Of a stretch of DNA of 64,000 nt, positions 1 to 64,000 are shown piece after piece (positions within the stretch are counted from its first letter, which is position 1; the number at the start of each line of letters is the position of its first letter). The notes under the pieces are model-generated. The model had not been told where the DNA came from and did no database searches. It worked only from the letters and a program-made list of their open reading frames with translations. Position numbers and translations under genes: made by a program. The stretch is from Arenimonas composti TR7-09 = DSM 18010 (GTDB taxonomy: Bacteria > Pseudomonadota > Gammaproteobacteria > Xanthomonadales > Xanthomonadaceae): positions 124,001 through 188,000 of the forward strand of contig NZ_AUFF01000002.1 of NCBI RefSeq assembly GCF_000426365.1, written 5' to 3'.

Positions 1-740
1 GCCTGCGCGCGCGCCAGCGCGAACTGCATGCGCTGGCGGTGCGCAGCAAGTCCGGCCCGGCCGACCTGGTGTCGATCGCCGACGAGGAGGCCGAGGCCAC
101 CGTGCGTGCGCACCTCGCGGCGGCGCGTCCCGACTACGCCTTCCTCGGCGAGGAGGGCGGCGCCGAAGGCAACGGCGAGCGGCAGTGGATCGTCGATCCG
201 CTCGACGGCACCACCAATTTCCTGTTCGGCGGCCCGCTGTGGGGCGTCAACGTCGCGCTCGCGGAAGCGGGGCGGGTGATCGCCGGCGTGACCTGGCTGC
301 CGGCGCTCGAAGAGCTCTACGTCGCCGAAGCCGGCCGCGGCGCCTGGCTCAACGGCCGGCGCCTGCAGGTGTCGCCGCGCGCGACCCTGGTCGAGGCGGT
401 GCTGTCCTGCGGCATTCCCTTCCACGGCAAGCCGGACCATCCGCTGTTCGCGCGCGAGATGACGCGCCTGACCGCGGTCACCGCCGGAATGCGCCGTACC
501 GGCGCCTGTTCGGTCGACATGGCCTTCGTCGCCGCCGGCCGCTGGGACGCCTACTGGGAACGCACGCTCAATTCCTGGGACATGGCGCCCGGGGTGATCC
601 TGGTGCAGGAAGCCGGCGGTATCGCCACCGGGGCCGACGGCGGCCCGCTCGACCTGTACGGCGGCCATGTCTGCGTCAGCAACGGCGCGATCCACGCCGC
701 GCTGCTCGAACAACTGCGGCTTGCCGCGCAGGAGGACTGA
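1..740 (+). CDS. Inositol monophosphatase family protein (5' end outside window)
   Basis: The reading frame is already open at base 3, so the true start lies before the window; an internal GTG at 39 is not a convincing start. The protein shows the Mg-dependent inositol monophosphatase (SuhB/IMPase) signature: a GEEGG motif, WIVDPLDGTTNF with the metal-binding DPxDGT, and a C-terminal WDMAP motif where the family usually has WDxAAG. Family members hydrolyse inositol phosphates or related sugar phosphates in the cytoplasm; SuhB homologues also bind RNA polymerase and ribosomes. The stop is one base before the start of the next gene, so the two are probably co-transcribed. Exact substrate cannot be told from sequence. 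Confidence 0.9.
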   Translation, partial: LRARQRELHALAVRSKSGPADLVSIADEEAEATVRAHLAAARPDYAFLGEEGGAEGNGERQWIVDPLDGTTNFLFGGPLWGVNVALAEAGRVIAGVTWLPALEELYVAEAGRGAWLNGRRLQVSPRATLVEAVLSCGIPFHGKPDHPLFAREMTRLTAVTAGMRRTGACSVDMAFVAAGRWDAYWERTLNSWDMAPGVILVQEAGGIATGADGGPLDLYGGHVCVSNGAIHAALLEQLRLAAQED

Positions 741-741
741 G

Positions 742-2232
742 ATGACCGAAAACGAAGCCATCGACGACGCGGTCGACCGCCGCCGCCGCGGCCTGCTGCT
801 CACCGCCCTCGCCAGTGCGATCGCCGGCGCCCTGCCGGGCCGCAGCGGCGCCGCGCCGCTCGGCTATCCGCGGGCGCTGCAGGGGCCGATGCTCGGTGCG
901 CCCGGCCCGAACCACCTGAGCGTCTGGGTGCGCGCCAGCGGCGCTTTCGAGGTCGAGCTGCAGGTGGCGCGCGACCGCGACTTCCGCGACCAGGTCGCCA
1001 CCGCCCGCGGCGAGACCACGCACGCGGACCGCGGCTGCATCGTGCTCCGCGCCGACGGCCTGGAACCGGATACCGAATACTTCTACCGGCTGCGCTTCGC
1101 CGGGCTCGAGGACCGCCACCAGGCGCACCCGTTCCGCGCGCGCACCGCGCCGGCGGGCCCGGCGAACTTCCGGGTCGCCTTCGGGTCCTGCTGCCGGATC
1201 GAATACGACCCCGACCAGCGCATCTGGAACGCGGTGCGCCAGCTCGAGCCCGATGTGTTCTTCTGGCTCGGCGACAACATCTATGCCGACAGCGACGACC
1301 CGGACGCGATGGCCGACCTGTACGCGCGCGGCCGCATCGTCGAGCGCATCGAACCGCTGCTGCGATCGGTACCGCAGCTGGCGACCTGGGACGACCACGA
1401 CTTCGGCTTCAACGATTCCGACGGCACCGGCCCGCACAAGGACGGCGCGCTGGAGGTGTTCAGGCAGTTCTGGGCGAACCCGTCCTACGGCGAGCCCGAC
1501 AATCCCGGCGTCTACTTCCGCCAGCACTACGGCGGCGTCGACTTCTTCGTGCTCGATGGTCGCTACCACCGCGACCCGAGCCGGCGGCCGGACACGCCGG
1601 CCAAGACCATGCTCGGCGCCCGCCAGAAAGCCTGGCTGAAGCGCGAGCTGCGCGCGAGCACGGCGCCGTTCAAGGTGCTGGCGATCGGCGGCGGCTGGTC
1701 CTGCGCCGAGAACGAGAGCGGCGGCGATTCCTGGGGCGTCTACCTGAGCGAGCGCGACGAGATCTTCGACTTCATCCGCGACGCGGGCATCGAGGGCGTG
1801 GTCTGCATCTCCGGCGATTCGCACATGGGTGAGCTCAACTGCATCCCGCGCTCGGAGCAGGGCGGCTACGACCTCTACGACTTCTGCTCCTCGCCGCTGG
1901 CGCAGGCGCCGGCGGCGAAGAACGTGCGCCAGGTGCCGGAGATGCGCATCCGCGACACCTGGACGCGCAGCGCCAACGTCGGCCTGCTGCGTTTCGACAT
2001 GACCGGGCCGGTGCCGACGCTGACCTATACGCTGCACGACACCCTGGCCAAGCCGGTCTGGGCGCCGCTGGTGCTGACCCCGGCCGACCTGCGCAACGGC
2101 GTGCGCAGCTGGGACCGCCTGATCGACCCGCTCGAGCACGAACGTCTGCGCAATTTCCGCGCCGGCAAGGGCTATTACGGCTTCGAGCCCGAGGAGGGCT
2201 GGCCTAACCGCCGATATCGCGGCGAAGAGTGA
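742..2232 (+). CDS. PhoD-like metallophosphatase, Tat-type export signal
   Basis: 496 aa. ATG at 742 is preceded by GGAGGA in the end of the upstream gene. Residues 13-38 look like a twin-arginine signal (RRRR followed by an alanine/leucine-rich stretch), so the protein is probably exported folded. The N-terminal third resembles the Fe-S/fibronectin-like PhoD_N domain. The rest carries PhoD/calcineurin-like phosphatase motifs: FGSCC, WLGDNIYAD, WDDHDFGFND and SGDSHMGE, which supply metal ligands. The family hydrolyses phosphodiesters or phosphomonoesters in the periplasm. The 3' end overlaps the convergent receptor gene by 29 bases. It could be a phospholipase D-like member rather than an alkaline phosphatase. 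Confidence 0.88.
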   Translation: MTENEAIDDAVDRRRRGLLLTALASAIAGALPGRSGAAPLGYPRALQGPMLGAPGPNHLSVWVRASGAFEVELQVARDRDFRDQVATARGETTHADRGCIVLRADGLEPDTEYFYRLRFAGLEDRHQAHPFRARTAPAGPANFRVAFGSCCRIEYDPDQRIWNAVRQLEPDVFFWLGDNIYADSDDPDAMADLYARGRIVERIEPLLRSVPQLATWDDHDFGFNDSDGTGPHKDGALEVFRQFWANPSYGEPDNPGVYFRQHYGGVDFFVLDGRYHRDPSRRPDTPAKTMLGARQKAWLKRELRASTAPFKVLAIGGGWSCAENESGGDSWGVYLSERDEIFDFIRDAGIEGVVCISGDSHMGELNCIPRSEQGGYDLYDFCSSPLAQAPAAKNVRQVPEMRIRDTWTRSANVGLLRFDMTGPVPTLTYTLHDTLAKPVWAPLVLTPADLRNGVRSWDRLIDPLEHERLRNFRAGKGYYGFEPEEGWPNRRYRGEE

Positions 2233-4246
2233 GCAGCAGCATTCCCGGCGCGCGATGCCGGCGCCGTTCCGTGCCGTCGAAGGTGCTGCCGTCGCGCGGT
2301 CCGTCGTGGCGCTCGCGTTCGCGGCGCACCGACTGGCCGGGGGCGGTCACTTCCGCGCGCAGGCGCCAGCCGCCGTCCCAGCGGCGTTCGGCGAACAGTT
2401 CGTAACGGCTGCCCTCGACGTCGCGGGTGACGCGGTCGAAGCGGTATTCGGCCTCGCTCTCGGCGAGCTTCGCCTCGATGCCCCAATGGAAGCGGCCGCC
2501 GGCGAGCACCTGGCGCAGGGCGATCTCGCCCTCGCGCGGCTTGTCGCCGGAAACCGGCCGCGAAGTGCCGGTCACCGGGTCGATCACGCGGCTGCGCTGC
2601 CAGCGCAGGCTGGCGTCGAGCTGCAGCGAGGGCAGGCCCAGCGCCGCCAGCGAGGTGTCGAAGTCCAGGCTGATCGCATCGCGGCGGCCGCTGCCGAGGT
2701 TGCCGGGCGCATCGAGCCACTCGCCGTCGGCATCGATCACCACGACGCGGTCGATCACGTCGTCGATGCGTTCGTGGATCCAGGCCAGCTGCAGGCCGGC
2801 GGCGTCGCCGATGTCCCATTCCCAGGCCAGGGTGCTACGCCAGATCCGGTCCGGCACCAGGTCGACGGCGCCGGCGGCGACATCGCCATCGGCCAGCGAG
2901 GCGCTGGCGACGAAATCGCCGAAATCGAGCTGGCCGACCTCGCGCGCGACCGCCCAGCGCAGCGTGTGCGCCGGTGTGGGGTTCCAGGCCAGCGCGATCC
3001 GCGGCTTCAGGTAGAAGAAGTCGCGCTCGCCGCCGTCGGCATGGCCGATGCGCGAGGCTTCGAGGCGCAGGCCGCCGTCGAGCCGCCAGTGCCCGCGTGG
3101 CCGCCAGCTCGCGGTGAAGGCCAGCTCGCCGCGGCGTTCGCGCACCGCGACGTCGGCGCCCGGCAGCGGTTGCTCGATGCCGCCGACGCGCAGGCGGGCG
3201 CGGCCGTCGAGGCGGTTGAGCGCGATTTCGGCGGCGGCGCCGAGGCCCAGGCTGCCGGTGACTTCGCGTTCGAGCGCGAGCCCGGCCAGGCTTTCGCCGC
3301 GGCGGCTGTCCTCGACGAAGCTCTCCTCGCCGTCCTCGTCGACCCCGGTCTCGGCGGCGTCGATCCGACCGTGGCGGCTGCTGGCGAAGGCGGTGATGCG
3401 GCGGTCGCCATCGCGGCGCAGCCAACGCAGGCCGATCTCGCCCTCGCGCAGGTCCTCGGTGTCGCGGCTGCGCTCGGCGTCGCCGCCGGCGAGCGTCGGC
3501 CACCAGCGCTCCGACTCGTCGCTGCGTTCCTGCAACGCCGCCAGGTCGAGGTGCAGGCGGCCGCCGGCGAGCGGGCGCGACCAGGCGAGCGCCGCGCGGT
3601 GCTCGATCGCATGGCTGCGGAGGTCGCCGTCGGCGGCTTCGAGCAGGGCGCCGTCGGCGGCGAACCGCCGGCGGCTGCCGCGGCCGCCGTCCTCGTCGGC
3701 TTCGGCCTCGCGCGCGAACGCGAGCTCGAGCGTGCGCTCGTCGCGTTGGCGGGCGTAGCCGAATTCGCCGACCGGCGTGCGCCAGCCGTCGCCGGCCGCC
3801 AGCAGGCCGAAGGCGAAGGTCCGCGTCGGTGCCGGCTGCGCCCTGCGCACGATGTTCGCGAGCAGGGCGTAGCCGCCCATGTCGACGCCTTCGCCGGCGC
3901 GGATCAGTTCGATGCGTTCCACCGCGGACGCCGGGATGCGCCGAAGCAGATCGGACAGCGATTCGTGCTTGCTCGCCGGCAGCGCGCCGTCGACCAGCAC
4001 ATTGCCCTGGGCGGCGGCGTAGCCGCGCACGTCGGCATCGGCGTCGACGACCGCGAAGCCCGGCACCCGCTGCAGCATCTCCCAGGCATTCGCCGGCGCG
4101 CTGTCGGCGAAGTAGCCGGCGGCGAAGCTGCGCCGTGTCTCCGTCGCGGGCAACTGCGCGGCGGCCGCGGCGCTGGCCAGCAGCAGCGCCAGCGGCAGCA
4201 GACGCAGGGCAGTAGAGGGGCGGAACGGCGACGGTCGGGGTGGCAT
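2204..4246 (-). CDS. TonB-dependent receptor-like outer membrane protein
   Basis: 680 aa with a cleavable signal peptide (hydrophobic stretch ending ASAAAAAQ about residue 31). A plug-like domain follows: MLQRVPGFAVVDADADV, VLVDG and RIPASAVERIELIR are classic plug motifs. The remainder alternates short amphipathic beta strands and Arg/Glu/Asp-rich turns, as in a beta barrel. It is short for a TonB receptor (usually 700-1000 aa) and lacks an obvious C-terminal aromatic residue. The plug fits the subfamily in which it directly follows the signal. Ligand unknown. It converges with the PhoD-like gene; the divergent PepSY operon starts 127 bases away. Confidence 0.8.
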   Translation of the reverse strand: MPPRPSPFRPSTALRLLPLALLLASAAAAAQLPATETRRSFAAGYFADSAPANAWEMLQRVPGFAVVDADADVRGYAAAQGNVLVDGALPASKHESLSDLLRRIPASAVERIELIRAGEGVDMGGYALLANIVRRAQPAPTRTFAFGLLAAGDGWRTPVGEFGYARQRDERTLELAFAREAEADEDGGRGSRRRFAADGALLEAADGDLRSHAIEHRAALAWSRPLAGGRLHLDLAALQERSDESERWWPTLAGGDAERSRDTEDLREGEIGLRWLRRDGDRRITAFASSRHGRIDAAETGVDEDGEESFVEDSRRGESLAGLALEREVTGSLGLGAAAEIALNRLDGRARLRVGGIEQPLPGADVAVRERRGELAFTASWRPRGHWRLDGGLRLEASRIGHADGGERDFFYLKPRIALAWNPTPAHTLRWAVAREVGQLDFGDFVASASLADGDVAAGAVDLVPDRIWRSTLAWEWDIGDAAGLQLAWIHERIDDVIDRVVVIDADGEWLDAPGNLGSGRRDAISLDFDTSLAALGLPSLQLDASLRWQRSRVIDPVTGTSRPVSGDKPREGEIALRQVLAGGRFHWGIEAKLAESEAEYRFDRVTRDVEGSRYELFAERRWDGGWRLRAEVTAPGQSVRRERERHDGPRDGSTFDGTERRRHRAPGMLLLTLRRDIGG

Positions 4247-4313
4247 GCGGGCGCGGCTCGGACGGGATGCCGCAAAGCTAGAATGGGCGCGCTGACGCCG
4301 CGCCGACGGCCGC

Positions 4314-4331
4314 TGTCAGCGCGATGTCAGC
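4314..4331 (+). promoter_or_regulatory. Direct-repeat operator candidate for an OmpR-type regulator
   Basis: Two identical heptamers TGTCAGC are separated by GCGA, an 11-base period. They lie about 40 bases before the PepSY start. Direct repeats with one helical-turn spacing are the usual binding site form of OmpR/PhoP-family regulators, and such a regulator is the second gene of this operon. Autoregulation is inference. Confidence 0.5.
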
Positions 4332-4372
4332 TTCGCCCACCGACGATGCGTGCATCCCGAAGGAGCCCTCCG

Positions 4373-4684
4373 ATGCGCACGCCGATCCTCCCGACCCTCG
4401 CCGCCGTTGTTTTCCTCGGCCTTGCGATCGCTCCCGCCCGTGCCGGCGACGACGACCACATCGCCGCGCGCGCCGCCCTGCAGCGCGGCGAGATCCTGCC
4501 GCTGGCGCGTATCCTCGAGCAGGTGCAGCGGCGCGAACCCGGCGACGTGATCGAGATCGAGCTCGAACGCGAGGACGAGGGCTGGGAATACGACGTCAAG
4601 GTGCTGACGCCCTCGGGCGTCGTCCGCAAGCTCACGCTCGATGCGCGCACCGGCGAGGTGCTGAAGGTGAAGGACGACGACTGA
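4373..4684 (+). CDS. PepSY-domain exported protein
   Basis: 103 aa. ATG at 4373 follows AAGGAG. Residues 1-24 form a signal peptide (LAAVVFLGLAIAPARA). The mature part is a single PepSY domain: an N-terminal helix with RGEILPLARILEQV, then strands ending in LDARTGEVLKVK. PepSY proteins are periplasmic and often modulate sensor kinases or proteases. The stop overlaps the ATG of the response regulator (TGATG), so it is the first gene of a PepSY / regulator / kinase operon. The same three-gene order recurs at 54628-56989. A role in signal input to the kinase is inferred from context. Confidence 0.88.
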   Translation: MRTPILPTLAAVVFLGLAIAPARAGDDDHIAARAALQRGEILPLARILEQVQRREPGDVIEIELEREDEGWEYDVKVLTPSGVVRKLTLDARTGEVLKVKDDD

Positions 4685-5352
4685 TGCGCTGCCTGGTCGT
4701 CGAGGACGAGCCCGACATCCGCGCCGACCTGCAGCGTGCGCTGGCAGCCGCCGGCTTCGCCGTCGATGCGGTCGGCGACGGCGAGACCGCGTGGTTCCAG
4801 GGCGATACCGAGGATTACGACGCGGTCGTGCTCGATCTCGGCCTGCCGCGCATGGACGGCCTCGGCGTGCTGCGCCGCTGGCGCGCCGGCGGTCGCCGCT
4901 TCCCGGTCATCGTGCTGTCGGCGCGCGACGACTGGACCGAGAAGGTCGAGGGCATCGAGGCCGGCGCCGACGACTACATGGGCAAGCCCTTCGCGATGGG
5001 CGAACTGGTCGCGCGTGTGCGCGCGCTGGTGCGCCGCGGCGCCGAGCGCAGCTCGAACGTGATCGAGGTCGGCCGCCTGCGCCTCGACCTCGGCCGGATG
5101 AGCGCGAGCTTCGACGGCGCACCGGCGGCGCTGTCGCCGCTGGAATTCCGCCTGCTCGACCATCTGGCGCACCAGCGCGGCCGCGCGGTGCCGGCCGGTG
5201 AACTCGCCGAACATCTCTACGGTGCTGCCGACAGCGGCGACGCCAATGCGATCGAGGCGGTGGTCGCGCGCCTGCGCCGCAAGTTCGGTGCCGACCTCAT
5301 CGTGACCCGGCGCGGCTTCGGTTACCTGCTCGGCGAGCCGCCGTGCGGATGA
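4684..5352 (+). CDS. OmpR-family response regulator
   Basis: 222 aa. The receiver domain (about 1-115) has acidic residues EDE 7-9, phospho-acceptor D51 (VVLDLGLPRMDG) and K101 in GKPF. A winged-helix DNA-binding domain (about 130-218) carries LSPLEFRLLDHLAHQRGR and a terminal RRGFGYLL wing. This is the PhoP/QseB/OmpR class, controlling transcription from tandem operators. It is coupled to the PepSY gene upstream (TGATG) and to the kinase downstream, whose ATG overlaps this stop (ATGA). The paralogue at 54999 is very similar. Confidence 0.93.
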   Translation: MRCLVVEDEPDIRADLQRALAAAGFAVDAVGDGETAWFQGDTEDYDAVVLDLGLPRMDGLGVLRRWRAGGRRFPVIVLSARDDWTEKVEGIEAGADDYMGKPFAMGELVARVRALVRRGAERSSNVIEVGRLRLDLGRMSASFDGAPAALSPLEFRLLDHLAHQRGRAVPAGELAEHLYGAADSGDANAIEAVVARLRRKFGADLIVTRRGFGYLLGEPPCG

Positions 5353-6716
5353 GCTCGCTGCGCTGGCGACTGCTGGTCGCGGCCGCGGCGGCGATCCTGG
5401 TGGCGCTGACGATCGCCGGGCTGGCGATGACCCTGCTGTTCGAACGCCACCTGCAGCGCCAGCTCGAGGCCGACCTGACCCGCGACGCGCTCGCCCTGGT
5501 CGCCGATCTCGCCTGGGCGCCCGACGGCACGCCGCGGATCGAGGGCGGGCCGGTCGACGTGCGCCTGCAGACGCCGGCCGGCGGCTATTACTGGCAGGCG
5601 GAGAACGCGGTGGGGGTCGCGCGTTCGCGCTCGCTCTGGGACCAGCAGCTGGCGCCCGCCGAAGATGCCGGCGGCGACGACTGGCGCTTCGAAGTCGACG
5701 TCGCCGGCCCGTTCGAGCAGCGGGTCGCCCGCCTGGTCCGCCGTATCCGCGACGGCGACGGTGGCGAGGCGACGCTGCAGCTCGCCCGCGACCTCGCACC
5801 GCTGCACGAGGCACGCGCCGGCTTCGCCCGCGAGCTGGCGCTGTCGCTCGCCCTGCTGTGGGCGGTGCTGTCGGCGGCCGCCTGGGCGCAGGTGAGTCTC
5901 GGCCTGCGCCCGCTCGACCGCGTGCGCCTGGCCCTGCAGACGCTGCGCGCGAACGCGCGCCAGCGCCTGCCCGATCCCGGCGTGCGCGAACTGCAGCCGC
6001 TGACCGCGGCGATCAACGCGCTCGCCGATGCCCGCGAGGCCGACCTCGAACGTGCGCGCCGCCGCGCCGCCGACCTCGCGCACGGGCTGAAGACGCCGCT
6101 GGCGGCGCTGCAGGCGCAGAGCCGGCGCGCCCGCGAGGCCGGCGCCGTCGACGCCGCAGAAGGCATGGATCGCGCGGTCGCCGCGGTCGCCGCCGCGGTC
6201 GAGGCGGAACTGGCGCGGGCGCGGGTCGCCGGCGCCGGCGCCGCGGCCGGCGTGGGCGCTGTGGGCGGCGCCGACGAGGGTACGTCCCTGCGCGCGATGG
6301 TCGAACGCGTGCTCAGCGTGCTCGAACGCACCGAACGCGGCGGCGAACTGGCGTTCGCGGTCGAGGTCGACGATGCGCTGCGCCTCGGCATCGCCGCGGA
6401 TCTCCTCGTCGAACTGCTCGGTCCGCTACTCGAGAACGCCGTCCGCCACGCCCGCCGCCAGGTCCGTGTCGCCGCCGCGCACGACGCGGACGGCGGCTTC
6501 GTGCTCGACATCGACGACGACGGCCCCGGCATTCCCGACGACCGCCATCGCGAGGCGCTGGCCCGCGGTGCCCGCCTCGATCAAAGCGGCGGCAGCGGCC
6601 TCGGTCTCGCGATCGCCCGCGACCTCGCCGACGCGACCGGCGGCCGCCTCGCGCTCGCGCGTGCCGGACTCGGCGGCCTGCGGGTGCGGCTCACCTGGCC
6701 ACGGCCCGCCGCGTAG
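5349..6716 (+). CDS. Sensor histidine kinase, PhoQ/QseC-like
   Basis: 455 aa from ATG 5349 (an in-frame GTG lies 6 bases upstream; the ATG overlapping the regulator stop is preferred). Transmembrane segments lie near residues 13-33 and 158-180 and enclose a periplasmic domain of about 120 residues. H245 in DLAHGLKTPLAAL is the phosphorylation site. ATP-binding boxes are LLENAVRHA (N box), DIDDDGPGIPDD (G1) and SGGSGLGLAI (G2). An Ala/Gly/Val-rich stretch sits between the H box and N box. It should phosphorylate the upstream regulator; the co-transcribed PepSY protein may be its periplasmic partner (inference). Confidence 0.92.
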   Translation: MSSLRWRLLVAAAAAILVALTIAGLAMTLLFERHLQRQLEADLTRDALALVADLAWAPDGTPRIEGGPVDVRLQTPAGGYYWQAENAVGVARSRSLWDQQLAPAEDAGGDDWRFEVDVAGPFEQRVARLVRRIRDGDGGEATLQLARDLAPLHEARAGFARELALSLALLWAVLSAAAWAQVSLGLRPLDRVRLALQTLRANARQRLPDPGVRELQPLTAAINALADAREADLERARRRAADLAHGLKTPLAALQAQSRRAREAGAVDAAEGMDRAVAAVAAAVEAELARARVAGAGAAAGVGAVGGADEGTSLRAMVERVLSVLERTERGGELAFAVEVDDALRLGIAADLLVELLGPLLENAVRHARRQVRVAAAHDADGGFVLDIDDDGPGIPDDRHREALARGARLDQSGGSGLGLAIARDLADATGGRLALARAGLGGLRVRLTWPRPAA

Positions 6717-6882
6717 GCGCGGCGTCGGCTGCGGAGTTGCAAGCTGCACGACCGCTTCATGCCGATCGCCCGGGAAACGCCCTCGCGAGCGCTGAAAATC
6801 CCGGGCCAAACGCTGGCACGCTTCCTGCTGAGTCTCCCGGGTCGGATCGCCGATCCGTCCCCCCATCCCACGGAGACCTGCC

Positions 6883-7041
6883 ATGTCCATTTCCCTGATC
6901 CTGCTGATCCTGCTGATCCTCATCCTCATCGGCGTCGTGCCGGCCTGGCCGCACAGCCGCGGCTGGGGCTACGGCCCGAGCGGCGCCGTCGGCGTGATCC
7001 TGCTGATCGTGATCGTGCTCTGGTTGATGGGCGTCTTCTGA
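6883..7041 (+). CDS. DUF3309 small membrane protein
   Basis: 52 aa. ATG at 6883 follows CGGAGA. Two hydrophobic segments (an Ile/Leu run at 2-19, then VGVILLIVIVLWLM) flank the conserved PAWPHSRGWGYGPSG core, which is the DUF3309 signature. Probably an inner-membrane protein. Function is unknown; the family often sits near stress or envelope genes. No gene overlaps it on either strand, and upstream bases 6717-6882 show no other gene. Confidence 0.83.
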   Translation: MSISLILLILLILILIGVVPAWPHSRGWGYGPSGAVGVILLIVIVLWLMGVF

Positions 7042-7068
7042 CCCCAGCGACAACGGCATCAATGCAAT

Positions 7069-7229
7069 CACAACGGATCGGAGCCGATCAAAGCCGATGA
7101 GGCGCGGTCGGAGCGGGAACATCGCTTCGAAACGGAGCCACGCCGCGTGTCGAAGCATCCAGCGGAGCTCGCACGTTCCCGAACGACGAGACGAACCGAA
7201 TCGGCTGTGATCGGCTCTGATCCGTTGTG
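7069..7229. repeat. 161-bp inverted-repeat element (MITE-like)
   Basis: The ends, 7069-7098 and 7200-7229, are inverted copies matching at 28 of 30 positions, with the 8-mer gatcggct repeated inside each arm. A second nested inverted pair occurs inside: cgggaac/gttcccg and gcttcga/tcgaagc. The whole non-coding stretch could fold as one branched hairpin. It contains no ORF. It resembles a small non-autonomous element or a structured intergenic repeat. Confidence 0.65.
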
Positions 7230-7258
7230 GTCTGCGTTCCGCTACGCCACCCGCAGTC

Positions 7259-7651
7259 TCAGCGGGTGTCGAAGCTGAGCCGGCCCGGGCCGGTGAGCAG
7301 CAGGCCGATCGCGCCCAGCAGGTAGATCGCCTGCAGTTCGATCGCCCAGCCGCCGGTCGCGTCGAGCTTCATCAGCTCGCCGGCGTGGGCCAGGAAGATC
7401 GCCGCCGCCATGTTCACCCCGATCAGCGCCGCGCCGATGCGCGCCTGCCAGCCGACGATCAGCAGCAACGGGCCGAGCACCTCGCCGAAGTAGGCGCCGT
7501 AGCTCAGCGCCGGCGGCAGGCCGTGGGCGACCAGCAACTGCTGGATGCCGAGCACGCCGCCGGTGATCTTGGCGATGCCGTGCAGCAGCACGAGGCCGCC
7601 GAGCGCGACGCGCATCAGCAGCAATCCGAAGTCCGAACGGGTGGCGACCAT
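7259..7651 (-). CDS. DoxX family membrane protein
   Basis: 130 aa with four hydrophobic segments (about 8-28, 46-66, 70-90, 105-123). The pattern LLLMRVALGGLVLLHGIAKI near the start and the central GPLLLIVGWQARIGAALI are typical of DoxX/YphA proteins. These inner-membrane proteins are linked to redox homeostasis and thiosulfate or quinone metabolism in some organisms, but the activity of this subgroup is not established. A DUF3297 gene lies 37 bases upstream on the same strand. Confidence 0.85.
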   Translation of the reverse strand: MVATRSDFGLLLMRVALGGLVLLHGIAKITGGVLGIQQLLVAHGLPPALSYGAYFGEVLGPLLLIVGWQARIGAALIGVNMAAAIFLAHAGELMKLDATGGWAIELQAIYLLGAIGLLLTGPGRLSFDTR

Positions 7652-7688
7652 CTGCGTGACTCCCGGCGCGTACGAGCCTTCATTGTGC

Positions 7689-7928
7689 TCAGCTCAGGTA
7701 CCAGACCTCGACCGTGCCGTTGACCTTCACCGTCATCGGATTGCCGCGGCGGTCGAGGGACTTGCCGACCGGCACCCGCACCCAGCCCTCGCTGACGCAG
7801 TATTCCTCGACGTTGTGGCGCTCGACGCCGTTGAAGCGCACGCCGATGCCGCGTTCGAGCGCGGCCGGGTCGTGGAAGGGGCTGCGTGGGTCGTTGGCGA
7901 GGCGGTCGGGCGGAGTGTCCTGGCTCAT
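7689..7928 (-). CDS. DUF3297 family protein
   Basis: 79 aa, soluble, no signal peptide. The block PPDRLANDPRSPF, GVRFNGVERHNVEEYCVSEG and GNPMTVKVNG is the DUF3297 signature. Members are sometimes mislabelled glutathione peroxidase; there is no catalytic Cys/Sec motif of that family here. Function unknown. It is probably co-transcribed with the DoxX gene. Confidence 0.85.
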   Translation of the reverse strand: MSQDTPPDRLANDPRSPFHDPAALERGIGVRFNGVERHNVEEYCVSEGWVRVPVGKSLDRRGNPMTVKVNGTVEVWYLS

Positions 7929-7983
7929 TGCGGTATCCGGTCGGAAAACGGAGCGCGGATTCTAGCCGCGTCGGCGGCGGGCT

Positions 7984-9336
7984 TCATGGCTTGTAGATCG
8001 GCCATGCGCGGCGACGGCCGACCTCGGCGATCGCGGCCTGCACGTCGGCACGGGCGAGCAGGGCCTCGCCATTGGCCTTGAGGATCCGTTCGCCGGGCGC
8101 GGTCGGCAGCTCGCGGAAATCCTGCACGTCGATCAGCGCGTCGGCCCGCGTTTCCGGGTCGCGCAGGCGGGCGATCAGATCGGCGGCCGCCTCGTCGAGG
8201 CGGCTGTCGTACAGCAGTACCTCGGTATACACGCGCGGCATCAGCGCGCGATGCTCGCGCGCCCAGGCCAGCGCCGCCGCGAAGGCGGCCGTGTCACCGG
8301 TGCGGCTGGCCGCGCAGCCGACGATCGATGCACGCAGCAGGCCGAGCAGGTTCTCCGGTGCCGGTACCGGCTCCAGCGTCTTCAGCGCCTCGGCATAGTC
8401 GCCGCGGCTGCACTGCAGTGCCGCCAGCAGCAGGCGTGGGAACTCGCCGCCGACCGCATCGCCGGCCTGCACTGCCGCGGCGAGGTCGGCAACGGCCTCC
8501 TGTTCGCGACCGAGCCCGAACTGCGCCTGCATGCGGACCAGCCGCATCGAGAAGCGCTGGTCCGGATCCAGCCAGGGCTGGGCCTCGGCGAAGCTGGCCT
8601 CGACCTGCTCGGCGAGCGCCAGCGCTTCCGCGAAGTCACCGACTACCAGCTGTGCCTGCCCGAACACGACCTGCAGCGCGAGCACGTTCTGGTCGAGGAA
8701 GGCGCGGGTACGCAGGCGGTCGACATGGCGACGCGAGGCGGCCTCGATGTCGATTCCGGCTTCGTCACCGCCGGTCAGCGGATCGAAGCGGCGGTCGATC
8801 AGCGTCAGCACCAGCTGCTCCGGTGCCTGGATGCGCGCATGCGCGCGCGCCGCCGCCTCGAGGTCGCCCTGCTGCAGGCGCTCCAGCGCCAGTTCGTAGG
8901 CGTAGCCGCTGCCGTCGCCAGTCTCGCGCGACGCGTAATCGGCATCGACCAGGGCCTGCAACAGCGCCACACGGGCGTTGCCGCCGCGGCTCGCTTCCTC
9001 GACCGCGAAACGCAGCAGCGGCGGATGCACCGCCGGCAATACGCCGGGGAAGCGGGTCGCCAGTTCGGCGAGGGCCAGCGCGGCCGCATCGCCATCGCCG
9101 TCGCGGGCTGCCTGCAGGGCACGTTGTTCGAGTGCGATCGCCGCGTGCAGGTCGGCATTGCCGGCGGCCGTCGGCCCGGCCGGCGCCGTGCCTTCGCTGC
9201 GGCTGCGGCTGCGGCTCTCGGCCGGGGCAGAGGTCGGATTCTTCTCGACCGAACGCTTGCGCGGGTCGACGTCGGCGGAGGCGAGCGGCGCGACGAGGGC
9301 GAGCAGAAGCGGCAGCAGCAGGGTATGGGAACGCAT
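7984..9336 (-). CDS. Exported helical-repeat protein, paralogue 1
   Basis: 450 aa from ATG 9336; an in-frame TTG at 9363 is less likely. Residues 1-21 are a signal peptide (LLLPLLLALVAPLASA), followed by a Ser/Arg-rich linker and then alpha-helical repeats resembling tetratricopeptide repeats. It is clearly paralogous to the next gene upstream: both share a DRRFD block, LRTRAxLxxxVLxLQV and a similar C-terminal 'DVxAA...' end. It lies 23 bases after that gene, so the two are co-transcribed and may continue the slipin-rtcB operon. Probably periplasmic. No enzymatic motif was seen; function unknown. Confidence 0.75.
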   Translation of the reverse strand: MRSHTLLLPLLLALVAPLASADVDPRKRSVEKNPTSAPAESRSRSRSEGTAPAGPTAAGNADLHAAIALEQRALQAARDGDGDAAALALAELATRFPGVLPAVHPPLLRFAVEEASRGGNARVALLQALVDADYASRETGDGSGYAYELALERLQQGDLEAAARAHARIQAPEQLVLTLIDRRFDPLTGGDEAGIDIEAASRRHVDRLRTRAFLDQNVLALQVVFGQAQLVVGDFAEALALAEQVEASFAEAQPWLDPDQRFSMRLVRMQAQFGLGREQEAVADLAAAVQAGDAVGGEFPRLLLAALQCSRGDYAEALKTLEPVPAPENLLGLLRASIVGCAASRTGDTAAFAAALAWAREHRALMPRVYTEVLLYDSRLDEAAADLIARLRDPETRADALIDVQDFRELPTAPGERILKANGEALLARADVQAAIAEVGRRRAWPIYKP

Positions 9337-9359
9337 CGGCGGATTCGCGGTTGGGGGAC

Positions 9360-10862
9360 TCAACGATACAGCGGGACGTCGAGGATCCGGCCGTGTGCGT
9401 CGACCGCGGCCGCGACGTCCTCGCGGCTGCGCAGGGTCTCCCAGCCGGCGGTGACGGCGGCGTCGCCCGGCAGCGTGACTTCGCGATAGCGCTGCAGGTG
9501 CAGCAGCATGTCGCCGCGCGTGAGCGGATCGGCGAGGGCGGCGACGACGGTTTCCGCCGCTTCGTCGATGCGTCCTTCATCGAGCAGGGCATTCGTCGCG
9601 AACACCGGAAAGGCGGTGCCGTGTTCACGCAGGTAGGCCAGCGCCGCTGCGGCGCTCGCGGCATTGCCGGTCTGCAGCGCGGCGCGGTGCTGCACGTCGA
9701 CCAGGACGAGCCGGCCGTAGCCCGACATCGCGCCGAGATCGGACAACGGGTCCAGCGCCGCCTGCGGCTGTTGCAGCGACGCCAGCACCTGGGCGTGGTT
9801 GAGGACGAGGCTGACCCCGTCGTGCCCGCCGCGCGAGGCCGCCGCGGCCTCGGCCAGCACGCGCAGCGCCTCCTCGTGCCGTCCGAGCTGGAGCAGGGCG
9901 TTCGCCAGGGCATTGCGCATCCAGATCCACTGGGTGTCGCCGTCGACGAAGTTTTCGGCCGGGCCGGTGGCCTCGGCGAGCGCGACGGCCGCCTCGGCCG
10001 CGTCGAGCGACCTCAGCGCGTGCACCAGTGCCACCTGCAGCTCGAGCACGTCCGGCTGCAGCAGCGCACGCGTACGCAGCTTCGCCTCGTAGCGTTCGGC
10101 GACGCGGCGCAGGTCGAAGCTTTCCGGCGCACCCGCCAGACCGTCGAAGCGGCGGTCGGAGAGCAGCCGGACCAGAACCTCCGGGTTCTCGATCCGCGCG
10201 ATCGCCTCCTCGGTGCCGGCGCGATCCCCGCCGGCCAGCCGCAGCAGCGCCAGCTCGTACCAGTGGCGGCTGCCGTCGCCGACCGCGTTCAGCGGCAGCC
10301 CCGCGGCGAACAGCGTTTCGAGCAGGCGGCGCTTGCCCGGACCATAGTCGCCGGCATCGCCGTGATAGAGCGCGCTCATCGCCAGCAGCGGGTCGAGGCC
10401 GTCGGTGGATTCCGGGAAGCGCGCCAGCATCTCGGCGAGTGCCGCGCAAGCCTCGTCGAAGCGACCGAGCACCAGCGCCGCGCGTGCGAACATCTCCCAC
10501 ATCGGCGCTTCGGCCGAGGGCGCGCGCGTGGCCTGCCACAGATGTTCGTAGCCGGCCGGTCCATCGCCGGCGACCAGGGCGAGCCAGCCGGCGAGGTAGC
10601 GCATTTCCGCCTGGCGCGCCGGTGGCAGCCGGGCGAAGCCCGGATCGGCGAGCACGGCGTCGGCCTGCACCCGTGCCTGCGCATGCGCACCGCCTTCGAT
10701 GTCACGCATCAGCGCCCGCACCCGGTCGACCAGCGCCACGGGCGGCTGGGCCTCACCGTCGCGCTGGCGGACCGGCTTTTCCGTCGCCAGCGCCGGCGCG
10801 TCGGTGGCGGTGGCCGGCACGGACAGCGCGAGCAGGATGGGCAGGCAGAACAGCTTTTGCAT
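9360..10862 (-). CDS. Exported helical-repeat protein, paralogue 2
   Basis: 500 aa. Signal peptide at residues 1-20 (LFCLPILLALSVPATA). The body is rich in paired helices of the tetratricopeptide type: WEMFARAALVLGRFDEACAA and ALANALLQLGRHEEALRVLA fit TPR consensus spacing. It is related to the gene at 7984 along most of its length. Its start is 35 bases after the end of rtcB with no visible terminator between, so it may be the third gene of the slipin-rtcB operon. Likely a periplasmic scaffold or partner-binding protein; function unknown. Confidence 0.75.
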   Translation of the reverse strand: MQKLFCLPILLALSVPATATDAPALATEKPVRQRDGEAQPPVALVDRVRALMRDIEGGAHAQARVQADAVLADPGFARLPPARQAEMRYLAGWLALVAGDGPAGYEHLWQATRAPSAEAPMWEMFARAALVLGRFDEACAALAEMLARFPESTDGLDPLLAMSALYHGDAGDYGPGKRRLLETLFAAGLPLNAVGDGSRHWYELALLRLAGGDRAGTEEAIARIENPEVLVRLLSDRRFDGLAGAPESFDLRRVAERYEAKLRTRALLQPDVLELQVALVHALRSLDAAEAAVALAEATGPAENFVDGDTQWIWMRNALANALLQLGRHEEALRVLAEAAAASRGGHDGVSLVLNHAQVLASLQQPQAALDPLSDLGAMSGYGRLVLVDVQHRAALQTGNAASAAAALAYLREHGTAFPVFATNALLDEGRIDEAAETVVAALADPLTRGDMLLHLQRYREVTLPGDAAVTAGWETLRSREDVAAAVDAHGRILDVPLYR

Positions 10863-10897
10863 GCGGGCGTTTCCCGGGAGGTTCGCGACAGTGTGAC

Positions 10898-12103
10898 CTA
10901 GCCCTTCACGCAGAGCACCTGCCGCAGCTCGTGCACGATGTCGACGAGGTCGGCCTGCGCCGCCATCACCGCCTCGATCGGCTTGTAGGCCGCCGGCGAT
11001 TCGTCGAGCACGCCGGCATCCTTGCGGCATTCCACGTGCGCGGTGGCCTCGCGGTGCTGCTTCAGGGTGATTTCCTGCTTCGCCTGGCCACGGCTCATCA
11101 CCCGCCCGGCGCCGTGGCTGCACGAGTGGAAGCTGTCGGCATTGCCTTTGCCGCGCACGATGTAGCTGCGCGTGCCCATGCTGCCCGGGATGATGCCGAG
11201 CTGGCCTTCGGCGGCGCTGACGGCGCCCTTGCGGGTCACCAGCAGCGATTCGCCGTGGTGCTGCTCGCGCTCGACGTAGTTGTGGTGGCAGTTCACCGCC
11301 ACGGTGTCGAGCCGGAACTTCGGCAGGAAGCGCCGCAGCTCGCGCAGCACCCGCTCCATCATCGCCTCGCGGTTGTGGCGGGCGTAGTCCTGGGCCCAGG
11401 CGACCGCGGCGATGTAGTCGTCGAACAGCGGCTCGCCCTCGAGGAAGAAAGCGAGGTCGCGGTCCGGCACGCGGAAGCCGAGCACGCGCTTCTCCAGCGC
11501 CCGCCGCGCCTGCTCGATGAAGTAGGTGCCGATCACGTTACCGGTGCCGCGCGAGCCCGAGTGCAGCATCACCCACACGGCGTCGTCCTCGTCGAGGCAG
11601 AGCTCGATGAAGTGGTTGCCGCCGCCGAGGGTGCCGAGCTGGCGCCCGACCTTGTCCGGGCGCAGCTTCGGATGCCGCGCACGGATGCGCTCCAGCCGCG
11701 CCTCCAGCCCGGACGCGGCCAAACGCGTGCCGATGCTGTCGGGCAGCTGGCGGTGGTCGGCGCTGCCGACCGGCACGCTGCGCTCGATCGCGCTGCGCAC
11801 CGGCGCCAGGTCGTCCGGCAGCTGGCGCGCATGCAGGCTCGTGCGCACCGCCGCCATGCCGCAGCCGATGTCGACGCCGACCGCGGCCGGGATGATCGCA
11901 CCGCGGGTCGGGATCACCGAACCGACGGTCGCGCCGATGCCGACGTGCACATCCGGCATCACCGCGACCCACGGCCCGACGAAGGGCAGCGCTGCGAGGT
12001 TGCGCAGCTGCTCGTGCGCCTTGGCGTCGAAAGGAACGCCTTTCGTCCAGGCCTTGATGGGCTTGTCGCCGGCCTCGAGGATTTCATAGTTGAACGTACT
12101 CAT
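10898..12103 (-). CDS. rtcB: RtcB RNA-splicing ligase
   Basis: 401 aa, usual family length. The start is ATG 12103; the preceding TTG is ignored. RtcB joins RNA 3'-phosphate or 2',3'-cyclic-phosphate ends to 5'-OH ends using GTP and Mn2+. The active-site pieces are present: VGVDIGCGM (D78, C81), GGGNHF, HSGSRGTG, NCHHNYVE, and SCSHGAGR with H330 as the guanylylated histidine. It follows the slipin gene by 35 bases. No rtcA or RtcR regulator is in the window, unlike the classical rtcBA operon. The substrates are probably cleaved tRNAs or other damaged RNA; the tRNA-like RNA upstream of the operon fits this. Confidence 0.95.
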   Translation of the reverse strand: MSTFNYEILEAGDKPIKAWTKGVPFDAKAHEQLRNLAALPFVGPWVAVMPDVHVGIGATVGSVIPTRGAIIPAAVGVDIGCGMAAVRTSLHARQLPDDLAPVRSAIERSVPVGSADHRQLPDSIGTRLAASGLEARLERIRARHPKLRPDKVGRQLGTLGGGNHFIELCLDEDDAVWVMLHSGSRGTGNVIGTYFIEQARRALEKRVLGFRVPDRDLAFFLEGEPLFDDYIAAVAWAQDYARHNREAMMERVLRELRRFLPKFRLDTVAVNCHHNYVEREQHHGESLLVTRKGAVSAAEGQLGIIPGSMGTRSYIVRGKGNADSFHSCSHGAGRVMSRGQAKQEITLKQHREATAHVECRKDAGVLDESPAAYKPIEAVMAAQADLVDIVHELRQVLCVKG

Positions 12104-12138
12104 CAATTTTCTCTGTTATCGAGTTTCGTAGTTCGTAG

Positions 12139-13257
12139 TCAGTGCTTCAGGCTGACGAGCTGCTTCAGCACGCCGTCCAGGCCGCCGAAGACGGTCAGCT
12201 TGTCGATCTTCTCGGTGACCTTCTCCAGCGCCTCGAGTTCCTTGAGGCGCAGCAGGGTCGGGCTTTCGTCGAGCAGCTTCGCGGTGTTGAGCAGGCTGCG
12301 CGTCGCATTCGCCTCCTCGCGCCGGCGGATCACGTTGGCCTGCGCCGCCTTCTCCGCCTGCACCACCGCGTTGAGGATCTCCTTCATCTCGCCCGGCAGG
12401 ATCACGTCCTTGACGCCGACGCCGAGGATCTCGACGCCGACGTCGCCGACCTGGCCGCGCACGTATCCGAAGATGTCGGCGTCGAGCGAGGCCTTGTCGC
12501 CGAGCAGCTCGTCGAGCGTCTTCGCCGAGATCGCCTTGCGCAGGCCGTACTGCAGCTCGCGGTAGACGAACTCGGCGTACTTGCCGACCTTGCCGCGCGC
12601 GGCGACCGGGTCGGTCACGCGCAGGCTGGCCGACAGGTTCACGCGCAGCGAGACCTTGTCGCGGGTCAGCAGTTCCTGGCCGCCGACGTCGATCGCCTGC
12701 ACGCGCAGGTCGACGACGTCGATCACGACGTTGCGGCGCAGGTTCCAGAACGCGTGCGCGCCCGGCGCCAGCGTCCGCACGTAGCGGCCGTCGACGAACA
12801 GCAGGCCGGCGGATTCCGACGGCACCGTCACCGCCGTCGCCAGCGTCTCGAGCAGGCCGAGCTGGCGCAGGCGGTGGGCGACGCCGGCCTCGACCTCGAG
12901 GCCGTCCGTCAGCGCCAGCGTCTGCACGGCGATGCCGGCCGGGCCGCGCCAGTAGAGCTGGCGGCTGCCCGGGGCGAGCACGTCGACCAGCTTGCCGTGG
13001 CGGTGCACGAGACCGATTTCGTGCATGCCCAGGTCGGCCAGCACGAAGTGCTCGAGCAGGCCGGCGCCGAGCGCGACGACCAGGCTGTCGGCGTCCTTGC
13101 CGGTGTACTCGCCGTTCGCGGCGTCGTGCACGCTCACCTCGAGGCCGAAGCCGGACAGGCGGTGCACGCCCGGACCGAGCACGCGCTCGAAGCGGCGGTT
13201 GCGGAACACCAGGCCGCGCTCGGTGTCGCCGATGACGATCTTGCGGAACAGGGACAT
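12139..13257 (-). CDS. Slipin (SPFH/band 7) family protein of the rtc type
   Basis: 372 aa. ATG at 13257 has a strong AAGGAG at the proper distance within a purine-rich leader. The central part is a stomatin/prohibitin SPFH domain (TRDKVSLRVNLSASLRV through VEILGVGVKDVILPGEM), followed by a helical region rich in Ala/Glu/Arg that drives oligomerisation. There is no clear N-terminal transmembrane hairpin, unlike canonical slipins. Slipin-like genes are known neighbours of rtcB in bacterial RNA-repair operons. Here it is the first protein gene of that operon. Its role, perhaps scaffolding RtcB, is not established. Confidence 0.88.
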   Translation of the reverse strand: MSLFRKIVIGDTERGLVFRNRRFERVLGPGVHRLSGFGLEVSVHDAANGEYTGKDADSLVVALGAGLLEHFVLADLGMHEIGLVHRHGKLVDVLAPGSRQLYWRGPAGIAVQTLALTDGLEVEAGVAHRLRQLGLLETLATAVTVPSESAGLLFVDGRYVRTLAPGAHAFWNLRRNVVIDVVDLRVQAIDVGGQELLTRDKVSLRVNLSASLRVTDPVAARGKVGKYAEFVYRELQYGLRKAISAKTLDELLGDKASLDADIFGYVRGQVGDVGVEILGVGVKDVILPGEMKEILNAVVQAEKAAQANVIRRREEANATRSLLNTAKLLDESPTLLRLKELEALEKVTEKIDKLTVFGGLDGVLKQLVSLKH

Positions 13258-13461
13258 GTCGTTCTCCTTCTTCTTCTTCTTTCTTCTTCGTTTCGTGGCA
13301 GTGGCGGGAACGCCCCGGCGCCGGCCTGGCGGAGCGATGGCGGCCGGTCCGGGGCGCCACCGTCCGCCGCGCACGCCGGCCTCGCGGCAGGCGTGCGGTG
13401 CATCGTGGTGGCGCGTCCGGCGCGGTGGCCGTCGCCCGGCCCGGTCGGCGCTGCGGTCGCT

Positions 13462-13487
13462 GCCGGCATCGATGTGCTGATGCCGGC
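13462..13487 (-). other. 9-bp hairpin in the slipin leader
   Basis: gccggcatc pairs with gatgccggc around an 8-base loop. There is no U tract, so it is not a classic terminator. It lies between the tRNA-like fold and the slipin start and could be a processing or stabilising stem. Confidence 0.45.
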
Positions 13488-13552
13488 GACGTGCCGCCCG
13501 GGGCGTTTCCCTGGTTGGACTTGCGTCCGTTGTCGAACACGGTCTTGGCGGC

Positions 13553-13630
13553 CGTTGCCATGGAGCGGGATTCGAACCCGCGAGCCCTATCGGACACGCC
13601 GTTCCGGCCCCGGCATACGCCACGGCAACG
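13553..13630 (-). ncRNA. tRNA-like RNA module upstream of slipin-rtcB
   Basis: On the minus strand an 11-bp closing stem (13620-13630 with 13553-13563, one G-U) encloses three arms. A D-like arm has a 5-bp stem ATGCC/GGCGT (one T-G) and a GG-containing loop (13596-13616). A shortened arm GTCC-GATA-GGGC sits in the anticodon position (13584-13595). A perfect T-arm GCGGG-TTCGAAT-CCCGC has the canonical T-loop (13565-13581). The closing stem is longer than a 7-bp acceptor and the anticodon arm is too short to decode, so this is not a normal tRNA. It recalls the tRNA-mimicking module of bacterial Y RNAs (YrlA), which occur with rtc operons. No Ro60 gene is in the window. Assignment is inference. 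Confidence 0.6.
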
Positions 13631-13643
13631 CCGCGCGCACCGG

Positions 13644-13660
13644 ACGGGATCACAACCCGT
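13644..13660 (-). other. Second T-arm-like hairpin
   Basis: ACGGG-TTGTGAT-CCCGT on the minus strand has exactly the 5-bp stem and 7-base loop of a tRNA T-arm, with a loop that begins TT and ends AT. An adjacent ACCG...CGGT stem could be a D-like arm. It lies just 5' of the main tRNA-like module and may be a degenerate copy. Confidence 0.4.
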
Positions 13661-13690
13661 ACCGCTGGGAACCGGTTCTTCGTGCCCGTC

Positions 13691-13749
13691 ATTGCCGCCG
13701 CTCGCGCAGTGGCAATTCCTTCGCGACGACGGCGGCCGGCCGTCATCGC
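13691..13749 (-). other. Two strong hairpins 5' of the tRNA-like RNA
   Basis: 13691-13716 folds as ATTGCC/GGCAAT with an inner CTGC-GCGA-GCGG stem closed by a GNRA tetraloop. 13723-13749 folds as an 11-bp stem (one G-U) with a 5-base loop. Neither has a U tract. They may belong to the same structured transcript as the tRNA-like module. Confidence 0.45.
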
Positions 13750-13778
13750 ATCGTGTGGAATCCCTTCGCGAACGCCGG

Positions 13779-13814
13779 AAACAAAACGCCCCCGGGACGG
13801 AACCCGAGGGCGTT
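13779..13814 (-). terminator. Rho-independent terminator after the leader ORF
   Basis: On the minus strand AACGCCCTCGGG pairs with CCCGGGGGCGTT (12 bp with one G-U) around TTCCGT and is followed by TTTTGTTT. It would end a transcript begun at the promoter at 14019-14046, about 230 bases long, unless read-through into slipin-rtcB is allowed. A separate perfect 11-bp hairpin lies just upstream at 13825-13851. Confidence 0.72.
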
Positions 13815-13824
13815 CGCGTGGCCT

Positions 13825-13851
13825 CGGGAGATCGGGGTGACCGATCTCCCG
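13825..13851 (-). other. 11-bp hairpin between leader ORF and terminator
   Basis: CGGGAGATCGG pairs perfectly with CCGATCTCCCG around a 5-base loop, beginning about 11 bases after the leader ORF stop. Position between a short ORF and a terminator is what a pause or anti-terminator stem would show, but no alternative pairing with the terminator was worked out. Confidence 0.45.
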
Positions 13852-13862
13852 TGCGCGGGGGA

Positions 13863-13970
13863 TCAGATCGGGTAGTCGCGTTCCTGCCGCCGCAGACGCA
13901 CGCACGCGTCCGCACCGCGCCGGGGGCGCGGCAGGAAATAGTTCGCGTCGTGTGCGTTACGGGCTGACAT
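13863..13970 (-). CDS. Small Arg-rich ORF, possible leader peptide
   Basis: 35 codons, ATG to TGA, preceded by GGAAG about 6 bases before the ATG and by a good sigma-70-type promoter about 50 bases upstream; a hairpin and a U-tailed terminator follow. The peptide starts MSARNAHDANYF and is Arg-rich (9 of 35 residues). No family is recognised. It could be a true small protein or a leader peptide that couples translation to termination ahead of slipin-rtcB. The promoter-ORF-terminator order is seen; regulation is inference. Confidence 0.5.
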   Translation of the reverse strand: MSARNAHDANYFLPRPRRGADACVRLRRQERDYPI

Positions 13971-14018
13971 GGTGGACTTCCGTGGGATGTCTTCGCGTGT
14001 GTCACGAAGAGGTCGCGC

Positions 14019-14046
14019 ACGATACTCCTGGCGGCAGCGTTGTCAA
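14019..14046 (-). promoter_or_regulatory. Sigma-70-type promoter for the leader transcript
   Basis: Minus strand TTGACA (14041-14046), 16-base spacer, TATCGT (14019-14024). The -35 is a perfect consensus and the -10 matches 4 of 6. Transcription would start near 14012 and run towards the leader ORF, tRNA-like RNA and slipin-rtcB. Confidence 0.6.
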
Positions 14047-14151
14047 GCACCGCGTGCGCTCCGGGCGCCCTTCGCGGCCCCGTGCGAAATGCACGGCCCG
14101 CTCACGGGCGCCCCGCCATCCTCCACGCCTGGTCGGAACAGGCGGGCAGGA

Positions 14152-15518
<1,367 letters not shown>

Positions 15519-15522
<4 letters not shown>

Positions 15523-16124
15523 GCGCCGACCGTCGCCCCGTCCCCCCGACGACCGCGGCCTCCGCGCAGGGCTCGCCGACGGCCGGCGCCGGCGCGGCGC
15601 CTTCGCTGGCGGCGCCGGGTGCCGCGGCCCTGCCGCCGGCACCGGAGCGCCCGGGCCCGCTGGGCTGGCTGGCCCTGCTCGCCTGGGTATTCGGCAGCAT
15701 CGCCATCGGTGGCGCCGTCGGCTGGTTCACCCGCCCCGACGCCTGGTTCGAAAGCCTCGCCAAGCCGACCTGGCAGCCGCCGGACTGGCTGTTCGGCCCG
15801 GTGTGGACCCTGCTTTACGCGCTGATCGGCGCCGCCGCATGGCTGTTCGCGCGCACGCCCGGCGGGCCACCCGGCGAACGCCGCGCCGCCTGGGTGGCCT
15901 TCGCGCTGCAGGCCGGGCTGAACCTGGCGTGGTCGCCGCTGTTCTTCCGGCTGCACTCCCCGGGCCTGGCCTTCCTCGACATCTGCCTGCTGTGGCTGGC
16001 GGTGCTGGCGACGACGCTGCTGTTCGGCCGGGTCCGGCCGCTGGCCGGCTACCTGTTGTGGCCGTACGTGCTTTGGGTCAGTTTCGCGCTCGTGCTCAAC
16101 GGCACGATCTGGCTGATGAACTGA
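15519..16124 (+). CDS. tspO: TspO/MBR family membrane protein
   Basis: 201 aa. GTG start overlaps the stop of the regulator (GTGA), so translation is coupled. After a Pro/Ala-rich N-terminal extension of about 45 residues come five hydrophobic segments with TspO hallmarks KPTWQPPDWLFGPVWTLLY, WSPLFF and a final PYVLWVSFALVLNGTIW. TspO binds porphyrins and can act as an oxygen- or stress-linked regulator in the envelope. The N-terminal extension is unusual. Co-transcription with an AlgB-type regulator suggests a shared stress signal (inference). Confidence 0.92.
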
Positions 16125-16147
16125 GCGCCGCGGCGAAACGGGGAGCC

Positions 16148-18319
16148 ATGCCGCACCGACCTTCGACCTTCCGCTACCGCGTCTACAACGGCCTGCTGCT
16201 GCTCGCGGTGGTGGTCGTCATGGGCACCTCGCTGATGTCGCTGCGCGCGACCAGCGAGCTGCAGGCGTCGGTGGAGCGGGCCAGCACCTCGCAGCAGGTG
16301 CTCGAGCAGATCCATCACTTCTGGGGCCTGCTGGGCGACAGCGAGTCGCACGGCCTGCGCTTCACGATCACCGGCAACGAGCAGTACCTCACCGAATTCC
16401 GCCACACCGTGCTCGAGATGGACGCGGCGCTGGACGAGCTGCAGGTGCTCACGGTCGACGATCCGCGGCAGTACGCCCTCGTCGGAACGCTGCGGCGCCT
16501 GCACCGCGAGCGCACCGAATACGGCGGCGTCACCCAGCAGCTGCGCCTGCGCGCGCTGCGCGGCGACGCCGCGGCGGGTGCCGAGGTGGAGGCGCGCATC
16601 CGCAGCGGGCGCGGGGCGCGCTTCCTGATCGAGATGAAGGAGGCCCGCGACGAGCTCGTGCGCGACGAGAACGCGCGCCTGGCCGAACGCAACGCATCGC
16701 GCAACCAGATGATCCAGCAGAACTGGGCGACGGTGCTGGTGGCCAACTGCCTGGCGCTGGTCGCCGGCCTGGTCGGCTATTCGTCGACCCGGCGCCTGCA
16801 GCGGCGGGCGCAGGAGGCCTATCGCGCCGAACTCCAGGCCGAGCAGGCGCGCCGCTCCAGCCACGACAAGTCGGTGTTCCTGGCCAGCATGAGCCACGAG
16901 ATCCGCACGCCGATGAACGCGATCTTCGGCTTCGCCAACCTGCTCGCCGACTCGGTCACCGACCCGACCCAGGCCGAGCACGTCGCCGCGATCCGCAAGA
17001 GCGGGCAGGCCCTGCTGTCGCTGATCAACGACGTGCTCGACCTGTCGAAGATGGAGGCGGGCAAGCTCGAACTGCGCGAGGAACCGACCGACATCCGCGA
17101 GATCGTCGACCAGATCCTGACGATGTTCCGGCAGAACGCCTCGGCCCGCGGCATCGACCTGCGCGCCGAATTCGAGGGTCCGGTCGACCGGCCGCTGCTG
17201 GTGGACCCGGTGCGCCTACGCCAGGTGCTGATCAACCTCGTCAGCAACGCGGTCAAGTACACCGAGCGCGGCAGCGTCACCGTGCGCATCGTCTGCGTGC
17301 CCAGGAACGGCGTGTCGGCGGGCGGCGACGAGAGCGAATGCGACCTGCGCGCCGAGGTGGTCGACACCGGCACCGGCATCCCGGCGCACCAGCTCGGGGT
17401 GATCTTCGAGCCCTTCGAGCAGGGCGACAGCCCCGACGGCAAGTCGCGCGAGGGCACCGGTCTCGGCCTGAGCATCGCCCGCCGTCTGGCCGCGCTGATG
17501 GGTGGCTCGCTGCACGCCGAGAGCACGCTCGGCAGCGGCTCCCGCTTCGTGCTCGACGCCCCGGGCCGCAGGATCTGCGCCGATCCGGTGACGCAGCAGC
17601 CGACCTCCGGCCCGGCGATCGATTTCGACCGCTTGCCACCGCTGGACGTGCTGGTGGTGGACGACGTCGCCTGGAACCGCGATCTGGTCAGCGCCTACCT
17701 GCGCGGCAGCCACCACCGCGTGCGCCAGGCCGAAGATGGCCAGTTCGCCGTCGACGAGGTGCGCCGCGCGCGGCCCGATGTCGTGCTGATGGACCTGCGG
17801 ATGCCGCGGATGTCGGGCGAGCAGGCCCTGCTGCAGATCAAGTCGGACCCCGAGAGCGCGCTGGTGCCGGTGATCGCGGTCACGGCCTCGAGCATGAGCA
17901 ACGACGAGAACTGGCTGCGCAACCGCTTCGACGGCTACGTGCGCAAGCCGTTCTCGCGCGCCGACCTGTTCACCGCGCTGGCCGCGCATTTCGACGCGGC
18001 CCCGGCGCCGGGCACGTCGCCTGCCGTGGCCGAGGCGCCGGAACCGCTGTCGCCACTGCCAGGCCGCCCCGATCCGAAGGCGCTGGCGGCGCTGCAGCGC
18101 CTGTATGCCGACGAGGTGCCCTCGCTGCGGGCGCACCTGCGCATGCGCGAGGCCGGTGCCCTCGCCGAACGCCTCGCGCGCCTCGCCGCGGACCTCGACT
18201 GGCCGCGCCTGCAGGCGCACGCCGGGGAGCTCGCCGCCGCGGTCGAGGCCTTCGATGTCCCCGCGATCCGCAAACTGCTGGATGATTGCCCCATGCCCGA
18301 GAATCCCACCGATGAATGA
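16148..18319 (+). CDS. Hybrid sensor kinase with CHASE3-like sensor
   Basis: 723 aa; ATG 16148 after GGGAG. TM1 at about 12-32, a helical CHASE3-like periplasmic domain (about 33-190), TM2 at about 194-212. The HisKA box has H250 in SMSHEIRTPMNAI. ATPase boxes are LINLVSNAVKY, DTGTGIP and GTGLGLSIARRL. A receiver domain has D549 (VVLMDLRMPRMSG). The C-terminal 110 residues resemble a degenerate phosphotransfer region without a clear HxxKG motif. Its end overlaps the next gene by 8 bases. It may signal to the AlgB-type regulator or to the receiver-kinase that follows. Confidence 0.9.
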   Translation: MPHRPSTFRYRVYNGLLLLAVVVVMGTSLMSLRATSELQASVERASTSQQVLEQIHHFWGLLGDSESHGLRFTITGNEQYLTEFRHTVLEMDAALDELQVLTVDDPRQYALVGTLRRLHRERTEYGGVTQQLRLRALRGDAAAGAEVEARIRSGRGARFLIEMKEARDELVRDENARLAERNASRNQMIQQNWATVLVANCLALVAGLVGYSSTRRLQRRAQEAYRAELQAEQARRSSHDKSVFLASMSHEIRTPMNAIFGFANLLADSVTDPTQAEHVAAIRKSGQALLSLINDVLDLSKMEAGKLELREEPTDIREIVDQILTMFRQNASARGIDLRAEFEGPVDRPLLVDPVRLRQVLINLVSNAVKYTERGSVTVRIVCVPRNGVSAGGDESECDLRAEVVDTGTGIPAHQLGVIFEPFEQGDSPDGKSREGTGLGLSIARRLAALMGGSLHAESTLGSGSRFVLDAPGRRICADPVTQQPTSGPAIDFDRLPPLDVLVVDDVAWNRDLVSAYLRGSHHRVRQAEDGQFAVDEVRRARPDVVLMDLRMPRMSGEQALLQIKSDPESALVPVIAVTASSMSNDENWLRNRFDGYVRKPFSRADLFTALAAHFDAAPAPGTSPAVAEAPEPLSPLPGRPDPKALAALQRLYADEVPSLRAHLRMREAGALAERLARLAADLDWPRLQAHAGELAAAVEAFDVPAIRKLLDDCPMPENPTDE

Positions 18320-19394
18320 TTCCAGCCACGCCCTGGTGATGGTCGTCGACGACCAGGAAGCCAACGTCCGCACCGTCGGCGCCCTGCTGAGCCGGGCGGG
18401 CTTCGACGTCGCGCCCTGCTACAGCGGCGTCGAGGCGCTCGACCGGATCGCCGTCGGTCCGCCGGACCTGGTGCTGCTCGACATGCGCATGCCGGTGATG
18501 GACGGCTTCCAGGTGCTGGAGAAACTGCGTGCCGACCCGGCGACGCGCGAGTTGCCGGTGATCTTCCTGACCGCCGACCACGAGCGCGAATCGCTGGTGC
18601 GCGCCTTCGGCGCCGGCGCGGTGGACTACGTCACCAAACCCTTCGTGCCGGAGGAACTGCTGGCGCGGGTGCGCACCCATGCGGAACTGAAGATCGCCCG
18701 CGACCGCCTGTCGCGCCTGGCCGAGGAACGCCAGCAGAGCCTGGAGCTGATCGCCCACGACCTGCGCAACCACTTCACGAACGTGCTGTTCGCCTGCGAC
18801 CTGATGTCCAACGAAAGCGTCGCCGCGACCCAGCGCGCACGCCTCGGCGAGAACATCCGCAGTTCGGCCAACGCCGGCCTGATGTTCCTGCAGGCCGTGC
18901 TCGACCAGGCCGCCGACGAGGCGCGCGGCGTCACGATGGAACCGCTGCCGGCGGCGCAGATGGCGCAGGAGTGCATCGACGCCTTCAGCGAGCACGCGGC
19001 CGGCAAGGCGATGCGCTTCGACCTGCGCCTCGACCGCCACCTGCTGGTCAAGGGCCAGCGCGCCGCCGTGCAGCATGTACTGCAGAACCTCGTCTCGAAC
19101 GCGATCAAGTACGCGCCGCGCGAGAGCGTGATCACCGTCGCCGCCGTGCGCCACGAGGAGTTCGGACGCCTGCAGGTGATGGACCAGGGGCCCGGCGTCT
19201 CCAGCACCGACCAGGCGATGCTGTTCCGCCGCTTCGCGCCGCTGTCGAGCCAGACCACCGGCGGCGAGAAGTCGACCGGCCTGGGCCTGAGCCTCGCGAA
19301 GCAGAAGGCGAGGGCGATGGGCGGTGACCTCTGGTACGACCCGCGGCCCGGCGGCGGCGCGTGTTTCACCCTCGAGCTGCCGCGGGTCGACTGA
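18312..19394 (+). CDS. Receiver-histidine kinase fusion
   Basis: 360 aa, no membrane segment. Receiver domain 1-125 with D57 (LVLLDMRMPVMDG) and K109, then a linker and a kinase core with H149 in LIAHDLRNHFTN, N box QNLVSNAIKYAP, G1 DQGPGVSS and G2 STGLGLSLAKQKA. The receiver-first order is typical of orphan or relay kinases that accept a phosphate from a hybrid kinase. It overlaps the hybrid kinase gene and probably forms a relay with it. No output domain is present. Confidence 0.9.
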   Translation: MNDSSHALVMVVDDQEANVRTVGALLSRAGFDVAPCYSGVEALDRIAVGPPDLVLLDMRMPVMDGFQVLEKLRADPATRELPVIFLTADHERESLVRAFGAGAVDYVTKPFVPEELLARVRTHAELKIARDRLSRLAEERQQSLELIAHDLRNHFTNVLFACDLMSNESVAATQRARLGENIRSSANAGLMFLQAVLDQAADEARGVTMEPLPAAQMAQECIDAFSEHAAGKAMRFDLRLDRHLLVKGQRAAVQHVLQNLVSNAIKYAPRESVITVAAVRHEEFGRLQVMDQGPGVSSTDQAMLFRRFAPLSSQTTGGEKSTGLGLSLAKQKARAMGGDLWYDPRPGGGACFTLELPRVD

Positions 19395-19415
19395 CCTCTC
19401 GCGACCCGGCAAGAA

Positions 19416-19440
19416 GAAGGGCGCCGCAAAGGCGCCCTTC
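19416..19440 (-). terminator. Terminator between kinase and entericidin genes
   Basis: Perfect 10-bp stem gaagggcgcc/ggcgcccttc with GCAAA loop. On the minus strand it is followed by TTCTTCTT, so it should terminate the DUF1328-entericidin transcript; it may also act weakly on the convergent kinase transcript. Confidence 0.7.
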
Positions 19441-19465
19441 CGGAAGCGATCGAAGAAGCGCGCGA

Positions 19466-19615
19466 TCAGGTGCGGGTGTCTTCGGCCGCTTCCTCGATGC
19501 CCTCGCCGACTTCCTGGATGTCGCGGCCGGCGCCTTCGACGGTGTGGCAGGCGCCGAGGACGAACATCAGGCCGAGCAGGGTGGCGACGCCGAGCGTGCG
19601 GGTGGTCTTGTTCAT
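19466..19615 (-). CDS. Entericidin-like small lipoprotein
   Basis: 49 aa. Start supported by AGGAG 7 bases upstream. A signal peptide ends in a lipobox LGAC (C23), so the mature lipopeptide of about 27 residues would be lipid-anchored. The mature part, CHTVEGAGRDIQEVGEGIEE, matches the entericidin A/B (EcnAB) pattern. EcnB of E. coli is a stationary-phase and osmotically induced toxic lipoprotein; no EcnA-like antitoxin is adjacent. It lies 42 bases after the DUF1328 gene and is probably co-transcribed with it. Confidence 0.85.
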   Translation of the reverse strand: MNKTTRTLGVATLLGLMFVLGACHTVEGAGRDIQEVGEGIEEAAEDTRT

Positions 19616-19657
19616 GGGGGTGCTCCTGGTGACGTGGTGGGGCGGGGGAAGCGCGGT

Positions 19658-19819
19658 TCAGACGGCCTTGCGGCCGGTGAACAGCGAGATGACGAACAGC
19701 ACGAGGAAGACGAAGAACAGGATCTTGGCGATGCCCGCGGCGGCGCCGGCGATGCCGCCGAAGCCGAGGATCGCGGCGATGATCGCGACGACGAGGAAGA
19801 TGATCGTGTAGGACAGCAT
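19658..19819 (-). CDS. DUF1328 (YtjA-like) small membrane protein
   Basis: 53 aa with two hydrophobic helices separated by [14 protein letters not shown], the DUF1328 signature. AGGAGA precedes the ATG. YtjA-type proteins are inner-membrane proteins associated with stress and stationary phase; mechanism unknown. A sigma-54-like element lies about 50 bases upstream. It precedes the entericidin gene. Confidence 0.87.
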
Positions 19820-19868
19820 GGCGTTCTCCTGGAATGCGCAAGCGGAAGGCCGCGCTCACCAGGACGGT

Positions 19869-19884
19869 TACAAGTTCCATGCCA
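19869..19884 (-). promoter_or_regulatory. Sigma-54-like promoter for DUF1328-entericidin
   Basis: Minus strand TGGCATG-GAAC-TTGTA fits TGGCAYG-N4-TTGC except that the -12 GC is GT. GG-to-GT spacing is 10 bases, as required. The predicted start would give a leader of about 40 bases. Confidence 0.45.
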
Positions 19885-20080
19885 AGCACGAAACGTGCGC
19901 CGCGCCTCGTTTTCGCATCGGCGCCGCGCGAACGGAAAGGCGAAACGCAACTCCGCCGCCCCTCGCCACCATGCAGCCTGCAATCCCTCGCCGGCTCCGG
20001 ACCCCGCGCTCTCACACGCCTTTCGCGCGCAGCGCGCGCAACCACTCGTTACTCGTTCCTCTCCCCTCTTCTCATCCTGT

Positions 20081-20096
20081 TGGCACGGGTCTTGCG
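20081..20096 (+). promoter_or_regulatory. Consensus sigma-54 promoter for the lipoprotein gene
   Basis: TGGCACG-GGTC-TTGCG matches the RpoN consensus TGGCACG-N4-TTGC at every conserved base, with the required 10 bases between GG and GC. Transcription would start near 20107, about 55 bases before the lipoprotein ATG. The AlgB-type activator at 14152 is the nearest known kind of partner. Confidence 0.78.
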
Positions 20097-20160
20097 AGCG
20101 TTCTCGCATCGCCGACGCAAGCCGCGTCCGCGAGTCCCCACACCACTGGAGTCCCCCACC

Positions 20161-20616
20161 ATGAAGACCCCGATCATTTCCGCCCTCGCTTTCGCCCTGA
20201 CCCTGTCGCTGGGCGCCTGCAAGCCCGAGTCCCCGGCCGAAGTCCAGGAGGACATGGCCGAAGCACGCGCCGACGCCGCACGCGAGATCGCCGACGAGCG
20301 CGAAGAACTGAACGACGCGATGCGCGACGCCAACGAGGAGATCGCCGACGAGTCCGTGCAGGGTGACCTGGACGGCCTGGCCGAGGCGCGCGCCGACGGC
20401 ACCGAGGCGACCGCCGAAGAGCGCTACGACCTGCGCGTCGCCGAGGCCGAGGGCGTGCGCGACATCGAGAAGGAGCGCTGCGACGGCCTGGCCGACGGCC
20501 AGCGCGGTCCGTGCAACGACGCCGCCGATGCGGCCTTCGACATGGCGAAGGCGGCCGCGAAGGCCGAACTCGACGCGGCCCAGCAGAACGCCGACGCGAT
20601 CCGCGACTCGAACTGA
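20161..20616 (+). CDS. Charged coiled-coil lipoprotein
   Basis: 151 aa. Signal peptide with lipobox LGAC (C20). The mature part is almost entirely Ala/Glu/Asp/Arg-rich, strongly helical, with a heptad-like pattern and two Cys residues in the sequence ERCDGLADGQRGPCND that could form a disulfide. No known family is recognised. Export and lipidation are clear; function unknown. It has a consensus sigma-54 promoter upstream, which suggests stress- or nutrient-regulated expression. Confidence 0.8.
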   Translation: MKTPIISALAFALTLSLGACKPESPAEVQEDMAEARADAAREIADEREELNDAMRDANEEIADESVQGDLDGLAEARADGTEATAEERYDLRVAEAEGVRDIEKERCDGLADGQRGPCNDAADAAFDMAKAAAKAELDAAQQNADAIRDSN

Positions 20617-20654
20617 CCGTCGTGCCGCCCCGCCCCCGCCGGCGCGGCGGCAGC

Positions 20655-20711
20655 GGAAAACCCGGTTTTCCCGAGGTCCGACGGACCCGTTCCCGCCCGG
20701 AACGGGTCCGT
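20655..20711 (+). terminator. Paired hairpins after the lipoprotein gene
   Basis: A short ggaaaacc/ggttttcc palindrome (20655-20671) is followed by a perfect 13-bp stem acggacccgttcc/ggaacgggtccgt (20681-20711). There is no long U tract, so termination efficiency is uncertain, but the position directly after the gene fits. Confidence 0.55.
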
Positions 20712-20757
20712 TCCCGTTGGAAGGCGAAAAAACCCGCGAAAAAACGCCCTTGCGTAC

Positions 20758-20786
20758 TTGGCGGGCACGCGCAGTTGCCCTACATT
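20758..20786 (+). promoter_or_regulatory. Sigma-70-type promoter for the HU-like gene
   Basis: TTGGCG (20758-20763), 17-base spacer, TACATT (20781-20786). Both boxes match consensus at four positions. It lies 61 bases before the start codon and is preceded by A-rich stretches (gaaaaaacccgcgaaaaaac) that could act as an UP-like or curved element. Confidence 0.5.
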
Positions 20787-20846
20787 CGCCCTGCCGGCCC
20801 CGCCCGGACACCCAATCACCCAACGAGCGACACGGGAAAACGAAGA

Positions 20847-21215
20847 ATGGCTACCAAGAAGAAAGTTGCTGCGAAGAAGGCCGCCCCGAAGGCCGCCGCC
20901 AAGCCGATCAAGGAAGCGCTGAGCAAGTCGGGCCTGGTGGCGCACATCGCCGAAGGCACCGGCGTCGCGGCGAAGGACGTCCGCGCCGTGCTCGCTTCGC
21001 TCGAGAGCGCCGTGCACGCCTCGATCAGCAAGAAGGGCGCCGGCCAGTTCACCCTGCCGGGCCTGCTGAAGATCACCGCCGTCAACGTGCCGGCCAAGCC
21101 GAAGCGCAAGGGCATCAACCCGTTCACCAAGGAAGAGCAGTGGTTCGCCGCCAAGCCGGCCTCGGTGAAGGTCAAGGTGCGCCCGCTGAAGAAGCTGAAG
21201 GACGCCGCGGCCTGA
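20847..21215 (+). CDS. HU-family DNA-binding protein with Lys/Ala-rich tail
   Basis: 122 aa. The first 20 residues are a basic extension (ATKKKVAAKKAAPKAAAKP) unlike standard 90-residue HU. The rest is an HU/IHF fold: KEALSKSGLVAHIAEGTGV, then FTLPGLLKITAVNVPAKPKRKGI, where the beta-arm Pro-containing segment is shortened and altered. Such extended HU-like proteins occur in xanthomonads and bind DNA through both parts. The usual HU Arg-Asn-Pro arm tip is not conserved, so it is a divergent member. Monocistronic, with its own promoter and terminator. Confidence 0.85.
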   Translation: MATKKKVAAKKAAPKAAAKPIKEALSKSGLVAHIAEGTGVAAKDVRAVLASLESAVHASISKKGAGQFTLPGLLKITAVNVPAKPKRKGINPFTKEEQWFAAKPASVKVKVRPLKKLKDAAA

Positions 21216-21242
21216 TCGCCGCTGCAATTCCTGTGTGCCCGG

Positions 21243-21270
21243 AGCGGGACGATCGCGAGATCGTCCCGTT
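21243..21270 (+). terminator. Terminator after the HU-like gene
   Basis: Perfect 10-bp stem cgggacgatc/gatcgtcccg with GCGA tetraloop, extended by a G-U and an A-T pair and followed by ttctgcttt. It lies between convergent genes and may serve both. Confidence 0.7.
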
Positions 21271-21276
21271 CTGCTT

Positions 21277-21780
21277 TCAGGGCGTCGCGTAGACGCTCAG
21301 GCGCTGTTCGCCGATCTCGCGTTCGCCCAGCGACACCATGCCGAGCTTTTCGAGCAGCCTGCAGGAAGCGTCGTTTCCGGGGCTGACGATCGCCAGCAGC
21401 CGGTCCATCGCCAGCGCCGAGCGCGCATGCGCCAGCGTCGCCGCGGCCGCCTCGAGCGCGAACCCGCGCCCGCGGAAACGCGGCAGCCAGGCATAGCCGA
21501 GGTCCGGCGCCTCGAGCGTGTCGCGGCGGATCAGCCCGCAGATCCCGGCGGGCTCGCCGGTTTCCAGCAGCTCGCAGAGCCACAGTCCGTGGCCGTGACG
21601 GGCATAGCTGGCCTGCGGTCCGTCGCCGACATAGGCGCGCGCGCTGTCGAGGTCGCGCACGCCGCGGTCGCCGATGTGGCGCAGGAAATCCGGATCGGTC
21701 AGCAGCTCGAGCACGAACGGCGCATCGTCGGCGACCAGTTCGCGCAGGCGCAGGCGCGGCGTGCGCAGGATTTCCTTCAA
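21277..21780 (-). CDS. GNAT N-acetyltransferase (RimJ/RimL type)
   Basis: 167 aa. Opening TPRLRLRELVADDAPFV is typical of RimJ/RimL-like GNATs; the acetyl-CoA loop appears as PRFRGRGFALEAAAATL, and the C-terminal CRLLEKLGM is a common GNAT element. The start ATG overlaps the stop of the GGDEF gene (ATGA), so it is translationally coupled. It is the last gene of the minus-strand run that starts at 26524. Substrate unknown. Confidence 0.88.
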   Translation of the reverse strand: MKEILRTPRLRLRELVADDAPFVLELLTDPDFLRHIGDRGVRDLDSARAYVGDGPQASYARHGHGLWLCELLETGEPAGICGLIRRDTLEAPDLGYAWLPRFRGRGFALEAAAATLAHARSALAMDRLLAIVSPGNDASCRLLEKLGMVSLGEREIGEQRLSVYATP

Positions 21781-23561
21781 GGCGGGGACATTCCGTCGAG
21801 GTCCGGAGTGAACACGGCGACGCGGTCACGGCCGCCGCGCTTGGCCGCGTACATCGCCGCATCGGCGCTGGCCAGCAGCTTGTTGAAGTCGAAGCCGGCG
21901 CGCAGGGTGTCGGCCACCCCGAAACTGCCGGAGATGCGGAAGTCGCGGCCGGTCGACTGCGTGTCGATCCGGTGCAGGGCCTCGCGGCATTTCTCGGCGA
22001 GCACGATGCCCTCCGCCGCGGTGGCGCCCGGCAGCAGCACCGCGAACTCCTCGCCGCCGATGCGCCCGAGCAGGTCGGCGCGGCGGATGCAGCCGCGACA
22101 GGCGTCCGCGACCTGGCGCAGCACCCAGTCGCCGACCCCGTGCCCGAAGCGGTCGTTGATCGACTTGAACTCGTCCAGGTCGAACATCACCATCGCCACC
22201 GCCTCGCCGTCGCGCTGGCAGCGGTCGAGCGTCAGTTCGGCGCTGCGGGTGAAGTGGTGGCGGTTGCTCGAGCGCGTCAGCGCGTCGAGCTCGGCCATGC
22301 GCCGGAACACCATCTGCGTGCGCTTGGTCTTCCACGCCCAGTAGACGATGACCGTCAGCAGCACCAGCAGTAGCGCGACCAGCAGCTGGGTGTTGCGCGC
22401 CGCCTGCTGCGCGACCTTCTGCTCGAGCTGCAGCAGCCGGTTCTGGTCGTCGAGGCGCTGGATCGTCCGGTTCTTCTCCTCGGTCTCCTGGCGCACCGCC
22501 TGGAAGGCGAGTTCGCGCGCCTTCACTGCGTCGAGATAGGCCTTGTCCGCCTGCGCGTAGCGGCGGTAGTGGTCGAACGCAGCGGCGAAATCGCCGCGTC
22601 GTTCCGCGACCCGGTACAGCGTTTCGTGCGCCTGCACCAGCGGCAGCGAGAACGCCATCTCCGAGCTGCGCGCGAGCGCCTCGCGGGCGTGCTGCGTCGC
22701 CCTGGCGTCGTCGCCGTTCTCGAAATACAGGCGGGCGAGCAGGGAATGCACCTCGCCGATCAGGCGCGGATAGCGGGTGCCCTCGATCGCCGCCAGGTTG
22801 TCCTCGAGGATCGCCATCGCCTCGGCACGGCCGCCCTGCTGCTCGTGCACGCGCGCGAGCAGGCTGCGCGAGAAGCTGGTGACGATGGTCTCGCCGAGCG
22901 CGTCGCAGGCGGCGATCGTTTCCTCGATCTCGGCCGGCGACGGTGGCCGGATCACGACGTCCGGCTCGGAGGCGAGGAAGTTCTGGTATTCGGCCTCGAG
23001 TTTCTGCTGGCCGGCGAAGCAGTGCGACCGCGGGTCGCGGCTCGCCACCAGCACGCGGTCGGCGTAATGGCTGGCGAGCGCGAACTGGCCGATCTGGGTG
23101 TACAGCGCGGAAGCCGCGAACCAGGCATGGCTGCGCAGTTCCGGGTCGGGGACGCGTTCGACCAGTTCCAGCGTGCGATCGAGCTGGCGCAGGCCCTCGG
23201 CGAAATCGCGGGTCGCCGCCAGCGAATTGACCGCGAGCGCGCCGGCGCGGAGGCGGATGCCGGGATCGTCGCTGGCCTCGAACAGGGTCCGCGCCTGCAC
23301 GATCGCGTCGTCGAAGCGGCCGGAGTAGGCGAGCTCGTAGGCGCGCAGGTACTGCAGCTGCTCGAGCTGGTCGGCGGTGGCGCTGGCGGTGAGGGCTTCG
23401 ACCTGGCGCAGGGTCGCACTGAATTCGCGCGGGTCGGAGCTGCGCAGCGCCTCGGCGCGATCGAGCAGCGCCTGCAGCGGTTCAGCGGAAGACGGCGGTA
23501 CGACCGCCGCCGCCGAGGCGGCGGCGATCGCGAGGGCGAGCGCGATTCCGGTGACCTTCAC
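21777..23561 (-). CDS. TPR-containing membrane diguanylate cyclase (GGDEF)
   Basis: 594 aa. Signal peptide (about 1-26), then a periplasmic tetratricopeptide-like region (30-370), a coiled coil (about 365-400), one transmembrane helix (LLVALLLVLLTVIVYWAW) and a C-terminal GGDEF domain with GGEEF at 502-506. The catalytic motif is intact. The upstream Arg of an inhibitory RxxD site is not obvious. It makes c-di-GMP from two GTP. It starts 9 bases after the borosin precursor gene, so expression is probably linked. A GAF-HD-GYP gene with the opposing activity lies 3 kb away. Confidence 0.92.
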   Translation of the reverse strand: MKVTGIALALAIAAASAAAVVPPSSAEPLQALLDRAEALRSSDPREFSATLRQVEALTASATADQLEQLQYLRAYELAYSGRFDDAIVQARTLFEASDDPGIRLRAGALAVNSLAATRDFAEGLRQLDRTLELVERVPDPELRSHAWFAASALYTQIGQFALASHYADRVLVASRDPRSHCFAGQQKLEAEYQNFLASEPDVVIRPPSPAEIEETIAACDALGETIVTSFSRSLLARVHEQQGGRAEAMAILEDNLAAIEGTRYPRLIGEVHSLLARLYFENGDDARATQHAREALARSSEMAFSLPLVQAHETLYRVAERRGDFAAAFDHYRRYAQADKAYLDAVKARELAFQAVRQETEEKNRTIQRLDDQNRLLQLEQKVAQQAARNTQLLVALLLVLLTVIVYWAWKTKRTQMVFRRMAELDALTRSSNRHHFTRSAELTLDRCQRDGEAVAMVMFDLDEFKSINDRFGHGVGDWVLRQVADACRGCIRRADLLGRIGGEEFAVLLPGATAAEGIVLAEKCREALHRIDTQSTGRDFRISGSFGVADTLRAGFDFNKLLASADAAMYAAKRGGRDRVAVFTPDLDGMSPP

Positions 23562-23570
23562 CGTGGTCCG

Positions 23571-23849
23571 TCAGTGACGGATTTCCGCTTCCTTCTCTTC
23601 GCCGGGCTCGTCGGTCGGCTGGTCTTCCCCGTCCTTCTGCGGTTCGTCGTCGGCCGGGAACAGCGCGCAGATCATCTTCGGGCGGCCGCCGAGGCCGGCC
23701 GCGATCGTCGCGGCATCGCCGGACAGCAGCGCCATCCGCACGTCGTCGTCGAGCCCGGCGGCCTTCGCGGCGGCGGTGAACTCCTCGCCCTGCGCCGGCA
23801 GCACGGCGTCGCGGCCCATCGCTTCCAGGAATGCGATCACATTCGACAT
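23571..23849 (-). CDS. Split-borosin precursor protein (putative RiPP substrate)
   Basis: 92 aa, preceded by AAGGGGA. Residues 1-55 are helical with the pattern FLEAMGRDA, AAGLDDDVRMALLSGD and IAAGLG, which resembles the borosin-binding domain of split precursors such as Shewanella SonA. A short hydrophobic segment MICALFPADDEP (about 59-70) is the best candidate for the N-methylated core. The last 20 residues are acidic and polar. The gene lies 40 bases after the matching methyltransferase, in the same order as sonM-sonA. The family call is from recall of that system, not from a search; the position of methylation is inference. Confidence 0.75.
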   Translation of the reverse strand: MSNVIAFLEAMGRDAVLPAQGEEFTAAAKAAGLDDDVRMALLSGDAATIAAGLGGRPKMICALFPADDEPQKDGEDQPTDEPGEEKEAEIRH

Positions 23850-23889
23850 CAGGTTTTCCCCTTCGTTGGTCCAGCGTGGTGGAGCGGAC

Positions 23890-24687
23890 TCACCCGGCCG
23901 CGTCGAGCGCGGCGAGGCGGGCGAGGATGTCCGGATTCTGCTGCAGTGGCCGCGCCGGCGGAAGCACCAGCGTCGACGCGAGGCTCAGCGCGGCCTGCGG
24001 CAGGTCGCGCAACGCCACCTGTTCGATCCGTGGGCGCTGGATCGGCAGCGTCGCCGCCTCGTAGATCGTGCACGGATGGTCCAGCGGGTAGTCGGCGGCG
24101 AGCACGTCGACGAGTACCTGCAGGTAGGCGGGGCCGGTGGCGAAGCGGCGGAAGCCGCGGTCGCCGGCGATCGCCGGCTGCCAGACCACCAGCCAGGCGC
24201 CCGGGTCCACCCGGCGCCGGTAGAACATCATCTGGCTGGCCTCGAAGTGCTGGCAGCCGGTCCGCCCGGGATCGATGCCGAGGTCGGCGTACAGGCAGTC
24301 CTCGGCGGAGACGCCCGGTTCCATCACCGCCTCGTAGCCCTCCGCGCGCGCCTGCTCGACCGCGCGGTGCGGGGCCAGCGCGAACACCCCGGGATGGCCG
24401 TAGAAGGCGCCGCAGACGCGTTGGCCGGCGCGCACTTCGGCGAGCATCACGCCGACCATCTCGCGGTAGGTGTCCTGGCGCGACTTCTCGCCGGATTCGC
24501 GGCCGTACAGCGGCTGCAGGCTGCGCACGTCCGGGTGCATCTCCTGCACCCACAGCTCGACCACCGGGTCGCTGACCGCGACGAACACGACGTCGGCGTT
24601 CTCGATGCGGCTGCGCGCCCGCGGCGTGATGTGGGCGCCGAGCGTCATGCCGACGCCGACGATCGCCAGGCTTCCCTTCGACTGCAT
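23890..24687 (-). CDS. Split-borosin alpha-N-methyltransferase (SonM-like)
   Basis: 265 aa from ATG 24687, preceded by GGGGA; ATGs at 24699 and 24717 are possible but extend past the family start. It belongs to the tetrapyrrole-methylase fold used by borosin backbone N-methyltransferases: LAIVGVGM near the start, RQDTY (70-74), YGHPGVFA (96-103), EPGVSAEDCLYADLGIDPG (123-141), QHFEASQMMFY (146-156) and WQPAIAGD. These match SonM closely as remembered. It uses S-adenosylmethionine to methylate amide nitrogens of a peptide. No precursor domain is fused, so it is the split type; its substrate is encoded by the next gene. A cobalamin-pathway role is less likely given this partner. Confidence 0.85.
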   Translation of the reverse strand: MQSKGSLAIVGVGMTLGAHITPRARSRIENADVVFVAVSDPVVELWVQEMHPDVRSLQPLYGRESGEKSRQDTYREMVGVMLAEVRAGQRVCGAFYGHPGVFALAPHRAVEQARAEGYEAVMEPGVSAEDCLYADLGIDPGRTGCQHFEASQMMFYRRRVDPGAWLVVWQPAIAGDRGFRRFATGPAYLQVLVDVLAADYPLDHPCTIYEAATLPIQRPRIEQVALRDLPQAALSLASTLVLPPARPLQQNPDILARLAALDAAG

Positions 24688-24730
24688 GCGTGTCCCCATC
24701 CCGGAGCCGGCGAGCATAACCGCTGCGCGC

Positions 24731-25255
24731 TCAGCCGCGGTCGTGATTCCCGCGCGGGTAATGCCAGCGCCAGCGGCCGTCGTCGCCGTCGTCGACGCGG
24801 GTGAAGCCGGTCTTGCGCATCAGCCCGGCGGCGAGGGCGTGGTCGGCGGCGTGCGCGGTGTGCAGCCGGTCCAGGCCGAGGTCGTCGAAGGCATGCGGCA
24901 GCAGGGTCGTGATGGCCTCGGCGGCCCAGCCACGGTTCTGCGCATCCGGCGGCAGCATCACCCCGAGTTCGGCGCCGATCCGGCCCGCGGCATCGGCACG
25001 GGCATCCCAGTGCAGGCCGATCAGGCCGATCGCCGGACAACGCCGCGGCTGGATCACCCAGAAGCGCCGCCGTGGCGGCATCTCCCGGTTGAGCCGGCAG
25101 GCGGCGGCGAAGCTGCGCTCCAGGCTGGCGGCGTCGCCGGCAGCGCTGACGAAGCGCATCGTCGCCGGGTCGCCGTACAGGCGTGCATACAGGCCGCCGT
25201 CGCCGGCATCGAGCAGGCGCAGGCGCAGGCGCGGGCCCTCGAGGAAGGCGGCCAC
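24731..25255 (-). CDS. GNAT N-acetyltransferase in the borosin block
   Basis: 174 aa. Features of RimJ/RimL-type acetyltransferases: GPRLRLRLLDAGDGGLYARL, GAELGVMLPPDAQNRGWAAE with the acetyl-CoA loop (here QNRGWA), and GLMRKTGF near the end. It lies between the aspartic protease gene (3-base gap) and the methyltransferase gene (43-base gap), all on one strand. It might acetylate the processed peptide's N-terminus or be an unrelated housekeeping enzyme; only context supports the former. Confidence 0.85.
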   Translation of the reverse strand: MAAFLEGPRLRLRLLDAGDGGLYARLYGDPATMRFVSAAGDAASLERSFAAACRLNREMPPRRRFWVIQPRRCPAIGLIGLHWDARADAAGRIGAELGVMLPPDAQNRGWAAEAITTLLPHAFDDLGLDRLHTAHAADHALAAGLMRKTGFTRVDDGDDGRWRWHYPRGNHDRG

Positions 25256-25258
25256 GGC

Positions 25259-26524
25259 TCAGTCGGCGCGTGCGGCGGCGAAACGCACGACGCCGAGGCC
25301 ATCGGCGGCGCGGCGGTCGAACACCGCGTAACGGCCGGCGAACAGCGGCAGCCCCAGGATCGACTGCTTCGGGAAATGCGCCAGCTGGCGCATCAGCAGG
25401 CACATCGACTGGCCGTGCGCGAGCGCGTTGCGCGGCCAGTACGCGGCGCCGTGCACGCGCAGCACCGTGTCGCCACCGCCGGGCGCTTCCAGGCGCAGGC
25501 GCAGGTCGGGCCAGGCATGCGGGTCGATGCGTTCGTTGGCGACGCCGCCGTCGTGCGCCAGCGCCTGCTGCGCCTCGGCGACCAGTGACGGGAAGCGCGG
25601 ATCGTGGCGCCCCAGCGCCGCGAGCACCGCGTCGTACACCGAGGCCTCCAGCACGAGGAAGCTGCTGCCGGTGTCGAGCAGGGCGTTGCTGTAGCGGCTG
25701 GCGAGGTCGGCGGGGTCGAGCGGCGGCACCGGGATCGGCGCCTCGCTGCCGACCTGCACCGCGCGCAGGTTCGCGTTGTAGTAGAGGTCGTGGAGGATGC
25801 GCACGTCGGCGAAGCCGCCGCGGTACAGGTGCTGCTGTTCGGCGCCGCCGCCGGCGACGAGGGCGCCGCGGTTCAGCGGGTCGGCCGCCTGCGCGTGCAG
25901 CGACACGCCGTCGCCGGCGACGTGGACCACGGCGCGCCCGGCGAGGAAGCCGAAGCGGTCGCGGACGACGTCGTGTTCCTCGAGCGCGCTGAGCGCCGGC
26001 ACCAGGCTCGTGCGTGGCTGCCGGTGCAGGAAGTCGCGGAAGTTCGCCAGGTCGAGCGCGTGTCCCGAGTCGAAAGGCCACGGCCAGGTCAGCGGCGGAT
26101 CGACGCCGTGCGCCTGCAGCAGCGTCGTCATGTCGTAGGCCGGGTCGAGGTCGCGGTAGGCGAGGCCGAGGATGCCGTCGGCGTGCCGGAACGGCGGATC
26201 GGCCGATTCGACCAGCGCGAACGCGGCGTCGTCGATCGTGCGCGCGTGCCGACCGCTGCCGAAGCCCAGCCAGGAGCGCAGCACCGGCCCGGCCCAGGCG
26301 CCGCCGCCGTAGCTGATCTCCTGCGCCAGCGCGGTCGGCGCCAGCGCCCGGTCGCGCTCCGGCGCGTAGCAGCGCGGCAGCACCGCCAGCGAGCTGCTGC
26401 CGGTGTCCAGCAGCACGTTCGCCGACCGCGCCTCGCTGCCGAGCCGGAGCTCGACGCTGTAGCCGCCCTGCGCGTACGCGAGCGTGGTCGCCAGCTCGAC
26501 CTGCGGCTGTGCTGCCTGCGTCAT
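25259..26524 (-). CDS. Pepsin-like (A1) aspartic protease, cytoplasmic
   Basis: 421 aa; ATG 26524 follows GGGGAGA. Two DTGSS catalytic motifs (40-44 and 284-288) give the bilobed pepsin architecture. DGILGLAY (116-123) is the conserved pepsin psi-loop region, and the C-terminal ILGLPLFAGRYAVFDRR matches the family end. No signal peptide or propeptide is visible, as in the bacterial shewasins. Pepsin-type proteases are rare in bacteria. It is the first gene of the minus-strand run containing the borosin pair and is 3 bases from the next gene. A role in precursor maturation is inference. Confidence 0.88.
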   Translation of the reverse strand: MTQAAQPQVELATTLAYAQGGYSVELRLGSEARSANVLLDTGSSSLAVLPRCYAPERDRALAPTALAQEISYGGGAWAGPVLRSWLGFGSGRHARTIDDAAFALVESADPPFRHADGILGLAYRDLDPAYDMTTLLQAHGVDPPLTWPWPFDSGHALDLANFRDFLHRQPRTSLVPALSALEEHDVVRDRFGFLAGRAVVHVAGDGVSLHAQAADPLNRGALVAGGGAEQQHLYRGGFADVRILHDLYYNANLRAVQVGSEAPIPVPPLDPADLASRYSNALLDTGSSFLVLEASVYDAVLAALGRHDPRFPSLVAEAQQALAHDGGVANERIDPHAWPDLRLRLEAPGGGDTVLRVHGAAYWPRNALAHGQSMCLLMRQLAHFPKQSILGLPLFAGRYAVFDRRAADGLGVVRFAAARAD

Positions 26525-26639
26525 CGGATCTCCCCTCTCCCCGGCGCGCACGATACCCGCGCGGCGGTGACGAAGGGTAATTGCGTGGCGCCGGGATTGG
26601 CGGCAGTGTGACGCCGTCCCCGATCCGTCGCCGCCGCCC

Positions 26640-28256
26640 GTGACCCGCGAATCCGACATCCTCGAGCGCCTTTACACCCTCAACGCGATCGGCGTCGCGC
26701 TGTCGACCGAACGCGACCTGCCGACCCTGCTCGAGCGCATCCTCGAGGCCGCGCGCGAGTTCACCCGCGCCGACGGCGGTACGCTCTATCGGGTCGAAGG
26801 CGACACCCTGGTCTTCGAGGTGCTGCGCAACGACACCCTCGGCGCGCGCATGGGCGGCCGCAGCGGCAGCCCGATCACCTTCGCGCCGATCCGCATGTAC
26901 GGCGACGACGGCGCCGGCAACCATTCGATGGTGGTGGTGCACGCGGCGCTGACCGGCGAGACCGTCAACATCGCCGACGCCTACACCGCCGAGGGTTACG
27001 ACTTCAGCGGCACCCGTGCCTTCGACGCCAAGACCGGCTACCGCTCGCAGTCGTTCCTGACCGTGCCGATGAAGGACCACGACGGCCGGGTGATCGGCGT
27101 GCTGCAGCTGATCAACGCCCGCGACGAGTCCGGCACCGTCCAGGCCTTCGACGAGCACGTGCAGCACCTGGTGGAGTCGCTGGCCTCGCAGGCGGCGATC
27201 GCGATCAACAACCGCCAGCTGATCGTCCAGCTCGAGCAACTGTTCGAGGCGCTGATCAACCTGATCAACACCGCGATCGACGAGAAGTCGCCCTACACGG
27301 GTGGCCACTGCGAACGCGTGCCGGCGCTGACGACCCTGCTCGCCGATGCGGTCGCGCGCACCGGCGACGGCCCGCTCGCCGACTTCACGATGACCGACGC
27401 CGACCGCTACGAGCTGAAGATCGCCGGCCTGCTGCACGACTGCGGCAAGATCACCACGCCGGTGCACGTGGTCGACAAGGCGACCAAGCTGCAGACGCTG
27501 TTCGACCGCATCGCCCTGGTCGACACCCGTTTCGAGGTGCTGCTGCGCGACGCCGAGATCGCCCACCTGAAGGGCGAGCTCGACGCCGACGCCTACGCGG
27601 CGCGTTGCGCCCAGCTTCGCGCCGACCGCGAGGCGGTGCGCGCGGCCAACACCGGCGGCGAGTTCATGAGCGACGAGAAGATCGCGGCGATGAAGCGAAT
27701 CGCCGGCTACCGCTGGCGCGGCCCGGACGGCGCCGAGCGCGACTTCCTCGACGCCGACGAGCTCGAGAACCTGTGCATCCGCCGCGGCACGCTCAACGAG
27801 CAGGAGCGGCAGATCATCAACCACCACATCACGATGACGATCCGCCTGCTCGAGCAGCTGCCGTGGCCGGCGCACCTGCGCAACGTGCCCGAATACGCCG
27901 GCGGCCACCACGAGCGCATGGACGGCAAGGGCTATCCGCGCGGCCTGACCCGCGAGCAGATGAGCGTGCAGGCGCGGGTGATGGGCATCGCCGACATCTT
28001 CGAGGCGCTGACGGCCAGCGACCGGCCCTACAAGCCCGGCAAGACCCTCAGCGAATCGCTGACGATCCTCGGCCGGATGAAGCTCGACCACCACGTCGAT
28101 CCGGACCTGTTCGACATCTTCATCCGCGAGAAGGTCTGGCTCGAATACGCGCGGCGCTTCCTGCCGGAATCGCAGATCGACGCGATCGACTGGACGAAGA
28201 TCCCCGGCGTCTCGCCCGAGCTCGCCGCTGAACTCATGCGCGGCGACGCCCCTTGA
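26640..28256 (+). CDS. GAF-HD-GYP cyclic-di-GMP phosphodiesterase
   Basis: 538 aa with a GTG start at 26640. GAF domain at about 10-190 (SQSFLTVPMKDHDGRVIGVL). The HD-GYP domain has H266-D267 (LLHDCGK), HHERMDGKGYP with GYP at 431-433, and the downstream ADIFEALTASDRPYK. A charged insertion (about 285-380) separates HD from the rest. Metal ligands look intact, so it should hydrolyse c-di-GMP. It diverges from the aspartic-protease/borosin run, with 115 bases between the starts. Confidence 0.92.
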   Translation: MTRESDILERLYTLNAIGVALSTERDLPTLLERILEAAREFTRADGGTLYRVEGDTLVFEVLRNDTLGARMGGRSGSPITFAPIRMYGDDGAGNHSMVVVHAALTGETVNIADAYTAEGYDFSGTRAFDAKTGYRSQSFLTVPMKDHDGRVIGVLQLINARDESGTVQAFDEHVQHLVESLASQAAIAINNRQLIVQLEQLFEALINLINTAIDEKSPYTGGHCERVPALTTLLADAVARTGDGPLADFTMTDADRYELKIAGLLHDCGKITTPVHVVDKATKLQTLFDRIALVDTRFEVLLRDAEIAHLKGELDADAYAARCAQLRADREAVRAANTGGEFMSDEKIAAMKRIAGYRWRGPDGAERDFLDADELENLCIRRGTLNEQERQIINHHITMTIRLLEQLPWPAHLRNVPEYAGGHHERMDGKGYPRGLTREQMSVQARVMGIADIFEALTASDRPYKPGKTLSESLTILGRMKLDHHVDPDLFDIFIREKVWLEYARRFLPESQIDAIDWTKIPGVSPELAAELMRGDAP

Positions 28257-28275
28257 CACCCGGGGTCAACAACTG

Positions 28276-28384
28276 GGGTTAACAACTGGGGTCAGATTCC
28301 TGCGTTAAGACCGCAGATGATTGCTCGCGCGCACCAGGGGTTTCAGCGGTCTTAACGCAGGAATCTGACCCCAGTTGTTAACCC
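28276..28384. repeat. Near-perfect 109-bp palindromic element
   Basis: 28278-28314 and 28346-28382 are a perfect 37-bp inverted repeat, with a 31-base central loop and further imperfect pairing outside. The arms contain aactggggtcagattcctgcg; a second copy of caactgggg lies just outside the left arm. It sits between convergent genes. It looks like a REP/MITE-type repeat and may also act as a bidirectional terminator. No transposase is nearby. Confidence 0.75.
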
Positions 28385-28389
28385 AGTTG

Positions 28390-30117
28390 TCAAGGCTTGG
28401 GGCGTTCGAGCCACCAGGCCAGGGCGGCCAGCAGCAGCCAGGCCAGCAGCCAGGGCCAGCGCGGGCCCGGTGTCGTCGTCGCGACCGCAGGCGCCGTGGC
28501 GGGGGCATTCGCGGCCAGTGCCAGGGTCGCTTCGCGGCGTTCGCTGGCCGCGAGGCCGGGCAGCTCATCCTCGCCGAGCACGTGGAAGGACGCCGTCGCG
28601 TCATCCGTCTGCAGCGCATGCCAGCCGGCGGCCACCGGCCAGAATCCCGCGCAGCCCGCGGCCGTCGCATCGGCCAGCAGCGCGGTCTCGCCGCCGTCGG
28701 GGGCGATGATCCGCGCCTCCGCGGGCAAATCGCAGAACACGGCACGCTCGCCGACGCGCGCGAAGACGGGCACCGCCGGCAACGCCCCGCCACGCGCCCG
28801 CGCCAGCGTCGTGACCGCGTGCGCCCACAGCTCGCCGTGCATGTCGCCGTGACCGGCGAGCTGCAGACGGAAACTCGCGCCGAGATTCCACAGCGCGACG
28901 CGCCCGCGCCCCTCGGCCCGCCATAGGGCGAGGGGTTCGCCCGCGGCGTCGGCCTGCAACAAGGCGCCATCGGCAGCGGCCAGGCGCAGTGGCCGCCGCG
29001 TCGGCTTCACCGCAGCGGCGCCGGCTCCGGGCAGATCGACCTCGCGTGGGAGGGCCGCCGGCATGAGCTCGAAACCCCAGTCGCGCAGGCCCGCGCGCTC
29101 GCTCTCCGTCGGCTCCGCGGTGAGCCGCAGCAGCACGCCGAGGCCGTCGCGTACCGCCGCCCGCAGCGTCTCGCGCCCGCCCGGGCCGAGCGCCGACCAG
29201 CGGCGGTCGTCGAGGATCAGCAGGTCGATCTCGGCGAGCTGGGCCGCGGTCGGGCTGCCGGCGAAATCGCCGACTTCCACACCGCCGCCGAGGCTGGCCT
29301 GGCGCCCGAGCGCGAGCCCGGCGTCGAGCGCCCAGCGGCGCAGGTACTTGCTCTCGGGGTCGATGCCGCCGGCGAGCACGAGCAGGCGCAGCGGGGCGCC
29401 GGCCTCGACCTGCAGCGGCAGGTTCGCCGTCTCGACGACCTCACCGCCGGCATCGCGCCGGCGCAGCGTCCAGTCGGAGTGCCCCGGGAAGCCGGCCGTC
29501 GCGGTCAGCGCGAATTCGCCGGTGGCATCGAGCGTTCGGCTCGCCACCACCGCACCGGCGGGATCGCGCAGTTCGAGCGTCCCGCCGGCGCCCCCCTCGA
29601 CGCGCCCGCGGACCGTCCAGCGCCGGCCCGCCGCGATCCGCGCCGGCATCCGCAGTTCGACCAGCCCGGCCGGCAGCGCCGCCGGTTCGAAGTGCAGCGG
29701 CAGGCCCGCGGCGGCATCGCGGTCGCGGGCCGGCAGGCCGCTGCCGACGATGCGCAGCGCGCGCGCCTCCGGGTGGCGACGCAGGGCGCTGCCGAGGTCG
29801 GGCACGTGCAGCGCGGCGGGAAAGGCCGCGGCCGCCTCCGGCAGCGCCACGAGCCGTTCGCCGTCGCCGGCCGCCAGCGACGCCGGCGCGCCGGCGGTCG
29901 CGACCACCAGGCGCAGCGGCGCCACGGCGTTCGGCGGCGGCATCAGCACCGGCCACAGCAGTGCCGCCAGCGCGAACGGCGCCAGCACGAGCAGCAGGCG
30001 CCGCGGCAGACCGTCACCGCGCCGCCGTGCCGACCACCCGGCCCGCAGCGCCGCCAGCGAGGCGATCGCCGCGAGCAGCCCGGCGAGCAGCGACGGCGTG
30101 AGCACCAGCTCCCTCAT
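28390..30117 (-). CDS. Large membrane protein of the MoxR-DUF58 cluster
   Basis: 575 aa from ATG 30117, which overlaps the stop of the gene upstream (ATGA). Hydrophobic segments near residues 5-28, 38-62 and the C-terminal RWPWLLAWLLLAALAWWL anchor it. The middle has a class I glutamine-amidotransferase-like fold (LRLLVLAGGIDPES ... EIDLLILDDRRW) with no catalytic Cys-His pair evident. Such proteins end many MoxR/DUF58/BatA clusters. Probably an inner-membrane component of that system; function unknown. Confidence 0.75.
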   Translation of the reverse strand: MRELVLTPSLLAGLLAAIASLAALRAGWSARRRGDGLPRRLLLVLAPFALAALLWPVLMPPPNAVAPLRLVVATAGAPASLAAGDGERLVALPEAAAAFPAALHVPDLGSALRRHPEARALRIVGSGLPARDRDAAAGLPLHFEPAALPAGLVELRMPARIAAGRRWTVRGRVEGGAGGTLELRDPAGAVVASRTLDATGEFALTATAGFPGHSDWTLRRRDAGGEVVETANLPLQVEAGAPLRLLVLAGGIDPESKYLRRWALDAGLALGRQASLGGGVEVGDFAGSPTAAQLAEIDLLILDDRRWSALGPGGRETLRAAVRDGLGVLLRLTAEPTESERAGLRDWGFELMPAALPREVDLPGAGAAAVKPTRRPLRLAAADGALLQADAAGEPLALWRAEGRGRVALWNLGASFRLQLAGHGDMHGELWAHAVTTLARARGGALPAVPVFARVGERAVFCDLPAEARIIAPDGGETALLADATAAGCAGFWPVAAGWHALQTDDATASFHVLGEDELPGLAASERREATLALAANAPATAPAVATTTPGPRWPWLLAWLLLAALAWWLERPKP

Positions 30118-32264
30118 TCGCCGTCCTCCGTCGCGGTGTCGTCGGCGGCCGCGGCGCCGCGCGCGAGCGCATCGAGCCAGGCGCCACCGGCCGCATCCGC
30201 CGCCGGCCGCGCCGTCGGCGCCGGCACCGCCCTCGGCAGCAGCGGCCACAGGCGCATGCGCAGGTCTTCGGCGCAGCGCGTGCAGTCGGGCTCGGCACGC
30301 AGCATCGCCAGCGCCGCGAGCAGGTCGACCGGTTCGGCGACCGCATCCGGATGCACGTCGATCCAGACCGCGAAGTCGTCGAGGACCGCCACCGGCACCG
30401 GCAGCGTCGCCGCCGCCTGCCAGAGGTCGAGCGCCGGCGACGGCGCGACGTCCGCGGCACGCAGGCCGTCGCGGCGGCTGCCGATGCCGGCGCGGTCGCC
30501 GGTCATGCGCCGCGCCGGATCGATCGGCGGCAATTCCAGCCCCACGCGCGCCAGATAGATGCGCGAGGCCTGCTGCACGCGCTTGATGAAGTCGAGCGCG
30601 CGGTACTGGTGCGGCAGCGCGTCGCGCGGATCGCCGCTGCGCAGTTCGCGCTCCGACTGCCACATCGCATCCAGCGCCTGCTTCAGGATCGCCCGTGTCT
30701 CCGGGTCGAGCAGGGTCGCGGCCTCGGCGTCGTCGTGGGTGTGGCCGTAGGCGGCCACCACGTCGCCGGCGGCGCCGAAACCGTCGCCGCCGTCGGCACC
30801 GTGGCCATCGTCGTCGGCATGCGCGTCCGCGCCGCCGACGTCGCGGCCGCCGTCGTTCTCCTCGCCGAGGAATTCGCCGTAGCGCATGCGCAGGATGCGC
30901 TGGTCGACGCCGATCGCGTCGGCGCGCTGGCTGAAGCGCTCCGCCGGCAGCCGTGGCCGTTCCGCGAGCAGGGCTTCGGTGTCGATGATGATCTGCCGCT
31001 GGCTGCGGAAGTAGGCCGGCAGCGCCCGTCGCACCAGGCCTTCCATGCCGACCGATTCGTCGCCGGCCGGCGGCGGCCAGCGCAGGATCACGCTGGCGCT
31101 GCGGCTGCGCTGCGGCGCCGGCCGGCCGGCGGCGTCGTGGCGGCGGTCCGCGACCTCGAGGCGGACGATCAGGTCGTCGCCCTCGGCCATGCCGAGCGTG
31201 GCGAGGTCGAGCGTCGTCGCGTAGCGGCGCTGGCGACCGTCGCCCTCGCCACGGATCGGCAGCGTACGTTCGCTGACCGCGACCTGTTCGCCGCTGCCCT
31301 TGGTCATCGTCAGGCGCAGGCGGGCGTCGCCGAGGCCGTGGTCGTCCTCGGCGGCGAACTCCAGCGTCCAGCCGCGCTGCCCTTCGGCGCGCAGGCTCAG
31401 GTTGCGGTCGGGGGCCAGCACGCGCACCCGCGGCGGGCGGTCCGGGATCGGTTGCAGGCGGTGCAGGGTGGTGTCCTCGTAGGGCAGCGCGCCGTCGACC
31501 GCGATGCGGTAGAGGGTCGGTCGTTCCAGCGGGAGTTCGCCGGTCCAGGCTTCACCGTCGAACTGCAGCGGCAGCGTGCTGCCGTCATGCAGGGCCAGCG
31601 CGACCGCCTCCGGCTGCGGCGACAGGTGCAGCCGCCAGCGCAGCGTGCTACCGGCCGGCGTGGTGGTCGACAGGCCGTCGCTGGCCGTCGTCGGCATCCC
31701 GGTATACGGCGGCGGCGCCACCGTCAGTTCGGCGGCGACCAGCAGCGTCACCGTCGGCGCGTCGCTGCCTGGGGTGGCGGCGACGGTTTCCGCCGGCGTC
31801 TGCGCGGCGGACGGCCAGTACAGCGCGGCCAGCGCGAGCGCGGCGGCGAACCATGCGAGGGCGATGCCACGCACCGGCCAGGCCGGACGCAGGTCGCGCG
31901 CCGGCGAAGCCGCGAGCAGGGCTTCGAGGCGCTCGCGTTGCAGGCGCTGCAACGGCCCGAGCGCAGCACCGGCGGCGAACAGCAGGTCGGCGCTGTCTTC
32001 GAAGGCCGGATCGGTGTCGAGGCGACGCGCGAAGTGCCTTGCCGTCAGCCGTGCGATCCGCGCACGCAGCGCGAAGGCGGCGAGGGCGATCACGACGGCC
32101 GCCGCCGCGATCGCCGCCGCGCGACCGGCGAACGCCGCGGCCACCAGTACCGCCGCGACGAGTACCGGCAGCCAGCCCGCCAGCGTCGCCACGAGCGCGC
32201 GGCGGCGGGCCGCGCGGATCGCGGCGCGCAAGGCCGCCGGCGCGCCGGTATCGACGGCGCTCAC
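30114..32264 (-). CDS. DUF4175-like membrane protein of the MoxR-DUF58 cluster
   Basis: 716 aa. GTG start at 32264 overlaps the stop of the BatA-like gene (GTGA). Two transmembrane segments near the start (about 25-65) and one at about 130-150, then a large periplasmic part with beta-rich segments (VRVLAPDRNLSLRAEGQRGWTL) and a helical, His/Asp-rich acidic insertion (DAHADDDGHGADGG). This length and order fit DUF4175-type proteins; naming is moderate confidence. It is in the middle of a translationally coupled series. Confidence 0.7.
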   Translation of the reverse strand: MSAVDTGAPAALRAAIRAARRRALVATLAGWLPVLVAAVLVAAAFAGRAAAIAAAAVVIALAAFALRARIARLTARHFARRLDTDPAFEDSADLLFAAGAALGPLQRLQRERLEALLAASPARDLRPAWPVRGIALAWFAAALALAALYWPSAAQTPAETVAATPGSDAPTVTLLVAAELTVAPPPYTGMPTTASDGLSTTTPAGSTLRWRLHLSPQPEAVALALHDGSTLPLQFDGEAWTGELPLERPTLYRIAVDGALPYEDTTLHRLQPIPDRPPRVRVLAPDRNLSLRAEGQRGWTLEFAAEDDHGLGDARLRLTMTKGSGEQVAVSERTLPIRGEGDGRQRRYATTLDLATLGMAEGDDLIVRLEVADRRHDAAGRPAPQRSRSASVILRWPPPAGDESVGMEGLVRRALPAYFRSQRQIIIDTEALLAERPRLPAERFSQRADAIGVDQRILRMRYGEFLGEENDGGRDVGGADAHADDDGHGADGGDGFGAAGDVVAAYGHTHDDAEAATLLDPETRAILKQALDAMWQSERELRSGDPRDALPHQYRALDFIKRVQQASRIYLARVGLELPPIDPARRMTGDRAGIGSRRDGLRAADVAPSPALDLWQAAATLPVPVAVLDDFAVWIDVHPDAVAEPVDLLAALAMLRAEPDCTRCAEDLRMRLWPLLPRAVPAPTARPAADAAGGAWLDALARGAAAADDTATEDGE

Positions 32265-33367
32265 GCGGCCTCCCGCTGTCGCCGCCCGCTCGCGAGCCAG
32301 CGTTCGAGCGCGAACAGCGCCAGCACCAGCGCGATCAGCCCGCCGTCGAGCGGCACCGGCGGTGGCGATGGCGGCGGGCCGCCGGTCCGTGGCGCCACGC
32401 GGGCGGCGTCGGCCATGGTCGGCGCTGGCGCCGAAGCCTGCAGGGCAGTGCGCAGCCGCTGCGGGAAATCGGCCTGAAGCAGTTCCGGCAGCGTGTCCGG
32501 ACGCAACGGCCGCTGCCACTGCAGCACGCGACCGGCGCCGTGGCCGGCGGCGCGCAGCAACACGCGGCCGTCGTCGGCGCGCCAGGCGTTCGCGCCTTCG
32601 ATCCGCAAGGGCCAGGCGACATCGCTCGCCAGCAGCGCGGTGCTGCCGGCAGCAATGCGTTCGGCGAGCGCGGCATCGGCCGTATCGGTTTCGACGATCC
32701 GCGGCGGCCGCTCGCCGGCGAGCACGCGCAGCGCCGCGCGCAACCAGCGGCGCTGCGCCGGTTCGCCGACCAGCTCGATCTCCGCGGGCAGCGGTGCGGC
32801 GGGCGCGGTGGTCGGCGCTTCCGAATCACCGGCGGGATTCGGGGCGACCCGCCAGTCGACCGCACGCGCCAGCCGCGGCCGCTCGCCGTCGCCACCGGCG
32901 AGCCGCGCCGGCACGTGCACCACCAGCGGCGTGCCGGCCGGCAGCGCCGCATCGAGTTCGCGCAGCAGGCTGAAGGGCGGCAGTGCCGAAGCGACCTCGG
33001 GCGCCGGCGCGGCCAGCGAGGGAAAGTCGGGCGCCAGCCAGACGGCGGCCGCATCGTCGCGGACGAGGCCCGCCGGCAGCGCTCCGGCGAGCGCCGGATG
33101 CACCGCGGTCACCGCCGACGCCGGCGCAGCGCGCTCGCGCACCGGCATCGCCAGCAGCAGCGCCAGCGCCGCGAGCAGGGCGAGCCGGGCCAGCAGCAGC
33201 GGGATCTCCTCGAAGCGCAGGCGCTGCCGCGGCCGCAGCTTCGCGCCGAGCCAGCGCAGCGCCGCGAAGTCGACCGGCTGCTGCTGTTGCCGCCGCGCCA
33301 GGTGCAGCAGCAGCGGCAGCGCCCAGGCGGCGAGCGCGAGCTGGCCGAGCGGCAGCAGCAGGCTCAT
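32261..33367 (-). CDS. BatA-like membrane protein (N-terminal BatA domain)
   Basis: 368 aa; ATG 33367 overlaps the DUF58 stop. The N-terminus, PLGQLALAAWALPLLLHLARR followed by VDFAALRWL and a second hydrophobic segment, is the BatA N-terminal domain. The rest is an Ala/Pro-rich domain without a MIDAS motif, ending in a transmembrane helix (GGLIALVLALFALERWLASG). BatA-type proteins act with MoxR ATPases in the envelope, probably in metalloprotein or complex assembly. Confidence 0.78.
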   Translation of the reverse strand: MSLLLPLGQLALAAWALPLLLHLARRQQQQPVDFAALRWLGAKLRPRQRLRFEEIPLLLARLALLAALALLLAMPVRERAAPASAVTAVHPALAGALPAGLVRDDAAAVWLAPDFPSLAAPAPEVASALPPFSLLRELDAALPAGTPLVVHVPARLAGGDGERPRLARAVDWRVAPNPAGDSEAPTTAPAAPLPAEIELVGEPAQRRWLRAALRVLAGERPPRIVETDTADAALAERIAAGSTALLASDVAWPLRIEGANAWRADDGRVLLRAAGHGAGRVLQWQRPLRPDTLPELLQADFPQRLRTALQASAPAPTMADAARVAPRTGGPPPSPPPVPLDGGLIALVLALFALERWLASGRRQREAA

Positions 33368-34263
33368 CCGCGCTCCCCGGCCATCGGTGCGAACAGCCGG
33401 CGCAGCGGCGCGTCGAGCGGGGCGTCGAGCCAGTGTTCGACATGGCGCACGCCGGACGCCGCCAGCCGCGCCGCGAGTTCGCCGCGGGCGACGGCGAAGC
33501 GGGCGAGGAAATCGTCGCGTGCGGCGGCACCGTCGCTGATCCGTTCGGCGCCGCTTTCGGGATCGCGGAAGCGATGGCCACCGCGGAACGGGAAGTCGCG
33601 CTCGTCGGCGGTGAGCAACTGGATGTTCAGCACTTCGCGTCGGGCCGCGGACAGGCGCTCCATCAGCGCGACCGCGCCTTCGTCGAAGTCGTCGGACAAC
33701 ACGATCACCAGCTGGCCGGCGCCGATGCGTTCCCACAGCGGGCGCAGTGCCGTCTCCGGCGGCCAGCCGCCGCCGGCGCGCAGCGCAAGCAGCGCATGGG
33801 TGGCGCGGTCACGCGCGCGCGCACCGGCGTCGGCGGGCAGCAGCAGCTGCAGCCCCTCGCCGCCGACCACCGCGAGGCCGCAGCGGTCGCCCTGGGCCAG
33901 CGCCAGTTCGAACACGCAGGCGGCGAGGGCGCGGCCGACGTCGAGGCGGCTGCGCGGGTCGCGCGCGCTGCTGCGCTGGCCCATCGATGCGCTGGCGTCG
34001 AGTACGACCCAGGCGGTCAGCGGGCTGTCGCGCTCGGCCTCGCGCACGAAGAAACGGTCGGAGCGCGCGTACAGCTTCCAGTCGATCTGCCGCAGCTCGT
34101 CGCCGGGTTCGTAGGCGCGGTACTGGGCGAATTCGAGGCCGGCGCCGCGGCTGCGGCTGCGGTGCTGGCCGAAGCCGTCGCCACCGGCGGCGCGGCGGCC
34201 GGCCAGGCGCAGCGTGCGCAGGCGCGCCCGCACCTCGGCCGGGATCAGCGTTTCCGCCGCCAT
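33364..34263 (-). CDS. DUF58 domain protein (von Willebrand-like)
   Basis: 299 aa, soluble. The DUF58 signature YEPGDELRQIDWKLYARSD is present, followed by a von Willebrand A-like fold with the MIDAS-like DASASMG and a later LSDDFDEG. These proteins pair with MoxR ATPases. The gene starts 7 bases after moxR and overlaps the next gene by 4 bases, so all are in one operon. Confidence 0.9.
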   Translation of the reverse strand: MAAETLIPAEVRARLRTLRLAGRRAAGGDGFGQHRSRSRGAGLEFAQYRAYEPGDELRQIDWKLYARSDRFFVREAERDSPLTAWVVLDASASMGQRSSARDPRSRLDVGRALAACVFELALAQGDRCGLAVVGGEGLQLLLPADAGARARDRATHALLALRAGGGWPPETALRPLWERIGAGQLVIVLSDDFDEGAVALMERLSAARREVLNIQLLTADERDFPFRGGHRFRDPESGAERISDGAAARDDFLARFAVARGELAARLAASGVRHVEHWLDAPLDAPLRRLFAPMAGERG

Positions 34264-34270
34264 CGTGGCT

Positions 34271-35263
34271 TCAGCCCGCCGGCGGCGGACAGGTGCGCAG
34301 CAGGGCCGCGATCACGTCGTCGGCGGAGCGCTGCTCGGCTTCGGCGGCGAACGAAAGCAGCAGGCGATGGCGCAGCACCGGCGCGGCCAGCGCGGCGATG
34401 TCCTCGCGCGTCGCGGCGAAACGGCCGTGCAGCAGCGCCCGCGCCTTCGCCGCCAGCACCAGCGACTGGCCGGCACGCGGGCCGGCGCCCCAGCGCACGT
34501 ACTGGGCGATCTCCTTCGGCGCGTCCGGTCCCGGCCGGGTCGCGCGTACGAGGCGGGCGATCCAGTCGAGCAGGTCGGCGCCGAGGTGCACTTCGCGGAC
34601 CCGCGCCTGCAGCGCGATCACCTCGTCGGCATGCATCACCGTCGGCACCACGGCGTGCTGGCTGCCGGTGGTCTGCTCGATGATCGCGCGCTCCTCGTCG
34701 AGGCTCGGGTAGTCGACGCGCACGTGCAGCAGGAAGCGGTCGAGCTGCGCTTCCGGCAGCGGATAGGTGCCGGCCTGCTCGAGCGGGTTCTGCGTCGCCA
34801 GCACGAAGAAGGGTTTCGGCAATTCGCGGGTCACGCCGGCCTGGCTGACGGTGCGTTCCTGCATCGCCTCCAGCAGCGCCGCCTGGGTCTTCGGCGGCGT
34901 GCGATTGAGCTCGTCGGCGAGCAGCAGGTTGGTGAACACCGGCCCGGGCTGGAACTTGAAGTGGCGGTGGCCGGTGCCGTGGTCCTCCTCGAGGATCTCG
35001 GTGCCGAGGATGTCGCTGGGCATCAGGTCCGGGGTGAACTGCACGCGCCGGCTCTGCAGGTCCAGCGCCTGCCCCAGCGTGCGCACCAGCAGCGTCTTGC
35101 CCAGCCCGGGCACGCCCTCGAGCAGGCAGTGCCCACCGGCGAACAGGCCGATCAGCAACTGCTCGACGACCTCGTGCTGGCCGACGATGGCCTGGGCGAT
35201 GGCGGCGCGCAGTGGCGCGACTTTGGCGAGCTGTTGCTGCACGTCGGGGGCGGTCATGTTCAT
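34271..35263 (-). CDS. MoxR family AAA+ ATPase
   Basis: 330 aa from ATG 35263 (ATG 35257 is an alternative; neither has a strong ribosome-binding site). Walker A is EGVPGLGKT, the sensor/Walker B region ADELNRTPPKTQAALLEAMQE, and sensor 1 LATQNPLEQAGTYPLPEAQLDRF, all typical MoxR. MoxR ATPases act as chaperones for assembling metal-containing or membrane complexes, working with von Willebrand-domain partners such as the DUF58 protein encoded next. An inverted-repeat element lies directly upstream. Confidence 0.93.
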   Translation of the reverse strand: MNMTAPDVQQQLAKVAPLRAAIAQAIVGQHEVVEQLLIGLFAGGHCLLEGVPGLGKTLLVRTLGQALDLQSRRVQFTPDLMPSDILGTEILEEDHGTGHRHFKFQPGPVFTNLLLADELNRTPPKTQAALLEAMQERTVSQAGVTRELPKPFFVLATQNPLEQAGTYPLPEAQLDRFLLHVRVDYPSLDEERAIIEQTTGSQHAVVPTVMHADEVIALQARVREVHLGADLLDWIARLVRATRPGPDAPKEIAQYVRWGAGPRAGQSLVLAAKARALLHGRFAATREDIAALAAPVLRHRLLLSFAAEAEQRSADDVIAALLRTCPPPAG

Positions 35264-35280
35264 CTGGCTGGAAGGATAGG

Positions 35281-35389
35281 AAGTAGTGGATAGGAAATAG
35301 GAAATAGCGGGCAAAGGCGGCTGGCGTCGCGTGCGAAACGTCCCGGCCCACCGCAAGGCTCGCTATTTCCTATTTGTTATCCCCTACTT
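35281..35389. repeat. Purine-arm inverted repeat upstream of moxR
   Basis: 35281-35309 and 35361-35389 are inverted copies matching at 26 of 29 positions, with A+G-rich top-strand left arm and a GC-rich 51-base core. The 12-mer gtagtggatagg in the left arm recurs at 53965-53976 in a similar element. It is unlike the surrounding base composition. Confidence 0.6.
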
Positions 35390-35407
35390 GCCTTCAAGCT
35401 CCGCCCT

Positions 35408-36172
35408 TCACGCAGTAAGAGCATAGACGACGATATTCACCGCGAACTTCGTATTGTCCTCCGCCAGCCACCGCTTGTTCCGCCAGTCGTAGTCCCACTC
35501 GCAGCCGTAGTCCTTGTTGCTGTAGAGCACGCCGAGGCGGCCGTCGATCTCGATGCCCTTGAGGTAGTCGTGCACGAGGTCGTCGCCCCAGCCGTTGAGT
35601 TCGTAGCTGGTGGCCGGCGGGCCGTCGAAGCGGAAGAAGCTGGAATAGACAGGGTGGCGGTCGGGCAGCTTCTGCAGTGCCCGGGAGCCGAAGATCGCCG
35701 CCATCTGCTCCTCGAACGATCGCGCGAACAGGCCGTCGATGTCGTGGTTGCAGTCGTCGACGAAGACGAAGCCGCCGTTGCGCACGTAGCGCTCGAAGTT
35801 GCGCCGCTCGTCGTCGTTGAACTCGACCAGCTTGTGCCCGGCCAGGTAGCAGAACGGCGCCTCGAGCATGCGCGGATCGGCCAGCGCCAGCACGTGTTCC
35901 TTCGGGTCGACGCGCAGGCGGGTGTACTGCAGCAGCGCGTCGATCAGGTTGGCCGGCATGCGCTGGTCGACGTCCCAGTCGCCGCTGTCGTACATCAGGC
36001 GGGTGAACCAGAAGTCGTAGTCCTCCGCTGCGCTGCCTGCTGTAGGAGCGGCTTCAGCCGCGATGCCTTTGCGCGGGAAGAGCATCGCGGCTGAAGCCGC
36101 TCCTACGGTGGCGGCGGCGAGGCGGCGGAGGAAATCGCGGCGGGCGACCGCGGGTGGTCGGGCGCCCGCCAT
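35408..36172 (-). CDS. DUF4159 protein with REP-derived signal region
   Basis: 254 aa. Starts with a Tat-type signal (RRDFLRRLAAAT). The rest is DUF4159: FWFTRLMYDSGDWDVD, FCYLAGHKLVEF, GGFVFVDDCNHDIDG and GIEIDGRLGVLYSNKDYGCEW. The family has a class I glutamine-amidotransferase-like fold and accompanies MoxR/DUF58 clusters. Residues 23-44 (VGAASAAM ... IAAEAAPT) are encoded by a REP-type palindrome read in frame, which supplies the hydrophobic and cleavage part of the signal. It lies 3 bases after the TldE-like gene. Confidence 0.85.
   Translation of the reverse strand: MAGARPPAVARRDFLRRLAAATVGAASAAMLFPRKGIAAEAAPTAGSAAEDYDFWFTRLMYDSGDWDVDQRMPANLIDALLQYTRLRVDPKEHVLALADPRMLEAPFCYLAGHKLVEFNDDERRNFERYVRNGGFVFVDDCNHDIDGLFARSFEEQMAAIFGSRALQKLPDRHPVYSSFFRFDGPPATSYELNGWGDDLVHDYLKGIEIDGRLGVLYSNKDYGCEWDYDWRNKRWLAEDNTKFAVNIVVYALTA
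36042..36106. repeat. REP palindrome inside the DUF4159 gene
   Basis: gtaggagcggcttcagccgc plus gatgc (36042-36066) is repeated as a perfect inverted copy at 36082-36106, 25 bp per arm, 15-base loop. It is coding on the minus strand. Another full copy is at 60404-60516; half copies are at 41160 and 63928. Confidence 0.9.
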
Positions 36173-36175
36173 CGA

Positions 36176-37510
36176 TCAGACCGCGTCCGACAGGGAGGTG
36201 AAGGTGAAGTCGCGCAGCTTCATCGGCGGGATCATCATCGTGAACGGCGACTCGTCGTCGCCGAGGCGCACCGGCAGGCCGAGCTCCTCGATGTTGTTGA
36301 GCATGATCACCGGCGATTCGTTGAAGCGGAAGTTCTTGATCGGGTACTTGATCTCGCCGTTCTCGATGTAGAAGGTGCCGTCGCGGGTCAGGCCGGTAAG
36401 CAGTACGGTCTGCGGGTCGACCATGCGGATGTACCAGGTGCGGCTGACCAGGATGCCCTTCTGGGTCGACTTCACCAGTTCGGCGGTGGTCTTCGTGCCA
36501 CCGGCCATCAGGATGTTGCCGGGCTGGCCGACTGCGCGCTTGCCCTTCTCCTTCGCCCAGTAGCGCGAGTACTGCAGGTATTCGACGACGCCGTTCCTGA
36601 CGATGTGGTGCTTCTCGCGCGGCAGACCCTCGCCGTCCCAGGGCATCACCTCGGCACCCGGATGCCACGGATCGGCCCAGATGTTCACGCGCGGGTCGTA
36701 GACCTGCTCGCCGACCTTCGTGCCGCCGCCCTTCTTCGACAGGAAGCTGCGGCCCTCGTCGGCGGAACGCGCGTCGAAGAAGAACATCATGAAGTTGATC
36801 AGGCCGGCGGCCGCGGCCGGCTCCAGGATCACCGTGTACTTGCCCGGCTCGAGCGCGCGCGCGTCGACCGAGTCGCGCGCCTTCTGGATCGCCACCGCGA
36901 TCGACTCGTCGGCGTCGAACTTCGTGATGTCGGCGACGTTGCGGGTCACCCAGCCGGAGCCGCGGCCGTCGGCGGTGCGCACGGTGCAGGTGTAGTCGGC
37001 GCCGGTGGACTTCGCGTAACCGAAGTTGCCCTTGTTGTTGGCGAATGCGAAGAAGCTCTGGCTGTCCTGCAGGAAGCCGGCGGCGACCAGGTTCCCGGCC
37101 TTGCTCGGGTTGATCGAGGCCTCGGCGATGCGGGCGCGCAGTTCCGGGGTGATGTCGGCGGTGGCCTGCACGAAGGTCGCGCTCGGCCGGTAGGTCTGCT
37201 TCTCGAGCGCCGGCATGTATTCCGGATTCTCCGGCGCCAGCTTCGCCAGTTCCTCGGCGCGGCGCACGCAGCGCTCGATCGAGGCGTCGTCGAAGCTGTT
37301 GATCGTCGCCGTGCCCTCGCGGTTGCCGAACGCGCACGAGACGATCAGGTCGCAGTCGCTGACGATGCCGCTGGTCGACACGGCGTTCAGCGCGAAGCGG
37401 ATGTTGCCGCTGATCGAGCCGGCGAGGGTCGCGGTGCAGTCGTCGGCGGTGGACAGCGAGACCGCCTTCTGCAGGATGGCCCGCGCCTGTTCTTCGGTGA
37501 AGATGCTCAT
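36176..37510 (-). CDS. TldE/PmbA-like protein
   Basis: 444 aa. TldD/PmbA family features: an N-terminal domain ending around KAGNLVAAGFL, and a C-terminal domain with YTVILEPAAAAGLINFM, GEGLPREKHHIVRNGVV, GNILMAGG and GLTRDGTFYIENGEIKYPIKNFRFNESP. There is no HExxH motif, as expected for the TldE partner that combines with the metallopeptidase TldD. The TldD/E pair is known to cleave unfolded peptides and process microcin-type RiPPs. It follows the TldD-like gene by 16 bases. Confidence 0.88.
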   Translation of the reverse strand: MSIFTEEQARAILQKAVSLSTADDCTATLAGSISGNIRFALNAVSTSGIVSDCDLIVSCAFGNREGTATINSFDDASIERCVRRAEELAKLAPENPEYMPALEKQTYRPSATFVQATADITPELRARIAEASINPSKAGNLVAAGFLQDSQSFFAFANNKGNFGYAKSTGADYTCTVRTADGRGSGWVTRNVADITKFDADESIAVAIQKARDSVDARALEPGKYTVILEPAAAAGLINFMMFFFDARSADEGRSFLSKKGGGTKVGEQVYDPRVNIWADPWHPGAEVMPWDGEGLPREKHHIVRNGVVEYLQYSRYWAKEKGKRAVGQPGNILMAGGTKTTAELVKSTQKGILVSRTWYIRMVDPQTVLLTGLTRDGTFYIENGEIKYPIKNFRFNESPVIMLNNIEELGLPVRLGDDESPFTMMIPPMKLRDFTFTSLSDAV

Positions 37511-37526
37511 GGATGGGTCTCCGGGC

Positions 37527-39149
37527 TCAGCCGAGGTTGCGGGCGGTGTTGATGACGTTGATGCCGTCGAAGCGGGCCGTCGACGCGCCGTGCGAGACCG
37601 CCGAGACCTGGCCCGGCTGGCCCTTGCCGTCGAAGAACGAGCCGTTGAGGCGGTAATCCGACTCGTCGCAGATCGCGCTGCAGGCGTTCCAGAACTCCGG
37701 CGTGCGCATCTGGTAGGCGACGTCCTCGATCATCCGGCCGAGCTTGCCGTTCTTGATCTCGTAGAACAGCTGGCCGCCGAACTGGGCGTTGTAGCGCTGC
37801 TGGTCGATCGAGAAGGAGCCGTCGCCGACGATGTAGATGCCGTCCTCGACGTCCGAAATCATCTGTTCGACGCTCAGCGGGGTCTTGCCCGGCGCCAGCG
37901 ACACATTGGCCATGCGCTGGAACTGCACGCTCGACCAGGAATCGGCGTAGCAGCAGCCGTCGGATTCGGTCTTGCCGAGGATGTGCGCCTGGTCGCGGAT
38001 GGCCTGGTAGTCGACGAGCACGCCGTCCTTCACCAGGTCCCAGCGCTTGGTCTTGACGCCCTCGTCGTCGTAGGCGACCGCGCCGAGACTGCCTTCCTGC
38101 ACCTTGTCGGCGAACAGCGTGACCTTGCCGCTGCCGTACTGGAAGCGGCTCTCGCGCTTGTCGAGGGTCGCGAAGCTGGTGCCGGCGTAATTGGCCTCGT
38201 AGCCGAGCACGCGGTCGAGCTCCAGCGGATGGCCGACGCTCTCATGGATCGTCAGCCACAGATGGCTCGGGTCGAGCACGAGGTCGTACTTGCCGGGGCG
38301 AACCGACGGTGCCGACAGCTTCTCGCGCGCCTGCTTGGCGGCGGCGGTGGCGTCCTCGAGCATGTCGTAGCCGAGGCCGTAATTGACGACGCCGTTCGGC
38401 GCCACGAAGCGCTTCGGTTCCTGCAGGTATTCCCAGCCCATGCCCATCGGCGCCGACAGGCCGTCGCGGGTGCGGAACTTGCCGGACTCCTTGTCGATCG
38501 CGGTGACGGTGAACGGCGCCCAGATGCGGTGCACGTCCTGGTCGATGTAGCTGCCGTCCGTGGAGGCGAAATACTTCTGCTCGTTGACCAGGAACAGCGT
38601 CGAGTTCACGAAGTCGGCGCCGGCGGCCATCGCCGCGGCGTTCACCGACAGCAGCAGCTCGACCTTCTCGCTGATCGGCACCTCCATCGCATTGCGGCGG
38701 ATCGGCGTCCGCCACGCGACTTCACCGGCGCCCTTGACCGGCGCCAGCTGCACCGGCGTGGTCTGCAGGCGGGCGTTCGCCTTCGCGATCGCCACGGCCT
38801 GCCGGGCCGCGGTCGCGACGGCCTCGTTGCCGAGGTCGCGGGTCGCGGCGAAGCCCCAGGCGCCGTCGGCGATCACGCGGATGCCGACACCGGAAGATTC
38901 GGTGTTGACGACGTTCTGGACCTTGTCCTCGCGGGTCACCACGAACTGCTGCAGGTAACGGCCGATGCGCACGTCGCAGTAAGTGGCGCCGGCGTCGCGG
39001 GCGGCCTGCAGGGCGGTGTCGGCGACCGCCTTCTTCAGCGCGATGTCGATGCCGGAGACGAGCTCCGCGGCGGCGATCGTGCGGCTGTAGGGCATCAGCA
39101 GGCCGGCGAGGCCCACCCCCGAGATCGTCAGGAAGTCTCGTCTGTCCAT
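37527..39149 (-). CDS. TldD-like metallopeptidase with Tat-type signal
   Basis: 540 aa from ATG 39149 (the adjacent ATG at 39152 is possible); GGAG lies 6 bases upstream. MDRRDFLTISGVGLAGLL is a twin-arginine signal, so this TldD-type enzyme is likely exported, unlike E. coli TldD. The zinc motif HESVGH (H302, E303, H307) is present, with later GVKTKRWDLVKDGVLVDYQ and GCCYADSW characteristic of the family. The partner TldE-like protein has no visible signal; joint export in the Tat system is possible but inference. First gene of the run to 28390. Confidence 0.88.
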   Translation of the reverse strand: MDRRDFLTISGVGLAGLLMPYSRTIAAAELVSGIDIALKKAVADTALQAARDAGATYCDVRIGRYLQQFVVTREDKVQNVVNTESSGVGIRVIADGAWGFAATRDLGNEAVATAARQAVAIAKANARLQTTPVQLAPVKGAGEVAWRTPIRRNAMEVPISEKVELLLSVNAAAMAAGADFVNSTLFLVNEQKYFASTDGSYIDQDVHRIWAPFTVTAIDKESGKFRTRDGLSAPMGMGWEYLQEPKRFVAPNGVVNYGLGYDMLEDATAAAKQAREKLSAPSVRPGKYDLVLDPSHLWLTIHESVGHPLELDRVLGYEANYAGTSFATLDKRESRFQYGSGKVTLFADKVQEGSLGAVAYDDEGVKTKRWDLVKDGVLVDYQAIRDQAHILGKTESDGCCYADSWSSVQFQRMANVSLAPGKTPLSVEQMISDVEDGIYIVGDGSFSIDQQRYNAQFGGQLFYEIKNGKLGRMIEDVAYQMRTPEFWNACSAICDESDYRLNGSFFDGKGQPGQVSAVSHGASTARFDGINVINTARNLG

Positions 39150-39290
39150 CATTGGCTCCAGCGGGGAAGTCGTGCGGACCGCGCAGCGCGCGGCAGTCAC
39201 CAGCCCGTCGACTCTGTCCAGCCCGGTGCGACGGCGTCAAGTCAACTTCCGGCCTACCGTGGTTCCGTCTTCCGTTTCGCCAGCCGGTCT

Positions 39291-39370
39291 GCGGTACGTC
39301 GCCCGGGCCTCCGGTACGTCGCCCGCGCCTGCGCTCCGTCGCCCGCGCTTGCGCTACGTCGCCCGGGCCT
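39291..39370. repeat. 4 x 20-bp tandem repeat
   Basis: Four consecutive 20-base units of the form gcggtacgtcgcccgggcct, differing at a few positions. It abuts the left arm of the large inverted repeat. Confidence 0.8.
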
Positions 39371-40183
39371 CGGCGAAGGACACGAGCTGTTTTCCTGCGC
39401 GTGGCTCGGAAAACACTCGTGCCCTTCGCGGAGGCCCGGCCCGGTTTTCGCTGGCGGTCCGGCTGCTGCAGTCCGGGCGCGCAAGGTGGCTTTGGCCGGT
39501 GATTCGCTGCGGGTCCGCGAAACAACCGCCCTGCGTGGCGATCGGCCCCTGCGGCCTGGAGCGGGCCAGCCAGCGGTGACCGCGGCGCTTTCGTCGCGGC
39601 GCGCGTGGGTCCCGTCCTCCGGTACCGGGAACGCCACGCCGACTGCAAGCTCGGTCTTGTCCGGAAGCGAACGCGGATCGCAACGACGCCGCCGCCTTAC
39701 CTGGTTTCACCGATGCGCAGTCCTCCGGCCGCACCGCAACATCGCGACTCCCGGAATCGGGGTTAACGGGCCGACGCCGTCGCCGCGCGCAGCGCGCGGC
39801 GCGCGAAAGGTTTCCGGAGGATCGGCAACGGGCGGAACCGGGCGTTGTGCAAGCCGGCGCAGCGTCCGCGTTCGGCCCGGAACACGATCGAGATCGCAGT
39901 CGGCGTGGCGTTCCCGGTACCGGAGGACGGGACGCACGCGCGCCGCGAGGGCGGCTCCGCGGTCACCGCTGGCTGGCCCGGGGCCCGCCGCACAGTCCGA
40001 TCGCCGCGGCTGGCGGTTGTTCCGCGAACGCGCAGACAGTCCATCGGCCCGCGTGGTCAGCGCGCCGACGTGGCCCGTCGCCGGAGCCACGAGGGAAACC
40101 GGGCCGGGCCTCCGCGAAGGGCACGAGTGTTTTCCGAGCCACGCGCAGGAAAACAGCTCGTGTCCTTCGCGGAGGCCCGGGGG
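39365..40183. repeat. Large inverted repeat, arms about 340 bases
   Basis: 39365-39700 and 39842-40183 are inverted copies. The outermost 85 bases or so are almost identical and each forms its own hairpin (gaaggacacgag ... ctcgtgcccttc around ttttcctgcgcgtggctcggaaaa). A second highly conserved block pairs 39523-39645 with 39901-40020; the rest aligns less well. The 140-base centre has further small palindromes. The two ends could extrude as a cruciform. No ORF of believable composition was found inside. Confidence 0.8.
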
Positions 40184-40265
40184 ACGTACCCGGAGTTTTC
40201 CGGGGCCCGGGGGACGTACCCGGAGTTTTCCGGGGCCCGGGGGACGTCCCCGGAGTTTTCCGGGG
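40171..40265. repeat. 3 x 30-bp tandem repeat
   Basis: Three copies of a 30-base unit (gggacgtacccggagttttc followed by cggggcccgg), with one T-to-C change in the last. It begins at the outer end of the right inverted-repeat arm, and mirrors the tandem repeat at the other end. Confidence 0.85.
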
Positions 40266-40335
40266 TGCGGCTGGTTCCGCCCGGCTTCAGCCGGGGACGG
40301 CGAGGCTGGACGAGGACGTCGAGGAGAGAACTGCA

Positions 40336-41163
40336 ATGGCCAGCCGCAATCCCGGACCCTGGATCGCCCTGCTCGCCGCCGCCGTCGCCGGTGGCGCCCT
40401 CTGGTTCTTCTGGCCGCGGACGGCACCCGCACCGGCGCCGGTGGCCGAAGCGCCGCCGGTCGCGGCGACGCCGACGCCGATGCCGGAGCCGCCCGCGCCG
40501 ACCTATCCGGTCGAGCAGATCCCGGTCGACCCGATCCTGCCGGCGATCGAACTGCCGGCGCTCGAGGCCAGCGATGCCGGCTTCCTCGATGCCCTCGCCG
40601 GTGTGTTCGCGCAGTCGCGCGACTACCTCGTCGGCGAGTTCGTGATCCCGCGTCTGGTCGCGACCATCGACAACCTGCCGAAGCGGTCGCTGACGCGGCA
40701 GATCTATGTAGCCCGTCCGGCCACCGGCGAGCTGCACATCGCCGACGCCGACGGCCGACAGTGGCTCGATGCCGGCAACGCGGCGCGATACGACGGCGCG
40801 GTCGAGGCCTTCATGCGCAGCGATTCGCGCCAGCTCGTGAGCCTGTACGTGCAGTGGTACCCGCTGTTCGAACGCGCCTGGCGCGAGCTCGGGGAGTCCG
40901 ATCGCCGCTTCAACGACCGCCTGGTCGAGGTGGTCGACCACCTGCTCGCGGCGCCGGAGATCAGCGGCCCGATCGAACTGCGCCGCGATCCCAACCGTCC
41001 GCGCTGGATCTACGCCGACCCCGAACGCGAGGCCGCGTCGGTCGGCCACAAGGCCCTGTTGCGGCTCGGTCCGGACCACGCGGCGCGGGTCAAGGCCAAG
41101 CTTCGGGAAGTGCGCGCCCTGCTCGCCGGCACTCCACTCCAGGAGCCGGGAAACGCGTTGTAG
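40336..41163 (+). CDS. DUF3014 membrane-anchored protein
   Basis: 275 aa; ATG 40336 with GAGGAGAG upstream. One transmembrane helix at about 8-27 (WIALLAAAVAGGALWFFW), then a Pro/Ala-rich linker and the DUF3014 domain: LPALEASDAGFLDALA, IPRLVATIDNLP, YVQWYPLFERAWRELG. Function unknown; probably anchored in the inner membrane facing the periplasm. Its TAG stop lies inside a half REP sequence. Confidence 0.85.
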   Translation: MASRNPGPWIALLAAAVAGGALWFFWPRTAPAPAPVAEAPPVAATPTPMPEPPAPTYPVEQIPVDPILPAIELPALEASDAGFLDALAGVFAQSRDYLVGEFVIPRLVATIDNLPKRSLTRQIYVARPATGELHIADADGRQWLDAGNAARYDGAVEAFMRSDSRQLVSLYVQWYPLFERAWRELGESDRRFNDRLVEVVDHLLAAPEISGPIELRRDPNRPRWIYADPEREAASVGHKALLRLGPDHAARVKAKLREVRALLAGTPLQEPGNAL

Positions 41164-41180
41164 GAGCTTCAGCCGCGATC
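41160..41180. repeat. Half REP sequence overlapping the DUF3014 stop
   Basis: gtaggagcttcagccgcgatc differs from the full repeat arm by a three-base deletion. The TAG of the repeat is used as stop codon by the DUF3014 gene. Confidence 0.7.
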
Positions 41181-41228
41181 CCTACCCCCTCGCGAAGCGT
41201 CCGCGCCAAAGGCGCGGGCCCTCTCTGG

Positions 41229-41270
41229 TTCCTCGTTCCTCGTTCCTCGTTCCTCGTTCCTCGTTCCTCG
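41229..41270. repeat. Heptanucleotide tandem repeat (6 copies)
   Basis: Six perfect ttcctcg units, then a degenerate tttctct. It ends 28 bases before the start of the YiiX-like gene, in the promoter/leader region. Copy-number change by slippage would alter spacing there. Confidence 0.85.
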
Positions 41271-41298
41271 TTTCTCTGCTTTTCGCTAGTCTCGATCC

Positions 41299-42144
41299 AT
41301 GAACCCCCTGCACGCCCTCGGCCGCCGCCTGGCCGCCTTTCTGGCGAAGCCGCGCGAGCGCAACAGCCATATCCCGACGAGTCCGTGGGGGCTGCTGGCG
41401 GCGACGCTGCGCAAGGGCGATGTCGTGCTGGTCGAGGGCAGCAGCCGCTTCTCGTCGGCGATCAAGTACCTGACCCAGTCGACCTGGTCGCATGCGGCGC
41501 TGTACATCGGCGACACCCTCGGGCCGCCGCCGCCGGGCGAGGAACCACGGGTGCTGGTCGACGTCGACGTCGTGCAGGGCGTGCGCACGATTCCGCTGGG
41601 CGAATTCGCCGGCCTGCATACCCGCATCTGCCGGCCGGTCGGCCTCCGCGCGGACGAGATCGAGGCGCTGATCCGCTTCATGCTCGACCGCAAAGGCATC
41701 ACCTACGACCTGAAGAACATCTTCGACCTCGCGCGCTACTTCATCCGCACGCCACCGCTGCCGGGTTCGATGCGGCGGCGCATGCTGGCGCTGGGCAGCG
41801 GCGAACCGACGAAGGCGATCTGCTCGACCCTGCTCGCGCAGGCCTTCGAGTCGATCCGCTACCCGATCCTGCCGGAGGTCGAGATCGCCGACGGCCGCGG
41901 CGACGCCGCGAGCCGCGGCGCCAGCGAACGCGCACGCCGCGAGATCCTGCACATCCGCCACCACAGTCTTTACGCACCGCGCGACTTCGACGTCTCGCCC
42001 TTCTTCCAGATCGTGAAGCCGCGGATCGAGATGGGTTTCGACCACCGCACGCTGGAGTGGCGTGTGCCCGGCACCGGACGCGCCGACGCGGCTACCGCGA
42101 CCGGCGGCGGTGAGACCGACTGGGACGACGCGCGCAGCGGCTGA
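41299..42144 (+). CDS. YiiX/YebB-like permuted NlpC/P60 hydrolase
   Basis: 281 aa, no signal peptide. The permuted papain-like fold is recognised by LRKGDVVLVEG...SSAIKYLTQSTWSHAALYIG (catalytic His in WSHAALYIG) and the later KAICSTLLAQAF carrying the catalytic Cys. YiiX-like enzymes are thought to hydrolyse lipid or peptide amide/ester bonds. The C-terminal 80 residues are charged with no known domain. Heptanucleotide repeats precede it. Confidence 0.83.
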   Translation: MNPLHALGRRLAAFLAKPRERNSHIPTSPWGLLAATLRKGDVVLVEGSSRFSSAIKYLTQSTWSHAALYIGDTLGPPPPGEEPRVLVDVDVVQGVRTIPLGEFAGLHTRICRPVGLRADEIEALIRFMLDRKGITYDLKNIFDLARYFIRTPPLPGSMRRRMLALGSGEPTKAICSTLLAQAFESIRYPILPEVEIADGRGDAASRGASERARREILHIRHHSLYAPRDFDVSPFFQIVKPRIEMGFDHRTLEWRVPGTGRADAATATGGGETDWDDARSG

Positions 42145-42219
42145 AGGCGTGGCTTCCGGCCCATTGCCGCAGGTTCGGTGCAGGCGGCAGTTTCCGGCGG
42201 GCACAGCGGGAGGGTGGCG

Positions 42220-43260
42220 ATGGCGGACAGGAACCGGCGGGGAATCCGTGGTGTCGTGGCGGCGGCGCTGGTCGCCGTGCTGGCGGGGACGGCGGTCGCG
42301 GCGGACGATCCTGCGGCGCCGGCGGTGCCCGAAGCGTTCGCCGGCGAACTCCCGGCCGGCGTTCGCCTGCTGCGCGGTCAGAACGCGCCTCCGCGCCAAC
42401 CCGACGGCAACAGCCTGCTGTTCGCGACTCCGGCCGGCTGGCTGGCCTTCGACAGCGGGCGGCATCCGCAACACGCGCAGGCGCTGATCGCGCTGGCGGC
42501 GGAACACGACGACGCGACGCCGGCCGCGATCGTGGTGCTGGTGAACAGCCACTGGCATCTCGACCACGTCGGCGGCAATCCGCTGCTGCGGCAGGCGTTC
42601 CCGCGCCTGCAGGTGCTGGCGTCGCCGGCGATCGACGCCGCCCTCGCCGGCTTCCTCGCGCGCTATGCCGAACAGCTGCGCGAGGCGCTGGCGCAGCAGC
42701 CGGACGCGCCGCAAGCCGCGGACTGGCAGGCCGAGCTGGCACGGATCGAGGCCGGCGATGCGCTGCGCCCCGACCGGGTCGTGTGTGCCGACGAAGAGCT
42801 CGCGCTCGGCGGCCGGCGTTTCCTGATCGGCGCTGCGGCCGGCGCCAGCGACGGCGACCTCTGGCTGCTCGACCGCGAGCGCGGCGTGCTCGCGGCCGGC
42901 GACCTGGTGACGCTGCCGGTGCCCTTCCTCGACACCGCCTGCCCGGCGAACTGGCAGCCGGCGCTCGAGCGCCTCGCCGCGCAGGAATTCACCGTGCTGG
43001 TGCCCGGGCATGGGCCGCCGCTGACCCGCGCCGGTCTCGAGGTCTACCGGCGCGCCTTCGACCGGCTGCTCGCCTGCGCGGCGTCGCCGGCGCCGGAAGC
43101 GGCGTGCATCGACGGCTGGATCGCCGATGCCGCGCCGCTGCTGCCGGACGAAGGCCAGCGCCGCCTGGCGCGCGACATGCTCGGCTATTACGTGCCGCAG
43201 AGCCTGCGCCGCGCCGATGCCGGCCGCTGCGCGCCGCCCCCGGCCGCCGCGCGCGGCTGA
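42220..43260 (+). CDS. Exported metallo-beta-lactamase-fold hydrolase
   Basis: 346 aa from ATG 42220. Signal peptide at about 9-27 (VVAAALVAVLAGTAVA). Zinc motif SHWHLDH at 110-116 (H111, H113, D115, H116), then LAAGDLVTLP (D in the second metal site) and VPGHGPP. Cys residues near the C-terminus suggest a periplasmic location. Substrate unknown: the fold covers lactamases, glyoxalases and lactonases, and the motif alone does not decide. Confidence 0.87.
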   Translation: MADRNRRGIRGVVAAALVAVLAGTAVAADDPAAPAVPEAFAGELPAGVRLLRGQNAPPRQPDGNSLLFATPAGWLAFDSGRHPQHAQALIALAAEHDDATPAAIVVLVNSHWHLDHVGGNPLLRQAFPRLQVLASPAIDAALAGFLARYAEQLREALAQQPDAPQAADWQAELARIEAGDALRPDRVVCADEELALGGRRFLIGAAAGASDGDLWLLDRERGVLAAGDLVTLPVPFLDTACPANWQPALERLAAQEFTVLVPGHGPPLTRAGLEVYRRAFDRLLACAASPAPEAACIDGWIADAAPLLPDEGQRRLARDMLGYYVPQSLRRADAGRCAPPPAAARG

Positions 43261-43279
43261 GCTGGCCAACCCGGCACCG

Positions 43280-43361
43280 GCCCGCCGCGGCCGGCCCGTC
43301 GCGACCGCCCGCCGCGACCGGCCCGCCGCGACCGCCCCGTCGCGACCGGCCATCGGGTCCG
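43280..43361. repeat. 14-bp GC-rich tandem repeat
   Basis: About five and a half copies of gcccgccgcgaccg with small changes. It is intergenic between the hydrolase and GGDEF genes. Confidence 0.7.
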
Positions 43362-43456
43362 CGGCGGCCGGCCGTCGGCGCGGCGCCGCGTCCGCGTTGT
43401 CCGCGCCGGATTTCCGGTGTCGAATCGCTGCGGGCCGACGCCGGCCCGGAGCCGCC

Positions 43457-44584
43457 ATGCCGCCGACCCCCGCCGACGCCCTGCAGGACGACGCCGCCTT
43501 CCGCCGGCGCCGGCAGGTCGTGCTCGACAGCTGGCAGCGCTCGCGCATCGCCGGTTTCCTGTACGTGTTCGGCTGGGTGGTGGTGGCCTGGATCGGTGAC
43601 GTGTTCGCGCTCGCGCCCGCCTGGGGGGTGGCGGGCGCAGTGGTCTTCCTGGTGGCGGCGATCCTGCGTCTGCGCCTGCCGCCGCCGGCCGCCGAGGACC
43701 GGCCGGGGCACGACCGCTGGCTGCTCCGCTACGGGGCCGCATTGACGCTGGCACCGCTGCTGTGGGCGACGGCGCAGACCTGGCTGCTGCTGGATCCGCG
43801 TTTCGGGGCCGACGCGGTGATGGTGTCGGTGATCGCGACGATCGGTTACGCAACGGTGATCGCCAACGTCTACACGACGATGCCGCGCACGGCGGCGATC
43901 GGCGCATTCGTGCTGTTCGCGCCGATGCTCGCGGCGCTGTGGCTGCAGCCGGCCTACCGTGCGCTGGCGGTGGCCTGCACGCTGTACGCGGTCTACCTCG
44001 GCGGTGCGCTGCCGCGCAGTGCGCGCGAGTACCGGCGCCGGCTCGACCTCGACGCGGCGCTGCACGAACAGCGCGATCGCTACGAGCGCCTGAGTCGCAC
44101 CGATCCCCTGACCGCGCTGGCGAACCGGCGCGAGTTCGGCGTCCGCCTCGCGGAGGCCACGCGCATGTCCGGCGATGCCGGCTTCGCGCTGCTGATCCTC
44201 GACGTCGACCACTTCAAGCGGATCAACGACGAACACGGCCACGCGGTCGGCGACGCCTGCCTGCGCGCGCTCGCCCAGCGCCTGCGCGCCGCCTTCGCCG
44301 GCGACGGCGGCCTGGTCGCGCGGCTCGGCGGCGAGGAGTTCGGCGTGCTGCTGCCCTGCGACGGTGCGCAGGCGAAGGCGCATGCGGAAGCCTTCCGCGC
44401 CGCGCTCGCGGCGACCCGGCTCGACTGCGAGGGACGCGCGGTGGCGGTGACGGTGAGCATCGGCGTCTGCGGTTTCGTCCCGGAGCACCACCGCGACGGC
44501 GACGGCCTCTACCGCGCGGTCGACCGGGCGCTGTACGCGGCGAAATCGGCCGGCCGCGACCGGGTGGCCGCCGGCGACGGCTAG
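43457..44584 (+). CDS. Membrane diguanylate cyclase (GGDEF)
   Basis: 375 aa. Five or six hydrophobic segments occupy residues 30-190. The C-terminal GGDEF domain has SRTDPLTALANRREF, DVDHFKRINDEHGHAVGD and an intact GGEEF at 291-295. It synthesises c-di-GMP. The integral-membrane sensor part is not a named domain I recognise with certainty. It starts after a GC-rich tandem repeat and lies 30 bases before the RsmC-like gene. Confidence 0.9.
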   Translation: MPPTPADALQDDAAFRRRRQVVLDSWQRSRIAGFLYVFGWVVVAWIGDVFALAPAWGVAGAVVFLVAAILRLRLPPPAAEDRPGHDRWLLRYGAALTLAPLLWATAQTWLLLDPRFGADAVMVSVIATIGYATVIANVYTTMPRTAAIGAFVLFAPMLAALWLQPAYRALAVACTLYAVYLGGALPRSAREYRRRLDLDAALHEQRDRYERLSRTDPLTALANRREFGVRLAEATRMSGDAGFALLILDVDHFKRINDEHGHAVGDACLRALAQRLRAAFAGDGGLVARLGGEEFGVLLPCDGAQAKAHAEAFRAALAATRLDCEGRAVAVTVSIGVCGFVPEHHRDGDGLYRAVDRALYAAKSAGRDRVAAGDG

Positions 44585-44614
44585 AATTGCCGCTGTTTCC
44601 GCCCGGAGTTCCCG

Positions 44615-45655
44615 ATGCGTCCCGGCCTCGATCCGGCCTCGGAAGTACTGTTCCTGCCGCTGCAGACCGGCGCGCTGGCCTGGCCGGCGCCCGGGCGCGG
44701 CCGCGTGCTCGGCGCCCGCGCCGGCGAGGCCGCGAACGCGGCGCGGGCGCAGTCGCTGCTGTTCGAGCAGCCGTTCCGACCCTGGGCCGCGGCGCTCGAG
44801 CGCGACGGCCACCGCGTCGTCGCCGAGCTCGACGGGACGCCGGCGGACGCGGTCGACCTGGTGCTCGTGCGGGCGCCGCGGCAGCGGCTGGAATCGCGCG
44901 CCACGCTGGCGCGTGCGCTGGCACTCGCCGGCGGGCACGGGGTGGTCGTCGCCTGCACCGGCAACCAGGAGGGCGCGCGTTCGCTGCAGGCCGACCTCGC
45001 GGCACTGGCCGGACCGTTGACGGTCGAGAGCCGCGCCCATTGCCGGGTGATGTGGACACGGCCCGGCGCCGCCGGATTCGCGCCGGCACTGCGCGCCGAG
45101 TGGGCCGCGCTGGACGCGCCGCGGCCGGTGCGCGAGGGCCGCTTCACCAGTCGGCCCGGGGTGTTCGCCTGGGATCGCATCGATGCCGGCAGCGCCCTGC
45201 TGATCGAGGCGCTGCCGGCCGACCTCACGGGGCAGGGCGCCGACCTCGGCGCCGGCATCGGGGTGCTCGCCGATGCGGTGCTGGCGCGCGCACCGGGCGT
45301 CACCGGGCTCGACCTGTTCGAGGCGAACGCGCGTGCACTGGCGCTGGCACGACGCAACCTCGCCGGCGCGCGGGTTCCGCTCGGCTTCCACTGGCACGAC
45401 GTCGCCGCCGGGGTGCCGGGGCGCTACGACTTCATCGTCACCAATCCGCCGTTCCACGCCGGCCGCGAGGACGACCCCGGCCTCGGTCGCGCCTTCATCG
45501 CCGCGGCGGCGGCAGCGCTGCGTCCACGCGGGCGGCTGCTGCTGGTGGCCAATCGCCATCTGCCTTACGAAGGCGCGCTGGCGGCGGGCTTCGCCGACGT
45601 GCGCGTGCTGCGCGATGCCGGCGGCTACAAGGTGATCGGGGCGGTGAAGGCATGA
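44615..45655 (+). CDS. RsmC-like 16S rRNA guanine-N2 methyltransferase
   Basis: 346 aa. Two tandem Rossmann-like halves, as in RsmC: the C-terminal half has the SAM motif GADLGAGIGVLADAVL and the catalytic TNPPFHAG, typical for exocyclic amino methylation of guanine. The N-terminal half is degenerate. RsmC methylates G1207 of 16S rRNA. The stop overlaps the start of the pseudouridine synthase (ATGA), another 16S-modifying enzyme. It could act on G966/G1516 or another guanine; RsmC assignment fits the fold order. Confidence 0.83.
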   Translation: MRPGLDPASEVLFLPLQTGALAWPAPGRGRVLGARAGEAANAARAQSLLFEQPFRPWAAALERDGHRVVAELDGTPADAVDLVLVRAPRQRLESRATLARALALAGGHGVVVACTGNQEGARSLQADLAALAGPLTVESRAHCRVMWTRPGAAGFAPALRAEWAALDAPRPVREGRFTSRPGVFAWDRIDAGSALLIEALPADLTGQGADLGAGIGVLADAVLARAPGVTGLDLFEANARALALARRNLAGARVPLGFHWHDVAAGVPGRYDFIVTNPPFHAGREDDPGLGRAFIAAAAAALRPRGRLLLVANRHLPYEGALAAGFADVRVLRDAGGYKVIGAVKA

Positions 45656-46365
45656 AGCTGCTCAGACTCGTCGCGAACCTCGGCTACGGCAGCCGCAAGC
45701 AGGTCACCGCCCTGTTCCGCGCCGGCCTCGTCACCGACCTCGACGGCGAAGTGCTGTACGGCGACGACGTCGTCGATCCGGCCCGCGTGCTCGTCGACGG
45801 CGAGCCGCTGGATCCTGCGCCGGGACTGCTGCTGATGCTGCACAAGCCGACCGGCGTCACCTGCTCGACGAAGGATCCCGGCCGGGTGATCTACGACCTG
45901 CTGCCGCCGCGCTTCCGCCTGCGCGAACCGCGGCTGTCACCGGTCGGCAGGCTCGACCGCGACACCTCCGGCCTGCTGCTGATGACCGACGACGGCCAGC
46001 TGCTGCATCGCATCACCTCGCCTAAGTCGGGGCTCGACAAGGTCTACGTCGCGACCCTCGCGCAGGACCTGCGTGGTGACGAGGCGGCGCTGTTCGCCGC
46101 CGGCACGCTGATGCTCGAGGGCGAAACGACGCCGCTGCGCCCGGCCGAACTCACGGTGCTCGGTCCGCGTCACGCACGCCTGGTGCTGCACGAAGGGCGC
46201 TACCACCAGGTGCGGCGGATGTTCGCCGCCACCGGCAATCACGTCGTCACCCTGCACCGCGAACGCGTCGGGGGCCTGGAACTGGGGGGGTTGGCGGCGG
46301 GTGAATGGCGGATCCTCCCGACCAGTGATCGTGAACGGATCTTCGCGGGACCGGCTGGCGAGTAG
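45652..46365 (+). CDS. rsuA: RsuA-family 16S rRNA pseudouridine synthase
   Basis: 237 aa. An S4-like N-terminal domain (MKLLRLVANLGYGSRKQVTAL) precedes the RsuA-type catalytic domain with VGRLDRDTSGLLLMTDDG (catalytic Asp in RLDRDTSG) and HEGRYHQVRRM. E. coli RsuA isomerises U516 of 16S rRNA. Translationally coupled to the RsmC-like gene. Gene symbol by family similarity. Confidence 0.86.
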   Translation: MKLLRLVANLGYGSRKQVTALFRAGLVTDLDGEVLYGDDVVDPARVLVDGEPLDPAPGLLLMLHKPTGVTCSTKDPGRVIYDLLPPRFRLREPRLSPVGRLDRDTSGLLLMTDDGQLLHRITSPKSGLDKVYVATLAQDLRGDEAALFAAGTLMLEGETTPLRPAELTVLGPRHARLVLHEGRYHQVRRMFAATGNHVVTLHRERVGGLELGGLAAGEWRILPTSDRERIFAGPAGE

Positions 46366-46568
46366 CGACCGCAGCGACGTGAGTAGCCGTCGGAAACGCA
46401 GGCTGCGCGCGACTCTCCGCGCTTTCCCAGCCAGCGTGCACGCGTATGCGTTCCTGAAGGCTGTCGAAACTGAACATCCGTTGCCGTTCCGATTCAATCC
46501 GAATTCATCCGCTGAGCGGCTATATGCAGCCCGTGGACATCGGGTCCATGCCTGCTGCGAGGATCGAC

Positions 46569-47333
46569 ATGAAAAAGACCCTGCTTGCTTCCCTGACGAG
46601 CCTCGTGCTCGCCGGCGCCGTGGCGATGCCGGCCATGGCGCAGAGTGCGCGTGGCGAAGCGGCGCGCGATGGCCGCTCGCATTCGGCCGACGTGCGCGGC
46701 GGTGCGCGCAGTGGCGATGCCCGTTCCAGCCGTGACGATCGTGGCGACCGTCGCGGCAACCGCGAGGAACGCCGTGACGACCGTCCGGTCGCCCGTGACG
46801 ATCGCCGCGACAACCGTCCGGTGGTTCGCGACGACCGTCGCGACAACCGCCCGGTTGTGCGTCCCGACAACCGCGGTGACCGTCCGGTCGTGCGTCGTGA
46901 CGACCGCCGCGACAACCGTCCGGTGATTCGCCACGACAACCGCCCGGCCGTCCGCCACGACCCGCGGCCGCCGGTGCGTCACGACCCGCGTCCGGTCGTG
47001 CGCCACGACCCGCGCCACGATCGCCGCGACCACCGCGACTATTCGCGCCGCGACGATCGCCGCTGGAACGGCCACAACTGGCATCCGCAGTACCGCTACC
47101 GCGCCCCGGTGCGCTACGTGTATCCCCGCGACTGGCGTCCGTCGTACCGCTGGCAGGTCGGTTACCGCCTGCCGCCGACCTACTACGCGCGCGACTACTA
47201 CGTCGATTACCGGATGTACGACCTGCCGCCGCCGCCGTACGGCTACCACTGGGTCCGCGTCGACCGCGACATCGTCCTGGTCGCGCTGGCCACCGGCCTG
47301 ATCCGCGACATCCTGTACGGCTTCTACTACTGA
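46569..47333 (+). CDS. RcnB-like exported protein with RDDRRDNRP repeats
   Basis: 254 aa from ATG 46569, preceded by GAGGA. Signal peptide at 1-24 (LAGAVAMPAMA). Residues 45-155 are a low-complexity repeat of (V/I)RxDxRxDNRPV units, heavily charged. The C-terminal 90 residues are an RcnB-type domain (RWNGHNWHPQYRYRAP ... YYVDYRMYDLPPPPYGYHWVRV) ending in hydrophobic DIVLVALATGLI. E. coli RcnB is a periplasmic metal homeostasis factor; the repeat region suggests a polyanion- or surface-binding role (inference). Confidence 0.82.
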   Translation: MKKTLLASLTSLVLAGAVAMPAMAQSARGEAARDGRSHSADVRGGARSGDARSSRDDRGDRRGNREERRDDRPVARDDRRDNRPVVRDDRRDNRPVVRPDNRGDRPVVRRDDRRDNRPVIRHDNRPAVRHDPRPPVRHDPRPVVRHDPRHDRRDHRDYSRRDDRRWNGHNWHPQYRYRAPVRYVYPRDWRPSYRWQVGYRLPPTYYARDYYVDYRMYDLPPPPYGYHWVRVDRDIVLVALATGLIRDILYGFYY

Positions 47334-47358
47334 GCGCCGTCACAATCCGCGTGGTACC

Positions 47359-47389
47359 GAGGGGCCGGCACGTCCGGCCCCTCTCTTTT
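47359..47389 (+). terminator. Terminator after the RcnB-like gene
   Basis: Perfect 10-bp stem gaggggccgg/ccggcccctc with CACGT loop, followed by TCTTTT. Confidence 0.85.
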
Positions 47390-47428
47390 GCGGATTAGAA
47401 TCACGCTCCTTCCACGCCCTGGAGCGCC

Positions 47429-48586
47429 ATGAGCCGCCGCCTGTTCGCCGCCGTACCGCTGCTCGTCGCCGGTTTGGCGGCCGCTTCCGAAGAGGCGGTG
47501 CCCACCGCCGTGCTGGTCGACCACCGCTTCGACGAGGTCCACCAGCTCTGGCCGGGCGACCTGGATCTGGAATTCGTCGACATGTCCTCGGCGATGCCCG
47601 GCCAGGGCATTCCGAGCTCGGGCAACATCGCCGCCGATGCGCTCGGCTTCGCGATCGCCGGCCTGATCGTGAACGCCACCGCAGACGAGGCCGCGCAGCG
47701 GCGGGTCGACGCGACCCTGGAGCCGCTGAAGCTCGCGCTCGGCGAGAAGGGGTTCCAGGCGGCGTTCCGCGCCGGCTTCGGCGACGGGCTGGCGCGACAC
47801 GGGATGGCGCAGCAAGGCCTCGCCTTCTCTCCCGGCAAGGTCGAGACGGCGCTGTTCGAACGGCTGGCCGCCGCCCGCACGAGCCGCCGGTTCGTGCTCG
47901 TGCGCCCCGGCCGCTATGCCGACGGCGCCTACCCGCTGCCGGTCGCGATGCACGACAGCGGGCGCCAGTTGCGGCTGGCGGTCGATGTCGATGTCCGCCA
48001 GGGCAACCGCAACCGGATGTCGGGCCTGATCCGCCGCGACATCGTCTGGTACACCGACCCGCTGCCTGCCGCCGATCGCGACGAGGCGCTGGCCGCCTGG
48101 CTCGCCGACGATGCGGCGCAGGCGCGCGCCGCGATCAGCGCGGCGGCCGCGGACCTGGTCGGGCTGGCGGTGACGGAACGCGAGCTGCCCGATGTGCCCC
48201 GTGATGCCGCGATCGGCGTGGTCGGCGAACTCGGGCTCGAGGAGTTCGCGGGCGTGCTGGTCGACGAGGGCGACGGGCGGGTGCTGATCTACACCCGCGA
48301 CCGCACGCTGGTCTCGCTGCCGGCCGGGCGCGTGGTCACCGGCGACGACCTCGTCGCCGCACGCGACGGGGAAGCGCTGCGGCGTGAAACCGCGCGCGCG
48401 ATCCTGCGTGGGCAACCGGTCGGAGCCGAGCAGCATGTGGCGCGCGAGGCGCCGGCGGGCAAGTCGATGGACGATTCGACGATCGAAGGTGAACCGCAGC
48501 CCGGGGCGGCGCCGGTAGGCGAGGAGGAAGCCGACCCGGCGCAGGACGACGTGGCCCCCGCCGAGCCCGTCGCGACAGGCGTGTAG
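47429..48586 (+). CDS. Exported protein of unknown function
   Basis: 385 aa; GGAG precedes the ATG. Signal peptide at 1-20. No domain is recognised. It mixes alpha/beta segments, with a helical middle part (AAQRRVDATLEPLKLALGEKG), and an acidic, Pro-rich C-terminal tail (about 350-385). The tail suggests an unstructured end. No cysteine motif, lipobox or transmembrane helix after the signal. Probably periplasmic. Lies between two terminators, so monocistronic. Confidence 0.7.
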   Translation: MSRRLFAAVPLLVAGLAAASEEAVPTAVLVDHRFDEVHQLWPGDLDLEFVDMSSAMPGQGIPSSGNIAADALGFAIAGLIVNATADEAAQRRVDATLEPLKLALGEKGFQAAFRAGFGDGLARHGMAQQGLAFSPGKVETALFERLAAARTSRRFVLVRPGRYADGAYPLPVAMHDSGRQLRLAVDVDVRQGNRNRMSGLIRRDIVWYTDPLPAADRDEALAAWLADDAAQARAAISAAAADLVGLAVTERELPDVPRDAAIGVVGELGLEEFAGVLVDEGDGRVLIYTRDRTLVSLPAGRVVTGDDLVAARDGEALRRETARAILRGQPVGAEQHVAREAPAGKSMDDSTIEGEPQPGAAPVGEEEADPAQDDVAPAEPVATGV

Positions 48587-48741
48587 CGCGGATTCGTTAG
48601 CGCCGCGTGCAGGCTTCCGGCGGCGGGCCCTCACGTTTCGCTGAGGATTTTTTCAGGCTTGGTTCGCCGCCCCTTTGGCACCTTGGGGTCGAAGCTGGAC
48701 ACCGGCTTCGTCCCCCCAACGGAACGCCGAAGGAGAAACAC

Positions 48742-49086
48742 ATGAAGACTTTCAACCGCAGCCTGCTGACCGCCGCGCTGGGTTTCGCGCTGAGTGGTTT
48801 CGCGTTCGCGAACGATCCGGACCTGACCGGTTCCGCCGACCCGGTTCCGAACGAGCCGCTGACGCAGACCGCCACCGACCTGCCGATGACCGGTGACCGC
48901 AGCGATGCGAGCTTCGCCGACCTCGACACCGATGCCGACGGCTACCTGACCGCGACCGACATTCCGGCCGAGCACGAGCTGTCGCTGCAGTTCTCGGTGG
49001 CCGACACCGATAACGACCAGCGCCTGAGCCAGGCCGAGTTCGACGCCTACACGGGCTCGCTGGAAGAGGACGAGATCGCCGAGTAA
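48742..49086 (+). CDS. Exported EF-hand protein
   Basis: 114 aa; AAGGAG precedes the ATG. Signal peptide at 1-23. Two EF-hand-like loops: DLDTDADGYLTATDI and DTDNDQRLSQAEF. It has the composition of small periplasmic calcium-binding proteins, with an acidic C-terminus. Calcium binding is inferred from the DxDxDG pattern of the first loop; the second has N and Q in metal positions. Confidence 0.83.
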   Translation: MKTFNRSLLTAALGFALSGFAFANDPDLTGSADPVPNEPLTQTATDLPMTGDRSDASFADLDTDADGYLTATDIPAEHELSLQFSVADTDNDQRLSQAEFDAYTGSLEEDEIAE

Positions 49087-49108
49087 GGCGTAGCGGCATC
49101 CACGCCTT

Positions 49109-50230
49109 TCATGGCGGGGCGGGGCGGACGGTCGCGACGACGTCCGCCCCTTCTTCTTGCGCGCCGTCGGGGAACAGCCCCGGCTGCGGCAGCAGCTGCC
49201 CGTGCGCGACGAAGTTGCCGAGGCCGACCCCGACCAGCCGGTAGCGGGTCGCCGCCGGCAGCGCGACGCGTTCGCGCAGGGCGAGGGCGACGGCGGTGAC
49301 TTCGGCCAGCGACGCCGGCGGCACCGGTGGGGTCAGGCTGCGGCTCAGGATGCGGAAGTCGGCGGTCTTGAGCTTCAGCACGACGGTGCGCGGCCGGCGG
49401 TCCACTTCGCGGGCGGCGCCGGCCCAGGCCTTCGCGGCCAGCCGCACGATCGCCTCGGCGGTGTCCACCAGCGGCACGTCGGTCGCGAAGGTGTCCTCGG
49501 CCGAGACCTGGGTGGTCGGCCGCTCGGAAACCACCGGGTGCTCGTCGATGCCCAGCGACAGTTCGTGCAGGCGCCGGCCCCAGCGCCCGAAACGGGCCTC
49601 GAGCAGCGCCGCGCCGAGCGCGCGCAGTTCGCCCACCGTGGCGACGCCGAGTTCGCCGAGCTTCGCCTCCATCACCTTGCCGACGCCGGGCAGGCGGCCG
49701 ACCGGCAACGGCGTCAGGAAGTCGAGTGCGGCGGCCGGGCGGATCACGAACAGGCCGTCCGGCTTGCGCCAGTCGCTGGCGATCTTGGCGAGGAACTTGT
49801 TGCCGGCGATGCCGGCCGAAGCGGTGAGCGCGGTTTCTTCGCGGATCGCCGCGCGGATCGCTTCGGCGATCGCGGTGGCGCTGGCGAATTCCGATTTCGG
49901 CGCGGTGACGTCGAGATAGGCCTCGTCGAGCGACAGCGGCTCGATCAGGTCGGTGTGGCGGGCGAAGATCTCGCGCACCTGTCGCGACACCGCCCGGTAG
50001 CGCACGAAATCCGGCGGCACGAACACCGCCTGCGGACACAGCTTCTCCGCCCGCAGCGCCGGCATCGCCGAACGCACGCCGAACTCCCTGGCCTCGTAGC
50101 TGGCGGCGCAGACCACCGAGCGCGCGCCGCGCCAGGCGACCACCACCGGGCGCCCGCGCAGCGCCGGGTCGTCGCGCTGTTCGACCGACGCATAGAACGC
50201 GTCCATGTCGATGTGGATGATCTTTCTCAA
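49109..50230 (-). CDS. dinB: DNA polymerase IV (Y-family)
   Basis: 373 aa from a TTG at 50230, supported by GGAAG and by alignment of RKIIHIDMDAFYASVEQRD with the family N-terminus; no nearby ATG gives that sequence. Motifs of Y-family polymerases follow: PVVVAW, ASYEAREFGVRSAM and SLDEAYLDVT (catalytic Asp-Glu), then helix-hairpin-helix LPGVGKVMEAKL. It performs translesion synthesis. It converges with the EF-hand gene, and its last 30 codons contain that gene's terminator. Confidence 0.93.
   Translation of the reverse strand: MRKIIHIDMDAFYASVEQRDDPALRGRPVVVAWRGARSVVCAASYEAREFGVRSAMPALRAEKLCPQAVFVPPDFVRYRAVSRQVREIFARHTDLIEPLSLDEAYLDVTAPKSEFASATAIAEAIRAAIREETALTASAGIAGNKFLAKIASDWRKPDGLFVIRPAAALDFLTPLPVGRLPGVGKVMEAKLGELGVATVGELRALGAALLEARFGRWGRRLHELSLGIDEHPVVSERPTTQVSAEDTFATDVPLVDTAEAIVRLAAKAWAGAAREVDRRPRTVVLKLKTADFRILSRSLTPPVPPASLAEVTAVALALRERVALPAATRYRLVGVGLGNFVAHGQLLPQPGLFPDGAQEEGADVVATVRPAPP
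49121..49158 (+). terminator. Terminator for the EF-hand gene inside dinB 3' end
   Basis: A 9-bp stem ggggcggac/gtccgcccc (49121-49129 with 49142-49150) is followed by ttcttctt. It lies on the plus strand within the convergent dinB coding end. Confidence 0.55.
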
Positions 50231-50244
50231 GTCGCTTCCACGAC

Positions 50245-51111
50245 CTACGAACTGAGCGCAGTCCGGTAGCGGCGGCTGCAGGGCACGACGGTGCCGTCCT
50301 TCAGGTGCACGCGGGCATCGCCGGTGTCGAGCGGCTCGATCGAGCCGATGTGGTCGAGATTGACGATGTGGCTGCGGTGGACGCGGCGGAAGCGCGCCGG
50401 GTCGAGCCGGCCTTCGATCGCGGTGATCGTGCTGCGCAGCGGGTACTCGCGGCCGCGCACGCGCAGGTTCACGTAGTTGCCGGCGGCGTGCAGGGCCTCG
50501 ATGTCCTCGGCGGCGATCAGGAACTCGCGGCCGAGCTTGCGCACCAGGAAGCGCTCCGGGCGCTCGACCGGTTCCACCGGCGGGCTGTCGTCGTCGGGGG
50601 CGTCGAGCAGGCTCGCTTCGCCCTGCAGCCGGCGCAGTCCGAAGCGGTAGGCGGCGATCACCGCCACCATCGACACGAACGTGCGCACATCCTTGACGTA
50701 CTCGTAGAGGAACTGCCGGCCCCAGGGTCCGAAGTCGTAGTCGCCGCCGCCCCAGGCATAGGCAAGTTCGCGCAGGCCGACCATGCCGAGTACGTGGCCG
50801 AGGCTGAACACGACGCTGGCCGCCGCATACAGCACCAGGTGCCGGCGCCAGCGCTCGCGGTCGAGCGGGAAGCGGCGGGTGAACCAGACCAGGGCCGGCA
50901 CCAGCGCCAGGAAGGTCAGGGCGCTGCTCCATTCCCAGACCACCGGTTCCGCCGGGTGGAAGACCAGGCCGGCCCGCGCCATCTCCATCCGGACGGTGAT
51001 CGAGTTGCCGATCGCCGAGACCGCGATGTTCATGACCCAGAAGCCGATCTCGACCCAGCGCCGCCAGGGCGCGTATCGGGCGTAGGCGGTGGGGGTGGGG
51101 GCGGGCGGCAT
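50245..51111 (-). CDS. Membrane LytTR-type transcription regulator
   Basis: 288 aa. Four hydrophobic segments (about 20-42, 62-80, 92-112, 144-162) make an N-terminal membrane sensor. A C-terminal LytTR domain (about 185-285) has IEALHAAGNYVNLRVRGREY, STITAIEGRLDPARFRRVHRSHIVNLDHI. The order differs from AlgR/LytR response regulators, which have a receiver instead. It probably binds DNA at the membrane. Divergent to the acyltransferase gene, a plausible target. It ends 14 bases before dinB on the same strand. Confidence 0.86.
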   Translation of the reverse strand: MPPAPTPTAYARYAPWRRWVEIGFWVMNIAVSAIGNSITVRMEMARAGLVFHPAEPVVWEWSSALTFLALVPALVWFTRRFPLDRERWRRHLVLYAAASVVFSLGHVLGMVGLRELAYAWGGGDYDFGPWGRQFLYEYVKDVRTFVSMVAVIAAYRFGLRRLQGEASLLDAPDDDSPPVEPVERPERFLVRKLGREFLIAAEDIEALHAAGNYVNLRVRGREYPLRSTITAIEGRLDPARFRRVHRSHIVNLDHIGSIEPLDTGDARVHLKDGTVVPCSRRYRTALSS

Positions 51112-51271
51112 CGCCGCATTCTATTGGCTGGGATCGGTTCGTACCTCGTACGAACCAGGAACTCGTCCCGGCCATCCGCGTTCCGTCACCAGGGCCGGCG
51201 ATTCCGTCACCCTGCGGTCGCCGCTTTCCAGCCGCCGGGCCAGCCTGCGCTCCCCATCACCGGAGCCCGCC

Positions 51272-52462
51272 ATGTCCCGCCGCCACGACCTCGACGCCCT
51301 GCGCGTCCTGGCCCTGCTGTCCCTGATCGCCTACCACTGCGGCATGCTCTACGTCGCCGACTGGGGCTGGCACATCAAGTCCGGCTATCTGCAGGAGTGG
51401 CTGCAGTGGCCGATGCTGGCGATGAACCGCTGGCGGATGTCGCTGCTGTTCCTGATCTCGGGCATCGCCATCGGCCTGTACCGGCCGGAACGCGAACCCG
51501 GCCGCTTCGCCCTGATGCGCACCTGGCGGCTGCTGCTCCCGCTGCTGTTCGGGATGTTCGTGATCGTGCCGGTACAGGCCTATGCCCAGGGTGTGACCAA
51601 CGGGACCGTCGAACCCGGCTACGCCGCGTTCCTTTGGCGCTACTGGCAGGTACAGCCCTGGCCGGCCGGTGGCTGGGACGGCGCCGAACACGGCATCACC
51701 TGGAACCACCTGTGGTACCTGGCCTATCTGTGGGTCTACACCCTGCTGCTGGCGGCCGCACTGCCGCTGCTGCGGACCCGGCCCGGGCAGCGCCTGCAGG
51801 CCGCGGTCGCCGGCCTGAGGGGCTGGAAGCTGTGGCTGCTGCCGGCGCTTCCGTTGGTGCTCTACGTCGAGCTGCTGCTGCCGCGCTTCGAGCCCACCAA
51901 CGACCTGCTGCACGACGGCTTCCAGCACGCCCAATTCCTGACCGTGTTCGGCCTGGGCTTCCTGCTCGCGCGCAGCGAGATCTTCTGGGCGGAGCTGCGC
52001 CGGCTGCGGCGGCCGCTGGCCGGTGGTGCGCTGCTCATGATCGCGGTCTACGTGCCGCTGCTGCTGTCGGGCGTCGAGTTCGCGGAGCCGGCGCTGGTGG
52101 CGATCCGCGCCCTGCGGGGCCTGCTGGTCTGGACGGTGCTGCTGGCGGTCGTGGCCTGGGCGCAGCACGCGCTGAACCGGCCGTTCCGCTGGCTGCCCTA
52201 TGCCAGCGAGGCGGTCTTCCCCTGGTACGTGATCCACCAGAGCGCGACGGTGCTGGTCGCGTACTGGGTGGTGCCGCTGCAGCTCGGGGTCTGGCGGGAA
52301 GCGCTGCTGGTCGTCGGCGGCACGGTGCTGGCCTGCGCCGCCGGCTACGAATTCGTGCGCCGGGTACCGCCGCTGCGGCCGCTGTTCGGGCTGAAGTTCA
52401 GGCCGCGCGCAGCCGGAACCGGTCGCGATAGTCGGCCGGCGTCAGCGACGTCGCCCGCTTGA
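51272..52462 (+). CDS. Acyltransferase 3 family membrane protein
   Basis: 396 aa from ATG 51272, after CGGAG. About ten hydrophobic segments. Signature start RRHDLDALRVLALLSLIAYH with the active-site His, then a lateral-gate-like SLLFLISGIAIGLY and NHLWYLAYLWVYTLLL; similar to OpgC/acyltransferase 3 proteins, which move acyl groups onto surface polysaccharides or glucans. Its 3' end overlaps the convergent AraC-type gene by 65 bases. Divergent LytTR gene may control it. Confidence 0.87.
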   Translation: MSRRHDLDALRVLALLSLIAYHCGMLYVADWGWHIKSGYLQEWLQWPMLAMNRWRMSLLFLISGIAIGLYRPEREPGRFALMRTWRLLLPLLFGMFVIVPVQAYAQGVTNGTVEPGYAAFLWRYWQVQPWPAGGWDGAEHGITWNHLWYLAYLWVYTLLLAAALPLLRTRPGQRLQAAVAGLRGWKLWLLPALPLVLYVELLLPRFEPTNDLLHDGFQHAQFLTVFGLGFLLARSEIFWAELRRLRRPLAGGALLMIAVYVPLLLSGVEFAEPALVAIRALRGLLVWTVLLAVVAWAQHALNRPFRWLPYASEAVFPWYVIHQSATVLVAYWVVPLQLGVWREALLVVGGTVLACAAGYEFVRRVPPLRPLFGLKFRPRAAGTGRDSRPASATSPA

Positions 52463-53405
52463 ACAGCTTGCGGAAGCTCGAGGCATCGGAATAGCCGCAG
52501 CGCTCGACGATCTCCTCGAAGCTCAGCAGGGTGGTCTCGAGCAGGGCCTTCGCGCGCTCCACCCGCAGGTGCTGGATGTGCGCCAGCGGCGGCACGCCGT
52601 AGTGCTGGCGGAAGTGCCGCAGCAGGCTGCGTTCGCTGGTGCCGCAGGCGCGCGCGAGGTCGGCGACGCCGATGTCCGCGTGCAGGTTGCGCTGCAGGAA
52701 GTGTTCGGCCTTCTCCGACAGCGAATGCCGTGGCCGCTCGGTCAGGGCGAGGCTGATGTAGGGCGCCTGCGACTGCCGGTCGGGGTCGATCAGCATCATC
52801 CGGCCGGTGTGCTGGGCCAGGCCGGTGTCGGTGCGCCGCGCCAGCCACTGCAGCACGAAGCCGAGCACGGCGGTGCTGGCGCCGGTGGTCGTGAACGGGC
52901 CGTCCTCGACGACCATGCGGTCGATCTCCAGCCGCACCTTCGGATAGCGGCGGCGGAAGGCGGAGGCCAGCCACCAGCTGGTGGTCGCGCTGCGGCCGTC
53001 GAGCAGGCCGGCCTCGGCGAGCAGGAAGGCGCCGCAGCAGCTGGCGGCGATCGGCACACCGCGCTCGGCTTCGGCACGGACCCGGGCGATCTCCGGGCCG
53101 TAGTCGGCGAGGCGGGCGACCACATCCTCGGCGCTGGCGTGCATGTAGCCGGGCACCAGCAGCAGGTCGAGTCCGGCGGGGCCGTCTTGCACCGGTCCGA
53201 CCTCCAGACCGGTGGCGGTCGCCACCCGGTCCTGGCCGCGCGCGCCGACCAGGCTGGCCTCGAGGCGCAGCCGGGTCGCCGGCTCGCGGACCTGCGCCAG
53301 CCTCTGGGCGACCCGCAGGATGTCCATCGGTCCGGCCAGCGCGGACAGGATCGCCCCGTCCATCGCCAGCAGGCCGAGGCGGTGGTGCTGCTCAGCGGCC
53401 GACAT
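52398..53405 (-). CDS. GlxA-type transcription regulator (DJ-1/PfpI plus AraC)
   Basis: 335 aa. N-terminal DJ-1/PfpI-like domain (DLLLVPGYM, VPIAASCCGAFLLAEAGLLDGRSATTSWWLA) and a C-terminal AraC-type DNA-binding pair of helix-turn-helices (VADLARACGTSERSLLRHFRQ and FEEIVERCGYSDASSFRKLF). Such regulators control amino-acid and osmolyte metabolism. The Cys of the nucleophile elbow is present as CC. It starts inside the last codons of the exported protein gene upstream on the same strand (14-base overlap), so they are co-transcribed. Confidence 0.9.
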   Translation of the reverse strand: MSAAEQHHRLGLLAMDGAILSALAGPMDILRVAQRLAQVREPATRLRLEASLVGARGQDRVATATGLEVGPVQDGPAGLDLLLVPGYMHASAEDVVARLADYGPEIARVRAEAERGVPIAASCCGAFLLAEAGLLDGRSATTSWWLASAFRRRYPKVRLEIDRMVVEDGPFTTTGASTAVLGFVLQWLARRTDTGLAQHTGRMMLIDPDRQSQAPYISLALTERPRHSLSEKAEHFLQRNLHADIGVADLARACGTSERSLLRHFRQHYGVPPLAHIQHLRVERAKALLETTLLSFEEIVERCGYSDASSFRKLFKRATSLTPADYRDRFRLRAA

Positions 53406-53808
53406 GCACGACCCCCGAGTGCTGCTGCAGCCACGCGGCGACGCCGGCCGGAACGGCGAGGGCGCCGGCGACGGCGGCATCGCAGCCGACGATCGGCACC
53501 ACACCGCGATGCCCGGGCGGCAGCGGGGTCGAGGACAGCGCCAGCAGGACCGGGCGGCCGAGGGCGTCGCTGCTCACCAGCCACAGGCCGGGCGGCAGCG
53601 CGGTACCGGTGCGGCACGCGGCGTCGACGCGCACCTGCAGGTCGGCGCCACGGATCGGCAGCAGGCGCCAGGCGCCGGAGGCGGCGTCGAGCACGGCGTC
53701 GTAGCGGGCGCCTTCGACGAATACGGCGTCGTCGGCCACCGGTACCGCCGCGGGCGCGGCGGCCGGGGCCAGCAGAAGGGCGAGGAACAGGGCGGCGAGG
53801 GCTTTCAT
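53392..53808 (-). CDS. Small exported protein of unknown function
   Basis: 138 aa with signal peptide (LAALFLALLLAPAAAPAA). The mature part has beta-rich segments and two Cys (ACRTGTALPPG and VGCDAAV) that may form a disulfide. No family recognised. It overlaps the start of the GlxA-type regulator by 14 bases. Upstream, 53809-54083 has only a repeat element. Confidence 0.65.
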   Translation of the reverse strand: MKALAALFLALLLAPAAAPAAVPVADDAVFVEGARYDAVLDAASGAWRLLPIRGADLQVRVDAACRTGTALPPGLWLVSSDALGRPVLLALSSTPLPPGHRGVVPIVGCDAAVAGALAVPAGVAAWLQQHSGVVHVGR

Positions 53809-53954
53809 GGCTGGCTCCACGGATCGGGCATCGGCCCGGGCAGCGACAGGATCGCGCTGGCGGTTTCCGCCCGGCAGTGGCGAAAACGACGGGGAGCGGG
53901 CGGATTCGGCCAGTGTCGGGCTTTTCCGGCCCGCCGGAGGCAGAGGTAGAGATA

Positions 53955-54063
53955 GGAGATAGAGGTAGTGGATAGGCGCGGCGTGCCCGGGTTCGCCGGG
54001 TGCTGCAGGGAGGACGCTGGAGGGGAGGCAGCCCCCCACCCGCGCCGACTACCTCTTACCTCC
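53955..54063. repeat. Purine-arm inverted repeat
   Basis: 53955-53980 (ggagatagaggtagtgg...) pairs imperfectly with 54041-54063 (cgcgccgactacctcttacctcc). The left arm shares the 12-mer gtagtggatagg with the element upstream of moxR. Flanks a GC-rich core of about 60 bases. Confidence 0.5.
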
Positions 54064-54083
54064 TGTCGGCTGACTCCATGCAG

Positions 54084-54512
54084 TCAGCGGTCGTCCTCGA
54101 CATCGATCACCGCACCGGTGTGCCCGTTCAGACGGATCTCGACGCGGCGGCCGTCGGCGGCGACAGCGTCGGCTTCCCAGATCGCGTCGTCGAGTTCGAG
54201 GTCGGTGATCGTCGCGTAGCCGGCCGCCTGCAGGCGGGCGGTGATCTCGGCAGCGGTCAGCAGCGGGCGGCCGCCGCGGGCGTCGAGCAGTTCGCCGTCG
54301 GCGGCGACGATCGCGACGTCGTGCCAGCGGCCGTCGGCGGCGCGCACTTCGGCTTCCCACAGGCCGTCGTCGAATTCGACGTCACGGACCTCGGTGTAGC
54401 CGGCGGCGCGCAGCTTCGATTCGACGTCGGCGGGGCCGTTCACCGACTGGGCGGCGACGCTGCCGGCGGCCAGGACGAGGACGAGGGCGAGGGGGGTGTG
54501 GCGCAGGTTCAT
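54084..54512 (-). CDS. Double-PepSY exported protein
   Basis: 142 aa. Signal peptide at 1-21 (LALVLVLAAGSVAA). Two similar PepSY-type halves: AAGYTEVRDVEFDDGLWEAEV with DGELLDARGG, and AAGYATITDLELDDAIWEADA with GHTGAVIDVEDD. Periplasmic. It diverges from the PepSY / regulator / kinase operon at 54628, with 115 bases between the starts, and may be part of the same signalling system. Confidence 0.87.
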   Translation of the reverse strand: MNLRHTPLALVLVLAAGSVAAQSVNGPADVESKLRAAGYTEVRDVEFDDGLWEAEVRAADGRWHDVAIVAADGELLDARGGRPLLTAAEITARLQAAGYATITDLELDDAIWEADAVAADGRRVEIRLNGHTGAVIDVEDDR

Positions 54513-54573
54513 CGTGTTTCTCCGTAGGGCCGGGGGATCCGGTGGCGCCAGTTTCCCGATCGCGGCTCACCGC

Positions 54574-54596
54574 ATCGTGAGTCGCCGGTTCACGAT
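54574..54596. promoter_or_regulatory. Operator candidate between divergent PepSY genes
   Basis: Inverted heptamers ATCGTGA and TCACGAT are separated by nine bases. A related direct pair, GTGAGTCGCC (54577) and GTTAGTCGGC (54600), overlaps it with a 23-base offset. Position between a divergent double-PepSY gene and the two-component operon suggests regulator binding. Confidence 0.4.
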
Positions 54597-54627
54597 TCCG
54601 TTAGTCGGCCGCCGCAGACTGGCGCGC

Positions 54628-54999
54628 ATGAAGAACCTCGTGATCGCCGTGCTTTCGCTGGCGCTGCTGGCCGCGCTGATCGCCCTGTGGCGGCCGCAGC
54701 GCGGACCGGCGCCCGGCCTCCCCGCCGCCGGCGCCGCCGCCGCCATCGAAGCCGCGCCGCCCGCCATCCGCGACGGCGATTCCCGCCGGGTCCGCGACGC
54801 GGTCGCCCGCGGCGAACTGGTGCCGCTGGAATCGCTGCTCGCCGACGCCGAACGGCGCTTCCCCGGCCGCGTGCTCGAGGTCGACCTCGACGACGGGGAA
54901 TACGAGATCGAGATCCTCGCCGCCGACGGCCGCGTCGCCGAACTGACCTACGATGCCCGCGACGGCCGCCTGCTCGGGGTCGAGTTCGAGGACGACTGA
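54628..54999 (+). CDS. PepSY-domain exported protein, paralogue
   Basis: 123 aa. N-terminal hydrophobic segment (2-20) is a signal peptide or anchor, followed by a Pro/Ala linker and a PepSY domain (ARGELVPLESLLADAE, DVxEIEIL, YDARDGRLLGVEF). The stop overlaps the regulator ATG (TGATG), exactly as in the operon at 4373. First gene of a PepSY / regulator / kinase set. Confidence 0.87.
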   Translation: MKNLVIAVLSLALLAALIALWRPQRGPAPGLPAAGAAAAIEAAPPAIRDGDSRRVRDAVARGELVPLESLLADAERRFPGRVLEVDLDDGEYEIEILAADGRVAELTYDARDGRLLGVEFEDD

Positions 55000-55664
55000 T
55001 GCGCGTGCTGCTCGCCGAGGACGATGCCGACCTGCGCCAGCGGATCGCCGCCGCGCTGCAGGCGGCGGGTTTCGTCGTCGACGCGGTCGGCGACGGCGTG
55101 CAGGCGGAATTCCTCGGGCAGACCGAGGACTTCGACGCCGCCGTGCTCGACCTCGGCCTGCCCGGCATGGACGGGCTGTCGGCGCTGCAACGCTGGCGCG
55201 ACGGCGGCCGCGGCTTTCCGGTGCTGGTGCTGACCGCGCGCGGGCGCTGGCACGACAAGCTGGCCGGCTTCAATGCCGGTGCCGACGACTACCTGACCAA
55301 GCCCTTCCAGCTCGAGGAACTGATCGTGCGCCTGCGCGCGCTGATCCGTCGCAGCGCCGGGCACGCGCATCCGCGGCTGGCGGTCGGCGCGCTGGAACTG
55401 GACGTCAACGCCGGCCGCTTCAGCCTCGACGGCGCGCCGCTGCCGCTGACCGCCCAGGAATTCCGCCTGCTCGCCTACCTGATGCACCACCCGGAAAAGG
55501 TGATCTCACGCGCGAGCCTCGGCGAACACCTGTACGAGGGCGGCTACGACCCGGATTCGAACGTGCTCGACGTGATGGTCAGCCGCCTGCGCCGCAAGCT
55601 CGGCGCCGGCCTGCTGCATACCGTGCGCGGCCAGGGCTTCCTGCTCGGCACGACGCCGCCGTGA
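54999..55664 (+). CDS. OmpR-family response regulator, paralogue
   Basis: 221 aa. Receiver with EDD 7-9, D51 (AVLDLGLPGMDG), K101; winged helix LTAQEFRLLAYLMHHPEK and terminal VRGQGFLL. Clearly paralogous to the regulator at 4684. Coupled to the PepSY gene upstream and to the kinase whose GTG start overlaps this stop. Confidence 0.93.
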   Translation: MRVLLAEDDADLRQRIAAALQAAGFVVDAVGDGVQAEFLGQTEDFDAAVLDLGLPGMDGLSALQRWRDGGRGFPVLVLTARGRWHDKLAGFNAGADDYLTKPFQLEELIVRLRALIRRSAGHAHPRLAVGALELDVNAGRFSLDGAPLPLTAQEFRLLAYLMHHPEKVISRASLGEHLYEGGYDPDSNVLDVMVSRLRRKLGAGLLHTVRGQGFLLGTTPP

Positions 55665-56989
55665 GCCCGCTGCGCTCGCTGCGCGGCCGCCTGCTGGCCG
55701 CCGGCATTCCCGGCATCGTGCTGGCGGCGGCCGGCGCCGCATGGCTGCTCGGTGCGGCCTTCGAGCGCAGCGCGCTGGACGCGCTCGACCGTCGCCTCGC
55801 CGACGACCTCGCCTACGTCGCCGGCGCCCTCGGCCGCGACGGCGACGGCGGCGTGCACCTGCGCCGCACGCCGTCCGACCGCCGCTATGCCGGCGTCTTC
55901 TCCGGGCACTACTGGTACGTCGACGACGGCAGCGACGACTTCCGCTCGCGTTCGCTCTGGGACCACCCGCTGGCGCTGCCGCCGCGGCCGCAGGGCACCG
56001 GCGACCTGCGCTACGGCGAACTCGCCGGCCCGCGCGGGCAGACGCTGCGTACGGCCGAGCAGATGCTGCGCCTGCCCGGCGTCGGCGCGCCCGTGCGGGT
56101 CTGGGTCGGCAGCGACATCGGCGAACTGCGCGCCGACGTCGCCTGGTTCCGCTGGCAGGTCGCCGCGGCGGCGGCGCTGCTGGCGGCGACGCTGCTGATC
56201 GCCGCGGCCTGGCAGGTGCGTTACGGCCTGCGGCCACTGCAGGGGCTCGCGGAGAAACTCGCGCTGCTGCGTCGCGGCCACGCCGCCAGCATCGATGCGG
56301 CGGCGCTGCCGGCCGAGGTCCGGCCGCTCGGCGAACACCTCGAGGAACTGCTGCGCCACCACGAACGCATGGTGCAGCGCGCGCGCGAATCGGCGCAGGA
56401 CCTCGCACACGCGCTGAAGACGCCGCTGGCCGTGCTCGCCTCCGAGGCGGAGCAGCCCGGGCCGGCGCTGCCCGCGCAAGTCGACGAGCAGGTGCAGCGG
56501 ATGCGGCGGGTGATCGAACGCCACCTCGCCGCCGCGTCGCCGGCGCCGGCGCATGCGGAGACCGCGGTGGCGCCGGTGCTCGAGCGCCTGCTGGCCTTCA
56601 TGGCGTCGGCCTTCCGCGATCGCGGTTTGGCGATGGCGGCCGATGCCGCCACCGGGCTGAAGTTCCGCGGCACCGCCGACGATCTCGAGGAGATGCTCGG
56701 CAACCTGCTCGAGAACGCCTGCAAATGGGCGCGCGCGCGGCTGTCGGTGCGCGCCGGCCGCGACGGCGATCGCCTGTGGATCGACGTGAGCGACGATGGC
56801 CCCGGCCTGCCGCCGGAACAGCGCGCGGCGGTGCTGCAGCGCGGGGTGCGCCTCGACGAACGCGTCGCGGGCAGCGGCCTGGGCCTGGCGATCGTGCTCG
56901 ACATCGCCGCGAGTTACGGCGGCAGCCTCGAACTGGACGACGCCCCCGGCGGCGGCCTGCGCGCGCGTCTGCGCCTGCCGGCCGCCTGA
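55661..56989 (+). CDS. Sensor histidine kinase, paralogue
   Basis: 442 aa; GTG 55661 overlaps the regulator stop (GTGA). Two transmembrane segments (about 14-34 and 166-188) enclose a periplasmic domain; H250 in DLAHALKTPLAVL; LLENACKWA, DVSDDGPGLP and GSGLGLAIVL ATPase boxes. Similar to the kinase at 5349. Should phosphorylate the regulator it follows. Confidence 0.92.
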   Translation: MSPLRSLRGRLLAAGIPGIVLAAAGAAWLLGAAFERSALDALDRRLADDLAYVAGALGRDGDGGVHLRRTPSDRRYAGVFSGHYWYVDDGSDDFRSRSLWDHPLALPPRPQGTGDLRYGELAGPRGQTLRTAEQMLRLPGVGAPVRVWVGSDIGELRADVAWFRWQVAAAAALLAATLLIAAAWQVRYGLRPLQGLAEKLALLRRGHAASIDAAALPAEVRPLGEHLEELLRHHERMVQRARESAQDLAHALKTPLAVLASEAEQPGPALPAQVDEQVQRMRRVIERHLAAASPAPAHAETAVAPVLERLLAFMASAFRDRGLAMAADAATGLKFRGTADDLEEMLGNLLENACKWARARLSVRAGRDGDRLWIDVSDDGPGLPPEQRAAVLQRGVRLDERVAGSGLGLAIVLDIAASYGGSLELDDAPGGGLRARLRLPAA

Positions 56990-57002
56990 GCCGCCGCGCG
57001 CC

Positions 57003-57890
57003 TCAGCAGCCGTCGCGGCGGTGCAGCCAGCCGCGCAGTTCGCCGTCGCCGTCGCGGGTGGCGAAGACGTGGCCGCATTGCAGCGCCGGCGCCCGGTCGG
57101 GATCGGCGGGCAGCCATTCGCTGCGGCCTTCGCCGCGCAGGACGTCGGCGGCGGCGACCGCGGTCACCGCCTCGATGTCGCCGCCGGCCGGGTCGAGCAG
57201 GCAGTCGTAGCGGCCGCCGTCGCTGTCGCGCAGGCGCACGACGAGCCGGCCGGCGGCGCCCTCGCGCACGTGCACGACCGCGCGCACGTCGACGCCGGCA
57301 TCGAGCGCACAGTGTTCGATGCCGGCGAGCCGTCGCGGAATCCACGCGCTCCAGTCGGCGCTGTCCTCCGGCGCATGGAAGTCGGGCGCGTGATGGACGT
57401 CGAGGCCGCGCACGGCACTGCAGCAGCCGTCTTCGCGGCGGCCGTCGGGCCAGCTCAGCGCGGCGGTGTAGGGCTTCGCGTTGCCGCCTTCCGGCGGGAA
57501 GCATGCGAGCGGGGTGAGCAGCGCGGCGAAGGACTCGCCGGGCGCGTCGAGCGGCGCCGCCCGCCAGGCGTGGCCGCTGCCGGTCTGCTTCAGTTCGCCG
57601 GCGAGTTCGGTGGTGCCGGCGTCCTCGCGCAGGCGGCCGCGACCGTCGGCGCCCAGGCGCAGGCGCCACGCGGTTTCCTGGCCGCGGCAGTCGAAGCGCA
57701 GGACGGTCAGCGAAGCATCGTTCGCGGCATCCGCGTCGTGACCGTCGGCGTCGCCGGCGGCGACGGGTCCCGCGGGAGCGGGGGTCGCCAGCGCGACCGG
57801 GTCGTTCGCGGTCGCGGCTTCGGAAACGGCCTCGCGCTCGCAGGCCGCGGCGAGGAGCAGGACGGGGACGAGCACGAGCGCGCGCTTCAT
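57003..57890 (-). CDS. Lipoprotein of unknown function
   Basis: 295 aa. Signal with lipobox LAAAC (C17). The mature protein has nine further Cys residues, including a vicinal pair GCCS, and alternating beta segments, so disulfide-bonded beta structure is likely in the periplasm. The N-terminal part resembles COG3650/MliC-like proteins (LRFDCRGQETAWRLRLG), but I cannot name a domain. Converges with the kinase gene; 13 bases apart. Confidence 0.72.
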   Translation of the reverse strand: MKRALVLVPVLLLAAACEREAVSEAATANDPVALATPAPAGPVAAGDADGHDADAANDASLTVLRFDCRGQETAWRLRLGADGRGRLREDAGTTELAGELKQTGSGHAWRAAPLDAPGESFAALLTPLACFPPEGGNAKPYTAALSWPDGRREDGCCSAVRGLDVHHAPDFHAPEDSADWSAWIPRRLAGIEHCALDAGVDVRAVVHVREGAAGRLVVRLRDSDGGRYDCLLDPAGGDIEAVTAVAAADVLRGEGRSEWLPADPDRAPALQCGHVFATRDGDGELRGWLHRRDGC

Positions 57891-58073
57891 TCGGCGGACT
57901 CCGGGGGGACGCGGCGACGATGCCGCAGCGTCCTGCCGGCGGCAATAGCGCAGGCGGGCGTCGTCACGCGGCTGAACGGATTCCGGCGCGGTGCGGCTTC
58001 GAAGTCAACGCGTTCCGCAGCGGCGGCGTTCTTGCCTCCACTGGCGGAATCCACCGCCGATCCGGAGACACCG

Positions 58074-58643
58074 ATGATCAAGCGACTTCTTTGCCTGTCC
58101 CTCGCCGCCGCCAGCGGTCTCGCCTTCGCCGGTACCGCGCCCGCCACCGATGCCGAGCGTGATGCCCGCCGCGGCGAATGGCGCGAGCGTGCCGAAGCCC
58201 GCTTCAATGCGGCCGATGCCGACAAGGACGGCCTGATCGACCGCGCGGAGGCGGCGGCGTTCGGCGAGCGCTTCGTCGCCCGCTTCGACCGCCTCGACCG
58301 CGACAAGGACGGCAAGCTCAGCCAGGACGAACTGCGTTCCGGCCACCGCATGGGCATGCGCGGCCGTGGCCACCACGGCATGGGCTACATGGCCGGCCTG
58401 CTGCGCGGCATGGACGACGACGGCGACGGCAACATCACCCGCGCCGAACTCGGCACCAAGGCGCCGATGCTCGCCGAAAACTTCGACGTCATCGATCTGA
58501 ACGACGACGGCGCCCTGAGCCGCGACGAACTGCGGGCCTTCCACGCCGCGAAGCGCGCCGAGTTCGCCGAAGCCCGCGGCGATCGCGAAGGCCACGCCGG
58601 TCATCCGCGCCGTCACCGCGAGCGTCCGGCCCAGGCCGACTGA
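58074..58643 (+). CDS. Four-EF-hand exported calcium-binding protein
   Basis: 189 aa. Signal peptide at 1-19. Four EF-hand loops: DADKDGLIDRAE, DRDKDGKLSQDE, DDDGDGNITRAE and DLNDDGALSRDE, all with DxDxDG type positions and a Glu at position 12. A Met/His/Gly-rich linker (HRMGMRGRGHHGMGYM) lies between hands 2 and 3 and could bind metal. Periplasmic calcium-binding protein. A strong terminator follows. Confidence 0.88.
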   Translation: MIKRLLCLSLAAASGLAFAGTAPATDAERDARRGEWRERAEARFNAADADKDGLIDRAEAAAFGERFVARFDRLDRDKDGKLSQDELRSGHRMGMRGRGHHGMGYMAGLLRGMDDDGDGNITRAELGTKAPMLAENFDVIDLNDDGALSRDELRAFHAAKRAEFAEARGDREGHAGHPRRHRERPAQAD

Positions 58644-58658
58644 GTTCCACGATGGACG

Positions 58659-58692
58659 ACGCCCCGGCCAGCGATGGCCGGGGCGTTTTTTT
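58659..58692 (+). terminator. Strong terminator after the EF-hand gene
   Basis: Perfect 12-bp stem acgccccggcca/tggccggggcgt with GCGA loop and a seven-T tract. Confidence 0.93.
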
Positions 58693-58752
58693 GCCTGGGA
58701 TCGGGGATCGGGGCGAGAATGGAGCGGTTACTCCAAATCCCCCAGGTGTGAA

Positions 58753-60141
58753 ATGGCCGAGCTCAGAGAAGCGCGGGTGCCGGACATCGGCGACGACAAG
58801 GACGTTCCGGTCATCGAACTGCTGGTCGCCGTCGGCGATACGGTGAAGAAGGACCAGGGCCTGGTCACGCTCGAATCGGACAAGGCGACGATGGAAGTGC
58901 CGTCGCCGTTCGCCGGCGTGATCCGCGAGCTGAAGGTCGGGGTCGGCGATCAGCTGTCGGAAGGCTCGGTGGTCGCACTGATCGAGGCGGCCGAAGAAGC
59001 CGCGGCCGCGCCGGCGAAGCCCGCCGCGCCCGCGAAGGATCCCGGCAAGGAACCGGATCCCGTCGTCGAGCCGGTCGCCGCGAAGCCGGCCGCCGAAGCC
59101 GCCGCGCGCACGCCCGCCGCCGCCGCCCATACCGATGCGGCGCGCGCCGCCGCGCAGGCCCCGGCCAGCGATGCCGCGCCGGGCCGGTCCGCGCCGCCCG
59201 TCGCCTTCGATGCCGACGAACTGCTGCCGGGCAAGGTGCCGTACGCCAGCCCGGCCGTGCGCCTGTTCGCGCGCGAACTCGGCGTGGATCTCGCACAGGT
59301 TTCCGGTAGCGGCCGCAGCAGCCGCATCCTCAGGGAAGACGTCCAGGCCTTCGTGAAGAAGGCGCTCGAAGGTGGTCCCGCGCCGCGTACGTCCGGCGGC
59401 GGTGGCGGTGGTGGTCTGGACCTGATCCCGTGGCCGAAGGTCGACTTCGCGAAGTTCGGCCCGGTGGAATCGAAGCCGCTCACCCGCATCCAGAAGCTCA
59501 GCGGCGCCAACCTCGCGCGCAACTGGGCGATGATCCCGCACGTCACCCAGCACGACGACGCCGACATCACCGAGATGGAGGCCTTCCGCAAGCGCCTCGG
59601 CGAGGAGAACAAGGACGTCAAGGTCACGCCGCTGGTGTTCCTGATCAAGGCCGCCGTCGCCGCGCTGAAGAAGTTCCCGACCTTCAATGCCTCGCTCGAC
59701 GGCGAGCACCTGGTGCTGAAGCAGTACTTCCACATCGGCATCGCCGTCGACACGCCCGACGGCCTGGTCGTGCCGGTGATCCGCGACGCCGACCGCAAGG
59801 GCCTGCTCGAGCTGGCGAAGGAGCTCGCGGAAATCAGCGCGAAGGCGCGCGAGAAGAAGCTGGCGCCGGCCGACATGCAGGGCGGCTGCTTCTCGATCAG
59901 CTCGCTCGGCGGCATCGGCGGCACCGGCTTCACACCGATCATCAACGCGCCGGAAGTGGCGATCCTCGGCGTCTCGCGCAGCGCGATGAAGCCGGTGTGG
60001 AACGGCAGGGACTTCGACGCGCGGCTGATGCTGCCGCTGAGCCTGAGCTACGACCACCGGGTGATCGACGGCGCCGCCGCCGCGCGCTTCACCGCCTATC
60101 TCGCGCAGGTGCTGGGCGACCTGCGCCGGCTGCTGCTCTGA
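58753..60141 (+). CDS. aceF: Dihydrolipoamide acetyltransferase (E2)
   Basis: 462 aa. One N-terminal lipoyl domain (lipoyl-lysine K44 in ESDKATM), an Ala/Pro linker, a peripheral subunit-binding domain (ASPAVRLFARELGVDLAQVSG) and the catalytic domain with H435 and D439 in DHRVIDGA. It is the E2 core of the pyruvate dehydrogenase complex, transferring acetyl to CoA. E3 follows after 13 bases; no E1 gene is adjacent. Could be a branched-chain or 2-oxoglutarate E2, but the xanthomonad-like pairing favours pyruvate. Confidence 0.9.
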   Translation: MAELREARVPDIGDDKDVPVIELLVAVGDTVKKDQGLVTLESDKATMEVPSPFAGVIRELKVGVGDQLSEGSVVALIEAAEEAAAAPAKPAAPAKDPGKEPDPVVEPVAAKPAAEAAARTPAAAAHTDAARAAAQAPASDAAPGRSAPPVAFDADELLPGKVPYASPAVRLFARELGVDLAQVSGSGRSSRILREDVQAFVKKALEGGPAPRTSGGGGGGGLDLIPWPKVDFAKFGPVESKPLTRIQKLSGANLARNWAMIPHVTQHDDADITEMEAFRKRLGEENKDVKVTPLVFLIKAAVAALKKFPTFNASLDGEHLVLKQYFHIGIAVDTPDGLVVPVIRDADRKGLLELAKELAEISAKAREKKLAPADMQGGCFSISSLGGIGGTGFTPIINAPEVAILGVSRSAMKPVWNGRDFDARLMLPLSLSYDHRVIDGAAAARFTAYLAQVLGDLRRLLL

Positions 60142-60154
60142 CGGAGGCGCGCGA

Positions 60155-62032
60155 ATGGCGACCATCGAACTGCGCGTACCCGACCTCGGCACCGACGACG
60201 CCGTCGACGTGATCGAGTTGCTCGTCGCCGTCGGCGACACCGTCGCCAAGGACCAGGGCCTGCTGACCCTGGAATCCGACAAGGCGACGATGGAAGTGCC
60301 GGCGAGCGCCGGCGGCAGGATCACCGCGCTGAAGGTCAAGGTCGGCGACCAGGTCCGCGCCGGCGACCTCATCGCCGAAGCCGAATCCCCCGCCTCTTCT
60401 CCTGTAGGAGCGGCTTCAGCCGCGATGCCTTCCGCCGGCACACCCGCCGCGGAGGTTCCCGCAGGAGCCGCCCCCGCGGGAGCGGGGAAAAGCATCGCGG
60501 CTGAAGCCGCTCCTACGGTGTCGGCGTCGGCGCCGGCGTCGGAGTCGGTGCCGGTGCCGGTGCCGGCGTCGGTGCCGTCGTCGGTGCCGTCGTCGGCGAA
60601 ACCCAGCGGCCGCAAGCCCGACATCGACTGCGAGATGCTGGTACTCGGCGCCGGCCCGGGCGGCTACACCGCCGCCTTCCGCAGCGCCGACCTCGGCATG
60701 GACACCGTGCTGGTCGAGCGCTACGACGTGCTCGGCGGCGTCTGCCTCAACGTCGGCTGCATCCCGTCGAAGGCGCTGCTGCACGCCGCCGAGGTGCTCA
60801 ACGAGGCGAAGCACGCCGCCGACTACGGCATCAGCTTCGGCACCCCGAAGATCGACGTCGACAAGTTACGCGCGCACAAGGACAAGGTCGTCGGCCAGAT
60901 GGTCAAGGGCCTCGCCGGCATGGCGAAGCAGCGCAAGGTGCGCACCGTCACCGGCACCGGCATGTTCGTGTCGCCCAACGAACTGGAAGTGACCGGCGCC
61001 GACGGCAAGCTCACGCTGATCCGCTTCGCGAAGGCCATCATCGCCGCCGGCTCGCAGCCGGTGAAACTGCCGGCCTTCCCCTGGGACGACCCGCGCGTGA
61101 TGGATTCCACCGACGCGCTGATGCTCGCCGACATCCCGAAGAAGCTGCTCGTCGTCGGCGGCGGCATCATCGGCCTCGAGATGGCCTGCGTGTATTCCGC
61201 GCTCGGCAGCGCCGTCACCGTCGTCGAGTTCATGCCGCAGCTGATGCCCGGCGCCGACCCCGACCTCGTCAAGCCGCTCGCCGAGCGCCTGAAGAAGCAG
61301 GGCGTCGCCGTGCACCTGAAGACCAAGGTCGCGAAGGTCGAGGCGAAGAAGAACGGCCTGCACGCGACATTCGAAGGCGAGTTGGTCCCGGAGACCTCGG
61401 TGTTCGACCGCGCGCTCGTCTCGGTCGGCCGCGCCCCGAACGGCGCGAAGATCGGCGCCGACCAGGCCGGCATCGCCGTCACCGACCGCGGCTTCATTCC
61501 CGTCGACCGGCAGATGCGCACGAACGTGCCGCACATCTTCGCGATCGGCGACCTCGTCGGCCAGCCGATGCTCGCGCACAAGGCGACGCACGAAGGCAAG
61601 CTCGCCGCCGAGGTCGCGCACGGCGCGAAGAAGGAGTGGGTCGCGCGCGTGATCCCGTCGGTGGCCTACACCGATCCCGAAATCGCCTGGGTCGGCGTCA
61701 CCGAGACCGAAGCGAAGGCGAAGAACCTCGCGGTGCACGTCGCGAAGTTCCCGTGGGCGGCCTCGGGCCGCGCGGTCGGCCTCGGCCGCACGGAAGGCTT
61801 CACCAAGCTGATCTTCGATCCCGACACCGACCGCGTGATCGGCGGCGGCATCGTCGGCGTGCGCGCCGGCGACCTGATCGCCGAGATCGCGCTGGCGATC
61901 GAGATGGGCTGCGAGGCCGCCGACATCGGCCACACGATCCATCCGCATCCGACGCTGTCGGAGTCGGTGGGCATGGCGGCGGAGATCCAGGAAGGGTCGA
62001 TTACCGATCTCTACCTCCCGAAGAAGAAGTGA
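60155..62032 (+). CDS. lpdA: Dihydrolipoamide dehydrogenase (E3) with own lipoyl domain
   Basis: 625 aa. An N-terminal lipoyl domain (K43 in ESDKATM) is fused to the FAD-dependent disulfide oxidoreductase: GAGPGGYTAAFRSADLG, redox disulfide C197-C202 in GGVCLNVGCIPSK, and a C-terminal HIHPHPTLSE with the catalytic His-Glu. E3 reoxidises dihydrolipoyl groups with NAD+. The linker (residues 84-121) contains a REP palindrome read in frame (VGAASAAM ... IAAEAAPT). Co-transcribed with E2. Confidence 0.93.
   Translation: MATIELRVPDLGTDDAVDVIELLVAVGDTVAKDQGLLTLESDKATMEVPASAGGRITALKVKVGDQVRAGDLIAEAESPASSPVGAASAAMPSAGTPAAEVPAGAAPAGAGKSIAAEAAPTVSASAPASESVPVPVPASVPSSVPSSAKPSGRKPDIDCEMLVLGAGPGGYTAAFRSADLGMDTVLVERYDVLGGVCLNVGCIPSKALLHAAEVLNEAKHAADYGISFGTPKIDVDKLRAHKDKVVGQMVKGLAGMAKQRKVRTVTGTGMFVSPNELEVTGADGKLTLIRFAKAIIAAGSQPVKLPAFPWDDPRVMDSTDALMLADIPKKLLVVGGGIIGLEMACVYSALGSAVTVVEFMPQLMPGADPDLVKPLAERLKKQGVAVHLKTKVAKVEAKKNGLHATFEGELVPETSVFDRALVSVGRAPNGAKIGADQAGIAVTDRGFIPVDRQMRTNVPHIFAIGDLVGQPMLAHKATHEGKLAAEVAHGAKKEWVARVIPSVAYTDPEIAWVGVTETEAKAKNLAVHVAKFPWAASGRAVGLGRTEGFTKLIFDPDTDRVIGGGIVGVRAGDLIAEIALAIEMGCEAADIGHTIHPHPTLSESVGMAAEIQEGSITDLYLPKKK
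60404..60516. repeat. REP palindrome inside the lpdA linker
   Basis: The 25-base arm gtaggagcggcttcagccgc plus gatgc (60404-60428) is repeated as a perfect inverted copy at 60492-60516 with a 63-base loop. Same arms and same reading frame as the copy in the DUF4159 gene. Confidence 0.9.
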
Positions 62033-62040
62033 TGGCCCAT

Positions 62041-62486
62041 AAGTGAGAAATGAAGAGGCTCACCTGTCTCCGGGTGATTCTCTGATGGCGGGGGGTTCGG
62101 GTTGAGCCGGAAGATGGGGCATGCACTACCGACAGGCTCCCGTCTGGCAGAACGCGATGTTGCTCGCGGAAGCCGCCTGTCGGCTCGCCGCAACACTTCC
62201 GAGCCAGGAGAGGTACACCGTTCGGCCACAGATCATTCGTGCTGCCGTCTCGGTGGCCAGCAACATCGCGGAAGGCTGGGCGCGCGAATCGGTCAGGGAA
62301 AAGTCGCATTTCCTCGCGGTAGCGCAAGGCTCACTCGCGGAACTCACGACGCAGCTGATCCTGTGCAGGCGACTCGGATGGGGCGATCCGGAAAGTTTCG
62401 AGCGGATCGCTGCCCTCGAGTCCGATACCGGCAGAATGCTGACGGCGCTGCGCCGTCACTTCCGCCGGTGACTCCATTTCTCACTT
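62041..62486. repeat. 12-bp inverted repeat framing the four-helix-bundle gene
   Basis: aagtgagaaatg (62041-62052) and its perfect inverse catttctcactt (62475-62486) bracket the gene at 62121. The arms are A-rich compared with the surroundings. Confidence 0.65.
62121..62471 (+). CDS. Four-helix-bundle protein (S23/intervening-sequence type)
   Basis: 116 aa, all-helical. The pattern VWQNAMLLAEAACRL, IRAAVSVASNIAEGWAR and SLAELTTQLILCRRLG is the four-helix-bundle family first seen in 23S rRNA intervening sequences and related to the Avd protein of diversity-generating retroelements. GC content is lower than for its neighbours and the gene lies between inverted repeats, so recent transfer is plausible. 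No reverse transcriptase is present. Function unknown. Confidence 0.87.
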   Translation: MHYRQAPVWQNAMLLAEAACRLAATLPSQERYTVRPQIIRAAVSVASNIAEGWARESVREKSHFLAVAQGSLAELTTQLILCRRLGWGDPESFERIAALESDTGRMLTALRRHFRR

Positions 62487-62505
62487 CTCCTGAATCATTT
62501 CTGCC

Positions 62506-63885
62506 TTACCCGAACGCGACGTAGCAGACGCCACAAAGCACACAAACCCCAACCACATCCAACACCGCCCCCTCCCGCAGCATGTCCTGCGCCGACACAT
62601 GCCCCGATCCGTAGGCGATCGCATTCGGGGCGGTAGCGACGGGCAGCATGAAGCCCACGCTCGCGGCGAGCACCGCCGGAAACATGAAGAGCGCCGGATC
62701 GACACCGACGGCGCTGCCGGTGGCGGCGAGGATCGGCATCAGGAGCACCGCCGTCGCGGTATTGCTGGCGACCTCGGACATCAGCACGACGCTGCCGACG
62801 ATGCCGACCAGCAGCAGCGGCAGCGGCAATGCGCTCAGGCCGGAGAGCGACACCGCCAGCCGGTCGCTGAGTCCCGAACTCTGGAACGCCGCCGCCAGCG
62901 CGATGCCGCCGCCGAACAGCACCAGCGCGCCCCAGGGCACCTTCTCGGCCGTTTCCCAGTCGAGCAGGCGGCTGCCGCGGCCGTCGGGAATCACGCACAG
63001 CACGACGACGGCGAGCAGGGCGATGCTGGCGTCGTTGGCGCCATCGAGGCCGAGCGCGCCGCTCCAGCCGCCGAAGGGTTCGCTGCGGAAGATCCATGCG
63101 GCGGCGGTGAGCGCGAACACCGCGAGCACGCGCCGCTCGGCCGGCGACCACGCACCGGTCTCCGGCAGTTCCGCCGCCGGCGCGCCGGCGAGGCGTCGGC
63201 CCAGCCACAGCCCGAGCAGCGGCAGGAACAGCAGCACCACCGGTACGCCGATCGCCATCCAGTCGAGAAAGCCGTAGCGGGAGCCGGTGACGTCGGCGTA
63301 GACCTGCATGAAGACCAGGTTCGGCGGCGAGCCGATCGGGGTGCCGAGGCCGCCGATGCTGGCCGCGTAGGCGATCGCCAGCACCAGCGGTGCGTGCAGG
63401 CGGCGGTCCGGATAGGTCTCCAGGATCGCCATCGCGACCGGCAGCATCAGCAGGGTCGTCGCGGTGTTGCTGATCCACATGCTGATGAAGCCGGTGGCGG
63501 CGATGAAGCCGTAGAGCAGGTGGCGGCCGCTGCGGCCGCCGAAGGCGCGCACCATCGCCAGTGCCAGCCGGCGGTGGCCGCCGCTGCGTTCGAGCGCGCG
63601 CGAGAGCATGAAGCCGCCGCCGAGCAGCAGGATGAGTTCATGCCCGTAGCTCTGCGCGACCTGTCGGGCGTCGAGCACGCCGAGCACCGGGAAGGCGGCG
63701 AGCGGCAGCAGCGCGGTCACCGGGGCCTTCACCGGCTCCATCACCCACCAGGTCGCGCACCAGACGGTCAGCGCGACGGTCGCGGCCAGGGCATGCGATT
63801 CGCCGCTGCGATCGACCAGCATGTAGGAGAGCAGGGCGAGCAGCGGGCCGGCGATCAGTGCGGCCTGGCGGGCGGGGTGGGCCAT
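62506..63885 (-). CDS. SLC13/DASS-type anion:sodium symporter
   Basis: 459 aa with about 11-12 hydrophobic segments. The two SNT signature motifs are present (WISNTATTLLMLP and VASNTATAVLLMP), with Pro and Gly-rich regions GLGTPIGSPPNLVF and VATAPNAIAYGSG. The family imports di- or tricarboxylates or sulfate with sodium. The substrate is not determined. Well supported as an inner-membrane carrier. Confidence 0.92.
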   Translation of the reverse strand: MAHPARQAALIAGPLLALLSYMLVDRSGESHALAATVALTVWCATWWVMEPVKAPVTALLPLAAFPVLGVLDARQVAQSYGHELILLLGGGFMLSRALERSGGHRRLALAMVRAFGGRSGRHLLYGFIAATGFISMWISNTATTLLMLPVAMAILETYPDRRLHAPLVLAIAYAASIGGLGTPIGSPPNLVFMQVYADVTGSRYGFLDWMAIGVPVVLLFLPLLGLWLGRRLAGAPAAELPETGAWSPAERRVLAVFALTAAAWIFRSEPFGGWSGALGLDGANDASIALLAVVVLCVIPDGRGSRLLDWETAEKVPWGALVLFGGGIALAAAFQSSGLSDRLAVSLSGLSALPLPLLLVGIVGSVVLMSEVASNTATAVLLMPILAATGSAVGVDPALFMFPAVLAASVGFMLPVATAPNAIAYGSGHVSAQDMLREGAVLDVVGVCVLCGVCYVAFG

Positions 63886-63927
63886 GCGGCGGCTCCGGGT
63901 GGGCTCGCCGCACGATAGGGGAAGATG

Positions 63928-63953
63928 GATCGCGCCTGAAGGCGCTCCTACAG
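63928..63953. repeat. Half REP sequence near the window end
   Basis: gatcgcgcctgaaggcgctcc followed by tacag is an inverted half copy of the REP arm with changes in the middle. Its minus strand TAG is in frame with the open frame at the window end. Confidence 0.6.
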
Positions 63954-64000
63954 GGGGGTGTGGGCGAATTCGCCGTGGCGGCGGCTGCGGCGGCGCTCGA
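63948..64000 (-). CDS. Possible 3' end of a gene entering from the right
   Basis: An open minus-strand frame with GC-rich third positions enters at 64000 and ends ...RRHGEFAHTPL at a TAG supplied by the half REP. Too short to identify, and the true gene may use another frame. Confidence 0.3.
   Translation of the reverse strand, partial: ERRRSRRHGEFAHTPL

Follow-up and report, generated by a model that had tools for sequence, protein, structure and literature searches.

The closest described systems are those of Shewanella. SonM and SonA form a type IV split borosin of Shewanella oneidensis, in which Miller et al. link residues Y58, R67 and Y71 of SonM to catalysis (PMC8429565), and SahM/SahA activity has been described in Shewanella sp. 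HN-41 (PMC11285071). A GGDEF domain is also named within a borosin architecture in the Figure 1 legend of PMC11395268, which states neither the borosin type nor the role of the domain; the cyclase described below differs in that it is encoded separately and has a TPR region predicted to be periplasmic. Among the papers available to us, a search joining borosin and diguanylate cyclase found none.

We analysed a 64,000-nucleotide stretch of the Arenimonas composti genome, referred to throughout as the window, in which a methyltransferase and a small protein very probably form a genuine split borosin pair, in the same setting as locus L049 of Shewanella sp. HN-41, which we take to be the sah locus. 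As in SonM-SonA, methyltransferase and precursor are separate, the enzymes are 51% identical, Y58, R67 and Y71 are kept, and a helical binding domain is followed by a putative core. The window precursor differs from SonA in its putative C-x3-P core and its acidic tail, and, unlike the SonA-type loci compared here (the S. oneidensis locus not among them), the window run adds protease and GNAT genes. L049 has the same order of protease, GNAT, methyltransferase, precursor and cyclase; its precursor, too, combines a C-x3-P core with an acidic tail, and the L049 enzyme is 58% identical to that of the window. The locus differs in genus and in having no GNAT after the cyclase. A preliminary description of this DNA had already recognized the borosin pair, which the SonM and SonA matches below bear out, but did not describe the conserved neighbourhood.

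Organization of the gene run

The minus-strand run comprises, in order, a pepsin-like protease, a GNAT, the methyltransferase, the precursor, a TPR diguanylate cyclase and a second GNAT (Table 1). Using the start codons of the ORF lister, and a protease start chosen by hand, the genes are separated by 3, 43, 40 and 9 nt and then overlap by 4 nt; the methyltransferase and precursor are thus separate ORFs with 40 nt between them. The six-gene run looks like an operon. We found no sigma-70 promoters or terminators in 20800-27000 (0.2 and 2.2 expected by chance), so gene spacing is the sole basis of the operon call. There was likewise no c-di-GMP riboswitch or other Rfam RNA at the gathering threshold within 18000-32000, and no exporter gene was noticed within the run.

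A divergent gene, probably outside the operon, encodes a GAF/HD protein with HD-GYP-like motifs, a probable c-di-GMP phosphodiesterase. Homologues of this protein are found near the locus in L031, L033, L034 and L035. Enzymes that make and probably break c-di-GMP therefore lie close together at the window locus.

Table 1. Features of the window locus, with coordinates counted from the first nucleotide of the window
Feature	Coordinates	Strand	Evidence
Second GNAT, overlapping the cyclase gene by 4 nt	21277..21780	minus	PF13302 E 9.3e-27
Diguanylate cyclase	21777..23561	minus	PF00990 E 1.3e-39; TPR matches
Precursor, SonA/SahA-like, 92 aa	23571..23849	minus	Profile; fold prediction
Precursor residues 71-92, acidic tail	23574..23639	minus	Sequence comparison with Shewanella SonA-type relatives
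Precursor residues 58-70 KMICALFPADDEP, putative core, C-x3-P format	23640..23678	minus	Sequence; core comparison; tandem-core precursor L107
Precursor residues 1-53, helical borosin-binding domain (leader)	23691..23849	minus	Alignment to SonA residues 1-53/60; predicted helices
Split-borosin alpha-N-methyltransferase, SonM/SahM relative	23890..24687	minus	Pfam; PDB match; alignment
GNAT acetyltransferase (Acetyltransf_3), candidate N-terminal cap enzyme	24731..25255	minus	PF13302 E 1.7e-20
Pepsin-like aspartic protease (family A1, Pfam Asp), 421 aa	25259..26524	minus	PF00026; alignment; start chosen inside ORF 26659-25259
GAF/HD protein, HD-GYP-like motifs by eye	26640..28256	plus	PF13487; PF01590

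The methyltransferase is a relative of SonM

The methyltransferase ORF lies on the minus strand where the preliminary description had placed it and contains the motifs YGHPGVFA, EPGVSAEDCLYADLGIDPG and QHFEASQMMFY that were cited for it. Counted from the ATG at 24687 the protein has 265 aa, and an alternative upstream ATG would give 275 aa. The tetrapyrrole-methylase fold proposed at the time agrees with the Pfam match to TP_methylase (E 3.2e-23), and the proposed kinship with SonM is upheld by SonM being the top PDB match (E about 6e-78), with 129 of 252 aligned positions identical (51.2%) and the catalytic residues kept. Fused fungal OphMA-type borosin enzymes rank next (E 6e-47 to 1e-44). 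SonM Y58, R67 and Y71 correspond to Y61, R70 and Y74 of the window enzyme, and each of the 88 aligned sequences (87 loci and SonM) has all three.

These results bear directly on the alternative of a tetrapyrrole-type methylase next to a small ORF with no relation to it. The Pfam match is generic and would suit such an enzyme, and there is some NCBIfam likeness to corrin methylases, albeit weak and with every score far under the cut-off. Against this, the top corrin enzyme in the PDB reaches only E 2e-4, and on that ranking the identity was dropped; the invariance of the SonM catalytic residues argues the same way, and a profile of the small protein finds SonA first in the PDB. We consider this alternative very improbable.

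The small protein belongs to a family of probable SonA-like precursors

The 92-aa ORF is likewise found on the minus strand at the position reported earlier, with AGLDDDVRMALLSGD and MICALFPADDEP both present, and an AAGGGG stretch lies 5' of its ATG. As a single sequence the protein found no PDB relative. A profile of the window precursor and 13 relatives, from which SonA-type rows were excluded, placed seven SonA sequences on top at E 0.013-0.032 (177,635 PDB sequences), and with SonA-type rows included SonA was matched at E 3e-12. In the PDB, the comparison with known split-borosin pairs that had been proposed earlier returned SonM for the enzyme and SonA for the small protein, the latter weakly when SonA-type rows are left out. 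A Nif11-type precursor was rejected, as the Pfam match of 13.2 bits falls below the cut-off of 23.8.

The AlphaFold2 model of the precursor (55 rows, mean pLDDT 78.6) has helices at residues 3-13, 22-30, 35-43 and 46-52 and no regular structure beyond residue 52. These four predicted helices, together with the profile ranking, agree with the earlier view of a helical, SonA-like protein. With this model as query, Foldseek returned SonA chains at ranks 1, 3-7 and 9-11 of 32, with target-normalised TM-scores of 0.58-0.70 and all E values at or above 1. Residues 59-64 form a hydrophobic stretch C-terminal to the binding domain, a format that recurs among relatives; the acidic tail is missing in the Shewanella SonA-type relatives (L053-L059, L061 and L062).

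Of 87 methyltransferase loci, 83 have a homologue by an iterated precursor profile, a count that is not independent as the profile was grown on the same loci, and the precursor is on this ground not a chance ORF. Among 30 loci of the probable Shewanella genus, 12 were matched; of the 18 unmatched loci, all except L153, for which no short ORF is listed in the precursor slot, have a short ORF of 63-84 aa there. These 17 profile-missed ORFs (within L135-L158) have cores like MAIVEPTDP or TLSIYDPTDP and are another precursor subfamily.

One precursor (L107:4498-4836) contains four core-like repeats, each with TPE at its end and three following the pattern YFCxVxTPE, and L044, L063, L073, L081, L096, L101 and L106 each have two or three precursor genes. 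The recurrence of the profile, the repeats and the multi-gene loci match what would be expected of a RiPP precursor family. The genome of L107 (G022) has no cyclase sensor match.

Distribution of the enzyme

The preliminary description had called this class rarely described outside a few genera, which does not fit the spread of the enzyme: the methyltransferase is found in 61 of 149 genomes of the family and, within the probable Shewanella genus, in 52 of 59. Ten of 369 genomes of the class contain it, eight of them at 26-47% identity. Its nearest named relatives are mostly from Arenimonas, with up to 78% identity. A methyltransferase 74% identical to that of the window is found in an Arenimonas-like setting in L032, a contig of a metagenome-assembled genome titled Rhizobium sp., a label that is probably wrong for this bin.

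A TPR diguanylate cyclase accompanies the pair

The cyclase has a signal-peptide-like N-terminus, a predicted periplasmic TPR region, a transmembrane stretch and a GGDEF domain, a layout common to most relatives compared; in the stop-to-stop frame of 597 residues, hydrophobic stretches lie at 6 and 394. The motif reads GGEEF, with an RxxD ahead of it by eye. This is an active-type GGDEF motif, which makes the protein a candidate c-di-GMP producer.

Within 3 kb of the methyltransferase, on the same strand, a TPR sensor is present at 43 of 45 loci in Lysobacteraceae, 34 of 35 in a second set gathered as enzyme relatives, and all 30 in the probable Shewanella genus. The first two sets have at least one genome in common, and the third comprises L130-L159, drawn from 61 enzyme places in that genus. 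A GGDEF match was found in the same frame as the sensor in 43 of 43 Lysobacteraceae cases and 32 of 34 of the second set. GGDEF matches number 45 in the 3.16 Mb host genome, indicative of a dense c-di-GMP network, and from this density we estimate the chance of a GGDEF within 3 kb downstream on the same strand at about 2%. Of 149 genomes of the family 48 have the sensor, and 47 of these also have the methyltransferase; with 14 genomes having the enzyme alone, one the sensor alone and 87 neither, Fisher's test, which ignores phylogeny, gives p 6e-25.

Eleven of the 14 genomes with the enzyme and without a separate sensor have open frames of 842-1005 aa. In five of these, and in a further copy in G097, TPR, GGDEF and methyltransferase occur in one frame (6/6; L114, L115, L116, L118, L119 and L120), with a SonA-like precursor gene close by; a seventh long-frame locus, L117 (459 aa), shows neither. 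In the four fusions checked for order the methyltransferase comes last, after GGDEF, on the predicted cytoplasmic side. In Rheinheimera the order is precursor, cyclase, GNAT, methyltransferase; gene order shifts between genomes and the linkage persists. The HMMs behind these neighbourhood comparisons were built from the loci to which they were applied. At L104 and L107 the borosin pair is present and the sensor is not nearby.

Our advance prediction was that a precursor would lie upstream of those cyclases that are not near a methyltransferase; this held for three of nine. This falls to one of seven (L176) once two possible contig-break cases are set aside, namely L177, an apparent continuation of a methyltransferase contig, and L178, on a 6.2 kb contig. 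At L180 (G147:C3:30000-42000), from a relative of the same genus, a TPR cyclase and a GNAT are present, with no methyltransferase or precursor match. The advance prediction concerning the step from peptide to cyclase thus mostly failed.

We also compared distances between domains by partial Mantel tests, which are liberal on related sequences. Given the enzyme and GGDEF distances, core and sensor distances co-vary over 60 loci across clades (partial r 0.33, p 0.001), with a core-enzyme partial r of -0.02 over the same loci. Within the 33 Lysobacteraceae loci alone the core-sensor value is 0.08 (p 0.13), that of tail and sensor 0.25 (p 0.002), and that of binding domain and sensor 0.20 (p 0.049, marginal). 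These sets exclude loci in which precursor, sensor or methyltransferase occurs more than once or domains are short, as well as L035, L064 and L052.

GNAT acetyltransferases near the pair

A GNAT is found within 1.5 kb of the methyltransferase, on the same strand, at 38 of 45 Lysobacteraceae loci, 17 of 35 loci of the second set and 8 of 30 of the probable Shewanella genus; in most loci of the Lysobacteraceae and second sets it lies upstream, and in the probable Shewanella genus it lies downstream. A single open frame of 473 codons encodes both methyltransferase and GNAT in L131:925-2343 (also L161, the same genome), and in the related L130 they are apart. The shared frame is a natural link between methylation and acetylation activities. 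We found neither GNAT nor protease near the SonA-type loci L053-L059, L061 and L062 or near the cyclase-methyltransferase fusions.

A pepsin-like protease recurs beside the methyltransferase

The longer protease ORF (26659-25259) matches PF00026 at E 7.6e-12. DTG motifs lie at residues 40-42 and 284-286, with D40, G42, D284 and G286 invariant in 11 rows, and no signal peptide or prosegment is evident by eye from the hand-chosen start. The protein resembles shewasins A and D in belonging to family A1, in its two catalytic aspartates and, as far as can be judged by eye, in having no evident signal peptide (PMC4814920). The likeness is one of family, motifs and one short primer match rather than of full-length sequences: in the L049 homologue, KVNLIIDTGSSTL agrees with the stretch of the shewasin D mutagenesis primer except at the Asp reported as changed (PMC4814920). 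Shewasin D is described as mainly cytoplasmic, and shewasins favour Leu, aromatic residues and Asp at P1 (PMC4814920), a preference that would fit a hydrophobic core beside an acidic tail. Their reported acid pH optimum (PMC4814920) is odd for a cytoplasmic processing enzyme and would not easily be reconciled with such a role here.

The protease is present in 10 of 149 genomes of the family and 10 of 59 of the probable Shewanella genus. All 20 copies lie on the methyltransferase strand, directly upstream, the matched stretches being 568-868 bp apart in the family and 84-686 bp in the probable Shewanella genus. Most methyltransferase loci have no protease, and in L045 the homologue is downstream on the opposite strand. 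Fisher's test of protease against enzyme in the probable Shewanella genus gives p 0.25, which is uninformative because the enzyme is present in 52 of the 59; in that genus it is the adjacency that counts as evidence.

Searching 369 genomes of the class with PF00026 matched four and missed the window's own protease, and a profile from an alignment of relatives was therefore used. It found the family in two genomes, the host and G512, whose copy (L181, G512:C2) is the only protease away from a methyltransferase, that of G512 being on another contig. The profile matches one of the four PF00026 loci (L069). The remaining three encode proteins outside this protease family, with no methyltransferase close to them; a link to borosins is therefore not a general property of bacterial pepsin-like proteins.

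Protease presence goes with the format of the core. A C-x3-P core occurs at 8 of 11 protease loci versus 4 of 40 others (p 1e-4), and in another set at 4 of 4 versus 5 of 31 (p 0.0024), both with phylogeny uncontrolled; the cores of loci without protease are mostly C-x4-P or others. The core table omits L064, at a contig end, and L035, which duplicates L072 in precursor, protease frame and gene distances. It has no row for loci without a precursor match, and the C-x4-P core of L095 was scored as 'other', which leaves the 2x2 table unaffected.

On a quick methyltransferase tree, in which 35 of 104 inner branches are open, protease presence changes 13 times, at least seven of them on supported branches, indicating that the protease was gained or lost repeatedly beside the methyltransferase. 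Of the seven supported pairs, when phylogeny is controlled, 3.7 on average show a joint change of protease and core format (median p 0.125), or 4.4 if S or F may replace C, and one opposite pair appears in a few of the 200 pairings (strict count). For this paired test C-x3-P labels were assigned by hand: L113 and L153, where no precursor was found, were entered as lacking C-x3-P, L083 and L085, in which S or F takes the place of C, were counted both ways, L094 was taken from a loose pattern (CVWAP), and L052 was also left out.

What the gene run may do

The SonM match, the catalytic residues, the precursor profile, the fold, the gene spacing and the conserved linkage together make it very likely that the two proteins are a split borosin, type IV-like and of the SahM/SahA type. 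From this and from the neighbouring genes we propose the following chain. The precursor would dock on the methyltransferase dimer via its helical N-terminal domain, and the hydrophobic core around MICALFPADDEP would be N-methylated at its backbone amides. The pepsin homologue, which is probably cytoplasmic, would remove leader and tail while the methylated amides resist cutting, and the GNAT would acetylate the newly exposed N-terminus. The small capped peptide may then act on or through the periplasmic TPR sensor cyclase, whereby peptide output would feed into c-di-GMP signalling.

The steps of this chain differ in strength. Backbone N-methylation of the precursor is predicted with high confidence, and it alone is well supported. 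The pepsin homologue has slightly better than an even chance of being the processing enzyme, and the case for acetylation of the peptide by the GNAT falls somewhat short of even; that the peptide is the ligand of the cyclase sensor seems rather unlikely. That the operon constitutes a complete peptide-signal system, with methylation, pepsin trimming, GNAT capping and TPR-sensor read-out, is rather improbable.

Two other readings accept the borosin pair and differ on its output. The small protein might stay whole, the methylated protein being an effector on the cytoplasmic side of the cyclase with no peptide released. The position of the methyltransferase after GGDEF in four fusions, on the predicted cytoplasmic side, would suit this, as would the SonA-type loci and fusions that have no GNAT or protease nearby and a run in which no exporter gene was noticed. 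Against it, protease and GNAT repeatedly adjoin SahA-type pairs, and the four core-like repeats in L107 are what would be expected if several peptides were released; we regard retention of the whole protein as doubtful.

We are similarly hesitant about the pair making a conventional secreted natural product whose production the cyclase merely times. Miller et al. call split borosins natural product pathways with the product unknown (PMC8429565), and L104 and L107 have the pair without a sensor nearby, both in keeping with this possibility. The absence of a noticed exporter speaks against it, as do the one-frame fusions of cyclase and methyltransferase in six loci, and the near-constant presence of the sensor exceeds what regulation requires. 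On balance we find a secreted product unlikely.

Implications for split borosins and bacterial pepsins

According to the 2021 paper in which split borosins were defined, none had a final product (PMC8429565), and the 2016 shewasin D paper leaves the in vivo function of that protease still to be understood (PMC4814920). The small number of known mature borosins is put down to the lack of a specific peptidase (PMC11395268). The interest of the window locus lies in its neighbours, the protease, GNAT and cyclase, whose recurrence hints at peptide excision and a purpose for the peptide. A natural pair of protease and methyltransferase would help in making N-methylated peptides. The conserved neighbourhood offers split borosins and shewasins a testable substrate, processing step and output, c-di-GMP; if true, the peptide-signal reading would give a job to both shewasin-type bacterial pepsins and split borosins.
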